Assembly (NCBI RefSeq): GCF_018278905.1
Contig: NZ_CP046600.1
Coordinates: 4,526,001-4,590,000, forward strand
DNA: 64,000 nucleotides
Direction: 5' to 3'
DNA from: Mycobacterium spongiae
GTDB lineage: Bacteria > Actinomycetota > Actinomycetes > Mycobacteriales > Mycobacteriaceae
Below, piece by piece: positions 1 to 64,000 of this stretch; the stretch's first letter is position 1, and each line of letters starts with the position of its first letter. The position numbers and the translations under genes are program-made. The notes beneath the pieces were generated by a model, which worked only from the letters and a program-made list of their open reading frames with translations, was not told the DNA's origin and did not search any database.

Positions 1-121
1 ATCCGACCGACCGATGCCCGGTCTGCAACGCCGCCTGCGGCGATCATCCGAAGATAGATAGGGCTGCCGCCAACGAGGACCGAAGCGTCACGCCACGCGG
101 CAGCAGTTCGAGGAGCACTAG

Positions 122-268
122 ATGAAACGGGACGGCACCGCGGCACCGGAACGCCGGTTCATGACGTCCGGCCGTTTCAGGACCAAGAAACCGCGGGAAG
201 TCGCTGCGCTGCGTGCCCGGTCGCTGGCGGCGACTAGCGCGCCTGGGGCGACAGGGTGGTTCCGGTGA
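122..268 (+). CDS. small basic ORF (48 aa), unknown function
   Basis: An ATG at 122 opens a 48-codon frame ending in TGA at 266-268. A GAGGAG purine run lies about 8 bases upstream. The product begins MKRDGTAAPERRF and is rich in Arg and Lys, with no domain I recognise, no signal peptide and no membrane segment. Its stop codon overlaps an in-frame GTG at 265-267 of the STAS/ATPase gene in a GTGA arrangement, which is a common mycobacterial form of translational coupling. It could be a short coupled leader or a small regulatory partner of the downstream protein. Equally, it could be a chance frame in GC-rich DNA. The ribosome-binding site and the overlap are the only support. Confidence 0.4.
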   Translation: MKRDGTAAPERRFMTSGRFRTKKPREVAALRARSLAATSAPGATGWFR

Positions 269-1029
269 GCGCCATAGCCGAGTCGCCCAGCTCGTTGGCC
301 ATCGCAGCGCGAACCGAAAGGTCCGTGATGATTCTGACCGCCGACGGCGTGCTTGACGCGAACAGCGCCGCCTCGCTTCGCGACAGCATCACGCAGGCCA
401 CCCTCGAGGCGCCAGCTGCCGTCATCGTCGACGTGACCGCTCTTCACGTCCCCCAGGAAGCCGCGTGGGCAGCCTTCACCAGCGCCCGCTGGCAGGTCGA
501 CACTCGGCCCGGCGTTCCCATCGTGATCGTCTGCGCCCAACGCTCCGGCCGCGCCGCCATCACCCGCACGGGAGTCGCCCGCTTCATGCCCGTGTACCCG
601 ACAGAGAAAGGGGCGATGCGGGCCATCGGCCGGCTCAAGCGTCGCAATGGCTCCTATGCCCGCATGGAGCTGCCCGCCAACGTGAGCAGCCTGCGCGAAT
701 CACGCAGACTGGTCCGCGAGTGGCTCACCGAGTGGTCACGTCCCGCGCTTATCCCGGTCGCGTTGGTGATCGTCAACGTCTTCATGGAAAACGTGCTCAA
801 ACACACCGAAAGCAGGCCGGTGCTACGGATCGAGAGCGACGGAACGACGGCGACCATCGCAGTTTCGGACGCCAGCAGTGCTCCCGCCGTCCGGCTAGCC
901 TCGCCGCCCACAGGAATTGACGTCTCCGGCCTGGCGCTCGTGGCAGCGCTGTCCCGCGCCTGGGGCAGCAGTCCCACCTCGTCGGGCAAGACAGTCTGGG
1001 CAGTCATCGGTCCGGAAAACCAGCTTTGA
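265..1029 (+). CDS. STAS domain / HATPase-like anti-sigma fusion protein (Rv0941c-like)
   Basis: The N-terminal about 110 residues look like a STAS anti-anti-sigma domain (SVMILTADGVLDANSAASLR, then VIVDVTALHVP). The C-terminal about 110 residues look like an RsbW/SpoIIAB-type GHKL ATPase: an N-box (NVFMENVLKHT), a D-containing strand (IAVSDASS) and a terminal GLALVAALSRAWG...GKTVWAVI motif. Partner-switching systems normally have these as separate proteins, so this one chain combines an antagonist and an ATPase module. It probably acts in the cytosol in sigma-factor control. GTG 265 is preferred because it gives a 4-bp GTGA overlap with the small ORF upstream; GTG 256 in the same frame is an alternative adding three residues. 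In the M. tuberculosis layout the same pair of genes (Rv0941c, Rv0940c) is adjacent. Confidence 0.8.
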   Translation: MSAIAESPSSLAIAARTERSVMILTADGVLDANSAASLRDSITQATLEAPAAVIVDVTALHVPQEAAWAAFTSARWQVDTRPGVPIVIVCAQRSGRAAITRTGVARFMPVYPTEKGAMRAIGRLKRRNGSYARMELPANVSSLRESRRLVREWLTEWSRPALIPVALVIVNVFMENVLKHTESRPVLRIESDGTTATIAVSDASSAPAVRLASPPTGIDVSGLALVAALSRAWGSSPTSSGKTVWAVIGPENQL

Positions 1030-1061
1030 ACAGTGCAGGCGTACCCGGTTGCGGGCCAAAC

Positions 1062-1075
1062 TAGAACACGTTCTA
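1062..1075. promoter_or_regulatory. KstR-like operator
   Basis: TAGAACACGTTCTA is a perfect 14-bp palindrome matching the TnnAACnnGTTnnA pattern of the cholesterol-catabolism repressor KstR. It lies 36 bp upstream of the GTG of the F420-type oxidoreductase. The M. tuberculosis counterpart (Rv0940c) is, from memory, a KstR regulon member, which fits. Binding itself is inferred. Confidence 0.7.
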
Positions 1076-1111
1076 ATCTGTATGGCGGGTCCTTTCGAGG
1101 AAGGTGACGAC

Positions 1112-1978
1112 GTGCGCTTCAGCTACGCCGAGGCAATGACCGACTTTTCGTTTTACCTCCCGCTGGCCAAGGCCGCCGAGGCAGCCGGGTACAGCAGCAT
1201 GACGATCCCCGACAGCGTCGCCTACCCCTTCGAGTCGGATTCGAAGTACCCCTACACCCCCGACGGCAACCGCGAATTCCTCGACGGCAAGCCGTTCATC
1301 GAGACATTCGTCCTCACAGCGGCATTGGGCGCGGTGACGACGACATTGCGGTTCAACTTCTTCGTCCTCAAGCTGCCGATCCGCCCGCCGGCGTTGGTGG
1401 CCAAGCAAGCCGGTTCATTGGCTGCCTTGATCGGCAACCGAGTTGGGCTCGGCGTGGGCACCAGCCCCTGGCCGGAAGACTACGAGCTCATGGGCGTCCC
1501 CTTCGCCAAGCGCGGCAAGCGGATTGACGAATGCATCGATATCGTGCGTGGCCTCACCTCCGGTGAGTACTTCGAGTTCCACGGCGAGTTCTATGACATC
1601 CCCAAGACGAAGATGACCCCGGCGCCGACCCAGCCGATCCCCATATTGATCGGCGGACACGCCGATGCCGCGTTGCGGCGGGCGGCACGTGCCGACGGGT
1701 GGATGCACGGGGGCGGCGATCCAGAAGAACTCGACCGGATGATCGGCCGGATCAAGCAGCTTCGCGAAGAAGAGGGCAAGACCGGCCCGTTCGAGATCCA
1801 CGTGATCTCGGTCGACGGCTTCACGGCGGATGGTGTCAAGCGGCTCGAGGACAAAGGGGTGACCGACGTAATCGTCGGCTTCCGCATCCCCTACATCATG
1901 GGGGCCGACACCGAGCCGCTGGACACCAAGATCCGCAATCTGGAGATGTTCGCCGAGAATGTGATCGCGAAAGTCTAA
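1112..1978 (+). CDS. LLM-class F420-dependent oxidoreductase (Rv0940c-like)
   Basis: The 288-residue product is a luciferase-like monooxygenase-fold (beta/alpha)8 protein of the F420-dependent class. Visible family features are an early SMTIPDSVAYP segment, the central NRVGLGVGTSPWPEDYELMGV block that shapes the flavin/F420 pocket, RIDECIDIVRGL, and PIPILIGGHADAALRRAAR. The substrate is unknown. GTG 1112 is chosen because AGGAAGG lies about 8 bases upstream and because the length equals the remembered M. tuberculosis protein; an in-frame ATG at 1082 would add ten residues. The palindromic KstR-like box just upstream suggests repression by KstR and induction on steroids, so a role in sterol metabolism is plausible but not shown. 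Confidence 0.85.
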   Translation: MRFSYAEAMTDFSFYLPLAKAAEAAGYSSMTIPDSVAYPFESDSKYPYTPDGNREFLDGKPFIETFVLTAALGAVTTTLRFNFFVLKLPIRPPALVAKQAGSLAALIGNRVGLGVGTSPWPEDYELMGVPFAKRGKRIDECIDIVRGLTSGEYFEFHGEFYDIPKTKMTPAPTQPIPILIGGHADAALRRAARADGWMHGGGDPEELDRMIGRIKQLREEEGKTGPFEIHVISVDGFTADGVKRLEDKGVTDVIVGFRIPYIMGADTEPLDTKIRNLEMFAENVIAKV

Positions 1979-2252
1979 GCACCACAGGGGATCGATCCCA
2001 TCGAGTATCTCGACGTTTTCGATCGCCCTTACCTACACACTCGTACCCCAACTCGATGGACGCGAACCGCTGGCTAGCGGGGTCGACCAATCGGGATATG
2101 AGCGGTCGGCCGGCCATCACGAACGCCGCCATCGCGATTCTTTGATAACGCATAAAGGCTGCCGCGCATCGGATAACGTTGAATTTCCGATTGCTCTCTA
2201 GCCCTATTTCCTGTCGGACTCGTCAATTAGCGGATGGATCGAGGCGTCTCCA

Positions 2253-5200
2253 TTGTCCATGGTGAGTGTGGCCCCGGAATTGGTGACGGCCGCGGCGGAG
2301 GAGTTGGTGGGTATCGGGTCAGCGATTGCCGCGGCCAACGCCGCGGCGGCTACCGCGACGGTTGGGGTGGTACCCGCGGCCGCCGATGAGGTATCCGCGG
2401 CGATCGCGGAGTTGTTCGGTACCCACGGCAAGCAGTTTCAAGCGCTGAGTTCCCAAACCGCGCTCTTTCACGACCGGTTCGTCGAGGTTTTGACGGCGGG
2501 CGCGGTGGGGTATGCGGCCGCCGAGGCCAACGCCGAGCAATGGCTGTTGAGCGCGATCAACGCGCCCACCCTAGCGCTGTTGGGGCGCCCGTTGATTGGC
2601 GATGGCGCCGACGCGATGCCCGGCACCGGGCGGGCCGGCGGAGCGGGCGGGTTGTTGATCGGCAACGGCGGGGCGGGCGGCTCCGGTGGAGTCGGCCAGG
2701 CCGGTGGGGCTGGTGGCGCTGCGGGCCTGCTCGGCGTCGGTGGTGTCGGTGGTGCCGGCGGGGCCGGCGCGGCCGGAGGCGCCGGTGGTCACGGTGGGTC
2801 GTTGTTCGGCACGGGTGGTGCCGGCGGGGCGGGCGGTCTCAGTGCGCCCGGTGGGGCCGGCGGGAACTCCGGGTTGTTCGGCAATGGCGGTGTCGGGGGC
2901 GTGGGCGGATTCGGCGCGGCCGGGGGTGCCGGAGGGCATGGCGGATGGTTGTCGGGCGATGGCGGCGCAGGCGGTGGAGGTGGAGTCGGCGCGGCGGGTG
3001 GTGCCGGCGGTCACGGCGGTCGACTACTCGGCGATGGCGGCACTGGCGGGATGGGCGGGGCCGGCGCGGCCGGGGGGACCGGTGGTCGCGCGGGCATCTG
3101 GGGTGATGGAGGCGGAGGTGGTGTGGGCGGCGCCGACGGCGGGGCGGGCGGCCACGGCGGTAGTGCCAGGGTAATCGGCAACGGCGGTGCGGGCGGTGCC
3201 GGTGGTGCTGGAGGGGCCGGGGCCGCCGGTACCACCCCCGGCACTCCCGGTGCTGCGGGCCCTACCGGTGTTGCCGGTGAAGCAGGCGGGACAGGCTCAG
3301 AGGGCGGAGTCGGCGGTGTCGGTGGGATCGGTGGCAACGGCGGCCACGGCGGATGGTTGATCGGAAATGGCGGTGTGGGGGGAGCCGGAGGTGTCGGCGG
3401 GACCGGTGGGATGGGCGCGGGCGGCGGTGCCGGCGGAGCGGGTGGCAACGGCGTGGCTAGCGCGATGGCGGGCGGCGGGGCCGGCGCTGCGGGCGGCAAC
3501 GGCGGCGACGGCGGGGCCGGTGGAGACGGCGGCAGCGGCGGCGCCGGTGGGGCCGGTGGTACGGGCGGGGTGTTGGGGGCCGAAGGGCGTGCCGGTAGCG
3601 GCGGGGCGGGGGGCAGCGGTGGCCTGGGCGGAGCCGCCGGCGACGGGGGCGGGGGCGGTGACGGTGGCAGTGGGCTGACCGCCGGTAGCGGCGGGGCCGG
3701 AGGACACGGCGGGGATCCCGGCGCGGGTGGTGCCGGTGGCGATCCTGGGCCTTCGGGAGGCTCCGGCGGGCATGAGGGCACCGAGGGGGCCGACGCCAGC
3801 AACAACGGGCCCGGCATTGGCGGTGACGGCGGAGCCGGCGGGAAAGGTGCCGACGGCCGCATCGCCGGCGCCGCCGGCGGCGACGGTGGCCAAGGCGGAG
3901 ACGGCGGTCGCGTCGGCGACGGCGGAGCCGGTGGCGGGGGCGGCAACGGCGTGGACGGTACCGGCTTCGCGGGCACCACGGCCCCGACCGCCGGTGAGGA
4001 CGGCACACCCGGACAAGCGGGTGGCAACGGTGGGGCCGGCGGGGCCGGCGGGGTCGGCGGAACCCACGCCGGCGACGGCGGCGAAGGCGGCACCGGCGGC
4101 AAAGCCGGCGCCGGCGGGACCGGCGGCGACGGTGCTGACGGCGCCGATGCCACCGCCCCCGGTGATAGCGGCGAGGCCGGCGGCAACGGCGGGGCCGGCG
4201 GCGACGGCGGTGCAGGCGGGGCCGGTGGAACCGGCGGCACCGCGACCGCGGGGCAGACCGGCGACCACGGCGCCGGCGGAAACGGCGGAAACGGCGGATT
4301 GGGCGGTGCCGCCGGCGACGGCGGGACCGGCGCCACCGGTGACTGGGACACCAACGACGGCGTCGGCGGAGCCGGCGGCCAAGGTGGCGACCCCGGTGCC
4401 GGCGGTGCCGGCGGAGCCGGCGGCGACAGCGGCAACGGCGCCCACGCCAGCAACGGCGACGATGCCAGCGATTTCGGGCCCGGCACCGGCGGTAACGGCG
4501 GCAATGGCGGAAACGGCGCAGCGGGCACCGACGCTGCTAACGGTGCCGCCGGAGGCGACGGAGGTGACGCCGGGCTCGTCGGTGATGGCGGCCGCGGCGG
4601 CGACGGCGGCAACGGCGGCGACGGCCTGGCCGGTACCACGCCCAGCACCGCAGGCGAAAACGGCGGCGACGGCACCGACGGCGGCACCGGCGGGACAGGC
4701 GGGGCCGGCGGGGCCGGCGGAACCCACGCCGGCGACGGCGGCGACGGCGGCACCGGCGGCAAAGCCGGAACGGGTGGCGCCGGCGGCACCGGCGCCACCG
4801 GTACGACGGGCGCCACCGGAGCGAGCGGCGGTGGCCGCGGCGGCACCGGCGGCGACGGCGGCGACGGCGGCAACGGCGGCAACGGCGGCAAGGGCGGCGA
4901 CGGCGGGGCCGGCGGGCTCGCCCAGTCAGCCTCAGGCAAAGCCGGCGCCGAGGGCGCCGGCGGAGCAGGCGGAGATGGCGGGGCTGCCGGTACGGCCGGC
5001 GACGGCGGCAACGGCGGCAACGGCGTGGTCGGTGACAGCAACTTCGGTGACGGCGGGGACGGCGGCAACGGCGGCGACCCAGGAACCGGTGGTGACCCCG
5101 GCACCGGGGGCGGGGGCTCCACCACCGGCGCCACCGGCACGCCTGGAGCCGCCGCCACCAGCGGCGGCAACGGCGGCAACGGCGGCAACGGAGGCGACGG

Positions 5201-6062
5201 CCCGGCTGGGGAGGGTCATACGATCTTCGGCAGAGGCAGCCCCGGCGGGGACGGCGGCTGGGGCGGCGATGGCGGCAACGGTGGGCTCGTCGGTGACGGC
5301 GGTGACGGGGGCAACGGCGGCAACGGCGGCACCGGCGGCGACGGCGCCATCGAGAGCGGCGGTGACGGCGGTGACGGCGGCCTCGGCGGCGACGGCGGCG
5401 TCGGCGTTACAGGCGGCAAGGGCGGCGCCGGAGGCGATGGAGGCGCACCCGGGAGCGGGGGCGTTACGCAGGCCGGCGACGGCGGCAACGGCGGCCGGGG
5501 AGGTTTCGCTACCGACGTCGGCGGTGACGGCGGCAACGGCGGCAGCGGCGGCACCAGCGCGAGTGGGGATATCAACATCTCCCTGAACGGCGGCGACGGC
5601 GGCGACGGCGGCCGCGCAGGCAACGGTGCGACCGCCGGCGGCACGGGCGGCGACGGCGGCAACGGAGGCGACGGCTACGGAGACTTAGCAGCAAGCAGCG
5701 GTAACGGCGGTAGCGGTGGTGACGGTGGCAGCAGCGAGACTCTCGCCGGCAACGGCGGTAAGGGCGGCGAAGGCGGCAGCTGGGTCGGCAGCGACTTCGG
5801 AAGCGACACCCTGGGCGGCGACGGCGGCAACGGCGGAGATGGCGGCGACAGCGCGGTGTCCGGCGGTAACGGCGGCGACGGCGGCACCGGCGGCAGCGGG
5901 GGCACCGACGGCATCGGCGGCAGCGGCGGCAGCGGCGGCGACGGTGGCGGGGGCGGCACCGACGCCGGCGGCGACGGCGCTCGTGGCTCATCGGCCCCCA
6001 CCGATTCCACCGCCGGCGGAGCCGGCGGCGCTGGCGGGGCCGGCGGCGCCGCAAGCGGCTAG
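2253..6062 (+). CDS. PE_PGRS family protein (1269 aa)
   Basis: The first about 95 residues are a PE domain: [20 protein letters not shown], then [13 protein letters not shown] and [14 protein letters not shown]. The linker [11 protein letters not shown] follows at about residue 107. The remaining about 1150 residues are a PGRS domain of GGA/GGN/GGX triplets with low complexity. The start is TTG (TTG TCC ATG GTG). PE_PGRS proteins are exported through ESX-5 to the cell surface and are found only in mycobacteria. The PGRS domain contains a visible internal duplication of about 220 residues (copies near 3714-4110 and 4386-4770). I recall no PE_PGRS gene at this place in M. tuberculosis, between the Rv0940c- and Rv0939-like genes, so it is probably a lineage-specific insertion. 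It converges on the FAH-lactamase gene. Confidence 0.9.
3714..4770 (+). repeat. internal duplication in PE_PGRS
   Basis: Two runs share an ordered series of unusual words in the PGRS domain. Each has [11 protein letters not shown] (near 3714 and 4386), then a non-Gly island ending in GPGxGGxGG, then AGTT.STAG/PTAGE, then GGTHAGDGG and GGTGGKAG (near 4062 and 4722). The spacing is about 660-670 bp, a multiple of three, so the duplication keeps the frame. Boundaries are approximate because the PGRS background is itself repetitive. Confidence 0.6.
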
Positions 6063-6214
6063 TCAGCACCGCCTACTCGGCCGGTGGTGTGACCCGTGTC
6101 AATGGCCCCGCTGAGCGGTCGTCGCCGACACCCGAGCCTGCGGCTACGCAGTAGCGCTTACGCAGGTGCGCAATCGCCCATCAGCTCTCGATTCGAGTCG
6201 GCAGCGCAGACTGC

Positions 6215-8155
6215 TCAGTCGCGTTTGGCGGCCCACTCGGCTTGCATCACCAGTAACGCCATGGGAGCCGGCGCAGGGATGTCCGGGTCGAGTTCGCGGT
6301 AGCGCTGAAAGACGTTAACAACGACACGTTCGGCGTCCAGCCAGCTCGCGTACTCGCCGAGGTCGATGGTCTCGATGGCCTCGGTGAAGGCAAGGCCCTT
6401 GCGGTAGGCCGCCTCGGCCTGCTCCGCAACGTGGACCAAATAGCCCCTGACGGCACGGATCCCGTCCGGATCGGTGACCGGACCATGGCCAGGCACCACG
6501 GTGGGCGCATCCAGCGCAATCATCGCATCGCAGGCCGCAACCCAGTTGGCGATCGGGCCGGCCCACACGATCGGCGTGCAACCGATGAACAGCAGATCCC
6601 CGGCGAACAGCACACCGGCGTCGGGCACGTGGACGACGGAATCCGCGGCGGTGTGCGCAGGACCAAGGTTAAGTAGGTCAACTCGCCTGCCGCCGACGTC
6701 GATGCTCAGCTCGCGGTCAAACGTCTGGTCGGCGTTGCGCAGCGTGATGCCGCTGAAGTCGAAGTGTCCGAAGCGGTCCCGCACGAACTTGGTCGCTATC
6801 GGCCCCAGGTCGACGGTCTGGATGAGCCTCAGCCTGTCGGTACCGCCCTCGTGCGCGATCTCCTCGGCGGTGCCCGTGGCCGCGATGATCCGGACCGTAG
6901 GGTCCAGCAACTGGTTGCCGTACGTGTGATCACCGTTGGAGTGGGTGATCAGCGCATCAGTGATGGGTGCCGCATCGGTGATCGGCGCCAGTGCGTCGAG
7001 CATCTCGCGGGTCAGCCCTAGATCGAACAGCGTGTCCACCAGCAGCGACGCGCCGTCGCCGGCGACCAGCCCGGCGTTGCTCCAGCCGTAGCCGCCGTCC
7101 GGCAGCGTCCACGCCCACACGCGGTCGGCGACCTCGTGCAGCCCGCGGGTGTAGGGCACCCGGGACGGCGCCAGATTCCTGCGGACCGCCTCGGATGGTG
7201 CGTCGGGGTTGACGCGGGCCGCCAACGGGTGCGGGGACGCGGTGGCGCGGACCGTCTGCCGCGTCTCGCCCAACCCCTCCACCTGAAGAGTCACCACGTC
7301 ACCGTCGCGGAGCCAGCCCGGAAACCCCTCCGGATTCGCTAGATGCTCGACGAGGGTGCAGGTGGGCACCGTACCGGAGCCGAACAGGTCCCCCGGGTTC
7401 AACATCACCCCGCGTGCGGCGTAGGAAATGAGTTCACCGAAACTCCAGTCCATCGAACCGGTCGTGCCCGACCCGATCACGGCGTCGTTGACCAGGGCGG
7501 TCACCTGCAGGCTCAGCTTTGCGTGTTTGTCGGGGCTCCGGTACGGCTCCAGCTCATCCGGGGTGACCAGATAAGGACCCAGCGTGACGCCGCCGTCCTT
7601 GCCTTTGGCCTGGCCGATGCGCAGCTGGCCCTCCAGCCGCTGTAGGTCACGCGCGGACCAGTCGTTGAAGATGGTGTAGCCGATGATCGCCTGTTCAGCC
7701 TGTTCGACCGTGAGGTCTCTACCGCCGGTACCGATGACGGCGGCGACCTCCAATTCGAAGTCCTGCCAGGCACTCCCGGGCGCCATCGGCGCTTCGTCGT
7801 AGGGACCCAGCACGGCAGTCGGACACGCGAAGTAGAACGCCGGGATTCGATACCAGGTGTCAATGAGCACCCGGCCGCCGCCCATCGCTTCCTGGCAATT
7901 GCGCATATGGTCCAGAAACGACAAGCAGTCCCGGATCGACGGGGGCCGCGGGACCGGGGCTGCCAGCGACACCTCGTCGAGTCGAACCACCGCGGCCGGT
8001 GCCCGCAGCGCGTCTTCGCCGGCTTCGCGCAACCCGTCAGCTCCGCGCTTGATCAGGTCAAGTAGCGCGACGCCCACCGGCAGCGCGTAAATCTCGTCAC
8101 CGGAGAGCACGCCGGTTCGCTCGCCCTGCTCGCTTCGATACGTCACCCACTTCAT
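6215..8155 (-). CDS. bifunctional FAH-domain / metallo-beta-lactamase-fold protein (Rv0939-like)
   Basis: The 646 residues split into two enzymes. Residues 1 to about 310 form a fumarylacetoacetate hydrolase/isomerase-like domain with the metal-site run DFELEVAAVIG and GYTIFNDWSARDLQ. Residues about 340-646 form a metallo-beta-lactamase-fold hydrolase with THSNGDHTYGN (an HxxxDH variant), a HTAADSVVHVPDAGVLFAGD motif and VVPGHGPVTD. The length is close to the remembered 644-residue M. tuberculosis protein. The ATG at 8155-8153 overlaps the ligD stop by 4 bp (ATGA), so the two genes are probably co-translated. The reason for pairing with a DNA repair ligase is not known. The role is likely ring-cleavage-product or hydroxyacid hydrolysis, and the substrate is unknown. 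Confidence 0.88.
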   Translation of the reverse strand: MKWVTYRSEQGERTGVLSGDEIYALPVGVALLDLIKRGADGLREAGEDALRAPAAVVRLDEVSLAAPVPRPPSIRDCLSFLDHMRNCQEAMGGGRVLIDTWYRIPAFYFACPTAVLGPYDEAPMAPGSAWQDFELEVAAVIGTGGRDLTVEQAEQAIIGYTIFNDWSARDLQRLEGQLRIGQAKGKDGGVTLGPYLVTPDELEPYRSPDKHAKLSLQVTALVNDAVIGSGTTGSMDWSFGELISYAARGVMLNPGDLFGSGTVPTCTLVEHLANPEGFPGWLRDGDVVTLQVEGLGETRQTVRATASPHPLAARVNPDAPSEAVRRNLAPSRVPYTRGLHEVADRVWAWTLPDGGYGWSNAGLVAGDGASLLVDTLFDLGLTREMLDALAPITDAAPITDALITHSNGDHTYGNQLLDPTVRIIAATGTAEEIAHEGGTDRLRLIQTVDLGPIATKFVRDRFGHFDFSGITLRNADQTFDRELSIDVGGRRVDLLNLGPAHTAADSVVHVPDAGVLFAGDLLFIGCTPIVWAGPIANWVAACDAMIALDAPTVVPGHGPVTDPDGIRAVRGYLVHVAEQAEAAYRKGLAFTEAIETIDLGEYASWLDAERVVVNVFQRYRELDPDIPAPAPMALLVMQAEWAAKRD

Positions 8156-10485
8156 TCGCGTACCACCTCATCTGGTTTCTTGTCCGGCCGCAGCCCGCGC
8201 CAACTTGATTGCCGCAACCGCTCATCGGGAGTCCACTCGCTGTAGCGCACCTCGCCGACCAGTGTCGGTTCGACGAAAGTGACTCCTTTGGCGTCACCCG
8301 CCGGCAGCAGTTCGTCGAACGGAGATTCGTCGGTATGCAGCGGCGCCAGTATCGTTTTGAGGTTGGCCAGGTCGCGTTCGGTGAAACCGGTACCAACACG
8401 CCCGGCGAAATGCAGCCCTTGCCCGTCGGGAATGCCCAGGAGAAGCGACCCGATGGCGCCGCTGCGCCCCCCTTCACCGGCTCGCCAGCCTCCGATGACG
8501 ACTTCCTGCGTCTTCCAATGCTTGTCTTTGAGCCACGACGACGAGCGTCGGCCCGGCTGGTAACTCGAGTCGCGTTTCTTGGCGATCACGCCCTCCCAGC
8601 CTCGGTTGTTCGAGTACTCGAGCGCCCGCTTGCCGTCTCCGGGCAACAGCTCGGGGACAATGAGATCGCTTGCTTTACCTAATGTTTCGAGCAGCTTGCG
8701 CCGGTCAGAGTAGCGCGCCCGCAGCAGGGAGCGACCGTCGAGATAGAGCAGGTCAAACGCCCAGAATTGGATCCGGGTGGCGCGAACCCGGTTTTGCAAC
8801 TCGTTGAAGCTCGGTACACCGGCGTCGTCGAGCGCGACCACCTCACCGTCGAACACGGCATGGTGATCCGCAAGATCCGCTGCTAGCGAACGTAATTCGG
8901 GGTACTCCGTGGTGACATCGCGGCCACTGCGGGAGCGCAGGCGAAAGTTTTTGTGGTCAACTTCGACCAGCAGCCGGTAGCCATCCCACTTGCCTTCGAA
9001 GGCCCACTGCCCGGCTTTCAAACCCGCCACCGAGCCATGCGTTGCGAGCATCGGAGAGATATCGTCGAAGTCGAAGACCTTTTGGTCTTTCATGCGGTGT
9101 GCCAGCCACTGGTCGCCGTTGGTCTGAATCAGCGCATAGCGTCCCGAGATCCGGCGACCGTGCAGGTTGACAATCACTTCTCCCTTTTTGGATCCCTTCT
9201 CAGACCCTATTCGGGGCGCGTCGCGGAACTTCTCGGTGTCGTAGGTCCCAGAGTCCCAGATCGTTACCCTGCCGGCGCCGTACTCCCCTTTGGGAATGTC
9301 GCCTTCGAAGGTGGCGTATTCGAGCGGATGATCCTCGGTGTGCACCGCCAGATGGTTAACCGAGCTGGTCTCGGGCAGGTTTTTCGGCACCGCCCATGAC
9401 ACCAGCACGCCGTCTCGCTCCAGCCGAAAGTCGTAGTGCAGCCGGCGGGCATGGTGCTCCTGAATAACAAATGTATTGTTCTGGCCGGTAGCGGGTTTCG
9501 ATCTCGGCACTGGCTCGGGGGTCTTCGAGCCATCGCGCATGCTCCGGTATGTGGTCAGCCGGTCGCCCACGGGGGCTTCAGCATCCGGGGGATCCACCGG
9601 CGCGAGCAGGTCCCCGTCGCGGGCGACCCGGGCCAGGACCTCCCCATAGCTCAGTTGAGCCAGCGAAGCATCGTCGAGTTCTTCCCAATCACGCGGCGCC
9701 GCGACCGTCGGATGCTCCTGCCCGCGTAGCGAATACGGCGCAACGGTGGTCTTCGATCCGCTGTTCTGGCTCCAGTCCAAGAACACCTTTCCCACGCGCA
9801 GGCTCCGCGTCATCGCTGACGTGACCAACGTCGGCATCGATTTCTCCAGTTGCTGAGCAATGCGTTTGGCTAGCACCGTGGCGCCCCTGCTGGTCACCGG
9901 TTCGTCGAGCGGCGTGTAGAGGTGTAGCCCTTTGCTGCCGCTGGTAACCGGGAAGGTCGTCAGGCCGATATCGGCGATGAGGTCGCGGACAGCACGCGCC
10001 ACCGTGGCCAGTTGGGCCATCGTGACGCCGTCACCCGGGTCCAGGTCGAACACCAATCGCGTTGTCGGGCCGGGTTTCACACTCTCGCCGCTTCGGGTCC
10101 ACTCGGCCACGAACCTCCACTGCGGCACGTGCACCTCGAGAGCTGCCTGTTGCGCGATCCAGGCGAGGCCGGTGGCGCTGTCAATGATCGGATAGGTGGT
10201 TGTCCCGGAGCGGTGCGTGATGCTGGCCCGCGGCAGCCAGGCGGGTGCCGAGGATGCCAGCTGCTTTTCGAAGAATGCGGCCTCGTCTATGCCGTTGGGC
10301 CAGCGTTTGCGCGTTGCTGGGCGCCCGGCGATGTGCGGCACCATCACCTCGGCGATGCCGGTGTAGTAGTCGAAAATGTCGGCCTTTGTCGTGCCGGTCG
10401 CTGGGTACAGCACCTTGTCGGCGTTGGTCAGTGTCACCGATGGGGCGTCCTGGCGACCAGGAGGCCACACTCGCGCCGAACCCAT
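8152..10485 (-). CDS. ligD: ATP-dependent DNA ligase LigD (polymerase-phosphoesterase-ligase)
   Basis: This is the three-domain end-joining ligase of bacterial NHEJ. Residues 1 to about 300 form the primase-like polymerase domain; the metal-binding aspartates are seen as LVFDLDPG at Asp147/Asp149. Residues about 330-470 form the 3'-phosphoesterase domain (NTFVIQEHHARRLHYDFRLE, DHPLEYATFEG). Residues about 485-777 form the ATP-dependent ligase with the nucleotidyl-transfer motif EGKWDGYR (Lys499) and RSRSGRDVT. The domain order POL-PE-LIG is that of mycobacterial LigD. ATG 10485 is chosen because the reading matches the remembered M. tuberculosis start (MGSA...), and the frame upstream of it antisense-overlaps the pfkB gene. 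It acts with Ku on double-strand breaks. The gene is divergent from pfkB with a 22-bp gap. Confidence 0.95.
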   Translation of the reverse strand: MGSARVWPPGRQDAPSVTLTNADKVLYPATGTTKADIFDYYTGIAEVMVPHIAGRPATRKRWPNGIDEAAFFEKQLASSAPAWLPRASITHRSGTTTYPIIDSATGLAWIAQQAALEVHVPQWRFVAEWTRSGESVKPGPTTRLVFDLDPGDGVTMAQLATVARAVRDLIADIGLTTFPVTSGSKGLHLYTPLDEPVTSRGATVLAKRIAQQLEKSMPTLVTSAMTRSLRVGKVFLDWSQNSGSKTTVAPYSLRGQEHPTVAAPRDWEELDDASLAQLSYGEVLARVARDGDLLAPVDPPDAEAPVGDRLTTYRSMRDGSKTPEPVPRSKPATGQNNTFVIQEHHARRLHYDFRLERDGVLVSWAVPKNLPETSSVNHLAVHTEDHPLEYATFEGDIPKGEYGAGRVTIWDSGTYDTEKFRDAPRIGSEKGSKKGEVIVNLHGRRISGRYALIQTNGDQWLAHRMKDQKVFDFDDISPMLATHGSVAGLKAGQWAFEGKWDGYRLLVEVDHKNFRLRSRSGRDVTTEYPELRSLAADLADHHAVFDGEVVALDDAGVPSFNELQNRVRATRIQFWAFDLLYLDGRSLLRARYSDRRKLLETLGKASDLIVPELLPGDGKRALEYSNNRGWEGVIAKKRDSSYQPGRRSSSWLKDKHWKTQEVVIGGWRAGEGGRSGAIGSLLLGIPDGQGLHFAGRVGTGFTERDLANLKTILAPLHTDESPFDELLPAGDAKGVTFVEPTLVGEVRYSEWTPDERLRQSSWRGLRPDKKPDEVVRE

Positions 10486-10507
10486 GTAATCAACGTAACC
10501 TGTCGGC

Positions 10508-11458
10508 ATGACGCGCGGGCTGGTGATCGGCGAAGCCCTGATCGACATCGTCGAAGGGCAGCACACGGCCGAGCACGTCGGTGGCAGCCCACTCAATGTC
10601 GCGGTCGGGATGGCCAGGCTGGGCCGCGATGTCGACTTCTTGACGCACATCGGAAACGACGAACGTGGACAACGCATCGCCGACTACGTCAAAGCCTCCG
10701 GCGCACAGCTCGTTCCCGGAAGCACCACGGCCGCCCGGACACCGACCGCGGTCGCAGCCATCGCCGCAGACGGCTCGGCCACCTATGCTTTCGACCTCGA
10801 ATGGCAGCTTTCCGGTACGCCGCCCGTCGTACCGCCGCTGTTCGTCCACACCGGGTCGATCGCGGCCGTATCCGAGCCAGGATGCTTGGCGGTTGCTGCC
10901 CTGGTCGACGCCTATCGCATATCGGGCACGATCAGCTTCGACCCCAACGTTCGTCCCTCGGCGATCCTCGACCACGGCCTGGCCCGCGAGCGCATCGAGC
11001 ATCTTGTCGAGCGAAGCGACATTGTGAAGGTCAGCGACGAGGATCTGCGTTGGATCAATCCGAACAGGCCGCCGGAACGGACCGCGCAAACCTGGTTGGC
11101 GTCAGGCCCCGCTGTCGTGGTGCTGACCATGGGCGATCGCGGCTCGCTAGCGTTGTGTGCCGCCGGCCAGACCCGGGTGGAGGCCAAGCCGACACGCGTG
11201 GTGGATACGGTCGGCGCCGGCGACGCGTTCCTGGTGGGCTTCATGGACACACTGTGGGAATTGGGCCTGTTGGGCGCCGGTCGACGAGCCGACCTGCACC
11301 GGATCGGGCTTGATGCACTGGCGTCCGCGCTCGACGCGGCGGCTCTATCGTCGGCACTGACCGTGGCCCGTGCCGGTGCCGATCTTCCCGACCGAGCCAC
11401 GCTGGCGCGATCAGCCCTTCCCGGTGGGAGTTTTAGCCAACCACAACAACACAGCTGA
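10508..11458 (+). CDS. PfkB-family carbohydrate kinase
   Basis: The 316-residue ribokinase/PfkB-fold protein shows the first family signature (GGSPLNVAVGMARLG) near residue 25 and the second signature DTVGAGDAFLVGF near residue 238, where the Asp is the catalytic base and GAGD forms the anion hole. The ATG at 10508 follows directly on the divergent ligD promoter. It probably phosphorylates a sugar such as fructose or ribose; the substrate cannot be read from sequence. It sits between ligD and ku, which in M. tuberculosis are direct divergent neighbours as I remember them, and it is co-oriented with ku (64 bp gap). It may therefore share transcription with ku. No sign of decay is seen. Confidence 0.88.
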   Translation: MTRGLVIGEALIDIVEGQHTAEHVGGSPLNVAVGMARLGRDVDFLTHIGNDERGQRIADYVKASGAQLVPGSTTAARTPTAVAAIAADGSATYAFDLEWQLSGTPPVVPPLFVHTGSIAAVSEPGCLAVAALVDAYRISGTISFDPNVRPSAILDHGLARERIEHLVERSDIVKVSDEDLRWINPNRPPERTAQTWLASGPAVVVLTMGDRGSLALCAAGQTRVEAKPTRVVDTVGAGDAFLVGFMDTLWELGLLGAGRRADLHRIGLDALASALDAAALSSALTVARAGADLPDRATLARSALPGGSFSQPQQHS

Positions 11459-11522
11459 TCAGATCGCCGGCGCGCACCGCAGCACGCTGTCCAGCGACCA
11501 ACGTTGTGGGCATACTGACTCC

Positions 11523-12326
11523 ATGCGCTCCATCTGGAAAGGTTCGATCGCCTTCGGGCTCGTGAACGTGCCGGTCAAGGTGTACAGCGCCACCTCCGAC
11601 CACGACATCAAGTTCCATCAGGTGCACGCCAAAGACCATGGCCGCATCCGGTATAAGCGGGTGTGCGAGGTGTGCGGCGAAGTTGTCGAATACGCAGACC
11701 TGGCCCGGGCCTACGAATCCGACGACGGCCGGATGGTCGTGATCACCGACGATGACATCGCCACCTTGCCCGAAGAGCGCAGCCGTGAGATCGAGGTGCT
11801 GGAATTCGTCCCCGCCAGCGACGTCGACCCGATGATGTTCGACCGCAGCTACTTCTTGGAGCCGGATTCAAAGTCGTCCAAATCGTATGTGCTGCTTGCC
11901 AAGACACTCGCTGAGACCGACCGGGTCGCGATTGTGAATTTCACTCTGCGCAGTAAGACCCGGCTGGCGGCGTTGCGTGTCAAGGATTTTGGCAAGCGAG
12001 CCGTGATGGTGGTGCACACCTTGTTGTGGCCCGACGAGATCCGAGATCCCGATTTTCCGGTGCTGGACCACAAGGTGGAGATCAAACCCGCGGAACTGAC
12101 GATGGCCGGCCAGGTGGTGGATTCGATGGCCGATGACTTCAACCCCGACCGCTATCGCGATAGCTACCAGGAGCAGCTGCAGGAGCTGATCGAGGCCAAA
12201 CTCGAAGGTGGAGAGGCGTTTACCCCCGAGGACCAACCGGCCGAACTGGATGAGACCGAAGACGTCTCCGACCTCCTGGCCAAGTTGGAGGCCAGCGTGA
12301 AGGCACGATCGAGCACCGGGGAGTGA
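11523..12326 (+). CDS. ku: non-homologous end-joining protein Ku
   Basis: The 267-residue product begins MRSIWKGSIAFGLVNVPVKV, the universal bacterial Ku start. It contains the core bridge region (ATSDHDIKFHQVHAKDHGRIRYKRVCEVCGE is summarised here by its ends: ATSDHDIKFHQ and RYKRVCEVCG), then DDIATLPEERSREIEVLEFV, TRLAALRVKDFGKRAVMVVH and a C-terminal acidic tail. A homodimer threads onto DNA ends and recruits LigD. ATG 11523 is chosen because the canonical start coincides with it. A degraded second copy of the central and C-terminal part of this gene lies at 24.3-24.7 kb. Confidence 0.95.
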   Translation: MRSIWKGSIAFGLVNVPVKVYSATSDHDIKFHQVHAKDHGRIRYKRVCEVCGEVVEYADLARAYESDDGRMVVITDDDIATLPEERSREIEVLEFVPASDVDPMMFDRSYFLEPDSKSSKSYVLLAKTLAETDRVAIVNFTLRSKTRLAALRVKDFGKRAVMVVHTLLWPDEIRDPDFPVLDHKVEIKPAELTMAGQVVDSMADDFNPDRYRDSYQEQLQELIEAKLEGGEAFTPEDQPAELDETEDVSDLLAKLEASVKARSSTGE

Positions 12327-12420
12327 GGCGCGCTCGTCTCATCGCACCTGTCCCACCCGTGTTCTGGCATCGTCGTTGTCGACCTATCGGTGGGGCCGTC
12401 CTTCCGGCGGTCGACATGCC

Positions 12421-12478
12421 CGGTACCAGAGCGGTACCACTAGGTAGTACTATGGGGAGTGCCATTGCGTAAAGGAGA
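12421..12478 (+). promoter_or_regulatory. candidate promoter/operator of the toxin-antitoxin pair
   Basis: Two GGTACC palindromes (12422 and 12433) and the symmetric run TAGGTAGTACTA lie just upstream of the antitoxin. A TACTAT hexamer near 12448 could be the -10 element. AAAGGAGA at 12472 is a strong ribosome-binding site about 6 bases from the GTG start. Antitoxins of this type commonly bind palindromes over their own promoter; that function is inferred. Confidence 0.4.
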
Positions 12479-12483
12479 CCGTT

Positions 12484-12681
12484 GTGCCGGCCCTGAATGT
12501 CGAGTTCTCCGATGAAGAATTGGCGAAGGTGCGGTCCGCGGCCAGCGATGCTGGCACGTCGATGCGCGCGTTTGCACGGCAAGCGATTCTCGACAGGGCT
12601 GTCAATCGCGAGGGCAGGGTGCGTGCACTCGGACAGGAAATCGCGCAGCGGTCTGCCGAACTGAATCGCCGGCTGGCGTGA
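12484..12681 (+). CDS. ribbon-helix-helix-like antitoxin of a Doc-type toxin
   Basis: The 65-residue protein starts VPALNVEFSDEELAKVRSAA, an N-terminal strand followed by two helices, as in small RHH antitoxins. It ends in a charged helix (RVRALGQEIAQRSAELNRRL) that would wrap the toxin. A strong ribosome-binding site (AAAGGAGA) precedes the GTG. Its TGA overlaps the toxin GTG by 4 bases (GTGA), typical of antitoxin-toxin operons. It probably represses its own promoter and neutralises the Doc-like protein. Confidence 0.75.
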   Translation: MPALNVEFSDEELAKVRSAASDAGTSMRAFARQAILDRAVNREGRVRALGQEIAQRSAELNRRLA

Positions 12682-13067
12682 CGGAGTATCCCACGACTGT
12701 CGAGGTGCTGATCGTGGCAGAGTACGCCTGCGGGTTCCAGCCCTTAGTGCGCGACCCTGGCTTGTTCGAATCGAGTCTGATGCGCCCTGCGACAGTGCTT
12801 TTCGGTGCTGATGCATATCCCACGGTCTGGGACAAAGCGGCCGCGCTATTGCACTCGCTAGCCACCACGCAGTCATTGGCTGACGGAAACAAGCGGACAG
12901 GCTGGGCAGCGTGCTGGCTTCTCCTTGGTCTCAATGGGCACCAAGTTTCGGCTAATCTCGATGTAGACGCAGCTGAGGAGTTCGTGCTTGCGATCGCGGC
13001 CAACCATCTGACGTGGGAGCAGATCGCGGAACGATTACCGGATTTCGCCGAATCAACTACCTCGTAG
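12678..13067 (+). CDS. Doc/Fic-family toxin-like protein with altered active-site motif
   Basis: The 129-residue product has the Doc fold signature: a helix ending WDKAAALLHSLA, then TQSLADGNKRTGWAA, then LDVDAAEEFVLAIA. Doc toxins phosphorylate EF-Tu using the motif HxFx(D/N)GNKR. Here the GNKR part (Asn71, Lys72, Arg73) is intact but the position of the catalytic His is Gln65, and the Phe position is Leu67. The protein may therefore be catalytically weak or inactive, or use another residue. The start is GTG 12678, overlapping the antitoxin stop. Confidence 0.8.
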   Translation: MTEYPTTVEVLIVAEYACGFQPLVRDPGLFESSLMRPATVLFGADAYPTVWDKAAALLHSLATTQSLADGNKRTGWAACWLLLGLNGHQVSANLDVDAAEEFVLAIAANHLTWEQIAERLPDFAESTTS

Positions 13068-13121
13068 GTCCAGGTGGATCCGGTGGCGCCAACTGCAACC
13101 ACTAGTGCTCGCTTCTCCAGA

Positions 13122-13856
13122 TCAGAGGTCGAAGGCTGTTCGGGCGAGGAAGCGTTTCAGCGCCGCCAACTCTCCCTCGACTGCCACCTGATTGACGTCG
13201 CGCCGGCCCCAGAGAAGTAGCAGGAGCTCGGAGGCGCTGGCGATCACCGCGGCATCGGCCTCGGTGGCCTTGGTGGCGAATCGGGTTAGGTGATAGGAGC
13301 CTTCTCCGACGCGGACGGTCCACTCGTCGGCACTGTCGCTGGTACGCAGCGAGATGGTTTGAGCGTGGCCACCCAGGTCATGGGAAAGATTGGGAAGGAC
13401 CTCGTCGAGGAATTCATCGACCCCGTCAACGGCGAGTTCTTGTTCGACCGGTTCCTGGCATCCGACCGCTGTGAGAGCATCCCAGCAATGAACCACGGTT
13501 TCCTGGGCCACCCTACGTTGGATGAAGCCCACCGTTTTTCGCCGTCCCCACGTCCAGGCTGGCGTGTCAGGGTCGAGGCCACCCAGAATGTTGGCGGTCA
13601 GGTCCACGCCGTCACGAAACCAGGCCACCAGGTCGCGGCGTTGCGGGCGGTCGGGTTCACGCCACGCGTCGGGTCCGGTGATCGAGCCACTGGCGGTCAT
13701 CCCCCAAAACGCTTGCACGGTGCCGACATGCCATATCAGATCAGCAACCTCCCATCCGGGGCAGCTTGGCACTAGGCGGTCGAGCCGCGCTTCAGCGGAG
13801 TTAGCCATCCGACTACCGTTGCGGCGCAGGGCATTGATCTGGTCAGCGGGTTGCAC
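13122..13856 (-). CDS. maleylpyruvate isomerase-family (DinB-like, mycothiol-dependent) protein
   Basis: The 244-residue protein shows the family layout. An N-terminal four-helix metal-binding bundle has CPGWEVADLIWHVGTVQAFW near residue 31 and RRVAQETVVHCWDALTAVG near residue 113, which supply the metal-ligand histidines. A C-terminal domain (about 150-244) has SDSADEWTVRVGEG and a final AALKRFLAR. Such proteins are thiol-dependent enzymes, often of unknown substrate. It ends 54 bases from the Doc toxin stop in convergent orientation. An IS256 remnant begins just upstream of its start, so its native promoter may have been replaced. Confidence 0.8.
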   Translation of the reverse strand: MQPADQINALRRNGSRMANSAEARLDRLVPSCPGWEVADLIWHVGTVQAFWGMTASGSITGPDAWREPDRPQRRDLVAWFRDGVDLTANILGGLDPDTPAWTWGRRKTVGFIQRRVAQETVVHCWDALTAVGCQEPVEQELAVDGVDEFLDEVLPNLSHDLGGHAQTISLRTSDSADEWTVRVGEGSYHLTRFATKATEADAAVIASASELLLLLWGRRDVNQVAVEGELAALKRFLARTAFDL

Positions 13857-13904
13857 GATGCGCCATGATATCGCTGGTTGTCAGGTGCAATGGTGAATAG
13901 CTGT

Positions 13905-14152
13905 GCGATCAAGATCGTTTGGGCGGCGTCCGTGGTCGCGTCGTCGGGAAGTTCGATGAGCTTGCCGTTCTCGAAGCGGGCGCCGGCGCGGACGAGCGCG
14001 ACCAGGTGCGGCGCGTTGACAGCGCGCCAGCGTGCCTGGGCAGCCTCGATCAGCTTGTAGACCATGGTGATTCCTGTGGCTCGTAGGCGGGCGCTTTTGG
14101 TGATATTGCCTACCGCCTTGGGGAACTTCGCCCCGTAGGTGCCTTCGAACAC
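13905..14152 (-). pseudogene. IS256-family transposase, C-terminal remnant
   Basis: The minus strand encodes FEGTYGAKFPKAVGNIT, then KLIEAAQARWRAVNAPHLV and ALVRAGARFENGKLIEL, which are C-terminal words of IS256-family transposases. The DDE-region segment normally between them is missing, so there is an internal deletion. The remnant begins at the very point where the second IS256 remnant (19690-19990) stops, suggesting both are halves of one element. Confidence 0.75.
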
Positions 14153-15840
14153 CTAATCGTGTTCTAGCGAGTGTGGAATTGTAGTGGTGCTGCGAGGTGT
14201 GTATTCCGTGATGGCTAACTCGGGGTGATCCGCTTGATCGTCCTGGTGCTTCCTCCGCGGAAATGGTGCACATGGTGTGGTGTGGTGGCCTCAGCTGGGT
14301 GACGCTTGTTTCGCACCTGGCCGGCAACGCCGTGGTGAAGTACGGCGCGCCCAGCCGGGATCGCCGATCTGTAGTGCTGGGATGTCGTTGTCCGAGCCTG
14401 CCGCAGGCGGGATCTCCCCTTGTTCCCGAGCCCCGAGCTCTTCGACAGAACGACGTCCTGCGGTGAGCTGGGGTTGCGAGGTGGCTAACGAGATACGGAC
14501 CATCGAGTCCAGCGATGAGGTCGTCGGACAACCCTGCGAAGACTCTCGACGAGCCACCACCACGACGAGCAAGTAAGTCCACGACGCTGTTCTGTGGCAT
14601 CGACTGGGGCGAATCCCGCCACGATGCCGCGATCATCGACCACACCGGAGAAGTCATCACCCACGCGAAAATAACCACCGACACAGCCGGTTTCAGCCAG
14701 TTGCCTACCATGCTGACCGAGGCCGGAGACACCGAAGATGATCCAATCCCCATCGGGCTTGACACCGACCGCGGTCGGCTGGTCGCCGCGCTACGCAGCA
14801 ACGGCCGAGCGATCTACCCGCTCAACACGCTGGTCCCGTTACCGGGCACGCCATCACGTGTCGGGGGCCAAAGCCGACGCCACCGACGCGGTGATGCTGG
14901 CCAATATCCTGCGCACCGACATGGCCGCGCACTAGCCGATGCCCGCCGATACCGAACTGGCCCAAACCATCAGAGTCTTGGCGCGCGCCCAGCGGGACGC
15001 GGTGTGGGCGCGTCAGAAACTCGGCAACCAGATCCGCTCTCTGCTTAAAGACTTCTACCAGGCCGCCCTGGAAGCCTTCGCCGGCTTGTACAAGGGCGAA
15101 CTGAGTCGCCCCGAAGCGCGCTCCCTCCTTGTCGCCGCACCCACCCCGACCAAGGCCGCCACGCTGACCCGCACCAAACTGAGAGCGTTGCTGGTCAAAG
15201 CTGGACACAAACGCGGTATGGACTACGAGGCCGACCGGCTGCCGGCGGTGTTCGGTGAGCAGTTTCTGCGTCAGCCGGCGCTGGTGGAGGACGCGATGGA
15301 AATTCACCTGGCCGGTCTGCTGATCCAACTCAACGCTGCCTGCCGTGCCACCTAGAACCTCGAAGCCGCGACACAAGAGCATTATCAACGACACCCCGAC
15401 GCCACCGTGATCAGCACCTTTCCCCGGCACGGGCTCCCTGGTGGGCGCTGGGTGCTCGGCGAAATCGGAGACGACCGCAGCCGAGTCACGGATGACCACG
15501 GCCTCAAAGGCCTTCGCCGGATCGGCGCCGGTGACCCGTTCCAGCGGCAAGAAAATCGTCATCACTTACCGCCGTATCAATGGCAACCGCCTTGCCGCAG
15601 CTGGATCGCTATGGGCATTGTCGGCACTGAAAGCCTCACTCAGAGCCAAACGCCACGACCAAGCCCGGCGAGAGGGTGGGGACTGGAATCACCAAGCCCA
15701 ACGACACCCGTTCAACAAGTTCCTCGGACGACTCCACCACTGCCTCAAATCAGCACTAGCTACGACGAAACCCGCGCGTTCCCGCTTCCTCTCGATCTAG
15801 CCGCTTGACTTCCTCATGTCACGCGAGGCCTTCACGGGCC
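14153..15840 (+). mobile_element. degenerate IS110-family insertion sequence
   Basis: This segment holds a broken IS110-type transposase and its flanks. Its left edge abuts the IS256 fragment at 14152. Its right-end sequence (about 15658-15840) reappears at 19540-19713. No terminal inverted repeats are expected for this family and none are seen. The first 360 bases hold only leader sequence and no intact gene. Confidence 0.7.
14515..15800 (+). pseudogene. IS110-family transposase, frameshifted
   Basis: The N-terminal DEDD domain is visible as LFCGIDWGESRHDAAIID (first catalytic Asp) and ends in a shifted frame as AKADATDAVMLANILRTDMAA. After a stop at 14935-14937 the frame resumes with LAQTIRVLARAQRDAVW and RPEARSLLVAAPTP. 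After another stop near 15352 and a shift, the C-terminal domain appears as VLGEIGDDRSRV, GSAPVTRSSGKK and NKFLGRLHHCLK. At least two frameshifts or stops separate the parts, so it is inactive. Confidence 0.85.
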
Positions 15841-16379
15841 GCCGTTGCCGCACCCGCAAGACGGGCACCGCGCCTGGGCGACCGCTCCGGCAGACTCATC
15901 GGTCGAACCGTGAGGCGCCGCCGCGTGGTCGCGCGGAATGCCCACCGCGCACCGCTGTAGTTGTTCCCGACTCGCATCGTCGTTCGCCCAAGTACGTTCA
16001 CGGCCGTCGCCGGTCGTCTAGCTATCAGGCGGATCAGCATCGGGTGCTTCGGATTTCGCTCTGCGGAGTGCTTTGTCGTGGATTAGCACGCCGAGCGGCG
16101 CACAAGCTGAACGCTTGCAGAATTCCCGCTACCGTGGGCGATCTGTGCGGGAGCCGCAAGCACCAGACAGTACATTGACGCGGCACGTCGCGGATGCGTG
16201 CCCCCAGGAGAACCGGCTGCTAGCTGAAGGTTCTATTAGGTGGCGACCTGTCGTTGAGCGAGGGTGAGCAGTTCGCGGGCTGCACCGCGGGTGTTCAGGC
16301 TGGACGACAGTGCCCTACCGAGCAGAATCTATCGGAGTCGCCTGCAGTTGTGCTGCTCTATGCTCAGACCGCTGCGCGG
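15841..16379. other. non-coding stretch between IS110 end and PE_PGRS
   Basis: No frame with recognisable protein content is seen on either strand over this 539-bp interval, and no RNA gene was recognised. It is the 3' flank of both the IS110 remnant and the minus-strand PE_PGRS gene. Confidence 0.5.
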
Positions 16380-17981
16380 TTACCCATCAGCCCCGGGGCT
16401 GCCCCATACTAGACCGCCGGCGCCGCCGTCACCGCCGGAACCGTCGGGAGCGCCGGTGCCGCCGGTTCCGCCGGCCCCACCGGCCCCGCCGTCACCGAAC
16501 AGTGTGGCGGCATTGCCGCCGCTCCCGCCACTACCGCCAGGTGCGGGGATGGCCGGGACGAACGCGCTGCCGCCATTGCCGCCGGCACCGCCGTTGCCAT
16601 ACAGCCATCCGCCTGTCCCGCCGGCCCCGCCGTCGCCGGCGGGTGAAGGCGAGTTCCCCGCCCCGCCGTTGCCACCATTGCCGCCGTTGCCGTACAACAG
16701 ACCGCCCGCCCCACCGACCCCGCCGTCGCCTTGCAGTCCGCCGGATCCGGCAGCACCGCCGTCGCCGATTAGCCCTGCGTGACCGCCAGCACCGCCGTCT
16801 CGACTGTTCGCGCCGTTCCCGCCGGCGCCGCCATTGCCGATCAGACCGCCATTGCCGCCGGCCCCGCCGTCTCCACCCGATTGATTGGGAAGCCCTGTCG
16901 GGTTGCCGTTGCCACCACTACCGCCGTTGCCGTATAGCCACCCGCCGTGACCACCGGCGCCACCATCGGCGAATGTGCCGGCAGCGCCATTGCCGCCGTG
17001 GCCAATCAACAACCCGCCGGTGCCGCCGTTGCCGCCGACACCGCCGCTCCCCGCGCCAGGGTTTCCGCCGATCGCGCCGTTACCCCCGTTGCCGATCAGC
17101 CCGCCCGCCCCGCCGGCTCCGCCGGCCCCGCCATCGCCGCCGGTGAAGCCAAGTGTCGCGGCGTCGCCGCCGGCCCCTCCGGCTCCGCCGTCTCCGTACA
17201 AGCGTCCGCCGGCCCCGCCAGCCCCGCCGGCTCCGCCGTCTCCGATGGTGTCGAAGCCGTTCCCGCCGTCCCCGCCATCCCCGGCGTTCCCGCCGTTGCC
17301 GATCAGTCCGCCGCTGCCGCCGTTGCCGCCAGCCCCGCCGGCCAAGCCAATGGTGCCGCTCGTCCCGCCGGCGCCGCCGGCGCCGCCGAACCCGCCGGCG
17401 CCGAGCAACCAGCCGCCGGAACCGCCGTTCCCGCCGTTGCCGCCGGCCTGACCGGCGCCATCCCCGCCGATACCGCCGAACCCGCCGTTGCCGATAAGAC
17501 CGGCGTTTCCGCCGTTGCCACCGGCCTGGCCTGGGCCGCCGGAACCGCCGTTGCCGCCGTTTCCGTACAACAGCCCGCCGTCACCGCCGGCCTGGCCGGT
17601 CCCGGCTTCCCCGTCGGCACCGTTACCCACCAACGGGCGCCCCAACACGGCCTCGGTATGTGCGTTGGCCAGATTCAGCGCATGCTGCAGCAGGGAGGCG
17701 TTGGCCGTCTCAGCGGCCTGGTACGCGGCGCCGGCGTTGGATAGGGTGTCCACGAACTGGGCGTGAAAGGCCGTCGCCTGCGCGCTCAGGGCCTGATAAG
17801 ACTGCGCGTACTCCGAGAAAACAGTCGCCACGGCCGCCGACACCTCATCGGCACCGGCTGCCGCCACCTGTGTGGTCTGGGACGCCGCTACCCCGTTGGC
17901 TGCGCTCAGTGCCGAGCCAATGCTGTCCAAATGGGTTGTCGCACCGGCCAGTACATCCGGTATTGCCAGCACATAAGACAC
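16380..17981 (-). CDS. PE_PGRS family protein (533 aa)
   Basis: The N-terminal PE domain starts MSYVLAIPDVLAGATTHLDS and includes [20 protein letters not shown], a canonical PE heart. The linker AVLGRPLVGNGADG sits at about residue 118. The PGRS part repeats YGNGGNGG / LIGNGG blocks and ends SPGADG. There are no frameshifts. It is predicted to be secreted via ESX-5 to the envelope. It lies inside a segment bracketed by two copies of an IS110 3' end and is divergent from the broken PE gene at 18927. Confidence 0.9.
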   Translation of the reverse strand: MSYVLAIPDVLAGATTHLDSIGSALSAANGVAASQTTQVAAAGADEVSAAVATVFSEYAQSYQALSAQATAFHAQFVDTLSNAGAAYQAAETANASLLQHALNLANAHTEAVLGRPLVGNGADGEAGTGQAGGDGGLLYGNGGNGGSGGPGQAGGNGGNAGLIGNGGFGGIGGDGAGQAGGNGGNGGSGGWLLGAGGFGGAGGAGGTSGTIGLAGGAGGNGGSGGLIGNGGNAGDGGDGGNGFDTIGDGGAGGAGGAGGRLYGDGGAGGAGGDAATLGFTGGDGGAGGAGGAGGLIGNGGNGAIGGNPGAGSGGVGGNGGTGGLLIGHGGNGAAGTFADGGAGGHGGWLYGNGGSGGNGNPTGLPNQSGGDGGAGGNGGLIGNGGAGGNGANSRDGGAGGHAGLIGDGGAAGSGGLQGDGGVGGAGGLLYGNGGNGGNGGAGNSPSPAGDGGAGGTGGWLYGNGGAGGNGGSAFVPAIPAPGGSGGSGGNAATLFGDGGAGGAGGTGGTGAPDGSGGDGGAGGLVWGSPGADG

Positions 17982-18926
17982 CGTTCTTCCCCTTGTGTAG
18001 CTACCTCGAATCGTCTACGAAAACACGATAATGTGGCGCCGTTTCGGAATGAAGATTTTTCCGAAATTCTTCCGACATTCTGGCCGATATCTGGGAGCTC
18101 AAGCTGGTGCCGGCGGTCTCCAGGCTGGGGTCAACACCGGTGGACCGTCTGATCGTTCATCGGCGAGCCACCGTAGCTGGATCGCGACGGCCCCTGCTCT
18201 TCAGCCGACACTCGACGCACGATCGACGGAACGTCGGCCGGCGGTAGGGGAGCGCTGTCCTTGCCTCGCCAATGGCCAACCCGCATCGTTCGCGACGCAC
18301 ATTGTCAAAAAAGACCGACCAGACTTGCTCCGCGCTCTGCGGGTAGACTGCAGCGAGGACACCTTTGTCAAATCCCGTGCGTCGGCGGCGGCGAGAGCTT
18401 CATCGAATTCGGCATCGATCGCTGCGAGAATCGTTTTCAACAGATCGGCGCTGACGCGATCGGAATCTACCGAGACCACCGATTGCTCAAGTTCCCATAA
18501 CAACTCGTACCGTGGTGCGCATTTTCGGGTGGTCCAACTTCCTCAGGCACAGGACTCGCCTTTCCGTGGCGTGCCTCTGGGTACCTTTCGCGGACTGTGG
18601 GTCGTCAGGGCTTTGACACGGCTCAACTTGTGCTCCTATTCACCGACAACTCCAAATCCCTTATGGCAACTGCCGGTTGCCGTCCTCGGGGCGTGTGTGC
18701 GCTGTGCACTGTAGGACTGGTCCTGCTGGGCAGTTCGTCCCTGTAGCCAAGGTACTTGCGCAGGGGTCGGACGCGCGTTTGTAGGTTCCACACCAGTTGT
18801 CCGGGCGCTGGGTGAGCGGGTGTAGTCGGGGCGGCTGTTGGAAATGATGTGCCGCCGGCGGTACGGCTAGCGCGTTGACGTTGCCCGTGGTGTGTCGACG
18901 GTGACCAGACTGTTGGGAGGCTAGCG
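17982..18926. other. divergent intergenic region between two PE genes
   Basis: This 945-bp interval separates the starts of the minus-strand PE_PGRS and the plus-strand PE gene. One minus-strand frame (18201-18503) begins LWELEQSVVSVDSDRVSADL and reads plausibly for about 45 residues before turning into low-quality sequence. It may be the remnant of a gene, but I cannot assign it. GGGAGG near 18915 is the ribosome-binding site for the PE gene. Confidence 0.45.
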
Positions 18927-19397
18927 ATGTCGTATGTTGTGGCGGTCCCCGAGGTGGTAGCGGCCGCGGCAACAGATTTGGCGGGCATCGGCTCGACGCT
19001 GAATGCGGCCAATGTCGCCGCGGCGGTGCCGACGATGGGGGTGTTGGCCGCGGGTGCCGATGAGGTGTCGGCGGCGGTAGCGGCGCTGTTTTCCGCCCAC
19101 GCCCGGACCTATCGGGCGCTCAGCACGCAAGTGGCGGGGTTTCACGCCCAGTTTGTGCAGGCCCACGCCCGTGCCGGCAGCACGTATGCCACGGCCGAGG
19201 CAGCCAACGCATCGCCCTCGGCTGCCGTGCAACAAGACGTATTGGGCGCGATCAACGTGCCCAGCCGTCACCGATCAGCGGGCGCCCCAACAACGCGAAG
19301 CTCGCGTAAGCATCCGCCGGATGCGGGTTCTTCGTTCAGCCCGACCTCTCGACGAGCAGGACCCAGCGAAAGCAGTGATCCGTTCGATTCGTCATAG
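18927..19397 (+). pseudogene. truncated PE-domain gene with inverted PE_PGRS linker at its 3' end
   Basis: Residues 1 to about 112 are an intact PE domain ([40 protein letters not shown], ending VLGAINVP). At 19263 the sequence stops matching a PE protein. The next about 35 bases (19265-19300) read on the opposite strand as [11 protein letters not shown], the linker that normally follows the PE domain. The downstream tail [11 protein letters not shown] is therefore a chance translation of an inverted segment. A PE domain alone could still be exported, but the PGRS part is missing. Confidence 0.75.
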
Positions 19398-19539
19398 TGC
19401 GATCCTCATTCGGGTGAGACGACTCGACTTGTCTTCACCGACTTCGGTTTCCCATCCCATGTTGTTGCGATCGCAATCCAATGCCCATAGGTCAATCGTG
19501 GGGCCTGGCCCATCAACGCCACCAGCTCTTTGAGGGTCG

Positions 19540-19713
19540 ACCAAGCCCGGCGAGAGCGTCGGACTGGGATTACCAAGCCCAACGACACCTGTTCAACACG
19601 TTCCTCGGACAACTCCACCACTGCCTCACACCGGCACCGGTTACGACGACACCCGCGCATGTCCGCATCCGCTCGATCTAGCCGGACTTTCTGATGTCAC
19701 GAGATGTCTTCAC
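19540..19713 (+). mobile_element. IS110 3'-end remnant (second copy)
   Basis: This run parallels 15658-15840 base for base with scattered changes. It encodes QAQRHLFNTFLGQLHHCL, the C-terminal words of the IS110 transposase, followed by a closely related non-coding end that includes TGATGTCACGAGATGTCTTC. The two copies are direct repeats about 3.9 kb apart and bracket the PE_PGRS/PE pair. Confidence 0.75.
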
Positions 19714-19990
19714 CGCCCGCGGAGCGTGGCGTTTGTCCTCGACGTTACCAACCTGCGCGAGTGCCTTCTTCGCGCTGAGGTGCGCCGACTTCGGCAGCAC
19801 GGCAGGAACATTCGATATCTTGTGGAACCAGCGGCGCTGCTCGCGCGCCTGCGGAAACCCCCTGCGCACAGCTGGCGCGACGAGCTCCCTGCGCCGTCGG
19901 CGCGCACGCCGATCATCATCAGACGGCACCGCGTGTCCTGCTCGAACCGGACATTGGTATGAAGACCGTCGACCCACGAGTACACCTAGT
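19690..19990 (-). pseudogene. IS256-family transposase, central remnant
   Basis: On the minus strand, YSWVDGLHTNVRFEQDTRC and LMMIGVRADG are followed, after a frame change, by RGFPQAREQRRWFHKISNV and AVLPKSAHLSAKKALAQV. These are central words of IS256-type transposases, with a deletion between the first and second block. It ends at EDKRHAPRAVK. In intact family members the next residues are FEGTYG or similar, which is where the fragment at 13905-14152 starts. Confidence 0.7.
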
Positions 19991-20102
19991 CCACGGTGGA
20001 CCAATCGCCTTGGGCGACTGCACGAGCCTTGGATTCTCAGTCACGGTGAGCTTGGTGATGATCGAGGAGAACAGGAAGGGCCAAAGTCCCAACCCGGGTT
20101 GA

Positions 20103-21008
20103 TCAAACTGCCCATCGCCTCCGCGACAACCAGTTGATCAGCCGGCCGAGGGCAATCAACAGCAGCAGGAACACGATCAGCAAGAACGCCGCCTCGTACG
20201 ACAGGTCCTGAGCCGCCTTCGACGGCTGGTTATAGAAGGTCCAAATCGGGTAGGTCAGGTAGCCGACCGGCGCGTCGGTGAGTTGTCCGGTGGGCAGTGA
20301 ATTCGACCATCCCGCCGTATACAACAGCGGCGCCGTCTCACCGACCGCCAAAGCCAGCGCGACCAACATCCCGGTAACGATCCCCGGCATCGCGGTCTTC
20401 AAGACGATCTTGCGCAGCGCCCAACCGGACGGTAACCCGAGTGCCTCCGCCCCCTCCCGGTATGACGTGGGCACCTGGGCCAACGCGGACTCGGTTGCCT
20501 TGGCGATGTACGGGATGCTCATCACCGACAGCACCACAACCCCGGCTGCCAAGGAAAATCCCCAGTCGAAATACACCACAAGGGCCAGGTAGCCGACATA
20601 ACCGAGCACGATGGACGGAATTCCGGACAGCACCTCGTAGGCGCCCCGCAGAATCGACCGCGTCTTGCCGGTGGCGAACTCGGACAAGTAGATTCCGGTC
20701 AACACACTCACCGTGCCACCGACCAGCGTCACCCCAATACCCAGGACCACGGTCCCCACGATGGCGTTGCGCAAGCCGCCACCGTTGCCCCGCGTGTCAC
20801 GCACCAGCACACTCCACTCGAAGACCGGCAGTGCGCGACCGATGACACCGATCAGCATCCACAACGTCGGGGCCACAACCACCACCAGGCAGCAGAAGCA
20901 TGCCGCCCACCACAGCGTGTTGACGATCCTGCGCCGCAGCGTGACCGACCGCCGTCGCGAAGCCATCGTCGGCGTCTGCGTGGTTCCCGAGCCAGCTGAT
21001 TCACTCAT
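20103..21008 (-). CDS. pstA2: phosphate ABC transporter permease PstA
   Basis: The 301-residue integral membrane protein has six predicted hydrophobic segments and the permease EAA-like loop ([21 protein letters not shown] near residue 188). The substrate-gate run [18 protein letters not shown] is typical of PstA. The length equals the remembered M. tuberculosis PstA2. It starts one base after the pstC1 stop (TGACATG), and it is last in the operon pstB-pstS1-pstC1-pstA2. It forms the membrane channel with PstC for high-affinity phosphate import. Confidence 0.93.
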
Positions 21009-21009
21009 G

Positions 21010-22080
21010 TCAGATCCCGCGTCCCACCGGCAGCCCGGTGCGCGACACCCGCCGAACCATTCCGCGAGCAGCGATATTCGTCAGCAAGGTGATCACCATC
21101 AGCACCAGGCCCGCTTCGGCCAACGTCTTCACCGCGAAGTTGGTGGAATCCGTCATCGCCGAATCCAGCTGTGACACCACGGTGGCGGCGATAGTGGTCA
21201 TCGTCGAGTAGATGTTCGCGGGCATCGTACCCAACACCGCGCCGGACACCATAGCGACTGCCATCGTCTCCCCAAGCGCCCGTCCCAAGCCCAGAACCAC
21301 GGCACCGATGATGCCGCTGGACACCCACGGCACGGTGACCCGGCGAGCGCACTCCCACCTCGACATGCCTAACGCGATCGCGCCCTCGCGAGGCAGCAAC
21401 GGCACCTGCCGGAAGAGATCACGAGTGGTGGCGGCGACAATGGGAATGACCATCACGGCCAACACCAGACCAGAAACCAACAGTCCTTCCCCGTTGCCGG
21501 TGTCCCCCCGAAAGTAGTTCAGCACCGGGACATCCGGCGCGTTGCGGGCGATCACCGGCGCTATGTGATGAGCAATAAACGGCCCGAAGGTCATCGCCCC
21601 CCACAGGCCGACCACGACGCTGGGGATCCCGGCGAGCAATTCGAGCATGATCCCCACGGCAGCCGCCAACCGTTTGGGCAACCGTTCAACGATCGCCAGC
21701 GCCGCGCCCACAGACACCGGCACCGCAATGATCAGAGCGATTGCCGAGGTGGCGAGCGTCCCAACGATCAGTGGCAACGCCCCGTAGTAGGCACCGACCG
21801 GATGGGCGACACCGTCGGTGACAACAGTAGCGCCGTAGGTGTTGCCCGGGTTCCATTCGGTCGCGTAGAAGAAGTGCCAACCGTTGACCCTGATCGCGGG
21901 TAGCGCCTCAATGATCAGCGTCGCCAGCACGAAAACGAGCGCGAGCAGCGGGATCACCGCGCCCAACGCGCCGAGCCAACGGATAACGCGGCCCTCGCGG
22001 TTGGCTTCCCGAGCACGCGCCAGCATGCTGCGAGGCGCGGCCCGGCCAGCCGACACCGGCTGCTCTGTCGCGGAAGTCAA
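21010..22080 (-). CDS. pstC1: phosphate ABC transporter permease PstC
   Basis: This PstC-type permease has conserved words [35 protein letters not shown], the EAA loop ([19 protein letters not shown]) and [22 protein letters not shown]. Six transmembrane segments are predicted. TTG 22080 lies 5 bases after the pstS1 stop. An internal ATG at 22026 (MLARAREAN) matches the remembered M. tuberculosis start and is an alternative giving 338 residues. It pairs with PstA2. Confidence 0.92.
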
Positions 22081-22085
22081 CGAAT

Positions 22086-23210
22086 TTAGCCGGAAATCGT
22101 CGCGATCAGTGCCTCCGACAACTTCACCACTGACTCCGGCAGCGGTTGAAAGTGAACGTGATCGAGGAATGACGGGTCATTGCCGTCGGTGATCGCCCAA
22201 TGCAGAAATGCCTGCATCGTCTGTGCGGTGGCGGCATCTTTCTGACGGTCGTTGACGATCGCGTACTCGTAGTTGATGATCGGGTAGCCGTCCGGGGCGG
22301 GCCCGTTGATCATCGAGATCGCCTGGTTTGCAGGCGTTTTCGAAGCAAAACCTTCGGCCGCGGCCTTAATGCTCTGCGCGTCGGGCAGCAGGAAATTGCC
22401 CGAGCTGTTTGCCAGTTGAGCCTCACCAAGTCCTCGTTTGCTGGCCTGGTCGAGGAAGCTGATGCCGATGTATGCCACACAACCCGGCGTATCGGCACAG
22501 CCGGTTACCATGCCGCCATTGCCGTTCTCGCCCAGCGCACCAGGCACGGCAGGGAAGTCGACGGTGGTGCCGAAGCCCGGCGACTTACCCCAACCGTCCG
22601 GATCTTGCTTGGACAGGTACTGCGTGAACAGGAAAGTGTCGCCAGACCCGTCGGAACGGTGCAGCGGGACCACCGTGGTATCGGGCAGATCAACCCCGGG
22701 GTTGAGGTCAGCGATTTGCGGATCGTTCCAGGTCGTGATGGTGCCCTGGTACATGGCCGCCAAGACTTTTCCGTTCAACTTGAGGTGTTCGGTCACACCG
22801 GGCAGGTTGTAGTTGACTTGCTGAGCCGAGATGGCCAGCGCGATGTTCATCAACCCCTTGTGCGCGGCCATGTCGCCTTCGGACAGGTACGCGTCGGAGG
22901 CCCCGATGTTGACCGTCCCAGCGGCCGCCTGCGCAATCCCAGTGCCTGAACCGGTGCTCTCGGTGGTGATCGTGACGTTCGGATACTTTTGGCGAAATGC
23001 CGGAGCCCACCGATTGAACAAGGGGTAGAGCAGCGTGCTACCGGTCTGCGACAACGTCACTTTCGACGTCGCGGGGGTAGTCGCGACAGTGCCTGCGGCC
23101 GGACCAGATTCAGATGAACTGTCTTCTGAGTTCGAACCACAGGCCGCTGCGGCAAGGATTAGCGGCACAATGGCCGATACGGACAACAGCGAACGCAGAC
23201 GAATCGTCAT
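22086..23210 (-). CDS. pstS1: periplasmic phosphate-binding lipoprotein PstS1
   Basis: The 374-residue lipoprotein has signal [20 protein letters not shown] and a lipobox AAAC, with Cys24 as the lipidation site. The mature protein has the phosphate-site words [40 protein letters not shown] and [17 protein letters not shown]. It delivers phosphate to PstC1A2. In M. tuberculosis the ortholog is the 38-kDa antigen. It is second in the operon, 32 bp after pstB. Confidence 0.95.
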
Positions 23211-23242
23211 TGCTTACCTCATCTACCTTTCTTTACCGTTCT

Positions 23243-24115
23243 CTACTTTCTTTCCGTTTCGGGTGCACCGTCGAGGGCCGCGGCCCCGTCGGGGACAGGG
23301 GGGCCGCTGCGGTCACCAGACAGCCCGGAGACGTAACGGGCGGTTTCCGGATGCTGGGGAGCCGAGAACAGTTGGTCGGTGGCGCCCTCTTCCACCAGCC
23401 TGCCGTCGAAGAACAGGGCTGCGCGGTCACTGATGCGCGCGGCCTGGGCAAGATTGTGGGTCACGATGATCACCGAGAGGCGGTCGGCGAGCGACCGGAT
23501 CAGCTCCTCGATCTTTTCCGTGGTCGTCGGGTCCAGCGCCGAGGTCGGTTCGTCGAGCAGCAATACCTCTGGATTCACCGCAAGCGTGCGGGCTAGGCAC
23601 AACAACTGCTGCTGACCACCGGAGAGCCGGAATGGCGAATCGCCGAGGCGATCCTTGACCGCATCCCACAGGCCGACCACGCTGAGTCGAGCCTCGACAA
23701 CATCGTTGAATTCTTTGCGTGGCACCAATTTGTGCGCGCGCACGCCGGCAACCACATTGTCCTTGATGGACATCGGGAATGGATTGGGCCGCTGGAACAG
23801 CATGCCGACCCGACGGCGAAACTCCATGAGGTCGCGATGTTCGAAGATACTGAGTCCACCCAGCAGCACGTCGCCGCTATATCGGTAACCGAAGACTTTG
23901 TCGTTCATCCGATTCAGGGTGCGCAAGAATGTCGTCTTGCCCGAACCGGTCGGTCCCATCAAAGACGTGACCGCACGAGCGGGAAAGTTCATGCTTACCC
24001 GGTCGAGGACGGTTTTGGATCCGAAACCGAGGGTGAGGTTCACGGCCGTCATGGCTGGAGTTACGCGGTCAGTATCGACGGCTTCGGTTTCGGCGCCGAG
24101 CCGTTCACACTCCAT
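23243..24115 (-). CDS. pstB: phosphate ABC transporter ATPase PstB
   Basis: The 290-residue ATPase has Walker A GPTGSGKT near residue 54, Q-loop FQRPNPFP, the signature RLSGGQQQLLCLA, Walker B VLLLDEPTSALDP and the switch THNL. It energises phosphate import. It is the only PstB in the window although two permease sets (C1A2 and C2A1) are present, so it may serve both. It is the first gene of the minus-strand operon. A direct-repeat array lies 30-90 bp upstream of its start. Confidence 0.94.
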   Translation of the reverse strand: MECERLGAETEAVDTDRVTPAMTAVNLTLGFGSKTVLDRVSMNFPARAVTSLMGPTGSGKTTFLRTLNRMNDKVFGYRYSGDVLLGGLSIFEHRDLMEFRRRVGMLFQRPNPFPMSIKDNVVAGVRAHKLVPRKEFNDVVEARLSVVGLWDAVKDRLGDSPFRLSGGQQQLLCLARTLAVNPEVLLLDEPTSALDPTTTEKIEELIRSLADRLSVIIVTHNLAQAARISDRAALFFDGRLVEEGATDQLFSAPQHPETARYVSGLSGDRSGPPVPDGAAALDGAPETERK

Positions 24116-24145
24116 CGGCGCAGGCTACTACAGATTCCCCCACCT

Positions 24146-24205
24146 ATTCCCTATGCATTTCCTATGCGTTCTATTCCCTATGCATTCTCTATGCGTTCCC
24201 TGCCC
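24146..24205. promoter_or_regulatory. 11-bp direct-repeat array (pho-box-like) between pstB and the chimeric ku/pstS genes
   Basis: Five near-identical units occur: ATTCCCTATGC (24146), ATTTCCTATGC (24157), ATTCCCTATGC (24173), ATTCTCTATGC (24184) and GTTCCCTGCCC (24195), with a 5-base GTTCT spacer after the second. An 11-bp period of GTTCnCC-like units is the layout of Pho boxes bound by PhoB/PhoP-type regulators. In mycobacteria the phosphate response regulator is RegX3. The array lies in the divergent promoter region and could serve both sides. Binding is inferred. Confidence 0.5.
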
Positions 24206-24259
24206 GGGCTCGTCGCCGCTGGCCCAATTGTCGCAGCATGCAAGGTAGGAGGTGGTTCG

Positions 24260-24766
24260 GTGAAGTTCACCGTGGCGACGTTGCCCGGCGAGCCCAGTCA
24301 CGAGATCGAGGCACTGGGGTTCGTCCCGGCTGGCGATCTTGACCCAATGATGTTTGACCGCAGCTGCGTGGAGTCGGATTCGAAGTCGTCCACGTCGTTG
24401 AGGCTGTTAGTCACGACGCTAGCTGGGTCCGACCGGATGGCGATCGCGCATGTCACGCTGCCTAGTACGACCCGGCTGGGGGCGTTGCGCGTCAAGGACT
24501 TCGGCGAGCGCGACCTGATAGGGGTCAGGCCAATGACGTCACCGTCCGCTACCGGGATGTCGCCGGAGCAGCCGGAGGGGCTGATCGACGCCAAACTTGA
24601 AGGTGGAGCGGCGTTTACCCCGGGAGAGAAACCAGCCGAGCTGGGCGATACCGAAGACGTCTCCGACCCGGCCCGAGGCGAAATAGGCCGCCAGGTCGCA
24701 AGAACCGCAGCTCGCAGTCACGTAGGCTCGCGGTGGCGACCCAGAGTCTGTCGAGGAGTCTCGTGA
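24260..24766 (+). pseudogene. chimeric ORF: pstS2-like start fused to a Ku fragment
   Basis: The frame opens with GTG behind a strong AGGAGG (24247-24252). The first four codons (VKFT) equal the start of both pstS2-type genes. The rest matches Ku from the ATLPEE...EIEVLEFV region through FDRS, DSKSS, TTRLGALRVKDFGER. It then skips to the C-terminal [29 protein letters not shown]. The Ku N-terminal core and part of the C-terminal domain are missing, so it cannot be a working Ku. The frame stays open for 168 codons and its TGA overlaps the GTG of the next pstS gene (GTGA). The run GTGAAGTTCAC occurs at both ends (24260 and 24763), like a duplicated junction. It may be translated, but no function can be assigned. 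Confidence 0.75.
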
Positions 24767-25878
24767 AGTTCACTCGAGCTGGTGCTGCGCTGAGCCTGTT
24801 GCTCGTCTGCGCACTGCTCTTGACGGCGTGCGGCGGCCAATCCGACAACGCGTCGTCGGTCGAATCAAGCAATCCTTCGGTGCCCGTGGACTGCGGCGGC
24901 AAAAAGAAGATCCTGGCCGCCGGCTCGACCGCGCAAACGCACGCGATAGAGCAATTCGTCTACGCCTACATCCATGCATGCCCGGGGCATACGCTGGACT
25001 ACAGCGCAAACGGTTCGGGGGCAGGGATGAAGTTGTTCCTCGCCGGCAGGACCGATCTGGCCGGCTCCGATTCACCGATGAACCCGGCGAAGGGCGAGCC
25101 AGACCGAGCGGCACGGCGCTGCGGGTCGCCGGCATGGGATCTGCCGGTGGTATTCGGCCCGATCGCAATCACCTTCAACATCAGCGGTGTGAGTTCGCTG
25201 TCTTTGGACGGACCCACAGCAGCTCGAATCTTCAACGGCGCCATCACCAAATGGGACGACCCAGCGATCAAGGCACTCAACGCCGGTAGCGACCTGCCCC
25301 CGACTCCCATCCACGTGGTCTTCCGCAGCGACCAGTCCGGGACCACCGACAATTTCCAGAAATACCTTGAGGGCGCATCGAATGGCGCGTGGGCCAGAGG
25401 AGCCGGTCAAACGTTTCGCGGAGGCGTGGGCGAAGGAGCCAACGGGAACGACGGCACGTCGCAGGCCCTGAAGCGGACCGATGGCTCGATCACTTACAAC
25501 GAATGGTCCTTCGCGGTCGGCCGTCACTTGAACATGGCACAGATCATCACGTCAGCGAGTCCCGAACCGGTGGCGATCACCGCAGCCTCAGTTGGAAAGA
25601 CCATCGCTGGAGCCGGGTTTTTGGAGGACGGCAACAATCTGGTGGTAGACACGTCAACGTTCTACCGGCCAACCGTGCCAGGCGCCTATCCGATCGTGCT
25701 CGTGACCTATGAGATCGTCTGCTCGCAGTACCCGGATGCCCCAACCGGCGCCGCGGTTCGAGCCTTTATGCAGGCCACGATTGGGGACGGCCAAATCGGT
25801 TTGGACGATTACGGATACATCCCACTGCCGCGCTCGTTCCAATCGAAATTGGTGCCAGTGGTGAACTCTATCGCCTGA
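24763..25878 (+). CDS. phosphate-binding lipoprotein, PstS2 paralog (copy A)
   Basis: The 371-residue PstS-type lipoprotein starts at GTG 24763 with GAGGAG 5 bases upstream. Signal [20 protein letters not shown] is followed by lipobox LTAC. Mature features are [62 protein letters not shown] and [14 protein letters not shown], all PstS hallmarks. It resembles the copy-B gene at 28519 throughout but is more diverged from the remembered M. tuberculosis PstS2. It is the first gene of a duplicated pstS-pknD unit and is probably induced by phosphate limitation. Confidence 0.9.
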
Positions 25879-26264
25879 CCGCCCGCAGCGTGGCAGGCAA
25901 CCACCACACGGATTCCAACCACGATGGTCGGCTGGATGGCGCCACAACCCGATGCCGCGCGGTCCGCGCACGCCGCGCGAGTGCGGCAGCGCAACAACGA
26001 CTTTAGTCGACCGATCGATTCTGCTGGCGGTGCCGCTAGAGCCGGTGAGCGACCACACCCGCCGCGCTACCGCACCCGGTGGCTCGCCAAACAGTTCTGA
26101 GTTTCCTTTGACTGGCGCGTTTCAGGTTGTGACGTGCTTCCCCGAAGATTTACGGTTTTTTTGCCGGGTGTTTCCCGACGCAACGGTGCGGCACGCGTCG
26201 GCAACAGCGGCATCTCGTGGCCGGTTGCGACCACGGGATCGGTTGGCGGCGAAGGGAGGCGGCA
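25879..26264. other. intergenic region upstream of the first pknD-like gene
   Basis: No gene is recognisable in this 386-bp gap. It contains a T-tract (ACGGTTTTTTTGCCGGG near 26148) and ends in the GGGAGG ribosome-binding site for the kinase. The word TTTGACTGGCGCGT (26106) recurs at 28349-28362 directly after the kinase stop, a small trace of the local duplication. Confidence 0.4.
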
Positions 26265-28349
26265 GTGAACGACACCGAGCTGTGTTCGCGGGTGGGGTCG
26301 CGCTTTGGGCCCTATCAATTGCTGGGGCTGATTGGCCGCGGCGGAATGGGAGAAGTTTACGAGGCCGAGGACACCCGCAAGCACCGGATGGTGGCACTGA
26401 AGCTGATCTCAGACCAGTGTTCAAGCAACCCAGAGTTTCGCGCGCGGATGCAACGCGAGGCAGACACCGCGGGACGACTGACAGAGCCACATATTGTGCC
26501 GATTCATGACTACGGAGAAATCGACGGGCAATTCTACGTGGAAATGCGCCTGATCGATGGCGCCTCGCTGCGCACGATGCTGACGCAATACGGTCCGCTT
26601 TCCCCAGCACGAGCAGTAGCCATCGTGCGCCAAATCGCCGCCGCGCTGGACGCCGCACACACCAGCGGCATCACCCACCGTGACGTCAAGCCGGAAAACA
26701 TCCTGGTCGCCGACAACGACTTCGCCTACCTGGTCGATTTCGGCATCGCCCGCGCCGTCACCGATCCGGGGCTGACCCAAAACGGGATGGCCGTGGGGAC
26801 CTACAATTACATGGCTCCGGAACGTTTCACCGGCGACGAGGTCACCTACCGAGCGGATATCTACGCGCTGGCCTGTGTCCTGGGTGAGTGTTTGACCGGA
26901 GCGCCGCCATACCGCGCCGACAGCGTCGAACGGTTAGTCGCCGCCCATCTGATGGAGCCTGTCCCGCGGCCGAGCACCATCCGTCCCGGCAGGATTCCAG
27001 CGACTCTGGACCAGGTGATCGCTACGGGCATGGCCAAGAACCCGGCACAGCGCTACCTGAGTGCCGGCGATCTGGCGATCGTCGCCCACGAGGCGCTCAC
27101 CACCGCGGAGCAGCGCCAGGAAGCCACCATTCTGCGGCAGGGCGACAATGCGACCCTGATGGCCCCCGTTGTCGATTCGAGCTTTGGTGGTGGCTGGACC
27201 AACCACACCGGCTCGGGTCCCTACGGCCAGAATCCGCAGACCACCGGAACCCCGCCAATGCAACCCGCCGCCGGCGACGAGACCATGGCTCGACCGGTGC
27301 CATCAGGCTCCAGCGAGTGGTCATCGAACCCCGACGCAGCTCTCCAGCTGACGCAGGCCGGCGCTGGCGGCTGGCTCAGACAGCCGGGACTGCCGTCTGG
27401 CCCGAACAGCGTCGTCTCGGCGCCCCCCACGACGTTCAACCACGCATCCCAGCCCGCACCGGCGGTACAGCCCCGCAAGAAACGAAACCGGTGGATGATT
27501 GCCGGGACTGTCGCGGCCGTCGTTGTCGCGCTGGTCGGCGTCACCGCGTTCGTGGTCACAAAGCCCAAAGACCCATCGACGCCGCAGGGACAAACCGTGC
27601 TGCCGTTCTCCGGCCTGAAGTTCCGCCTCTCCCCGGGCGGGGTGGCGGTGGACAGCGGCGGCACCCTCTACGTCACCAGTCAGAGCATGTACGGCCGGGT
27701 GGTGGCGTTGGCAGCAGGGTCGAACACGCCGACAGTGAAGCCGTTCAGTGGTCTGTACCAACCCCAGGGCGTGGCTGTGGACGCATCCGGCGCGTTGTAC
27801 GTCACCGATTTCAACAACCGGGTGGTGAAGTTACCGGCCGGCTCGAACAACCAAGCTGAGCTGCCGTTCAGCGGCCTCAACTACCCGGAAGGTCTCGTCG
27901 TGGATGCCCAGGGCACCGTGTATGTCGCTGACCGGGGCAACAACCGGGTGGTGAAGTTGGCAGCCGGGTCGACCCGCCAGACGGTGCTGCCGTTCAACGG
28001 CCTCAAACACCCCGACGGGGTGGCCGTGGACGGCTACGGCAACGTCTACGTGACCGATACCGACAACAGTAGGGTGCTGAAACTGGACGCCGGGACTCAC
28101 AGTCAGACCGTGCTACCTATCACCGGCCTCGCGGCACCGTGGGGCATTACTGTGGACGACGACGGCAACATCTACGTCACCGGCCACGACAACAACTCGG
28201 TGGTCAAGTTGGCGCCCGGGGCGTTGGCCGCGACCGAACTGCCGTTCACCGGCCTCAATACTCCGCTGTCCGTTGCCGTCGACAAGGACGGCACCGTCTA
28301 CGTCGCCGACCGCGGCAATGGCAGGGTGCTGAAACTTGCACAAAGCTGA
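26265..28349 (+). CDS. PknD-like membrane Ser/Thr kinase with NHL beta-propeller (copy A)
   Basis: The 694-residue receptor kinase starts at GTG 26265 behind GGGAGG. The kinase domain (about 15-280) has glycine loop GRGGMGEV, Lys46 (VALKLI), HRDVKPEN with Asp140, and DFG with Asp158. A Pro/Gly-rich juxtamembrane linker precedes one transmembrane segment ([20 protein letters not shown], near residue 405). The C-terminal extracytoplasmic part (about 430-694) is a six-bladed NHL propeller of repeats such as [20 protein letters not shown]. The activation loop reads TQNGMAVGT where the copy at 29756 reads TQTGTAVGT. Two of the threonines known to be phosphorylated in M. tuberculosis PknD are thus replaced (Asn173, Met175); Thr171 and Thr179 remain. 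Its regulation may therefore differ. Confidence 0.9.
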
Positions 28350-28432
28350 TTTGACTGGCGCGTCAGCGGCACCGGTCTGGCGCCGGGCCATTTACACGCC
28401 GTCGGCGGCAGGCACTACACATTCCCCCACCG

Positions 28433-28465
28433 GTTCCCTATGCGTTCCCTATGCGTTCCCTACCG
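28433..28465. promoter_or_regulatory. 11-bp direct-repeat array (pho-box-like) upstream of pstS2
   Basis: Three contiguous 11-mers occur: GTTCCCTATGC (28433), GTTCCCTATGC (28444) and GTTCCCTACCG (28455), 54 bp upstream of the pstS2 GTG. The same unit and flank (ATTCCCCCACC) occur at 24135-24205, so the array was copied with the pstS-pknD duplication. It is a likely binding site for the phosphate response regulator; this is inferred from the 11-bp Pho-box geometry. Confidence 0.5.
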
Positions 28466-28518
28466 CGATCGTCGGCGCGGACGCAATGGGCGCTGCGCGC
28501 AGGCTAGGATTTCGTCGT

Positions 28519-29628
28519 GTGAAGTTCACTCGATCTCGCGCGGCACTGAGCCTGCTGAGCGCCGGCACCCTGGTATTAGCGGCATGCGGCGGCGGCACCG
28601 ACACCTCATCATCTGAAACAACCGGTTCGTCATCGGTGGATTGCGGTGGCAAAAAGGAATTGCATGCCAGTGGATCAACCGCGCAAGAAAATGCCATGGA
28701 ACAGTTCGTCTATGCCTACGTCCGGTCATGCCCGGGTTACACGTTGGACTACAACGCAAACGGTTCCGGCGCCGGAGCGACGCAGTTTCTCAATAACGAA
28801 ACCGATTTCGCGGGTTCCGACGTTCCGTTGGATCCCACGAACGGACAGACGGACCGAGCCGCGGCGCGCTGCGGCTCCCCGGCGTGGAACTTGCCGACGG
28901 TGTTCGGCCCCATCGCTGTCACCTACAACATCAAGGGCGTAGGCACGCTGAATCTTGACGGACTCACCACCGCCAAGATCTTCAACGGCACCATCACCGC
29001 ATGGGACGACCCGGCGATCCGGGCGCTCAACCCGGGCACCAACCTCCCTGCAACACCCATCAATGTCATCTTCCGCAGCGACAAGTCGGGTACATCGGCC
29101 AACTTCCAGCGCTACCTCGACGTCGCATCCGACTGGGCGTGGGGCAAAGGCGTCAGCGAAACGTTCAACGGGGGTGTCGGTGTCGGCGCCAACGGGAACA
29201 ACGGCACCTCGGCCTTGCTGCAGTCGACGGACGGATCCATCACCTACAACGAGTGGTCGTTCGCGGTGGGCAAGCGGTTGAACATCGTCCAGATCATTAC
29301 GTCAGCCGGTCCGGATCCGGTGGCCATCACGACAGAGTCGGTCGGCAAGACGATTGCCGGAGCGACGGTAAGCGGGAAGGGCAACGACCTGGTTTTAGAC
29401 ACGTCGTCGTTTTATACCCCCACCGAGCCCGGCGCCTATCCGATCGTGCTGGCGACCTATGAGATCGTCTGTTCGAAGTACCCGGATTCCGCGACCGGTA
29501 CCGCGGTAAAGGCGTTTATGCAGGCCGCAATTGGTCCGGGCCAAGAGGGCCTTGACCAGTATGGCTCCATCCCGCTGCCCAAGTCTTTCCAGTCGAAGTT
29601 GGCAACTGCGGTGAACGCTATCTCTTAA
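28519..29628 (+). CDS. pstS2: phosphate-binding lipoprotein PstS2 (copy B)
   Basis: The 369-residue lipoprotein has signal [20 protein letters not shown] and lipobox LAAC. Mature words include [57 protein letters not shown] and [19 protein letters not shown]. It matches the remembered M. tuberculosis PstS2 closely, so this is the probable ortholog and copy A the diverged duplicate. GTG 28519 is chosen by alignment with copy A and with that protein; an ATG at 28486 ([10 protein letters not shown]) is an in-frame alternative. It binds phosphate outside the membrane and lies directly upstream of pknD. Confidence 0.92.
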
Positions 29629-29685
29629 TCACACAAGGAATTCTTGGTCACACAGGGAATTCTTGGTCACACAGGGAAAACCACA
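29629..29685 (+). repeat. 19-bp tandem repeat before pknD
   Basis: TCACACAAGGAATTCTTGG (29629), TCACACAGGGAATTCTTGG (29648) and a third, degenerating unit from 29667 follow the pstS2 stop directly. Each unit contains the palindrome AAGAATTC/GAATTCTT. It lies in the 127-bp pstS2-pknD spacer. It could form an RNA hairpin or be a simple slippage repeat. Confidence 0.7.
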
Positions 29686-29755
29686 CAAGGAGACCGACAC
29701 GCAAACGAAAGACTCGACCACATAAGGGCCTCGATCAAACGAAGGGAACTCGACG

Positions 29756-31777
29756 GTGAGCGATGCCGATTCGCAGGCAGGGTCGCGATTTGGGCCGTAT
29801 CGGCTAATCCGGCTGCTAGGCCAGGGCGGGATGGGCGAAGTCTATGAGGCCGAGGACACCCGCAAGCAACGCGTCGTGGCCCTGAAACTGATTTCGCCGC
29901 GGTACTCCGACGATGCGGTGTTTCGCGCGCGAATGCAGCGCGAAGCCGACACTGCAGGGCGGCTGACCGAACCACACATCGTGCCGATCCACGACTACGG
30001 CGAGATCGATGGCCAGTTCTTCGTGGAGATGCGCATGATCGAGGGGGTCTCGCTGCGCACCCTATTGACGCAGTACGGTCCGCTGACCCCAGCTCGCGCG
30101 GTGGCCATCGTCAGGCAGGTCGCTGCGGCGCTGGATGCCGCGCATTCGAATGGGGTGACACACCGCGACGTCAAGCCGGCAAACATCATTGTCACCGGGA
30201 ACGACTTTGCCTATCTGGTGGATTTCGGCATCGCCCGCGCTGCCAGCGACCCGGGGCTGACCCAGACAGGTACGGCGGTAGGAACCTACAACTACATGGC
30301 CCCGGAGCGGTTCACTGGCAATGAGGTCACCTATCGCGCTGATATCTATGCGTTGGCGTGCGTGCTCGGTGAGTGTTTGACTGGGGCGCCTCCGTATCGG
30401 GCTGACAGTGTCGAACGATTGATCGCTGCTCATCTGATGGAGCCTGCCCCGCAGCCCAGCCAGCTACGACCCGGACGAGTCCCGCCCGCCCTTGATCAGG
30501 TGATCGCCAAAGGCATGGCCAAGAACCCGGACGAGCGTTACGTCAGCGCCGGTGATCTGGCTATCGCCGCACACGACGCGCTCACCGCATCCGACCAGCA
30601 CCAGGCCACTACGATTCTGCGCCAAGGTGACAATGCGACCCTGCTGGCCAACCCGACGAATCCGGTCTCGATGGCTCCTGGCTCCGGCAGCACCGGCGCG
30701 GGCGGCGACCCGCAGCCCCCCGGCACCGGGTCATGGTCTCCGGGCGACTCCGAGACAATGGCCCGACCAGTACCCGCGGCCAGCCCCAGCGGAAGCCGGC
30801 CCAACCCAACCGGGCACTCGCTCTCCGGAAGCCAGGCGGGGATGCCCGCGTCCAACCCGAATCCCGACGCGTCTGCGGCCACTGCCGGACGCGCGGCGGC
30901 GCTGACGCGCGACAAACGGAAGTTATGGGCCATGATCGGCGCGGCCGTCGTCGTGGTCGTGGCGATTGTGGCCGCGGCCGGCTATGTGATGTTACGGCCC
31001 TCCTCGAACCAAGCGTCCGGGCAGACCGTGTTGCCGTTTAAGGGGATCAACTTCCGGCTCTCCCCCAGCGGAGTCGCGGTGGACAGCGCCGGCAGTGTTT
31101 TCGTCACCAGTGAGGGCATGTACGGCCGGGTGGTGAAGTTGGCTGCCGGCTCCAGCGCTTCGACGGTCTTGCCCTTTAGCGGTCTCTACCAGCCCCAGGG
31201 TTTGGCGGTCGACGGCGCCGACACCGTCTACGTCACCGATTTCAATAACCGCGTGGTGAAGTTGGCGGCGGGGTCGACCAAGCAGACCGTGCTCCCGTTC
31301 GACGGCCTCAATTATCCGGAGGGGCTAGCCGTGGATACCCAGGGTGCGGTGTATGTCGCCGACCGGGGCAATGACAGAGTGGTGAAGCTAGCGGCCGGGT
31401 CCAAGACTCAGACCGTGCTGGCGTTCGACGGCCTCAAGAATCCGGATGGGGTCGCGGTGGACAAAGCCGGCAATGTCTATGTCACCGACACCGACAACAA
31501 CAGGGTGGTCAAGCTTGAGATCGAGTCGAACAACCAGGTCGTGTTGCCGTTCACCGAAATCACTGCGCCATGGGGTATCGCGGTCGATGAGGCCGGCACC
31601 GTGTATGTCACCGAACACAACGAGAATCGCGTGGTCAAACTGGTGGCGGGATCGACCAGCTCGACGGTGCTGCCGCTCACGGGCCTCAACACACCGCTAG
31701 CGGTGGCGGTGGACCAGGCCGGGACTGTCTACGTCGCCGACCGCGGCAACGACCGGGTCGTGAAGCTCACACCCTGA
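29756..31777 (+). CDS. pknD: receptor-type Ser/Thr protein kinase PknD
   Basis: The 673-residue product has kinase motifs GQGGMGEV, Lys44, HRDVKPAN with Asp138, and DFG. The activation loop TQTGTAVGT carries threonines at 169, 171 and 173. A linker rich in Pro, Ser and Gly leads to one transmembrane segment (MIGAAVVVVVAIVAAAGYVM, near residue 395). The sensor is a six-bladed NHL propeller of about 40-residue repeats ([20 protein letters not shown] and similar). Sequence, length and pairing with pstS2 match M. tuberculosis PknD. It is thought to sense extracellular signals, possibly phosphate-related given the neighbours. It converges on the second permease operon with only 25 bp between the stops. 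Confidence 0.95.
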   Translation: MSDADSQAGSRFGPYRLIRLLGQGGMGEVYEAEDTRKQRVVALKLISPRYSDDAVFRARMQREADTAGRLTEPHIVPIHDYGEIDGQFFVEMRMIEGVSLRTLLTQYGPLTPARAVAIVRQVAAALDAAHSNGVTHRDVKPANIIVTGNDFAYLVDFGIARAASDPGLTQTGTAVGTYNYMAPERFTGNEVTYRADIYALACVLGECLTGAPPYRADSVERLIAAHLMEPAPQPSQLRPGRVPPALDQVIAKGMAKNPDERYVSAGDLAIAAHDALTASDQHQATTILRQGDNATLLANPTNPVSMAPGSGSTGAGGDPQPPGTGSWSPGDSETMARPVPAASPSGSRPNPTGHSLSGSQAGMPASNPNPDASAATAGRAAALTRDKRKLWAMIGAAVVVVVAIVAAAGYVMLRPSSNQASGQTVLPFKGINFRLSPSGVAVDSAGSVFVTSEGMYGRVVKLAAGSSASTVLPFSGLYQPQGLAVDGADTVYVTDFNNRVVKLAAGSTKQTVLPFDGLNYPEGLAVDTQGAVYVADRGNDRVVKLAAGSKTQTVLAFDGLKNPDGVAVDKAGNVYVTDTDNNRVVKLEIESNNQVVLPFTEITAPWGIAVDEAGTVYVTEHNENRVVKLVAGSTSSTVLPLTGLNTPLAVAVDQAGTVYVADRGNDRVVKLTP

Positions 31778-31802
31778 TCGCCGGTTCTCCCCCGGGTTCC
31801 GG

Positions 31803-32705
31803 TCAGCGCCGGCGGGTTGCCACAAACCGGATCGCCGCCGCCGTCAGGTTGATCACGGCCACGATGATGATCAGGGTCAGTGCGGCACCCCAGACGCGCA
31901 GGAAACCTGCGCGTTCGGGATTGGTGAGTTCGGTGTAGATCAGCAGCGGCAAGGATGCCATGTTGCCGTGGAAGATGTCGTAGTTGATCGAGCGGCTGTA
32001 CCCGACGAGCACCAGCACCGGAGCGGTCTCGCCGACGACGCGCGCAATCGACAGCAAAATTCCGGACACGATGCCCGGCGTCGCGATCGGTACGACGATC
32101 CGCACAATCGTCTTCCATTTCGGAACGCCCAGCGCGTAGCTGGCTTCGCGCAGTTCGTCCGGCACCAACCTGAGCATCTCCTCGGTGGACCGCACGACCA
32201 CCGGCAGCATCAGCAGGACTAATGCCAACGACACGGCAAATGCGCTCTGCTCGAATCCCAAGGTGGCGATCCACAGACTGAAAATGAACAACGCCGCAAC
32301 GATCGAGGGCACGCCGGCGAGCACATCAACCATGAAGGTCGTCAGCCGGGCCATCCGGCCGGTGCCGTATTCCACCAGATACACCGCCGCCATCAAGCCC
32401 AGCGGTACCGCCAGCAGAGCCGCTATTCCGGCCTGTACCAGCGTCCCGTAGAGCGCGTGGTACGCCCCCCCGGCGAACTCTTCGGGCAGCACGCCGCGCA
32501 GGGAGTAGGTCCACCAACCCGATCGGGTGACGGCGAACCAGCCTCGTTCGACCACAACCCCCAGCAGCCAGATCAGCGGTACCAATGCGACTGCGAACGA
32601 GGCGAAGAAAAGCACTGTCGCGACATAGTTCTTGATCCGTCGTCCGACCCCGACCGGGCGGAACACCGCCGCCTTGACCGGTCGGTTGAGTGCGTCAGAG
32701 ATCAT
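31803..32705 (-). CDS. pstA1: phosphate ABC transporter permease PstA
   Basis: The 300-residue permease has six predicted membrane spans. It contains RSGWWTYSLRGVLPEEFAGG, VLAGVPSIVAALFIFSLWIA, the EAA loop LREASYALGVPKWKTIVRIV and SIARVVGETAPVLVLVGYS. It matches PstA1 of M. tuberculosis by memory and is last in the operon pstS3-pstC2-pstA1, 7 bp after pstC2. There is no ATPase in this operon; PstB at 23243 is the only candidate here. Confidence 0.92.
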   Translation of the reverse strand: MISDALNRPVKAAVFRPVGVGRRIKNYVATVLFFASFAVALVPLIWLLGVVVERGWFAVTRSGWWTYSLRGVLPEEFAGGAYHALYGTLVQAGIAALLAVPLGLMAAVYLVEYGTGRMARLTTFMVDVLAGVPSIVAALFIFSLWIATLGFEQSAFAVSLALVLLMLPVVVRSTEEMLRLVPDELREASYALGVPKWKTIVRIVVPIATPGIVSGILLSIARVVGETAPVLVLVGYSRSINYDIFHGNMASLPLLIYTELTNPERAGFLRVWGAALTLIIIVAVINLTAAAIRFVATRRR

Positions 32706-32712
32706 CGGTCGC

Positions 32713-33687
32713 TCATCCGTTGACTCTGCCCCCGGCGACCGCGCGAGCGGCGACGTTGACCAAGAACGTCAAGATGAACAGGGCAAATCCCGCCGAGATG
32801 TAGGCACCCGTCGGTAATGGCTCACTGAATTCGGACGCCGCGGAAGCGATCTTGGAAGCAAACGTGTAACCGCCGTCGAACAGCGACCAGCTGCCCGGTT
32901 TGGCGGCCGCGCGCAAGATGATCAGCACCGCGACGGTTTCGCCCAGAGCCCGGCCCAAACCCAGCATCGATGCCGCGATGACCCCGCTGCGACCGAACGG
33001 CAACACGGTCATCCGGATCACTTCCCACTTCGTCGCACCCAGCGCCTGCGCTGCTTCGATCTGGATACGCGGGGTCTGGCGGAACACTTCTCGCGATACC
33101 GATGTGACGATCGGCAAGATCATGACCGAGAGCACGACACCCGCGGTAAAGATCGTGCCTCCGCCGGCCAACGAGACGTTGCCCCGCGCGAACAAGAACA
33201 GCCAGCCGAGGTTGCGATTGAGGAACCGCGCGAGCGGCTCGAGCTGCGGCGCGAGCACGAAGATGCCCCATAGTCCGAAGATGATCGACGGCACCGCGGC
33301 CAATAGGTCGACCATCGCCCCGAAGGGACGCGACAACCTCTTCGGTGCGTATTGGGTGAGGAAGACTGCGATCCCGACTGCGACCGGCACGGCCAACGCC
33401 AGGGCAAACATCGAACTCAGGACCGTGACCATGAACAGGTCGCGGATACCGAACGCTAGCTTCTCGTCGTCGGAGGTATCGAACTCGGCGCTGGTGAAGA
33501 AGTTCACGTTGTTGGCGAGCAACGCCGGGACCGCACGAACCAGCAGGAATAGCGCGATCAGCACGATGGCGATCACGATCGTCATGCCGGCAGCGGAAGC
33601 GAACATCTTGAACAGACGGTCCCCCCGGCGCGAAGCATGGGCGCCGACCGTCGTTAGCACAGGCTTGGCCAGCGAACGTCTGACCAT
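32713..33687 (-). CDS. pstC2: phosphate ABC transporter permease PstC
   Basis: The 324-residue permease has hydrophobic spans from about residue 30 ([20 protein letters not shown]). It has [32 protein letters not shown], the EAA loop [20 protein letters not shown] and [20 protein letters not shown], all PstC features. The length equals the remembered PstC2. It starts 12 bp after the pstS3 stop. It forms the channel with PstA1. Confidence 0.93.
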
Positions 33688-33699
33688 ATCGAACCCTGA

Positions 33700-34809
33700 T
33701 CAGGCGATCGCGTTGACCGCTGTCGCCAATCTCGACTTGAATTCGTCCGGAATCGGGATGTATCCGTTGTCCTCAAGACCACTTTGACCGGCACCGATGG
33801 TGCTTTGCAGGAAGGCCCTCACGGCGGTACCAACCTCCGAATCGGGATACTTCGAGCAGACGATTTCGTAGGTCGCTAGCACGATGGGATAGGAGCCGGC
33901 GCGTGTCGGCAGATAGAACGAGTTGGTGTCGAGCACCAAGTTGTTGCCCTCTCCGGCGATCTTTGCCCCGGAAATCGTCTGGCCGACCGAGTCAACGCTG
34001 ATTGACACCGGGTCCGGACCGGCCGACGTGATGATGTTGGCTACGGTCAGCCGCTGCGCCTGGGCAAATGACCACTCGTTGTAGGTAATCGACCCCTGAG
34101 TGCTCCGGACGGCCGCTGACGTGCCATCGTTGCCCTTCGCGCCCTCACCGACGCCCCCTTTGAACGATTTTCCGGCGCCTTTGCCCCACGCGCCGTCGGA
34201 GGCGGCCTCGAGGTAGCGCTGGAAGTTGTCCGTGGTCCCCGATTCGTCGCTGCGGAACACCACGTGAATCACCTCACCGGGCAGCGTGAACCCGCGGTTG
34301 AGGGCCTGGATGGCCGGATCGTTCCACTTGGTGATGGCACCGCGGAAGATCTTGGCCAGCGTGGGGCCGTCGAGATTCAACGAGTTCACAGTGCTGATGT
34401 TGTAGGTCACCGCAATGGGGCCGAAGACCACCGGCAGATTCCATGCCTGCGAACCGCAGCGCTTGCGCGCGGCCGCCGCTTCGTCCTTGCTCAGCGGCAC
34501 GTCAGAGCCGCCGAAATCGGTTTGATTGCCGTTGAATTCGCTAATACCAGCACCCGAGCCATTGGGCGTGTAGTTCAGCGTCTGACCCGGGCAGGCCTGC
34601 TCGAACGCGTTGACGAATCGAGTCATCGCATTGGCCTGGGCCGTCGATCCACTGGCCTTGATCGTCTTCTTCCCGCCGCAATTCACCTCGATCCCCGACG
34701 TGTTTGCCGCACCACTTCCGCCCGACGCGTTGTCGCTGCCGCATGCCGACAACACCAGCGCGCCAGTAGCCAAGACGCTCAGTACGGCGCCAAATCGGTT
34801 GAGCTTCAA
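33700..34809 (-). CDS. pstS3: phosphate-binding lipoprotein PstS3
   Basis: The 369-residue lipoprotein starts at TTG 34809. The signal [20 protein letters not shown] ends in lipobox LSAC. Mature motifs are [46 protein letters not shown] and [19 protein letters not shown]. It heads the pstS3-pstC2-pstA1 operon. No 11-bp repeat array like those near the pstS2 copies was found in its 200-bp upstream region. Confidence 0.93.
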
Positions 34810-35015
34810 TTCAGTTCCTCACTGGGTAAAGATGAAACCTATTCGCCCGCCACCTGTAGGCCGCGGTCCGCCAACTAGCCGTTCCCGTCGCAGCCATGAG
34901 GCTACATTAACAACGTTTAACACTCGACAAACTCTGCGGCAGCTGTCCCTGAACGCGATGGCTGCACTCGGTTGGCGACCGACGGTCGTTACATTTTCCC
35001 GCCCTTGTGACAAAC

Positions 35016-35029
35016 TAGAACCTGTTACA
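35016..35029. promoter_or_regulatory. KstR-like operator
   Basis: TAGAACCTGTTACA fits the TnnAACnnGTTnnA pattern at every fixed position. It lies 67 bp upstream of the TTG of the short-chain dehydrogenase and 20 bp upstream of the alternative ATG. It is the second such box in the window, after 1062-1075. It suggests that the SDR/reductase pair belongs to the sterol regulon; not demonstrated. Confidence 0.55.
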
Positions 35030-35096
35030 GAAGTGCCGCCCACCCGAGATGGCTTCGATCGCGCCGTTTCGGCCGAAACCGAAACGAGGCCGCGCA

Positions 35097-35888
35097 TTGA
35101 TCCTCGACAGGTTCCGTCTCGACGACCAGGTCGCTGTCATAACGGGCGCCGGGCGCGGCCTGGGAGCTGCCATCGCTGTGGCGTTCGCCGAAGCAGGCGC
35201 CGACGTCGTCATCGCTTCGCGCACCCAGCCCGAACTTGACGCCGTCGCCGAGCAGGTCCGCGGCAGCGGCCGTCGAGCAGAGACCGTCGCCGCCGATCTC
35301 GCAGATCCCGAGGTGACCGCACGGCTTGCCGGCCGAGCAGTCGAGGCGTTCGGGAAACTAGACATCGTCGTGAACAACGTCGGCGGCACCATGCCGAACA
35401 CGCTGCTGACAACCTCAACCAAGGACCTCAACGACGCATTCACGTTCAATGTCGGCACCGCCCACGCGTTGACCATCGCTGCGGTGCCGCTGATGCTCGA
35501 ACACTCGGGCGCCGGCAGCGTGATCAACATCAGTTCGACGATGGGCCGGCTGGCCGCACGCGGCTTCGCCGCCTACGGCACCGCCAAGGCCGCACTGGCT
35601 CACTACACCCGGCTGGCCGCGCTGGACCTGTGCCCGCGAGTCAGGGTCAATGCCATCGCGCCGGGATCGATTGTCACCTCCGCGCTGGACGTGGTCGCCT
35701 CCAACGACGAACTGCGCGCACCGATGGAGCAGGCGACACCGCTGCGCCGTCTCGGCGATCCGGTTGACATCGCTTCTGCCGCAGTATATTTGGCCTCCCC
35801 GGCGGGCAGCTTCCTGACCGGCAAGACATTGGAAGTCGACGGCGGCCTCACGGTCCCCAATCTCGACCTACCGATCCCCGACCTGTGA
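35097..35888 (+). CDS. short-chain dehydrogenase/reductase (Rv0927c-like)
   Basis: This is a classical SDR with a Rossmann glycine motif ([12 protein letters not shown]), NNVGG in place of NNAG, Ser in [12 protein letters not shown] and the catalytic [11 protein letters not shown] (YxxxK). It ends with [17 protein letters not shown]. The cofactor is probably NAD(P)H and the substrate is unknown. TTG 35097 gives 263 residues, the remembered length of the M. tuberculosis ortholog, with GAGG upstream; ATG 35049 would add 16 residues. It is followed after 24 bp by the reductase-like gene, probably as an operon. The KstR-like box upstream hints at steroid-linked expression. Confidence 0.9.
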
Positions 35889-35912
35889 ACCGCGACCACT
35901 AGGGAGCACGTC

Positions 35913-36989
35913 ATGGCCATACCCGTCGTCCAACTGGGCACCGGCAACGTCGGGGTCCACTCACTGAGAGCGCTCATCAGCAACCCCGAGTTCGAACTGA
36001 CCGGTGTGTGGGTGTCCTCGGACGCCAAGGCCGGAAAGGACGCGGCGGAGCTCGCGGGAGTGGTCGAGCCAACGGGGGTAAAGGCGAGTACCGACCTCGA
36101 CGCCGTGCTGGCCACCGGGCCGCGATGCGCCGTGTACAACGCGATGGCCGACAACCGACTTACCGAAGCCCTCGACGACTATCGTCGCGTCCTGGCGGCC
36201 GGGGTCAATATCGTCGGTAGCGGCCCGGTCTTTCTGCAATATCCGTGGCAGGTGATCCCGGCCGAACTCATCAAACCCCTCGAGGACGCTGCGCGCGACG
36301 GCAAGTCAAGTCTGTACGTCAGCGGCATTGATCCGGGCTTCGCCAACGACCTGCTGCCGATGGCATTGGCCGGCACCTGCCGGACCATCGAGCAAGTGCG
36401 CTGCATGGAGATCGTCGACTACGCCACCTATGACAGCGCAGTCGTCATGTTCGATGTTATGGGGTTCGGCAAGCCGATGGACGAGATCCCGATGCTGCTG
36501 CAGTCCGGTGTGCTCAGCTTGGCGTGGGGATCGGTAGTCCGGCAACTTGCTGCGGGCCTTGATATTTCGCTGGACGAGGTGACCGAGATGTATGTTCGGG
36601 AGCCGGCGCCGGAAGCCTTCGATATTGCGTGCGGCCATATTCCCCAAGGCACCGCCGCCGCGCTGCGATTCGAGGTCCTCGGGATGGTCGACGGCGCCCC
36701 GGCGGTGGTGCTCGAGCATGTAACCCGCCTCCGCGAGGACCTCTGTCCCAGTTGGCCGCAACCGGCGCAATCCGGCGGTTCGTACCGCGTCGAAATCACC
36801 GGCGAGCCTTCCTACGCTGTGGACATCGCCCTGAGCAGCCGCCACGGTGACCACAACCACGCCGGACTCGTCGCGACCGCAATGCGGATCGTCAACGCGA
36901 TCCCCGCGGTCGTGGCCGCCGATCCGGGCATCCGGACGACCCTTGACTTGCCACTGGTCACCGGCCGAGGGCTCTACACCCCTGCTTGA
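35913..36989 (+). CDS. dihydrodipicolinate reductase-like NAD(P)-binding protein (Rv0926c-like)
   Basis: The 358-residue protein has an N-terminal Rossmann domain (VVQLGTGNVGVHSLRAL, then TGVWVSSDAKAG) and a long C-terminal domain that includes GIDPGFANDLLPMAL. It resembles the DapB-N family seen in steroid and ketone catabolism neighbourhoods, but it is not lysine-pathway DapB. The ATG follows AGGGAG by 7 bases. It is co-transcribed with the SDR, judging from spacing and orientation. The substrate is unknown. Confidence 0.85.
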   Translation: MAIPVVQLGTGNVGVHSLRALISNPEFELTGVWVSSDAKAGKDAAELAGVVEPTGVKASTDLDAVLATGPRCAVYNAMADNRLTEALDDYRRVLAAGVNIVGSGPVFLQYPWQVIPAELIKPLEDAARDGKSSLYVSGIDPGFANDLLPMALAGTCRTIEQVRCMEIVDYATYDSAVVMFDVMGFGKPMDEIPMLLQSGVLSLAWGSVVRQLAAGLDISLDEVTEMYVREPAPEAFDIACGHIPQGTAAALRFEVLGMVDGAPAVVLEHVTRLREDLCPSWPQPAQSGGSYRVEITGEPSYAVDIALSSRHGDHNHAGLVATAMRIVNAIPAVVAADPGIRTTLDLPLVTGRGLYTPA

Positions 36990-37040
36990 GCGTTCATTTC
37001 TCGCAGCCGACGCCGCCCGCGACGCCCGGTAAGGCCGTCC

Positions 37041-37063
37041 CCGCCCGAGATTGCGTCGGGCGG
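37041..37063 (+). terminator. hairpin downstream of the SDR operon
   Basis: CCGCCCGA and TCGGGCGG form a perfect 8-bp stem around the 7-base loop GATTGCG, 52 bp after the reductase stop. There is no U-tract, which is usual for mycobacterial terminators. It may end the SDR operon before mntH. Confidence 0.55.
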
Positions 37064-37133
37064 TTGGCCCGGGTCATCGGGTTTCGATTAACCTCACTTT
37101 CTTATTCGGCGGTCCGGATCGAAAGTCGGTGAG

Positions 37134-38360
37134 TTGGCGCAGGACACCAAGACCTCGCTCAGGACGAACTGGTACCTGCTCGGACCTGCCTTCGTCGCCG
37201 CGATCGCCTACGTTGACCCCGGGAACGTAGCCGCCAATGTCAGCTCCGGCGCTCAGTTCGGTTACCTGTTGCTCTGGGTCATCGTGGCCGCCAACGTGAT
37301 GGCCAGCCTGGTGCAATACCTGTCGGCGAAGCTCGGGCTGGTGACCGGACACTCACTTCCGGAGACCATCGGCACCCGCATGACACGCCGGGCTCGGCTG
37401 GCCTTCTGGGTACAGGCCGAGATCGTGGCGATGGCCACCGATGTGGCCGAGGTAGTCGGCGGAGCCATCGCGTTGCGGATCTTGTTCAACCTGCCCCTGC
37501 CGATCGGTGGAATCATCACCGGGGTCATCTCCATGCTGCTGCTGATGGTCCAGGATCGGCGCGGGCAACGCTTGTTCGAGCGCGTCATCACCGGGTTGCT
37601 GCTCGTGATCGCGATCGGCTTCACCGCCAGTTTCTTCGTCGTGACGCCTCCGCCCAATGCCGTCTTTTCCGGTTTGGTACCCCGCTTCCAGGGAACCGAG
37701 AGCGTGCTGCTGGCCGCCGCGATCCTGGGCGCCACCGTGATGCCGCACGCCGTGTACCTGCATTCAGGTTTGGCGCGTGACCGGCACGGACATCCCGCTC
37801 CCGGGCCCGTTCGGCAGCGGCTGCTGCGCATCACCCGCTGGGACGTCGGCTTGGCCATGGTGATTGCCGGTGGGGTAAACGCGGCGATGTTGCTGGTCGC
37901 TGCGCTCAATATGCGTGGCCACGGAGACACCGCATCGATCGACGGTGCCTACACCGCGGTTTACGACACCTTGGGAGCGACGATCGCTGTCCTCTTCGCG
38001 ATCGGGTTGCTCGCGTCGGGCTTGGCGTCCACATCCGTCGGGGCCTATGCCGGCGCCATGATCATGCAGGGATTGCTGAACTGGTCGGTTCCCATGGTGG
38101 TGCGTCGTCTCATCACGCTGTGCCCTGCCGTGGCGATTCTGCTGCTGGAACTCGATCCCACCCGCGTGCTGGTGCTCTCGCAGGTGGTGTTGTCGTTCGG
38201 CATTCCGTTTGCGGTCCTGCCCTTGGTGAAACTGACCAGCAACCGCGAGGTGATGGGTAGCGATATCAACCATTCGGCCACCACGGTGATCGGCTGGGGG
38301 GTCGGGATGCTGATCACCGTGCTCAACGTCGTCCTCGTCTACCTGACGGTGGTCGCCTAG
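37134..38360 (+). CDS. mntH: Nramp-family Mn(II)/divalent metal transporter MntH
   Basis: The 408-residue protein has about 11 hydrophobic spans. The Nramp metal motif DPGN lies in the first span (AYVDPGNVAANVSSGAQFG) and the second ligand motif MPHAVYLHSG in the sixth, followed by the loop DRHGHPAPGP. It imports manganese and other divalent metals with protons. The start is taken as TTG 37134 (LAQDTKTS). The frame is open further upstream (SKVGE), where the remembered M. tuberculosis protein is longer, so the true start may lie upstream. Confidence 0.93.
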   Translation: MAQDTKTSLRTNWYLLGPAFVAAIAYVDPGNVAANVSSGAQFGYLLLWVIVAANVMASLVQYLSAKLGLVTGHSLPETIGTRMTRRARLAFWVQAEIVAMATDVAEVVGGAIALRILFNLPLPIGGIITGVISMLLLMVQDRRGQRLFERVITGLLLVIAIGFTASFFVVTPPPNAVFSGLVPRFQGTESVLLAAAILGATVMPHAVYLHSGLARDRHGHPAPGPVRQRLLRITRWDVGLAMVIAGGVNAAMLLVAALNMRGHGDTASIDGAYTAVYDTLGATIAVLFAIGLLASGLASTSVGAYAGAMIMQGLLNWSVPMVVRRLITLCPAVAILLLELDPTRVLVLSQVVLSFGIPFAVLPLVKLTSNREVMGSDINHSATTVIGWGVGMLITVLNVVLVYLTVVA

Positions 38361-38530
38361 CCGAGGACCGCAACAAGCCAGCAAAAGGCTTCGCCAGCAG
38401 GCACAACGTAGCGCGCCGTCCGCACGTGCGGCAGGATGGGAGCATCGTCGCGCAGGCTCGCCGGGGAGAGTTACCTTGCAGAATTCCGCACCACAGTCGT
38501 ATGCCTAGCTATCTGACAGTGACGCGCTGA

Positions 38531-39673
38531 ATGCCGGACCGCCGACACCCCTACTTCGCATACGGGTCGAACCTGTCTGTCCGGCAGATGGCGGCGCGCT
38601 GTCCCGACGCCGGTGATCCGCGTCCGGCGGTGCTCAGCGATCACGATTGGCTGATCAATCAACGGGGCGTAGCCACCGTCGAACCCTTCCCGGGAAATGA
38701 CGTGCATGGCGTGTTGTGGCAGATATCTGATCGGGGCCTAACTGCCCTCGACAGCGCCGAGGGTGTGCCGGTGCGGTATCGGCGCGATCAGCTGACCGTG
38801 CACACCAACGATGGATCGTCGGCGGCCTGGGTGTACATCGACCACCGGGTGACCCCGGGACCACCCCGACCTGGCTATCTGCCGCGCATCATTGAGGGCG
38901 CAGTCCACCACGGACTGCCACAAAGCTGGATCGACTTTCTGCACCGATGGGATCCGGCACGCTGGCCGAACCCGCCGTCATCGCCCTCCCCATCGTCAGG
39001 GTCCGGCGTTGCGCCACAGTCGCTTTCAGCGTTGTTGAGTGAGCCCGGGGTGAGGGAGATCAGCCGGCTGCGGTCCCGCTTCGGTTTCCTCGCTATCCAC
39101 GGCGGCGGCCTGGAGCAGATGACCGACGTGATCGCCGAATGCGCCGCGGAGGCGGCCGATGCGTCGGTATACCTGCTGCGACATCCCGAGCACTACCCTC
39201 ACCACCTGCCGTCATCCCAGTTCGACCCGGCGGAATCGACGACGCTGGCCGAATTCCTCGACCATGTCGACGTCGCTGTCTCGCTGCACGGTTATGGCCG
39301 CATCGGGCGTGGCGCGCAACTGCTGGCGGGCGGGCGCAATCGGACGCTGGCTGCCCATCTGGCTCACCACATCCACCTGCCCGGCTATCAGGTCGTGACG
39401 GATCTCGCGGCGATCCCGGCCGAACTGCGCGGCCTACATCCTGGCAACCCGGTCAATCGGGTGCGTGACGGCGGTACCCAGCTGGAATTGTCGGTACGAG
39501 TGCGGGGGCTGAGTCCACGGAGCCTGTTCGGCGATGATGCGGGCCGAGACGGCCCGAGGAAGAGCCGGACAAATCCGGCACCCCCAGGAGCCGCCGGTGT
39601 GTCCCCGGTCGCCGCCGCCCTGGTGCAGGGCCTAGCTGACGCGGCGCGTTGTTGGCCGCCGTCGCAGCGTTAG
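38531..39673 (+). CDS. gamma-glutamylcyclotransferase-like / poly-gamma-glutamate hydrolase-like fusion (Rv0923c-like)
   Basis: Residues 1 to about 145 show a GGCT/AIG2 fold: YFAYGSNLSVRQMAARCP, then DVHGVLWQISDRGLTALDSAEG with its acidic catalytic position, then YLPRIIEGA. After a Pro/Ser linker, residues about 175-345 resemble phage-type poly-gamma-glutamate hydrolases: FLAIHGGGLEQMTDVIAECA, HVDVAVSLHGYGR and GLHPGNPVNRV, with zinc-type His and Glu. The fusion points to breakdown of gamma-glutamyl material. The product is 380 residues, somewhat longer than I recall for the M. tuberculosis protein. The start is ATG 38531. It lies in an ordinary core region 16 bp before the next gene. Confidence 0.8.
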   Translation: MPDRRHPYFAYGSNLSVRQMAARCPDAGDPRPAVLSDHDWLINQRGVATVEPFPGNDVHGVLWQISDRGLTALDSAEGVPVRYRRDQLTVHTNDGSSAAWVYIDHRVTPGPPRPGYLPRIIEGAVHHGLPQSWIDFLHRWDPARWPNPPSSPSPSSGSGVAPQSLSALLSEPGVREISRLRSRFGFLAIHGGGLEQMTDVIAECAAEAADASVYLLRHPEHYPHHLPSSQFDPAESTTLAEFLDHVDVAVSLHGYGRIGRGAQLLAGGRNRTLAAHLAHHIHLPGYQVVTDLAAIPAELRGLHPGNPVNRVRDGGTQLELSVRVRGLSPRSLFGDDAGRDGPRKSRTNPAPPGAAGVSPVAAALVQGLADAARCWPPSQR

Positions 39674-39689
39674 TGAAACGGAGGTTGGC

Positions 39690-40508
39690 GTGGCCAAGGA
39701 TTTCCGCTTCGGGCTCAATGTTCGCTTCATCAAATCCCTTGCAACACTGCAGGCGAAGGCACGGCGGGCGGAGGATCTCGGATATGACATCGTCTGTGTA
39801 CCCGACCACTTGGGTGCCGCAGCACCGATTCCCACGTTGACTACTGCGGCCCTTGCCACCAGCGAAGTGCGCCTCAGCATGTACGTGCTCAATGCGGCGT
39901 TCTACAAGCCGGCCTTGTTGAGTCGCGACCTGGAGGCACTCAACCTGCTCAGCGGCGGCCGTCTCGAAATCGGCCTCGGCACCGGCTACGTCCGCGAAGA
40001 ATTCGAGGCCGCCGAACTGCCCTATCCCAGCGCTGGCGCCCGCGTCGACTATCTCGGACACATGGCGACCTATCTGAAGAAGCAACACCCGACAGTGCCG
40101 ATGCTGATCGCCGGAAGCGGCAATCGGGTGATGCGCTTGGCCGCCCGGCATGCCGACATCGTCGGACTGACGGGCGCCAACGTCGCCGAGGTCGATGACC
40201 CGTTGGCCGAGCGCGTCGAGTTTGTCCGAAACGCCGCCGGCGATCGGTTCGGCGACCTCGAGCTGAACCTGGCAATCACCGCGGTGCCAGCCGAGGGCTC
40301 AAGACTCCCCGACCTGTCGATGACCCGCAGATATGCGCCCACGCTGTCCGATGAAGAAATTCTCGCCATGCCATCGGTGCTCACCGGGACCCCGCACGAC
40401 ATGGCAGATACGCTGGCCGCATACCGTGACAGATACGGAGTGACGTCCTTCACCGTGCAGGACAATCACATTGAGAACTTCGCATCGGCGATCGCGCTAC
40501 TGCGGTGA
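39690..40508 (+). CDS. LLM-class F420-dependent oxidoreductase (TIGR03621-type)
   Basis: The 272-residue luciferase-like protein has AEDLGYDIVCVPDHLG near the N-terminus, LEALNLLSGGRLEIGLGTGY in the middle, then PMLIAGSGNRVMRLAARHAD and GLTGANV. These are the marks of a mycobacterial F420-dependent subfamily. The GTG follows GGAGG by 5 bases and lies 16 bp after the previous stop, so the two may be co-transcribed. The substrate is unknown. No KstR-like box was seen upstream. Confidence 0.88.
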   Translation: MAKDFRFGLNVRFIKSLATLQAKARRAEDLGYDIVCVPDHLGAAAPIPTLTTAALATSEVRLSMYVLNAAFYKPALLSRDLEALNLLSGGRLEIGLGTGYVREEFEAAELPYPSAGARVDYLGHMATYLKKQHPTVPMLIAGSGNRVMRLAARHADIVGLTGANVAEVDDPLAERVEFVRNAAGDRFGDLELNLAITAVPAEGSRLPDLSMTRRYAPTLSDEEILAMPSVLTGTPHDMADTLAAYRDRYGVTSFTVQDNHIENFASAIALLR

Positions 40509-40559
40509 CCGGCCACCACCGGCAGCCAACAGGGCACTCCCGGTAGGCTCGGCCCATCC

Positions 40560-40632
40560 GCCCCCGTAGCTCAGGGGATAGAGCACGGCTCTCCTAAAGC
40601 CGGTGTCGCAGGTTCGAATCCTGCCGGGGGCG
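40560..40632 (+). tRNA. tRNA-Arg (anticodon CCU)
   Basis: A full cloverleaf can be drawn. The acceptor GCCCCCG pairs with CGGGGGC, the D stem is GCTC/GAGC, and the anticodon stem CGGCT/AGCCG surrounds loop CTCCTAA, with anticodon CCT. The T stem GCAGG/CCTGC encloses TTCGAAT. Discriminator G is at 40632 and CCA is not encoded. Its last bases form part of the 20-bp sequence duplicated around the IS481-family element. Confidence 0.97.
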
Positions 40633-40640
40633 CGTTGTGG
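40621..40640 (+). repeat. 20-bp direct repeat, left copy (tRNA 3' end)
   Basis: CTGCCGGGGGCGCGTTGTGG lies directly left of the IS481-family element and recurs exactly at 41947-41966 directly right of it. Twelve of its bases are the 3' end of tRNA-Arg. It is either an unusually long target duplication or a duplicated tRNA attachment core. Confidence 0.85.
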
Positions 40641-41946
40641 TGTCTCGGGACATCGTTGACAGGTGTCCCGAGACATTGTTGGCATCTAGACCCGGTTTGT
40701 GGGGCTGTTTCCGCTTTTTACGCCGCGTGGTTGGTAGTCGCGGGTGGGGTCGAGGGTGAGTTTGCGGATGAGTTGGCCGGTGTTGTGGTTGAGCACGCGG
40801 ATGTCGAGGTCGTCGATGAGGACGGTGACTGTGGTTCCGCGGAGGTGTTTGGATAGGCCGATGTGGTGTAGGCGGCTGTTGTGGCGGAGGGTGATGACGC
40901 CGGCGGCGTCGATTGTGTCTCGGCGGACGCGGTAGTGCGGTGGGATCTGGTGACCGGTGGGGAAGGCCTTGGGCCGGCCGTGGAACGCCTGTATGGGGGT
41001 GCGGCGGCGTAGCGCCCGATGGGGGCGGACGGTGTTGTAGTAGTCCAGGAAGGCGTCGATCTGGTGTTGCAGCTCGGTGGGTGTCGCTGCTGGTGGTAGG
41101 GCGTGGAGGTGTTTCTTGAGGGTTTGGTGGAAGCGCTCGACCTTGCCGCAGGTCTGGGGATGGTAGGGGCGTGAGCGGCTGTATTTGATGCCGAGTTGAC
41201 CCAGGGTGATTTCTAGGGCGGTGCGTCCGTTGCCGCGTTGTTTGGCGGTGAAGATGGCACCGTTGTCGGTGAGAATGGTTGCCGGCGTGTCCCATTGGCT
41301 GAATGCGGCGACGAAGTCATCGACGACGTCGGGTCCGCGGGTTACGGGTCGGGCGTGGCTGGAGATGGCAAGCCGGGAGTGGTCGTCGATGATGTTGAGT
41401 ATCTCGACTTCGGTGTGGTCGGCGAGGTGCCAGTGGGTGACGTCGGCCTGCCACAACTGGTTGGGTTGTTCGGCGCAGAAGCGTTTCCACGATGAGCGGG
41501 GTCGTTTCTGCGGCTGCGCGACGACGAATCCGCGTCGGGTCAGGATTCGCCAGATCGTGGATACCGCGGGGACGTGGGGAACTGCGGGGTCGCGGGCGAG
41601 GTGTTCGGCGATGGTGGCAGCGCCAGCGTCGTAGCCCTGTCTATCCAAGGTTTTGCGCAGCCGCACGATTTTGTCTTCGAGTTGGCCGCCGACCGCGCGG
41701 GGATTGTGGTGGGGCCGGCGCGAGCGTGGTTCGAACGCGGCCGCGCCTTCGGATTCATAGCGCTTGACCAGTTGCTGGACCCAGTAGCGCGAGACCTCGT
41801 AGTCGCGGGCGACGTCGCTTTTGCTGCGCCCTTCCAACACGACGGCGGTGATGACGAGCTGCGCCTTGGACATGGCTGACCTCCCGAAACAACGAGGTGT
41901 CAACTATGTCGCGAGACAGCTGCCAACTATGTCGTGAAACCAGACA
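40641..41946 (-). mobile_element. IS481-family insertion sequence (about 1.3 kb)
   Basis: The element is bounded by TGTCTCGGGACATCGTTGAC on the left and, read inward from the right, TGTCTGGTTTCACGACATAG. These imperfect inverted ends begin with TGT, as in IS481. A second internal copy of the end motif occurs on each side (TGTCCCGAGACATTG; TGTCTCGCGACATAG). It carries one intact transposase gene and is flanked by the exact 20-bp direct repeat at 40621 and 41947. It appears complete and possibly active. Confidence 0.85.
40686..41873 (-). CDS. IS481-family transposase
   Basis: The 395-residue transposase has an N-terminal helix-turn-helix (MSKAQLVITAVVLEGRSKSD, VSRYWVQQLVKRYESEG) and an rve integrase core. 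In the core the catalytic residues appear as LWQADVTHWHL (Asp), LTDNGAIFT (Asp) and CGKVERFHQTLKKHL (Glu). The ATG at 41873 is preferred over an upstream in-frame start at 41903. No frameshifts are seen, so it is probably functional. Confidence 0.92.
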   Translation of the reverse strand: MSKAQLVITAVVLEGRSKSDVARDYEVSRYWVQQLVKRYESEGAAAFEPRSRRPHHNPRAVGGQLEDKIVRLRKTLDRQGYDAGAATIAEHLARDPAVPHVPAVSTIWRILTRRGFVVAQPQKRPRSSWKRFCAEQPNQLWQADVTHWHLADHTEVEILNIIDDHSRLAISSHARPVTRGPDVVDDFVAAFSQWDTPATILTDNGAIFTAKQRGNGRTALEITLGQLGIKYSRSRPYHPQTCGKVERFHQTLKKHLHALPPAATPTELQHQIDAFLDYYNTVRPHRALRRRTPIQAFHGRPKAFPTGHQIPPHYRVRRDTIDAAGVITLRHNSRLHHIGLSKHLRGTTVTVLIDDLDIRVLNHNTGQLIRKLTLDPTRDYQPRGVKSGNSPTNRV

Positions 41947-41966
41947 CTGCCGGGGGCGCGTTGTGG
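41947..41966 (+). repeat. 20-bp direct repeat, right copy
   Basis: This is an exact copy of 40621-40640, directly after the right end of the IS481-family element. It is followed by TGCGTATGG, which was presumably the original sequence beyond tRNA-Arg. Confidence 0.85.
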
Positions 41967-41977
41967 TGCGTATGGCC

Positions 41978-42066
41978 TCGGCTGATGGTTGACATTTTGT
42001 CTTCGGGTGATGCCTGACAGTGTTTCGGCTGATGCTTGACAGTTGCTTCGGGTGATCCTTGACACT
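41978..42066. repeat. repeated IS-end motifs
   Basis: Four related units of about 22 bp alternate: CGGCTGATGGTTGACA, CGGGTGATGCCTGACA, CGGCTGATGCTTGACA and CGGGTGATCCTTGACA. Such iterated motifs are typical transposase-binding ends of IS481-type elements. They belong to the truncated element whose transposase start follows. Confidence 0.65.
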
Positions 42067-42072
42067 CCCCAG

Positions 42073-42213
42073 ATGAGGGAGTTGAGCGTGGCTGAGCAGC
42101 GGTATCAGGCCGTGTTAGCGATGATCAGTGACGGGTTGTCGATCGCGCAGGTCGCCGGAAAAGTGGGGTTGTCGCGTTGTTCAATGCGCGTACCTGAATG
42201 GCGCCACCACTGA
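42073..42213 (+). pseudogene. transposase N-terminal fragment (second IS element)
   Basis: The 46-codon frame MRELSVAEQRYQAVLAMISD, then GLSIAQVAGKVGLSR, is the helix-turn-helix start of an IS481-like transposase. The match stops abruptly after GLSR, 47 bp before the PKS stop. The rest of the element is missing, so the PKS 3' flank is a truncation junction. Confidence 0.7.
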
Positions 42214-42259
42214 GCCCGGCCAATCGAGACCGTTAAGGCGTCCCGCCACCGCCGACCGA

Positions 42260-45200
42260 CTAGGGAATGTTGGCGAGCCAACTTTCCAGCTCACCGGCAG
42301 TTTCCCGGGCGAGTGAGTCAACTACATCGAAATGTCCGCAATCCATTTCAATAACAAAGTGGCGATGCGGATCAGCCACCGAGCCCCACAGGTCGACACT
42401 ATCGTCATAAATTTCATTGAACGCGGGATTGACACGGTCGCGCGCCACCAAGGTCATCATTGGCAGATCCACCGATTCTTCCGGCTCCCAGCGTGACAAC
42501 ATAGATAGGTAGTTGAACGAAGCGGTCAGTTGACTTTCGTTGAGAATACCAAGAGTCTCGGCAACCTCTACCAAGTGCTCCAGCACACCTTCCCGGATGG
42601 TTTTGCGCTCTTCGAGCATCTGTTCAAGCGTCGAACCGGCCTCGTTCCGGGTAATTCTGATGCCCAGCTGCGACGGTGTATACGGGTCCAACAACGCCAG
42701 TCCGCATACCGGCAATCCCATTTTCTTGAGGCGGATAGCACTCAGGTAAGCCATTATTCCGCCAGACGAAAAACCTATCGGCACAATCCTTTTGATATCA
42801 CCCAGATTCCGCAGCCTAGATGCCATCGCATCGGCCAACATCTCCGAAGCTACTTCTATATCTGCTGGAATACCATCCTCCGGGCCGTAGCCAGGTAGCT
42901 GAGAAATGTACACCGAATGACGATCCCCGACAGCGTCAACAATTCCCCGATATTCATGTATTCCCGACAAAGGCGTTAGCGAGGGCAGGAAAACCAGAGC
43001 GATATCTGATTTATCGGAAATTCGGAGATAGTCGGGACCACGCCACTCCGGACGCTCTACCGCGGTAACCCGTTTACGCAGTTCAGTTACCGCCGCCACA
43101 ATGTTCCAGCCGCCTTGGAGATTGCCCGAATCTTTTGCCCGCAGGAACAACTTGGTCAGTTCATCGACCTCCTCCTCGGAGTCGACAGCTGCCGCATCAA
43201 TTGTGCCCGGCTCGATATTCATCTGACTAAGCATGTGGACGGCAAGTTCTTGCGGGGTCGGGTGATCAAGAACCACGGTGCTCGACAAATTGATCCCGGT
43301 ATCGGCTTTGATGCGATTGCGCAGCTCAATTCCGGTCAACGAATTGAACCCCGAATCCTTAAACGGCTGCCCACGATCAATCTCGGCGGCACTACCGCGT
43401 CCCAACACCGCCGCCGCATGCCCAGCGACCACCTCGGCGACCTCCGCGCACTGCTCAGCGAAACCCAACCCCGCCAACCGGGCCTTCAGCGCTGAGCCCG
43501 ATCCCGAACCCGCCCCGGCCGTGATAGCAGGGGCCGGGGATGGGCCAGCCGGGGCTAATTCGGCCCACAACGGGCCCAGCATCCCCGTGGCGCCCATCGA
43601 GCGCAGCGCCGCACGATCGATCTGGGCGGCCACCACCGCCGCACGCCCACCAGCCAACGCCGCATCGAACAAGCCCACCGCCGTCGGCGCGCTCATCGGC
43701 GCGATCCCCGAGCGGGCCATCCGGCGCAGATCCTGCTCACCCATCCCGGAGGTCATAGCGCTTTGCTGGGCCCACAAACCCCAAATCAAAGACGTAGCAG
43801 CCAAACCCTGTGAACGCCGATACCCAGCCAACGCATCAACAAAACAATTGGCTGCGGCGTAGTTGGCCTGCCCCGGGCCACCAACCGTGCCCGACAGCGA
43901 AGAAAACAGCGCAAAAAGCCCCAGATTCATCTCCCGGGTCAATTCATGCAAATTCCAAGCGGCATCAACCTTGGAACGCAACACCGCATCCAGACGCTCA
44001 ACGCTGAGATCGGTGACCACCGCGTCATCGAGCACCCCGCCGGCATGAATCACACCACTTAACGGATGCTCGACGCTGATCTGCGCCAACACCGCGCCAA
44101 GCTGATCACGATCAGCCACATCACACGCCAGCACCTGCACGCCAGCCCCCGCCGCGCCAAGCTCATCAACCAAATCACCGGCCCCAGGCGCCGCCAGCCC
44201 ACGCCGGCTCACCAACACCACATGACGCACACCACAGTGAGCCACCACATGACGGGCCAACACCGATCCGGCCATCCCCGTACCGCCGGTGATCAACACC
44301 GTGCCCCACGCCCACGACGCCCCCGGCAGCGTCAACACCAACTTCCCGGTATGGCGGGCCTGACCCATCACCCGATACACCTGCCGAGCCCGACGCACAT
44401 CAACCGCGCGAGTGGCAAGCGCCGACAACGCACCCGCATCAAACAACTCGGCCAACACCGACAACATCTGCTGAACCCGATCACCATCAACCGCGCCCAG
44501 ATCAAAGACCTCATAGACCACCCCCGGATGCTGCACCGCGATCACCTCAGGGTCGCGGATATCGGTTTTACCCATCTCCACAAACCGACCACCCGCAGAC
44601 AACAAACCCAGCGAGGCATCCACAAACTCGCCCGCCAAACAGTCCAACACCACATCAACCCCGCGCCCACCAGTCACCTCAGCGAACTTATGTGCGAAAT
44701 CAAGACTGCGGGAATCACCAATATGATCCTCATCTAAACCCAACCCCCGCAGCACATCCCACTTACCGCGAGAAGCCGTGGCAAAAACCTCCGCACCCAC
44801 ATAACGAGCCAACTGAATCGCGGCCATCCCCACCCCACCGGTACCGGCATGAATCAGCACCGACTGTCCAGCACACAACCCGCCCAGATCCAGCAAGCCG
44901 TAATACGCGGTCAAAAACACCGCCGGCGCCCCCGCAGCCTGCGGCATCGACCACCCCTGCGGCACCGCCGTGAGCAACCGGTGATCACTGACCACGACCG
45001 GACCAGTGCCCTCACACAGCCCCATCACCGCATCACCAACAGCCAACCCACTGACCCCAGGGCCAACCTCCACAACCACCCCCGCACCCTCACAACCCAG
45101 CACTCGACCACTAGCCACTGTCTGCTCAGGAGGAAGAAGCCCTAACGAGAGAACGACATCGCGGAAGTTCACTCCCGCAGCCCGCAAAGCAATCCGCACC

Positions 45201-48200
45201 TGCCCGGCCGTCAACGCCGCCTGGGCACCCGGATGCTCACACAACGCCACCTCATCCAACCGACCCGACCCCGACGCCTCCAAACGCCACAACCCGCTGC
45301 CCTGATCAGGGATGGCCAACAACTCCTCATCAACAGCGGACAACCGAGCCGCATACCGCACCCCAGAACGGATCACCAACTGCGACTCACCGCTGGCCAA
45401 CACCTGCGATACGTCAAGACCAGCATCATCATCGGTATCAACCACAACGATGCGCCCCGGGTGCTCGGTTTGGGCGCTACGCACCAACCCCCACAACGCG
45501 GCCGCGGCAAGATCATCGGCCACCCCCAGATCAGACAATTCAGTCCCGACAATGTCGCTCACCGGATCATCGACCACACTGACCGCACCCGACGTCACGA
45601 TCACCAACACCCCAGGATGATCACCAGCCAACCAACGCTGAATCACCCCCAACCCAGCACGCACCAACCCATGAGTGGCCCCAACAACATCACCCCCGAC
45701 ACCAGCACCCCCACCACCGCCGCCAGCATGCTCAACGCCACTGCCGCGGAACTCCGCTACCCGCCAGCACACCGCCAACGACTCCGACAACTCACTTCGT
45801 GCCTCAACCCCCAACCCGGCGTCTGCAACAGCGCAGAACCGTTCCCACGACCACACCGACAAACCCGCCCCCGAGACACCATCGCCCGCAACCGATTCCA
45901 GCGCCCGCCAGGAAACCTGCAACAACGAACCACCAACAACCGGATCGACCTTGCGCACACCAGCAAGCAACTGCTCAACACTGACAGCACGAATAGCCAA
46001 CGACTCCACCGAAACCAACAGCGCGCCATCAGCATCGGTGAGCTGCACACTAACCGTGTCGTCAGTCAAGATCCTGATATGTGCCCGGGCGTGCTGTGCC
46101 CCTGTCGACCACAGGCGTACCTGGTGCCAAGAGAACGGCAGCGATACCGAGCCCGCCTCCGCCCGAGCAGCATCGGCTACCCGGGTAGCCGCCAGCGCAT
46201 GCAGGGCGGCATCCAACAGGATGGGGTGCACACCGAAGGCCATATCACTACCACTGGCCGCATCGGGGATCGTCACCTCGGCATAGATCTGGTCATCGAG
46301 CTGCCACATAGCACCTAAGCCCGCGAATTCCGGGCCGTACTCGTAACCTAATTTGGCCAGTCGCCCGTAGACCCCACCAACATCCACCGCGACTGCACCC
46401 ACGGGGGGCCATGTCTGCAATTCGGACGTAGCTGAGGTGGCGCTCACGTTGCCGATGGTGCCCTGGGCGTGTAGCACCCAGTCGGCGCCCTCGCGGTCGA
46501 TACGCGAATACAGCGCCACCTCACGAGTACCGTCAGGATGCGGCGGGCTTACTTGAATCCGCACATCAACACCCAGCTCACCCGGAATCACCAGCGGCAC
46601 CATCACGACTACCTGCTCGATGCCCTCGCAGCCAACGGCATCAGCCGCACGCAACACCATCTCCACCAGGCCAGTACCGGGCACAATCAACACCCCGCCA
46701 ACCTGATGGCCGACCAACCACGGATGGGTAGCCACCGAAAGCCGCCCGGTAAGCACCACCGACCCGCTACCAGGATCCTCGATCACCGCGCTCAACATGT
46801 CATGGGCCACAGGCCGAATGCCCGCACCAGCCAGATCACCGATCTCCCGGCTACTGTCCAACCAGAACCGCTGCCGCTGAAACGCATACGTCGGCAACCC
46901 AACCCGCTGGGCCCCGGACCCTTCGAACACCGCAGACCAGTCGACTCCAACACCACCGGCGTAAGCAAAAGCGATAGAACGCAACATCCGGTCCAACCCG
47001 CCGTCATCGCGACCCAACGAGGGCACCACCACATCCTGGCCCCCGGCTCCACCGCCAGCGCCCCGCGCTTCCAAACACTCCTCAATCGCGGCCAACAACA
47101 CCGCATGAGGACTGACCTCAACAAACACCGTATGCCCGCTAGCGTGCGCACTATCTACCGCTGATGCGAAATCAACAGTGCGCCGCAAGTTCTCAAACCA
47201 ATAATCAGCATCCAACCCAGCGGTATCCATCACCTCACCAGACAGCGTGGAGAAAAACGCCACCGGCGCGCTGCGCGCACAGATATCACCCAACCCACCA
47301 ATCACATCGGACTTAATCGCCTCCACCTGCGCGCAATGAGAGGCATAGTCAACATCAATGCGCCGACACCACACACCGGCCACATCACAACGATCCACCA
47401 CCTGCTCCACGGCATCAACATCACCAGAAACCACCACCGAACCCGGCGCATTAACCACCGCAACACTGAGCCGATCACCAAACTCACCGATCAACTCCGC
47501 CACCCGCTCACGACCCACCCCGATCGCGGCCATAGCACCTGAACCCGCCAACCGCACCAACGCCTGACTCCGCAACGCCACGACCTTGGCGCCCTCAGCC
47601 AACGACAACGCACCAGCCACACACGCCGCAGCAATCTCACCCTGGGAATGACCAATCACCGCATCCGGAATAACCCCCACCGAAGCCCACACCCGAGCCA
47701 ACGACACCATCACCGCCCACAACACCGGCTGAACCACATCAACCCGATCCAGCCCCGGCGCCCCCGACACCCCACACACCACATCAACCAACGACCACTG
47801 CACAAACGGCGCCAACGCCCGCTCACAAGCATCCATCGCCTCAGCAAAAACCGGTGACTCCCGATACAACTGCTGACCCATCCCCAACCACTGCCCGCCC
47901 TGACCCGGAAACACCAACACCGTCTTACCGACCCGACGCGCCTGCCCACTAACCACCGCAACATTCGGCCGCCCCGCCGCGACATCAGCCAAACCACTGA
48001 CCAATTCCTCACGGCTACGCCCCACCACCACCGCACGGTGATCAAACACCGCCCGAGTCGACACCAACGAATACCCCACATCGGCGACACCCAAATCCGG
48101 ACAAGCACCCACATACCCAGCAAGCCGACCAGCCTGAGCAACCAACCCATCAGCCGACTTAGCCGACACCACCCACGGCACGGTGCCCGAGGTCCATGAC

Positions 48201-51200
48201 ACGGCTGGGCTCTGCGGCGCTTGGCCGGCGGGATCAGCCAGCGGCGCCGGTGGGGCGGCCACAATCACATGCGCGTTGGTGCCGCTGATTCCGAATGCGG
48301 AGACCGCAGCTCGGCGTGGGCGTCCGTCGGTGTCAGGCCATGGGCGTGATTGGGTGAGTAGTTCAACGGCTCCGGCCGACCAATCCACCTCGGAGGTGGG
48401 GGTATCCACATGCAGTGTGGCCGGCAGGGTTGCGTGTTGGAGGGCTTGAACCATTTTGATCACACCGCCGATGCCTGCGGCGGCTCCGGTGTGGCCGATG
48501 TTGGACTTCAGTGAGCCCAGCCATAGCGGCGAATCGCTGTTGTGGGCCTGGCCGTAGGTGGCCAGCACGGCTTGGGCTTCGATGGGGTCTCCCAGCGTGG
48601 TGCCGGTGCCGTGGGCCTCGACGACATCGACGTCGGCCCGCTCGATGCCGGCATCAGCAAGCGCGGCGTCAATCACCTGGGCCTGGGCCGGCCCGTTGGG
48701 AGCGGTCAGTCCGTTGGAGGCGCCGTCCTGGTTGACTGCTGAGCCTTCCAGCACCGCTAAGACCTGCCGGCCGGCGCGGCGAGCATCAGAGAGACGCTGC
48801 AAGACCACCATCGCAGCGCCCTCGCCGAACCCGGTTCCGTCGGCAGCATCGGCGAATGCTTTGCAGCGCCCGTCAACAGCCAGCCCACGCTGGCGGCTAA
48901 ACCCGATAAACAACGCGGGGCTGGCCAATACAGTGGCCCCACCGGCCAGGGCCAGCTCGCAGTCCCCTGAGCGCAGCGCTCGAACGGCCACGTTCAGCGC
49001 GACCAGCGATGAGGAGCACGCGGTGTCCACCGACATGGCCGGACCCTGTAGTCCCAGACTGTAGGAGATCCGGCCCGAAGCCACACTGGATGTCTGTCCG
49101 GTTCCTACATACCACTGGGCCTGTTCTGCGGTGGCGCCGTAGTCGTTGCTGTACACACCGACAAACACCCCGGTCGGGCTGCCACGCAGACCGGTCGGGT
49201 CGATCCCGGCGTCTTCTAAAGCCTCCCAGGACGTTTCGAGTAACAGCCGCTGTTGGGGATCCATCACCATGGCCTCACCCGGTGAGATACCGAAGAACTG
49301 GGCATCGAAATCGGTGACGCCCTCGATGAATCCGCCATGGCGGGTGTAGCACTTGCCGGGTGTATCAGGATCAGGGTCAAACAAGTTCCCCAGATCCCAT
49401 CCCCGATCATGCGGGAACTCAGTGATCACATCACGACCGTGGGACACCACATCCCATAAATCAGCCGCCGAGGACACCCCGCCCGGATAGCGACACCCGA
49501 TACCCACAATGGCAATCGGCTCAGCAGCATCAAAAGAGGCTTGCCGGGGCTGGGGCCGACTCGCGCCGACCTGCGGGGTGCCGAACATCTTCTCCACCAG
49601 ATGGGCCGCTAACGCCGCAGGGGTCGGGTGATCAAAAACCACGGTGCTCGACAAATTGATCCCGGTATCGGCTTTGATGCGATTGCGCAGCTCAATTCCG
49701 GTCAACGAATTGAACCCCGAATCCTTAAACGGCTGCCCACGATCAATCTCGGCGGCACTACCGCGTCCCAACACCGCCGCCGCATGCCCAGCGACCACCT
49801 CGGCGACCTCCGCGCACTGCTCAGCGAAACCCAACCCCGCCAACCGGGCCTTCAGCGCTGAGCCCGATCCCGAACCCGCCCCGGCCGTGATAGCAGGGGC
49901 CGGGGATGGGCCAGCCGGGGCTAATTCGGCCCACAACGGGCCCAGCATCCCCGTGGCGCCCATCGAGCGCAGCGCCGCACGATCGATCTGGGCGGCCACC
50001 ACCGCCGCACGCCCACCAGCCAACGCCGCATCGAACAAGCCCACCGCCGTCGGCGCGCTCATCGGCGCGATCCCCGAGCGGGCCATCCGGCGCAGATCCT
50101 GCTCACCCATCCCGGAGGTCATAGCGCTTTGCTGGGCCCACAAACCCCAAATCAAAGACGTAGCAGCCAAACCCTGTGAACGCCGATACCCAGCCAACGC
50201 ATCAACAAAACAATTGGCTGCGGCGTAGTTGGCCTGCCCCGGGCCACCAACCGTGCCCGACAGCGAAGAAAACAGCGCAAAAAGCCCCAGATTCATCTCC
50301 CGGGTCAATTCATGCAAATTCCAAGCGGCATCAACCTTGGAACGCAACACCGCATCCAGACGCTCAACGCTGAGATCGGTGACCACCGCGTCATCGAGCA
50401 CCCCGCCGGCATGAATCACACCACTTAACGGATGCTCGACGCTGATCTGCGCCAACACCGCGCCAAGCTGATCACGATCAGCCACATCACACGCCAGCAC
50501 CTGCACGCCAGCCCCCGCCGCGCCAAGCTCATCAACCAAATCACCGGCCCCAGGCGCCGCCAGCCCACGCCGGCTCACCAACACCACATGACGCACACCA
50601 CAGTGAGCCACCACATGACGGGCCAACACCGATCCGGCCATCCCCGTACCGCCGGTGATCAACACCGTGCCCCACGCCCACGACGCCCCCGGCAGCGTCA
50701 ACACCAACTTCCCGGTATGGCGGGCCTGACCCATCACCCGATACACCTGCCGAGCCCGACGCACATCAACCGCGCGAGTGGCAAGCGCCGACAACGCACC
50801 CGCATCAAACAACTCGGCCAACACCGACAACATCTGCTGAACCCGATCACCATCAACCGCGCCCAGATCAAAGACCTCATAGACCACCCCCGGATGCTGC
50901 ACCGCGATCACCTCAGGGTCGCGGATATCGGTTTTACCCATCTCCACAAACCGACCACCCGCAGACAACAAACCCAGCGAGGCATCCACAAACTCGCCCG
51001 CCAAACAGTCCAACACCACATCAACCCCGCGCCCACCAGTCACCTCAGCGAACTTATGTGCGAAATCAAGACTGCGGGAATCACCAATATGATCCTCATC
51101 TAAACCCAACCCCCGCAGCACATCCCACTTACCGCGAGAAGCCGTGGCAAAAACCTCCGCACCCACATAACGAGCCAACTGAATCGCGGCCATCCCCACC

Positions 51201-54200
51201 CCACCGGTACCGGCATGAATCAGCACCGACTGTCCAGCACACAACCCGCCCAGATCCAGCAAGCCGTAATACGCGGTCAAAAACACCGCCGGCGCCCCCG
51301 CAGCCTGCGGCATCGACCACCCCTGCGGCACCGCCGTGAGCAACCGGTGATCACTGACCACGACCGGACCAGTGCCCTCACACAGCCCCATCACCGCATC
51401 ACCAACAGCCAACCCACTGACCCCAGGGCCAACCTCCACAACCACCCCCGCACCCTCACCACCAAGCTGGGCCAGCGCATCTGGATACGAACCCAACGCG
51501 ATCAGCACATCGCGGAAGTTCACTCCCGCAGCCCGCAAAGCAATCCGCACCTGCCCGGCCGTCAACGCCGCCTGGGCACCCGGATGCTCACACAACGCCA
51601 CCTCATCCAACCGACCCGACCCCGACGCCTCCAAACGCCACAACCCGCTGCCCTGATCAGGGATGGCCAACAACTCCTCATCAACAGCGGACAACCGAGC
51701 CGCATACCGCACCCCAGAACGGATCACCAACTGCGACTCACCGCTGGCCAACACCTGCGATACGTCAAGACCAGCATCATCATCGGTATCAACCACAACG
51801 ATGCGCCCCGGGTGCTCGGTTTGGGCGCTACGCACCAACCCCCACAACGCGGCCGCGGCAAGATCATCGGCCACCCCCAGATCAGACAATTCAGTCCCGA
51901 CAATGTCGCTCACCGGATCATCGACCACACTGACCGCACCCGACGTCACGATCACCAACACCCCAGGATGATCACCAGCCAACCAACGCTGAATCACCCC
52001 CAACCCAGCACGCACCAACCCATGAGTGGCCCCAACAACATCACCCCCGACACCAGCACCCCCACCACCGCCGCCAGCATGCTCAACGCCACTGCCGCGG
52101 AACTCCGCTACCCGCCAGCACACCGCCAACGACTCCGACAACTCACTTCGTGCCTCAACCCCCAACCCGGCGTCTGCAACAGCGCAGAACCGTTCCCACG
52201 ACCACACCGACAAACCCGCCCCCGAGACACCATCGCCCGCAACCGATTCCAGCGCCCGCCAGGAAACCTGCAACAACGAACCACCAACAACCGGATCGAC
52301 CTTGCGCACACCAGCAAGCAACTGCTCAACACTGACAGCACGAATAGCCAACGACTCCACCGAAACCAACAGCGCGCCGGTGTGATCGCTGAGCTGCACG
52401 GCGCTCTCGCCGTTGCCTAAAGGCTTGACATGCACGCGGGCTGCCCGCGCACCGCGTGACCACACCCGCACGCCGCGACCGGCGAAGGGCAGCCGTAGTT
52501 TGCCCTCGCCCAGGCCGTCGAGTTCATCAAAAAGTGCGGCGTGCAGCGCGACGTCAAGCAGAATCGGGTGAATACACACATCATCTGCCCGGGTGTGAGC
52601 GGCCTCCGGGATCGCTACCTCGGCGAAGATCTCCTCACCGCGTTTCCAGGCTGCTTGCACACCAACGAATTCCGGGCCGTATTCATAGCCGACCTCAGCC
52701 AGCCGCGGATACAGGTCACTGGTGTCCAAGCGCTCAGCACCCCGCGGCGGCCAGGTTTGCAACTGGGAAACCTCCGGGGCGCTGCCCACATCACCGATAC
52801 TGCCCTGGGCGTGTAGCACCCAGTCGGCGCCCTCGCGGTCGATACGCGAATACAGCGCCACCTCACGAGTACCGTCAGGATGCGGCGGGCTTACTTGAAT
52901 CCGCACATCAACACCCAGCTCACCCGGAATCACCAGCGGCACCATCACGACTACCTGCTCGATGCCCTCGCAGCCAACGGCATCAGCCGCACGCAACACC
53001 ATCTCCACCAGGCCAGTACCGGGCACAATCAACACCCCGCCAACCTGATGGCCGACCAACCACGGATGGGTAGCCACCGAAAGCCGCCCGGTAAGCACCA
53101 CCGACCCGCTACCAGGATCCTCGATCACCGCACTGAGCATCTGATGAGCCGCGCCCCCGATGCCCGCACCAGCCAGATCACCGATCTCCCGGCTACTGTC
53201 CAACCAGAACCGCTGCCGCTGAAACGCATACGTCGGCAACCCAACCCGCTGGGCCCCGGACCCTTCGAACACCGCAGACCAGTCGACTCCAACACCACCG
53301 GCGTAAGCAAAAGCGATAGAACGCAACATCCGGTCCAACCCGCCGTCATCGCGACCCAACGAGGGCACCACCACATCCTGGCCCCCGGCCCCACCGCCAG
53401 CGCCCCGCGCTTCCAAACACTCCTCAATCGCGGCCAACAACACCGCATGAGGACTGACCTCAACAAACACCGTATGCCCGCTAGCGTGCGCACTATCTAC
53501 CGCTGATGCGAAATCAACAGTGCGCCGCAAGTTCTCAAACCAATAATCAGCATCCAACCCAGCGGTATCCATCACCTCACCAGACAGCGTGGAGAAAAAC
53601 GCCACCGGCGCGCTGCGCGCACAGATATCACCCAACCCACCAATCACATCGGACTTAATCGCCTCCACCTGCGCGCAATGAGAGGCATAGTCAACATCAA
53701 TGCGCCGACACCACACACCGGCCACATCACAACGACCCACCACCTGCTCCACGGCATCAACATCACCAGAAACCACCACCGAACCCGGCGCATTAACCAC
53801 CGCAACACTGAGCCGATCACCAAACTCACCGATCAACTCCGCCACCCGCTCACGACCCACCCCGATCGCGGCCATAGCACCTGAACCCGCCAACCGCACC
53901 AACGCCTGACTCCGCAACGCCACGACCTTGGCGCCCTCAGCCAACGACAACGCACCAGCCACACACGCCGCAGCAATCTCACCCTGGGAATGACCAATCA
54001 CCGCATCCGGAATAACCCCCACCGAAGCCCACACCCGAGCCAACGACACCATCACCGCCCACAACACCGGCTGAACCACATCAACCCGATCCAGCCCCGG
54101 CGCCCCCGACACCCCACACACCACATCAACCAACGACCACTGCACAAACGGCGCCAACGCCCGCTCACAAGCATCCATCGCCTCAGCAAAAACCGGTGAC

Positions 54201-57200
54201 TCCCGATACAACTGCTGACCCATCCCCAACCACTGCCCGCCCTGACCCGGAAACACCAACACCGTCTTACCGACCCGACGCGCCTGCCCACTAACCACCG
54301 CAACATTCGGCCGCCCCGCCGCGACATCAGCCAAACCACTGACCAATTCCTCACGGCTACGCCCCACCACCACCGCACGGTGATCAAACACCGCCCGAGT
54401 CGACACCAACGAATACCCCACATCGGCGACACCCAAATCCGGACAAGCACCCACATACCCAGCAAGCCGACCAGCCTGAGCAACCAACCCATCAGCCGAC
54501 TTAGCCGACACCACCCACGGCACGGTGCCCGAGGTCCATGACACGGCTGGGCTCTGCGGCGCTTGGCCGGCGGGATCAGCCAGCGGCGCCGGTGGGGCGG
54601 CCACAATCACATGCGCGTTGGTGCCGCTCATTCCGAATGCGGAGACCGCAGCTCGGCGTGGGCGTCCGTCGGTGTCAGGCCATGGGCGTGATTGGGTGAG
54701 TAGTTCAACGGCTCCGGCCGACCAATCCACCTCGGAGGTGGGGGTATCCACATGCAGTGTGGCCGGCAGGGTTGCGTGTTGGAGGGCTTGAACCATTTTG
54801 ATCACACCGCCGATGCCTGCGGCGGCTCCGGTGTGGCCGATGTTGGACTTCAGTGAGCCCAGCCATAGCGGCGAATCGCTGTTGTGGGCCTGGCCGTAGG
54901 TGGCCAGCACGGCTTGGGCTTCGATGGGGTCTCCCAGCGTGGTGCCGGTGCCGTGGGCCTCGACGACATCGACGTCGGCCCGCTCGATGCCGGCATCAGC
55001 AAGCGCGGCGTCAATCACCTGGGCCTGGGCCGGCCCGTTGGGAGCGGTCAGTCCGTTGGAGGCGCCGTCCTGGTTGACTGCTGAGCCTTCCAGCACCGCT
55101 AAGACCTGCCGGCCGGCGCGGCGAGCATCAGAGAGACGCTGCAAGACCACCATCGCAGCGCCCTCGCCGAACCCGGTTCCGTCGGCAGCATCGGCGAATG
55201 CTTTGCAGCGCCCGTCAACAGCCAGCCCACGCTGGCGGCTAAACCCGATAAACAACGCGGGGCTGGCCAATACAGTGGCCCCACCGGCCAGGGCCAGCTC
55301 GCAGTCCCCTGAGCGCAGCGCTCGAACGGCCACGTTCAGCGCGACCAGCGATGAGGAGCACGCGGTGTCCACCGACATGGCCGGACCCTGTAGTCCCAGA
55401 CTGTAGGAGATCCGGCCCGAAGCCACACTGGATGTCTGTCCGGTTCCTACATACCACTGGGCCTGTTCTGCGGTGGCGCCGTAGTCGTTGCTGTACACAC
55501 CGACAAACACCCCGGTCGGGCTGCCACGCAGACCGGTCGGGTCGATCCCGGCGTCTTCTAAAGCCTCCCAGGACGTTTCGAGTAACAGCCGCTGTTGGGG
55601 ATCCATCACCATGGCCTCACCCGGTGAGATACCGAAGAACTGGGCATCGAAATCGGTGACGCCCTCGATGAATCCGCCATGGCGGGTGTAGCACTTGCCG
55701 GGTGTATCAGGATCAGGGTCAAACAAGTTCCCCAGATCCCATCCCCGATCATGCGGGAACTCAGTGATCACATCACGACCGTGGGACACCACATCCCATA
55801 AATCAGCCGCCGAGGACACCCCGCCCGGATAGCGACACCCGATACCCACAATGGCAATCGGCTCAGCAGCATCAAAAGAGGCTTGCCGGGGCTGGGGCCG
55901 ACTCGCGCCGACCTGCGGGGTGCCGAACATCTTCTCCACCAGATGGGCCGCTAACGCCGCAGGGGTCGGGTGATCAAAAACCACGGTGCTCGACAAATTG
56001 ATCCCGGTATCGGCTTTGATGCGATTGCGCAGCTCAATTCCGGTCAACGAATTGAACCCCGAATCCTTAAACGGCTGCCCACGATCAATCTCGGCGGCAC
56101 TACCGCGTCCCAACACCGCCGCCGCATGCCCAGCGACCACCTCGGCGACCTCCGCGCACTGCTCAGCGAAACCCAACCCCGCCAACCGGGCCTTCAGCGC
56201 TGAGCCCGATCCCGAACCCGCCCCGGCCGTGATAGCAGGGGCCGGGGATGGGCCAGCCGGGGCTAATTCGGCCCACAACGGGCCCAGCATCCCCGTGGCG
56301 CCCATCGAGCGCAGCGCCGCACGATCGATCTGGGCGGCCACCACCGCCGCACGCCCACCAGCCAACGCCGCATCGAACAAGCCCACCGCCGTCGGCGCGC
56401 TCATCGGCGCGATCCCCGAGCGGGCCATCCGGCGCAGATCCTGCTCACCCATCCCGGAGGTCATAGCGCTTTGCTGGGCCCACAAACCCCAAATCAAAGA
56501 CGTAGCAGCCAAACCCTGTGAACGCCGATACCCAGCCAACGCATCAACAAAACAATTGGCTGCGGCGTAGTTGGCCTGCCCCGGGCCACCAACCGTGCCC
56601 GACAGCGAAGAAAACAGCGCAAAAAGCCCCAGATTCATCTCCCGGGTCAATTCATGCAAATTCCAAGCGGCATCAACCTTGGAACGCAACACCGCATCCA
56701 GACGCTCAACGCTGAGATCGGTGACCACCGCGTCATCGAGCACCCCGCCGGCATGAATCACACCACTTAACGGATGCTCGACGCTGATCTGCGCCAACAC
56801 CGCGCCAAGCTGATCACGATCAGCCACATCACACGCCAGCACCTGCACGCCAGCCCCCGCCGCGCCAAGCTCATCAACCAAATCACCGGCCCCAGGCGCC
56901 GCCAGCCCACGCCGGCTCACCAACACCACATGACGCACACCACAGTGAGCCACCACATGACGGGCCAACACCGATCCGGCCATCCCCGTACCGCCGGTGA
57001 TCAACACCGTGCCCCACGCCCACGACGCCCCCGGCAGCGTCAACACCAACTTCCCGGTATGGCGGGCCTGACCCATCACCCGATACACCTGCCGAGCCCG
57101 ACGCACATCAACCGCGCGAGTGGCAAGCGCCGACAACGCACCCGCATCAAACAACTCGGCCAACACCGACAACATCTGCTGAACCCGATCACCATCAACC

Positions 57201-60200
57201 GCGCCCAGATCAAAGACCTCATAGACCACCCCCGGATGCTGCACCGCGATCACCTCAGGGTCGCGGATATCGGTTTTACCCATCTCCACAAACCGACCAC
57301 CCGCAGACAACAAACCCAGCGAGGCATCCACAAACTCGCCCGCCAAACAGTCCAACACCACATCAACCCCGCGCCCACCAGTCACCTCAGCGAACTTATG
57401 TGCGAAATCAAGACTGCGGGAATCACCAATATGATCCTCATCTAAACCCAACCCCCGCAGCACATCCCACTTACCGCGAGAAGCCGTGGCAAAAACCTCC
57501 GCACCCACATAACGAGCCAACTGAATCGCGGCCATCCCCACCCCACCGGTACCGGCATGAATCAGCACCGACTGTCCAGCACACAACCCGCCCAGATCCA
57601 GCAAGCCGTAATACGCGGTCAAAAACACCGCCGGCGCCCCCGCAGCCTGCGGCATCGACCACCCCTGCGGCACCGCCGTGAGCAACCGGTGATCACTGAC
57701 CACGACCGGACCAGTGCCCTCACACAGCCCCATCACCGCATCACCAACAGCCAACCCACTGACCCCAGGGCCAACCTCCACAACCACCCCCGCACCCTCA
57801 CCACCAAGCTGGGCCAGCGCATCTGGATACGAACCCAACGCGATCAGCACATCGCGGAAGTTCACTCCCGCAGCCCGCAAAGCAATCCGCACCTGCCCGG
57901 CCGTCAACGCCGCCTGGGCACCCGGATGCTCACACAACGCCACCTCATCCAACCGACCCGACCCCGACGCCTCCAAACGCCACAACCCGCTGCCCTGATC
58001 AGGGATGGCCAACAACTCCTCATCAACAGCGGACAACCGAGCCGCATACCGCACCCCAGAACGGATCACCAACTGCGACTCACCGCTGGCCAACACCTGC
58101 GATACGTCAAGACCAGCATCATCATCGGTATCAACCACAACGATGCGCCCCGGGTGCTCGGTTTGGGCGCTACGCACCAACCCCCACAACGCGGCCGCGG
58201 CAAGATCATCGGCCACCCCCAGATCAGACAATTCAGTCCCGACAATGTCGCTCACCGGATCATCGACCACACTGACCGCACCCGACGTCACGATCACCAA
58301 CACCCCAGGATGATCACCAGCCAACCAACGCTGAATCACCCCCAACCCAGCACGCACCAACCCATGAGTGGCCCCAACAACATCACCCCCGACACCAGCA
58401 CCCCCACCACTGCCGCGGAACTCCGCTACCCGCCAGCACACCGCCAACGACTCCGACAACTCACTTCGTGCCTCAACCCCCAACCCGGCGTCTGCAACAG
58501 CGCAGAACCGTTCCCACGACCACACCGACAAACCCGCCCCCGAGACACCATCGCCCGCAACCGATTCCAGCGCCCGCCAGGAAACCTGCAACAACGAACC
58601 ACCAACAACCGGATCGACCTTGCGCACACCAGCAAGCAACTGCTCAACACTGACAGCACGAATAGCCAACGACTCCACCGAAACCAACAGCGCGCCGGTG
58701 TGATCGCTGAGCTGCACGGCGCTCTCGCCGTTGCCTAAAGGCTTGACATGCACGCGGGCTGCCCGCGCACCGCGTGACCACACCCGCACGCCGCGACCGG
58801 CGAAGGGCAGCCGTAGTTTGCCCTCGCCCAGGCCGTCGAGTTCATCAAAAAGTGCGGCGTGCAGCGCGACGTCAAGCAGAATCGGGTGAATACACACATC
58901 ATCTGCCCGGGTGTGAGCGGCCTCCGGGATCGCTACCTCGGCGAAGATCTCCTCACCGCGTTTCCAGGCTGCTTGCACACCAACGAATTCCGGGCCGTAT
59001 TCATAGCCGACCTCAGCCAGCCGCGGATACAGGTCACTGGTGTCCAAGCGCTCAGCACCCCGCGGCGGCCAGGTTTGCAACTGGGAAACCTCCGGGGCGC
59101 TGCCCACATCACCGATACTGCCCTGGGCGTGTAGCACCCAGTCGGCGCCCTCGCGGTCGATACGCGAATACAGCGCCACCTCACGAGTACCGTCAGGATG
59201 CGGCGGGCTTACTTGAATCCGCACATCAACACCCAGCTCACCCGGAATCACCAGCGGCACCATCACGACTACCTGCTCGATGCCCTCGCAGCCAACGGCA
59301 TCAGCCGCACGCAACACCATCTCCACCAGGCCAGTACCGGGCACAATCAACACCCCGCCAACCTGATGGCCGACCAACCACGGATGGGTAGCCACCGAAA
59401 GCCGCCCGGTAAGCACCACCGACCCGCTACCAGGATCCTCGATCACCGCACTGAGCATCTGATGAGCCGCGCCCCCGATGCCCGCACCAGCCAGATCACC
59501 GATCTCCCGGCTACTGTCCAACCAGAACCGCTGCCGCTGAAACGCATACGTCGGCAACCCAACCCGCTGGGCCCCGGACCCTTCGAACACCGCAGACCAG
59601 TCGACTCCAACACCACCGGCGTAAGCAAAAGCGATAGAACGCAACATCCGGTCCAACCCGCCGTCATCGCGACCCAACGAGGGCACCACCACATCCTGGC
59701 CCCCGGCCCCACCGCCAGCGCCCCGCGCTTCCAAACACTCCTCAATCGCGGCCAACAACACCGCATGAGGACTGACCTCAACAAACACCGTATGCCCGCT
59801 AGCGTGCGCACTATCTACCGCTGATGCGAAATCAACAGTGCGCCGCAAGTTCTCAAACCAATAATCAGCATCCAACCCAGCGGTATCCATCACCTCACCA
59901 GACAGCGTGGAGAAAAACGCCACCGGCGCGCTGCGCGCACAGATATCACCCAACCCACCAATCACATCGGACTTAATCGCCTCCACCTGCGCGCAATGAG
60001 AGGCATAGTCAACATCAATGCGCCGACACCACACACCGGCCACATCACAACGACCCACCACCTGCTCCACGGCATCAACATCACCAGAAACCACCACCGA
60101 ACCCGGCGCATTAACCACCGCAACACTGAGCCGATCACCAAACTCACCGATCAACTCCGCCACCCGCTCACGACCCACCCCGATCGCGGCCATAGCACCT

Positions 60201-62503
60201 GAACCCGCCAACCGCACCAACGCCTGACTCCGCAACGCCACGACCTTGGCGCCCTCAGCCAACGACAACGCACCAGCCACACACGCCGCAGCAATCTCAC
60301 CCTGGGAATGACCAATCACCGCATCCGGAATAACCCCCACCGAAGCCCACACCCGAGCCAACGACACCATCACCGCCCACAACACCGGCTGAACCACATC
60401 AACCCGATCCAGCCCCGGCGCCCCCGACACCCCACACACCACATCAACCAACGACCACTGCACAAACGGCGCCAACGCCCGCTCACAAGCATCCATCGCC
60501 TCAGCAAAAACCGGTGACTCCCGATACAACTGCTGACCCATCCCCAACCACTGCCCGCCCTGACCCGGAAACACCAACACCGTCTTACCGACCCGACGCG
60601 CCTGCCCACTAACCACCGCAACATTCGGCCGCCCCGCCGCGACATCAGCCAAACCACTGACCAATTCCTCACGGCTACGCCCCACCACCACCGCACGGTG
60701 ATCAAACACCGCCCGAGTCGACACCAACGAATACCCCACATCGGCGACACCCAAATCCGGACAAGCACCCACATACCCAGCAAGCCGACCAGCCTGAGCA
60801 ACCAACCCATCAGCCGACTTAGCCGACACCACCCACGGCATCGCGCCCGACGACCACGGGGCACCATCAGCACCATCGAAACCGTCAGCTCGAGAGGGTA
60901 TTCGCTGCGCACCGCAGCCAGCTGCCGGTGCAGACTCCACAATCACATGCGCGTTGGTGCCGCCGAAGCCGAACGACGACACTCCGGCCAGCCTTGGGCG
61001 GTTCGTCCCGTCATGGGGCCACTCGGTTGACTCGTCCACAACCTTCAGGCGCATCCCGGGAAAGTCAATCTGAGGGTTGGGGGTCTCATATCGGAAGTTC
61101 GCCGGGATGACGCCGTGCTGCAAGGCACATACCACCTTGGCGAAACCGGCAAGCCCGGCCGCAACCTCCAGATGCCCCAGATTCGATTTGACCGCGCCCA
61201 ACAGCAACGGGTTATCCACCGCCCGACCGCGCCCGAGCACCTGCCCCAACGCCCGAGCCTCAATCGGGTCACCCAATACCGTTCCGGTGCCGTGCGCCTC
61301 GACAAAATCCACTTGCTGCGGTTTGACCCCCGCAGATGCACACGCCGCCCGCAACACAGCCATCTGGGCGGATGGATTTGGTGCCGTCAGGCCATTTGAG
61401 CGGCCATCCTGATTCAGCGCAGACCCGCGAACCACCGCCAGTACCCGATCACCATCACAAATCGCGTCGTCGAGCCGCTTAAGGACAACGACCCCGGCAC
61501 CCTCGCCGCGCACGTAACCATCAGCCGACGCGTCAAACGAATGGCACTGCCCAGACCGCGATAAGGCCTCAAGCAGCTCAAATCCCCGTGTCGTCGCCGG
61601 GGAGAGTAGAAGATTCACCCCGGCCGCCAACGCCAGGTTCGACTCGCCGGATCGCAAGTTCTGACACGCTAGGTGTACGGCCACCAACGACGATGAACAC
61701 GCCGTGGCCACAGTCATCGACGGGCCGCGCAATCCAAAAATGTATGACACCCGATTGGCGATGATGCTCGGCGCCAAACCCGTGTTACGCCAGATGTTCA
61801 CCTTGTCCGGATCTCGCGACGCGATCCCCGCGTACTCGCCGGAACTCGCACCAACGAACACGCCCGTCGGCGAATCAACCAACGAATCTGGCAGAATCCC
61901 GGAGTTCTCCAGGGCTTCGTAGACTACCTCCAGCAGAATTCTCTGCTGGGGATCCATAGCAGCCGCCTCGCTGGGGGTGATCCCAAAGAAATCCGCGTCG
62001 AATGAATCGACATCGCCCAGAAACGACCCCCACCGTCCAGCGTCCTGTACCAGGCCCGCCTCGAACCAGCCACCCCGTTCCAACGGCACTTCGCCTACCG
62101 CGCTGCGCCCCTCCTGCAAAAACTCCCAATACGAGTCCAGGCTGTCGATGCCGCCGGGGAACCGTAACCCCAACCCGATCACCGCAATATCGCCGTCCGT
62201 TGGCGTCCGCTCCGGACCCCTTGCCAGTTCCGGCGCTAACTGATCGCTCTCCGCGCCCGGGGCACCGGCCAGGTAACGCGACAACGCATCAACCGTCGGA
62301 TACTGCCAGAATTCAACCGGCGAAACGTTGCGTTCCAGCAACTGAGATAGCTCACCGACCAGCGCCACCGCATCTTTTGATCCAAGACCGAGTTCACGAA
62401 TCGGGGTGCTCGAATCAAGGGTTTCCAGCTCGCATTCAAGGAAGTCAGCCAGATAGGCGAGTAACCAGTTACGAAGGCCCGCCTCGTCGAAACCAGCACT
62501 CAT
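42260..62503 (-). CDS. three-module fully reducing type I polyketide synthase with loading ACP and thioesterase
   Basis: The 6747-residue megasynthase has these domains, with rough residues. Loading ACP 1-80 (GLGSKD, Ser42). Module 1: KS 104-530 (Cys269), AT with Ser733, DH with His1046, ER with GTGGVGMAA near 1655, KR 1830-2010, ACP with Ser near 2152. Module 2: KS 2213-2640 (Cys2382), AT Ser2839, DH His3152, ER near 3770, KR near 3950-4120, ACP near 4266. Module 3: KS 4327-4750 (Cys4496), AT Ser4953, DH His5266, ER near 5889, KR near 6075-6240, ACP near 6388. Thioesterase 6485-6747 (GFSSGG, Ser6579; CGHFD). AT motifs GHSQGE and YASH indicate methylmalonyl-CoA. KR domains carry LDD (B type) with Ser-Tyr-Asn. 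All active-site residues are present. It overlaps the upstream acyl-AMP ligase by 4 bp (ATGA), so the ligase probably loads a fatty acid on the N-terminal ACP. The predicted product is a 2,4,6-trimethyl fatty acid. Modules are nearly identical in DNA; module 3 has swapped DH and ER segments. Confidence 0.93.
43254..49619 (-). repeat. PKS module repeat, copy 3 (KS3-AT3-DH3-ER3-KR3-ACP3)
   Basis: This is the last module of the protein. It is almost base-identical to copy 2 except for two replaced patches: the second half of DH (about 46020-46460) and the ER loop (about 45100-45165). A few single-base changes also occur (for example 47395, 48290). The offset to copy 2 is 6366 bp at the ACP end and 6342 bp at the KS end. 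Confidence 0.9.
49620..55961 (-). repeat. PKS module repeat, copy 2 (KS2-AT2-DH2-ER2-KR2-ACP2)
   Basis: This is the middle module, 6342 bp. From ACP through AT it is essentially identical to copy 1 apart from the 24-bp insertion near 52070-52100, and its KS is nearly identical to KS3. It is thus the bridge between the other two modules. Confidence 0.9.
55962..60839 (-). repeat. PKS module repeat, copy 1 (AT1-DH1-ER1-KR1-ACP1)
   Basis: Identity with copies 2 and 3 runs from the ACP end to 60839, inside the KS-AT linker ([15 protein letters not shown]), and then stops sharply. KS1 upstream is an unrelated KS sequence. This copy lacks 24 bp (eight residues, about VEHAGGGG) near 58410. Confidence 0.9.
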
Positions 62504-64000
62504 CTTTCAGTACCATCGACGAACCTGAACCGGCCCTCCTGATACATGCGGGCACTTTCTGCTCGACGCACCTTGCCGCTGGTTGTCGTGGGCAGAGAGC
62601 CCGATGGAACCCAAACTACATCGGCAACTCCAGCCGAATGCCGCGCAGAAATCGCGCCGACCACGTTCTTGCAGTTGGTCTCAAGCACAGCCGCATCCGT
62701 GTGGTCTTTGACTTCGGCGATGATGACCAACATTTCCGTTGTGGCCCCAGGAACTGACACGGCTGCCACTCTGCCTTGGCTTTTCGTTACCGCGCGAACG
62801 GTTTCCTCAATGTCATCCGGGTAGTGGTTGCGCCCATCGATGATCAGCAGGTCCTTGATCCGACCAGCAATAAACAACTCACCGTCGAAGATGAAACCCA
62901 GATCGCCAGTGCGCAGCCAGGGACCTCGCGGAGTGCCGGGCGCAGGATCGGATAGCTGCGCGCCGAATACCTGCTCGGTCCGCTCCGCGTTCCCCCAATA
63001 ACCCGCCGCGATGTGATCGCCGCTGGCCCAGACCTCGCCAACCTGTCCAGCCAGCACCTCGACCCGGAACTCCGGGTCTACAACGATGACATCGGACGAC
63101 CGCGGCGCGCCGCAGCTGGTGAGCTCAACGCAATCCTCCTCATCCCGATCACACGTCTGCGCATAGCCCGCAGACAACTTGTCTTGGTGAAAGGACTCCG
63201 TCACTGGTGGCCGGTGACCATCGGAGGTCACCACATAGACCGTCGCCTCTGCCAATCCGTAGGAGGGCCGCATCGCGGTGCCCGGAAGGCCGATTGGCGC
63301 CAGCAGTTCGGAAAACTGGCGAATCGTTCTGGCTTGGACCCGTTCGGCGCCATTGATCATCACGCACACGTCGTCCAGCCTGAGACCGATCAGGTCCGTC
63401 TCCTTGACCCTCTTAGCCACCAGATCGTAGGCAAAATTTGGCGCGGCCGTGTAAACCCGTTTGCTTGCAGCCAGGTGCTTGATCCACCGTATTGGGCTCT
63501 GCACAAAGGCCACCGGAGTCATCAGTACCGCTGGGCGGCACATATAGATGGGCAACAACACCCCGACAATCAGGCCCATGTCATGATAAAACGGCAGCCA
63601 GGAGACTACGGTGAAGTCCTTTTCCGCACCTTCGGCCGCTTCAAAGTGGTCGCGCACAATTTGAGCGACATTGGCCACGATGTTGCTATGAGTGATGATC
63701 GCGCCGGACGGCTGGCTAGTCGAGCCTGACGTGTACTGCAAATATGCGGGTTTCGACAAGTTGCCGGTATCAGGCAACTGCTCTGCATCGCAGAGCCGAG
63801 TCGACGTGATCGACTCGAACGCCAGGCTGTCGATCTCGATAACCCTCAACCTGGCTGAGGGAAGCACCTTGGTTGCGGCGTTCGCGAGTTCAACGCACAC
63901 GTCCGCGTCCACAGACCGGGTGAGCAACGCAACCGGATTGCAGTTGCGTATCGTCCCGAGCAGAGCATCATTTCCCTGGCCCGGGTACGGCGTTGGCAGC
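62500..64000 (-). CDS. fatty-acyl-AMP ligase (FAAL/FadD-type), 5' end outside window
   Basis: The frame is open to the window edge, so the N-terminus (about 100 residues) is missing; the visible part begins [20 protein letters not shown]-binding motifs are [46 protein letters not shown] and the hinge region [24 protein letters not shown] (written in two parts), with [10 protein letters not shown]. The pattern YHDMGL plus a PKS neighbour is typical of mycobacterial FAALs, which activate fatty acids as acyl-adenylates and hand them to an ACP rather than to CoA. Its TGA overlaps the PKS ATG (ATGA), strongly suggesting that it loads the N-terminal ACP of the PKS. Confidence 0.93.

Follow-up and report, generated by a model that had tools for sequence, protein, structure and literature searches.

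A FAAL-linked trimodular polyketide synthase with near-identical modules in Mycobacterium spongiae, a candidate assembly line for a trimethyl fatty acid

Genes and domains at the locus

Mycobacterium spongiae comes from a marine sponge and is related to the tuberculosis bacillus. The window (the whole 64,000-nucleotide stretch of its DNA that was analyzed) carries a trimodular type I polyketide synthase (PKS) gene downstream of a fatty acyl-AMP ligase (FAAL) gene, with the following features:

40560..40633, plus strand: tRNA-Arg(CCT) (tRNA call), bordering the variable interval as a conserved anchor (context)
40686..41903, minus strand: IS481-family transposase (NCBIfam NF033577), between the PKS and the tRNA (context, non-biosynthetic)
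42260..62503, minus strand: trimodular type I PKS, 6,747 aa (ORF, motif scan, Pfam)
42260..43222, minus strand: thioesterase (TE), aa 6428-6747, with Ser6579, Asp6606, and His6724 (Pfam, PDB match, alignment)
43241..49510, minus strand: module 3, KS-AT-DH-ER-KR-ACP, approximate ends (motifs, Pfam for KR-ACP, DNA identity)
49607..55852, minus strand: module 2, KS-AT-DH-ER-KR-ACP, approximate ends (motifs; DNA matching that of modules 1 and 3)
55949..60577, minus strand: module 1, AT-DH-ER-KR-ACP, approximate ends (Pfam positions, motifs)
61091..62191, minus strand: KS1, aa 105-471 (Pfam; KS tree, 98/96)
62270..62467, minus strand: N-terminal (loading) ACP, aa 13-78 (PF00550, motif LGLGSKD)
62500..64000, minus strand: FAAL (PF00501), running out of the window to about 64317

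The PKS is a single ORF with an ATG start and no internal stop, and a motif scan gave the domain order ACP-(KS-AT-DH-ER-KR-ACP)x3-TE. Each module has one copy of the KS motifs TACSSSL (aa 267, 2380, and 4494) and EAHGTGT, the AT motifs GHSQGE (aa 731, 2837, and 4951) and YASH (aa 833, 2939, and 5053), the DH motifs HxxxGxxxxP (aa 1046, 3152, and 5266) and HPILLD, the ER motif GTGGVG, the KR motifs TGGTG and YAAANCF, and the ACP motif DSGFNSL; the N-terminal ACP and the TE are marked by LGLGSKD (aa 38) and GFSSGG (aa 6577). DH, ER, and KR motifs are thus intact in all three modules, as in fully reducing modules, and all three ATs carry the methylmalonyl-type signature GHSQGE plus YASH, from which the substrate is predicted. 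Pfam detected all module 1 domains and the C-terminal KR-ACP-TE in the two stretches scanned. A first-pass annotation, made from the letters of the window, had described the same domain order, intact active sites, and methylmalonyl AT motifs (these last at signature level), and all were confirmed.

The TE matched PF00975 at 26.1 bits, just below the 26.4 cut-off, and its best PDB matches were FluC and the erythronolide synthase (DEBS) TE. All 14 aligned TEs conserve Ser6579, Asp6606, and His6724; we take them to be the catalytic triad, by alignment to the DEBS TE and its triad. The domain thus reads as a type I PKS thioesterase with an alpha/beta-hydrolase Ser-Asp-His triad.

The FAAL stop and the PKS start share ATGA, the 4-bp overlap noted at first pass, and this coupling to a PKS with an N-terminal ACP is the arrangement of a FAAL-primed modular PKS. 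The full-length FAAL (605 aa; L001:500-2317, minus strand) has an AMP-binding domain and a DIP2-like C-domain; its best NCBIfam match was PRK05850, fatty-acid--AMP ligase (713.5 bits, below its 775 cut-off), and its closest PDB matches were FadD23 and FadD28. It is predicted to make acyl-AMP and load the N-terminal ACP.

Upstream of the FAAL and outside the window lies an MFS exporter gene, ending 47 bp before the FAAL start; the unit therefore extends about 1.8 kb past 64000, and the locus first drawn as 42260..64000 stands in structure but not in extent. The exporter is DHA2-type; its best PDB match is EfpA, and it matches a putative triacylglyceride transporter less strongly. It lies where the first-pass annotation had proposed looking for PapA, MmpL, or glycosyltransferase genes, none of which was among 15 neighboring ORFs scanned. 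On the other side of the PKS, the transposase matched NF033577 at 237.9 bits (cut-off, 224), and tRNA-Arg(CCT) occupies the same neighborhood in four of four relatives fetched. A second copy of the transposase, identical in protein, lies elsewhere.

Module identity and the ER stereocontrol segment

From AT through ACP, modules 1 and 2 are identical in DNA except for one 24-nt indel. Outside three islands, three substitutions separate modules 2 and 3, KS2 and KS3 being one nucleotide (one residue, Met/Ile) apart, and exact intragenic matches reach 3,781 nt at an offset of 6,342, far above chance. The module 3 islands are:

46790..46817, minus strand: island 1, AT-DH linker/start of DH3, 28 nt (gene nt 15687-15714)
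46028..46458, minus strand: island 2, middle and C-terminal half of DH3
45094..45155, minus strand: island 3, ER stereocontrol segment from position 45' on, aa 5783-5804

Relative to module 2, island 1 has 12 substitutions and island 2 has 167 substitutions plus 21 indel nucleotides, both versions of the latter being unskewed. Island 3 is the only diverged part of ER3, 22 codons in which five residues are inserted at the stereocontrol positions; elsewhere, NADPH site included, ER3 has the same DNA as ER2. Another PKS of the same genome was rejected as the island donor, as 11 other PKS regions compared held no close source (best candidates, DH ≤52% and ER with flanks ≤65% identical).

GRINS are described in PMC10394414 as repeats of about 1 kb that are often more than 90% identical and whose GC and TA skews exceed 25%. 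Both skews are exceeded in 229 of 385 one-kilobase windows of the gene (versus 0 of 780 at positions 1-40000), and GRINS properties extend across most of the homogenized repeat. Two features are not fully explained by GRINS: KS2 and KS3 are near-identical yet unskewed, and modules 1 and 2 share the same sequence in the DH island, which is unskewed too.

The ER rule, as given in section 4.5 of PMC6264292, assigns the signature L46' I47' Y52' P53' to 2S products; the same section lists V46' V47', with Val, Ala, or Phe at 52' and Pro53' not conserved, as the 2R type. ER1 and ER2 read L-I-Y-P at these positions and so carry the 2S-type (Tyr52') signature. ER3 reads V-L-L-P, lacking Tyr and having V46', which suggests that it is 2R-like; it deviates from the 2R set in Leu52' (outside the named Val/Ala/Phe) and in its retained Pro53'. 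Stretches resembling that of ER3, also lacking Tyr, are present in other long PKS frames that run without interruption (V-L-V-P in L177, 4,517 aa; I-V-L-P in L183, 5,572 aa), so ER3 is not simply degenerate. With a 2S signature in ER1 and ER2 and a 2R-like ER3, the predicted product form is (2R,4S,6S), and the methyl groups of the product probably do not share a single configuration.

The Pks12 (mycoketide synthase) of M. spongiae has Ile at ER 52' in its methylmalonyl module, and three further mycobacterial Pks12-like ERs (L196, L198, and L209) have Phe there. Mycoketide methyls are generally described as all S. Pks12 may therefore break the ER rule, which perhaps fails in the trimodular PKS as well.

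Relatives and distribution

FAAL-PKS-TE loci lie beside fgd1 in other mycobacteria (G104, G160, and G236; fgd1 and ackA next to the G160 locus confirmed by NCBIfam), and we take these to be FadD30-Pks6, by M. tuberculosis gene order. They share the upstream FAAL and the terminal TE, which is 31 to 33% identical to that of M. spongiae across the aligned domain and 33 to 36% in the genome search. KS1 falls in a clade with the first KSs of these and PpsA-like lines (KS tree, 98/96), and KS2 and KS3 with their second KS (100/99); by such sequence relatedness, KS and TE link the PKS to the fgd1-side loci. These nonetheless stand at a different locus, have two KSs where the M. spongiae PKS has three, carry the malonyl AT motif HAFH and no DH or ER motif by pattern, and have FAALs only 38 to 41% identical to that of M. 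spongiae. The first-pass reading, which did not recognize the locus as a characterized cluster, needs amending by these fgd1-side loci.

Mas, Pks2, and Pks3-4 are iterative synthases in which a single module is reused and one ER serves all rounds. They resemble the predicted system in that a FAAL activates the starter and methylmalonyl-CoA supplies the branches of the acid. A Mas-type iterative synthase is, however, ruled out by the architecture of three KS-AT-DH-ER-KR-ACP modules in one polypeptide; as first annotated, there is no Mas-like single module. The M. spongiae PKS also differs in having two versions of the ER and a TE in cis. Pks2-type products have all-S methyls according to a passage in PMC11482735.

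Pks12, which M. spongiae encodes in a frame of 4,221 aa containing two KSs, likewise has several reducing modules in one polypeptide, but it has two modules with one methylmalonyl and one malonyl AT motif. No AMP-binding match was found near it in the 20 kb fetched, and the sole TE match from the M. spongiae genome among those listed in the TE search of the genus genomes was the trimodular PKS's own. Since Pks12 reuses its modules, colinearity of the trimodular PKS cannot be assumed. PpsA-E (phthiocerol) and FAAL-PpsA-like lines share a FAAL-primed chain and successive modules and are nearest to KS1 (69%) and to the FAAL (56%, best among the matches listed from 396 genus genomes); unlike the M. 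spongiae PKS, they are split over several proteins, with no TE motif by pattern in the fetched loci. Mycolactone Mls PKSs and GRINS-bearing cis-AT PKSs share extreme intragenic identity, which for Mls is ascribed to recombination or gene conversion in an excerpt of PMC2569948, and GRINS properties. They follow another product logic, and Mls domain and stereochemical swaps are described there at whole-domain scale, whereas homogenization in M. spongiae skips the ER stereocontrol segment.

Recent import from a sampled relative was rejected, as no near-identical source was seen among the genomes searched: identities reached at most 36% for the TE and 56% for the FAAL among the matches listed from 396 genus genomes, the TE was 25 to 34% identical in an order-level sample (298 genomes), and none of 103 matches in a TE pattern scan of named genomes was a relative. 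Plasmid origin was also rejected. Module DNA matched 182 plasmid records, of which 0 covered 80% of a module; the best place reached 80 to 95% identity in 3 records, and all plasmid TE matches (26 records) were <60% identical.

No characterized trimodular FAAL-PKS-TE of this kind was found in the literature searched, subscription papers being mostly outside its scope. For M. spongiae FSD4b-SM, PMC11361433 lists three PKS regions specific to the species "with unknown predicted products," and the trimodular locus is probably among them. New here are the near-complete DNA identity of the modules and the spared ER stereocontrol island in module 3.

Predicted product and alternative readings

The locus likely encodes a FAAL-primed, colinear, fully reducing assembly line making a trimethyl fatty acid. 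The FAAL would activate a fatty acid as acyl-AMP and pass it to the N-terminal ACP, from which KS1 would take the chain; modules 1, 2, and 3, each used once, would each add one methylmalonyl unit with full reduction; the TE would hydrolyze or transfer the finished chain; and the adjoining MFS pump would export the product, a 2,4,6-trimethyl fatty acid of predicted form (2R,4S,6S). We infer the choice of extender, the use of each module once, the configuration of the product, the length of the starter, the way of release, and export. The further proposal that GRINS gene conversion homogenized the modules while the ER segment orienting the methyl stayed different in module 3, giving the (2R,4S,6S) acid, is tentative and somewhat short of probable. 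Such a mixed configuration would not be expected from a single-ER iterative mycobacterial synthase.

If true, the assembly line would represent a second mycobacterial logic for multimethyl-branched lipids, in which modules fix the branch number and each center has its own ER. It would also be a candidate source of unusual lipids in an organism closely related to the tuberculosis bacillus. Its ERs, differing in one short segment and set in otherwise identical ER-KR-ACP sequence, would let the ER stereocontrol rule be tested cleanly in vivo and would provide a case of homogenization sparing a functional segment; the module 3 island, if read rightly, is a natural counterpart, in 22 codons, of laboratory ER residue swaps.

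Other outcomes at the end of the line were weighed against this colinear reading. The TE might instead transfer the chain to an acceptor or cyclize a hydroxylated starter, with the MFS protein exporting a small secreted metabolite and not an envelope lipid; membership of the TE in the macrolide-type family, the EfpA-like DHA2 exporter with its weaker triacylglyceride transporter match, and the lack of Pap and glycosyltransferase genes among the 15 scanned neighbors all fit, but full reduction leaves the chain with no internal nucleophile unless the starter supplies one, and we consider this outcome unlikely. An inactive or slow ER3, releasing a 2-enoic acid (the modular counterpart of mycolipenic acid) or a mixture, appears quite unlikely: the sole divergence of ER3 does fall at the stereocontrol positions, insertion included, and mycobacteria are known to carry acyl groups of the mycolipenic type, all of whose methyls are S (PMC11482735; mycolipenic acid itself is a 2-ene with S-methyls at C4 and C6), but the DNA identity of ER3 with ER2 elsewhere, NADPH site included, and the comparable non-Tyr stretches in other long PKS frames speak against it.

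Partial iteration, in which the line would stutter as Pks12 does and yield acids carrying more than three branches, is distinctly improbable. Near-identical modules, with KS2 and KS3 one nucleotide apart, may accept different chain lengths alike, but the cis-fused TE and the distinct KS1 favor one pass, and no sequence feature demands iteration. The genome assembly is one contig, and the PKS module count and near-perfect identity are as assembled. That either is a product of repeat collapse or over-polishing is highly improbable, even with 6.3-kb near-identical repeats in a PacBio RSII/HGAP3 assembly with Illumina correction (as the assembly of FSD4b-SM is outlined in PMC11361433), because KS1, the 24-nt indel, and the three module 3 islands anchor three distinct modules. 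Chance or assembly noise was accordingly rejected as the main cause of the repeats, a caveat remaining for exact identity, and the artefact named at first pass as a possible refutation was not borne out as such a cause; comparable extreme identity is described for the mycolactone PKSs in the same excerpt of PMC2569948.

The synthase gene and its locus

The giant polyketide synthase (PKS) proposed in the first-pass annotation occupies one uninterrupted frame:

42260-62503(-), trimodular type I PKS (the synthase), 6,747 aa

Its domain order, ACP-(KS-AT-DH-ER-KR-ACP)x3-TE, was borne out by motifs and Pfam, and the active sites described as intact proved so, with all catalytic motifs sought occurring in three of three modules (motif scan, Pfam). 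The overlap reported with the fatty acyl-AMP ligase (FAAL) gene was also upheld, the PKS starting within the final FAAL codons (shared ATGA). The FAAL, truncated by the window edge, is 605 aa at full length in the genome. An MFS gene (482 aa counted from the first possible start; closest solved match, EfpA) lies upstream on the same strand and ends 47 bp from the FAAL; because of this gene spacing, we infer a single MFS-FAAL-PKS transcription unit. Extender, starter, release and export are all predictions from motifs and neighbours, and the preferred reading is that the synthase would build a trimethyl acid by colinear assembly. The synthase is a variant among FAAL-primed modular PKSs, and its chief surprise is an ER island amid otherwise homogenised modules.

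Mycobacterium spongiae FSD4b-SM is described as a slow-growing marine-sponge isolate (PMC11361433); its genome is a single contig of 5,581,157 bp. By its PstS gene, the window comes closest, among named genomes, to M. gastri, M. innocens, M. attenuatum, M. persicum, M. szulgai and M. angelicum (81%; very near genomes may be omitted). Two adjoining Ser/Thr kinase genes, with C-terminal beta-propeller-like matches, are close to a PstS gene:

26217-28349(+), Ser/Thr kinase
29756-31777(+), Ser/Thr kinase

Among the five species-specific loci listed in the genome paper are three PKS regions whose products are unknown (F6B93_18505-18675, 19200-19380 and 21085-21320; PMC11361433). Interpolation from locus-tag spacing suggests that the synthase falls in the first. 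A tRNA-Arg(CCT) adjoins the cluster, separated from the synthase by a transposase gene:

40686-41903(-), IS481-family transposase

The encoded protein is 100% identical to that of G000:C1:2587457-2588671(-) elsewhere in M. spongiae; two IS481-family transposase genes are thus present, although the genome paper states that insertion sequence elements are absent (PMC11361433).

The tRNA is close to luciferase-like and mntH genes in all four fetched relatives (G028, G006, G023 and G030), and queries limited to FAAL and MFS found no match in 19 to 20 kb at this locus in any of them. Three carry a thiolase/dioxygenase block within ~3 to 9 kb after the tRNA; in G030, no match to it was found in 15 kb past the tRNA, and an IS481 relative stands directly at the tRNA. 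Because these loci differ in content, we regard the interval holding the synthase as variable among relatives.

Module homogeneity and the module 3 islands

Across the span from AT to ACP, no substitution separates modules 1 and 2 in 4,862 nt, their one difference being a 24-nt indel; modules 2 and 3 differ by three single substitutions and three islands.

Islands of module 3 compared with module 2 (island; location; length; differences)
1; AT-DH junction; 28 nt; 12 substitutions
2; DH; about 425 nt; 167 substitutions, 21 indel nt
3; ER; 47 versus 62 nt; 20 substitutions, 15 indel nt

No close donor for these islands was found among 11 other PKS regions of M. spongiae. Skew is strong in the AT (GC skew, 0.44; TA skew, 0.48) and ER-KR blocks and in between for ACP-KS1 (0.17), while KS2, KS3, TE and the DH island are without strong skew. 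When the synthase gene is read in 385 one-kb windows, 229 exceed 0.25 for both skews; in window positions 1 to 40000, 0 of 780 do. These repeats fit the description of GRINS (repeats of ~1 kb with GC and TA skew, commonly above 90% identity), which are believed to favor gene conversion (PMC10394414). GRINS would account for only part of the homogeneity: KS2 and KS3 are one nucleotide apart despite absent skew, and modules 1 and 2 have the same DH island, likewise unskewed. There must therefore also have been either a recent duplication or conversion over a long tract. Mycolactone synthases are similarly homogeneous, which their authors put down to recombination (PMC2569948).

A second large PKS locus (L045 and L046; G000:C1:4786001-4826000; open frames of 3,917, 3,646 and 5,694 aa) has KS domains that are near-identical, and its skews reach ~0.56, with GRINS-like repeats stronger than in the synthase; it is probably another of the unknown-product regions listed in the genome paper (PMC11361433).

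The ER island and methyl configuration

The ER island (aa 5783-5804) covers stereocontrol positions 46' to 53' (aa 5784-5791). A random 17-codon segment in an ER of ~315 codons would span all of 46'-53' in ~3% of placements, a hand estimate picked after the island was seen and a rough guide. According to the ER review, 2S-product ERs carry Tyr52' with Leu46', Ile47' and Pro53', and 2R-product ERs carry Val46', Val47' and Val, at times Ala or Phe, at 52' (PMC6264292). Positions 46'/47'/52'/53' are L-I-Y-P in ER1 and ER2 and V-L-L-P in ER3; read by the published rule, the product would be (2R,4S,6S), but the rule is not safe here.

M. spongiae Pks12 (L048) has Ile at 52' in its methylmalonyl module and Tyr in its malonyl module, and three further Pks12-like ERs from relatives have Phe. 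Because these Pks12 ERs are non-Tyr, yet mycoketide methyls are generally described as all S, the Tyr52' rule is not safe for this synthase. Two more methylmalonyl modules of M. spongiae (L050/L051 region) have Ile52', so non-Tyr ERs are not peculiar to it. A Val52'-to-Tyr mutation in one ER is reported to have left the product unchanged (PMC6264292).

Among 38 distinct ER segments taken with a single pattern from fetched loci (ER3 in, ER1 and ER2 out; 30 loci fetched by ER3 likeness), position 52' is Tyr in 27 and another residue in 11. Two of the latter resemble ER3 (V-L-V-P in L177 and I-V-L-P in L183) and sit in unbroken frames of 4,517 and 5,572 aa, respectively, which argues for a non-Tyr ER such as ER3 being functional.

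The Mas-like ER of M. spongiae (L052) has Tyr52', agreeing with the rule as cited in the genome paper (PMC11361433), whose section 13 speaks of a conserved tryptophan for the Mas ER. From its position, the L052 gene would be the Mas of that paper.

Rarity and relatedness

Rarity was counted in sampled genomes covering part of the known species. Any TE match at an E value of 1e-3 occurs in 49 of 396 genus genomes (M. spongiae counted), with only three besides M. spongiae at ≤1.1e-40 (identity, 33 to 36%); a TE scan of named genomes gave 103 pattern hits, none a relative. FAAL matches at 1e-150 occur in 284 of the 396 (M. spongiae counted), the best other identity being 56% among the matches listed (three candidates scored per genome). 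FAAL-ACP-KS1 DNA has matches in 83 of 100 relatives (M. spongiae counted), the best outside M. spongiae at ~66% identity across 2.8 kb.

The three closest TE relatives all come from FAAL-PKS-TE loci (G104, G160 and G236). In G160, this locus adjoins the F420-dependent glucose-6-phosphate dehydrogenase gene (fgd1), with ackA nearby (NCBIfam), and the first 20 residues of its fgd1 product recur at the other two loci; by M. tuberculosis gene order, we take this to be the FadD30-Pks6 position. These loci (L063-L068) encode a FAAL and a two-KS PKS with a TE and malonyl AT motifs, the PKS being two genes in G104 and one in G160 and G236.

The KS tree (52 rows; 10 forks left open, with some long branches in other parts) groups KS2 and KS3 with the second KS of the fgd1-side lines (support, 100/99), and KS1 with the first KSs of PpsA-like and fgd1-side lines (98/96). 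Because of this TE and KS relatedness, the synthase may be read as a Pks6-like scaffold with later-gained reducing methylmalonyl modules. Its placement in the Pks6-like family is tentative, since it departs from the fgd1-side lines in AT motif, number of modules, FAAL and locus; the synthase FAAL is 47% identical to M. spongiae's own PpsA-type FAAL, versus 38 to 41% to fgd1-side FAALs. G036 and G310 have PpsA-E-like clusters (L088-L091) that contain two FAAL genes and AT motifs of the methylmalonyl type; for FAAL-KS1 DNA, G036 is the best match to the synthase.
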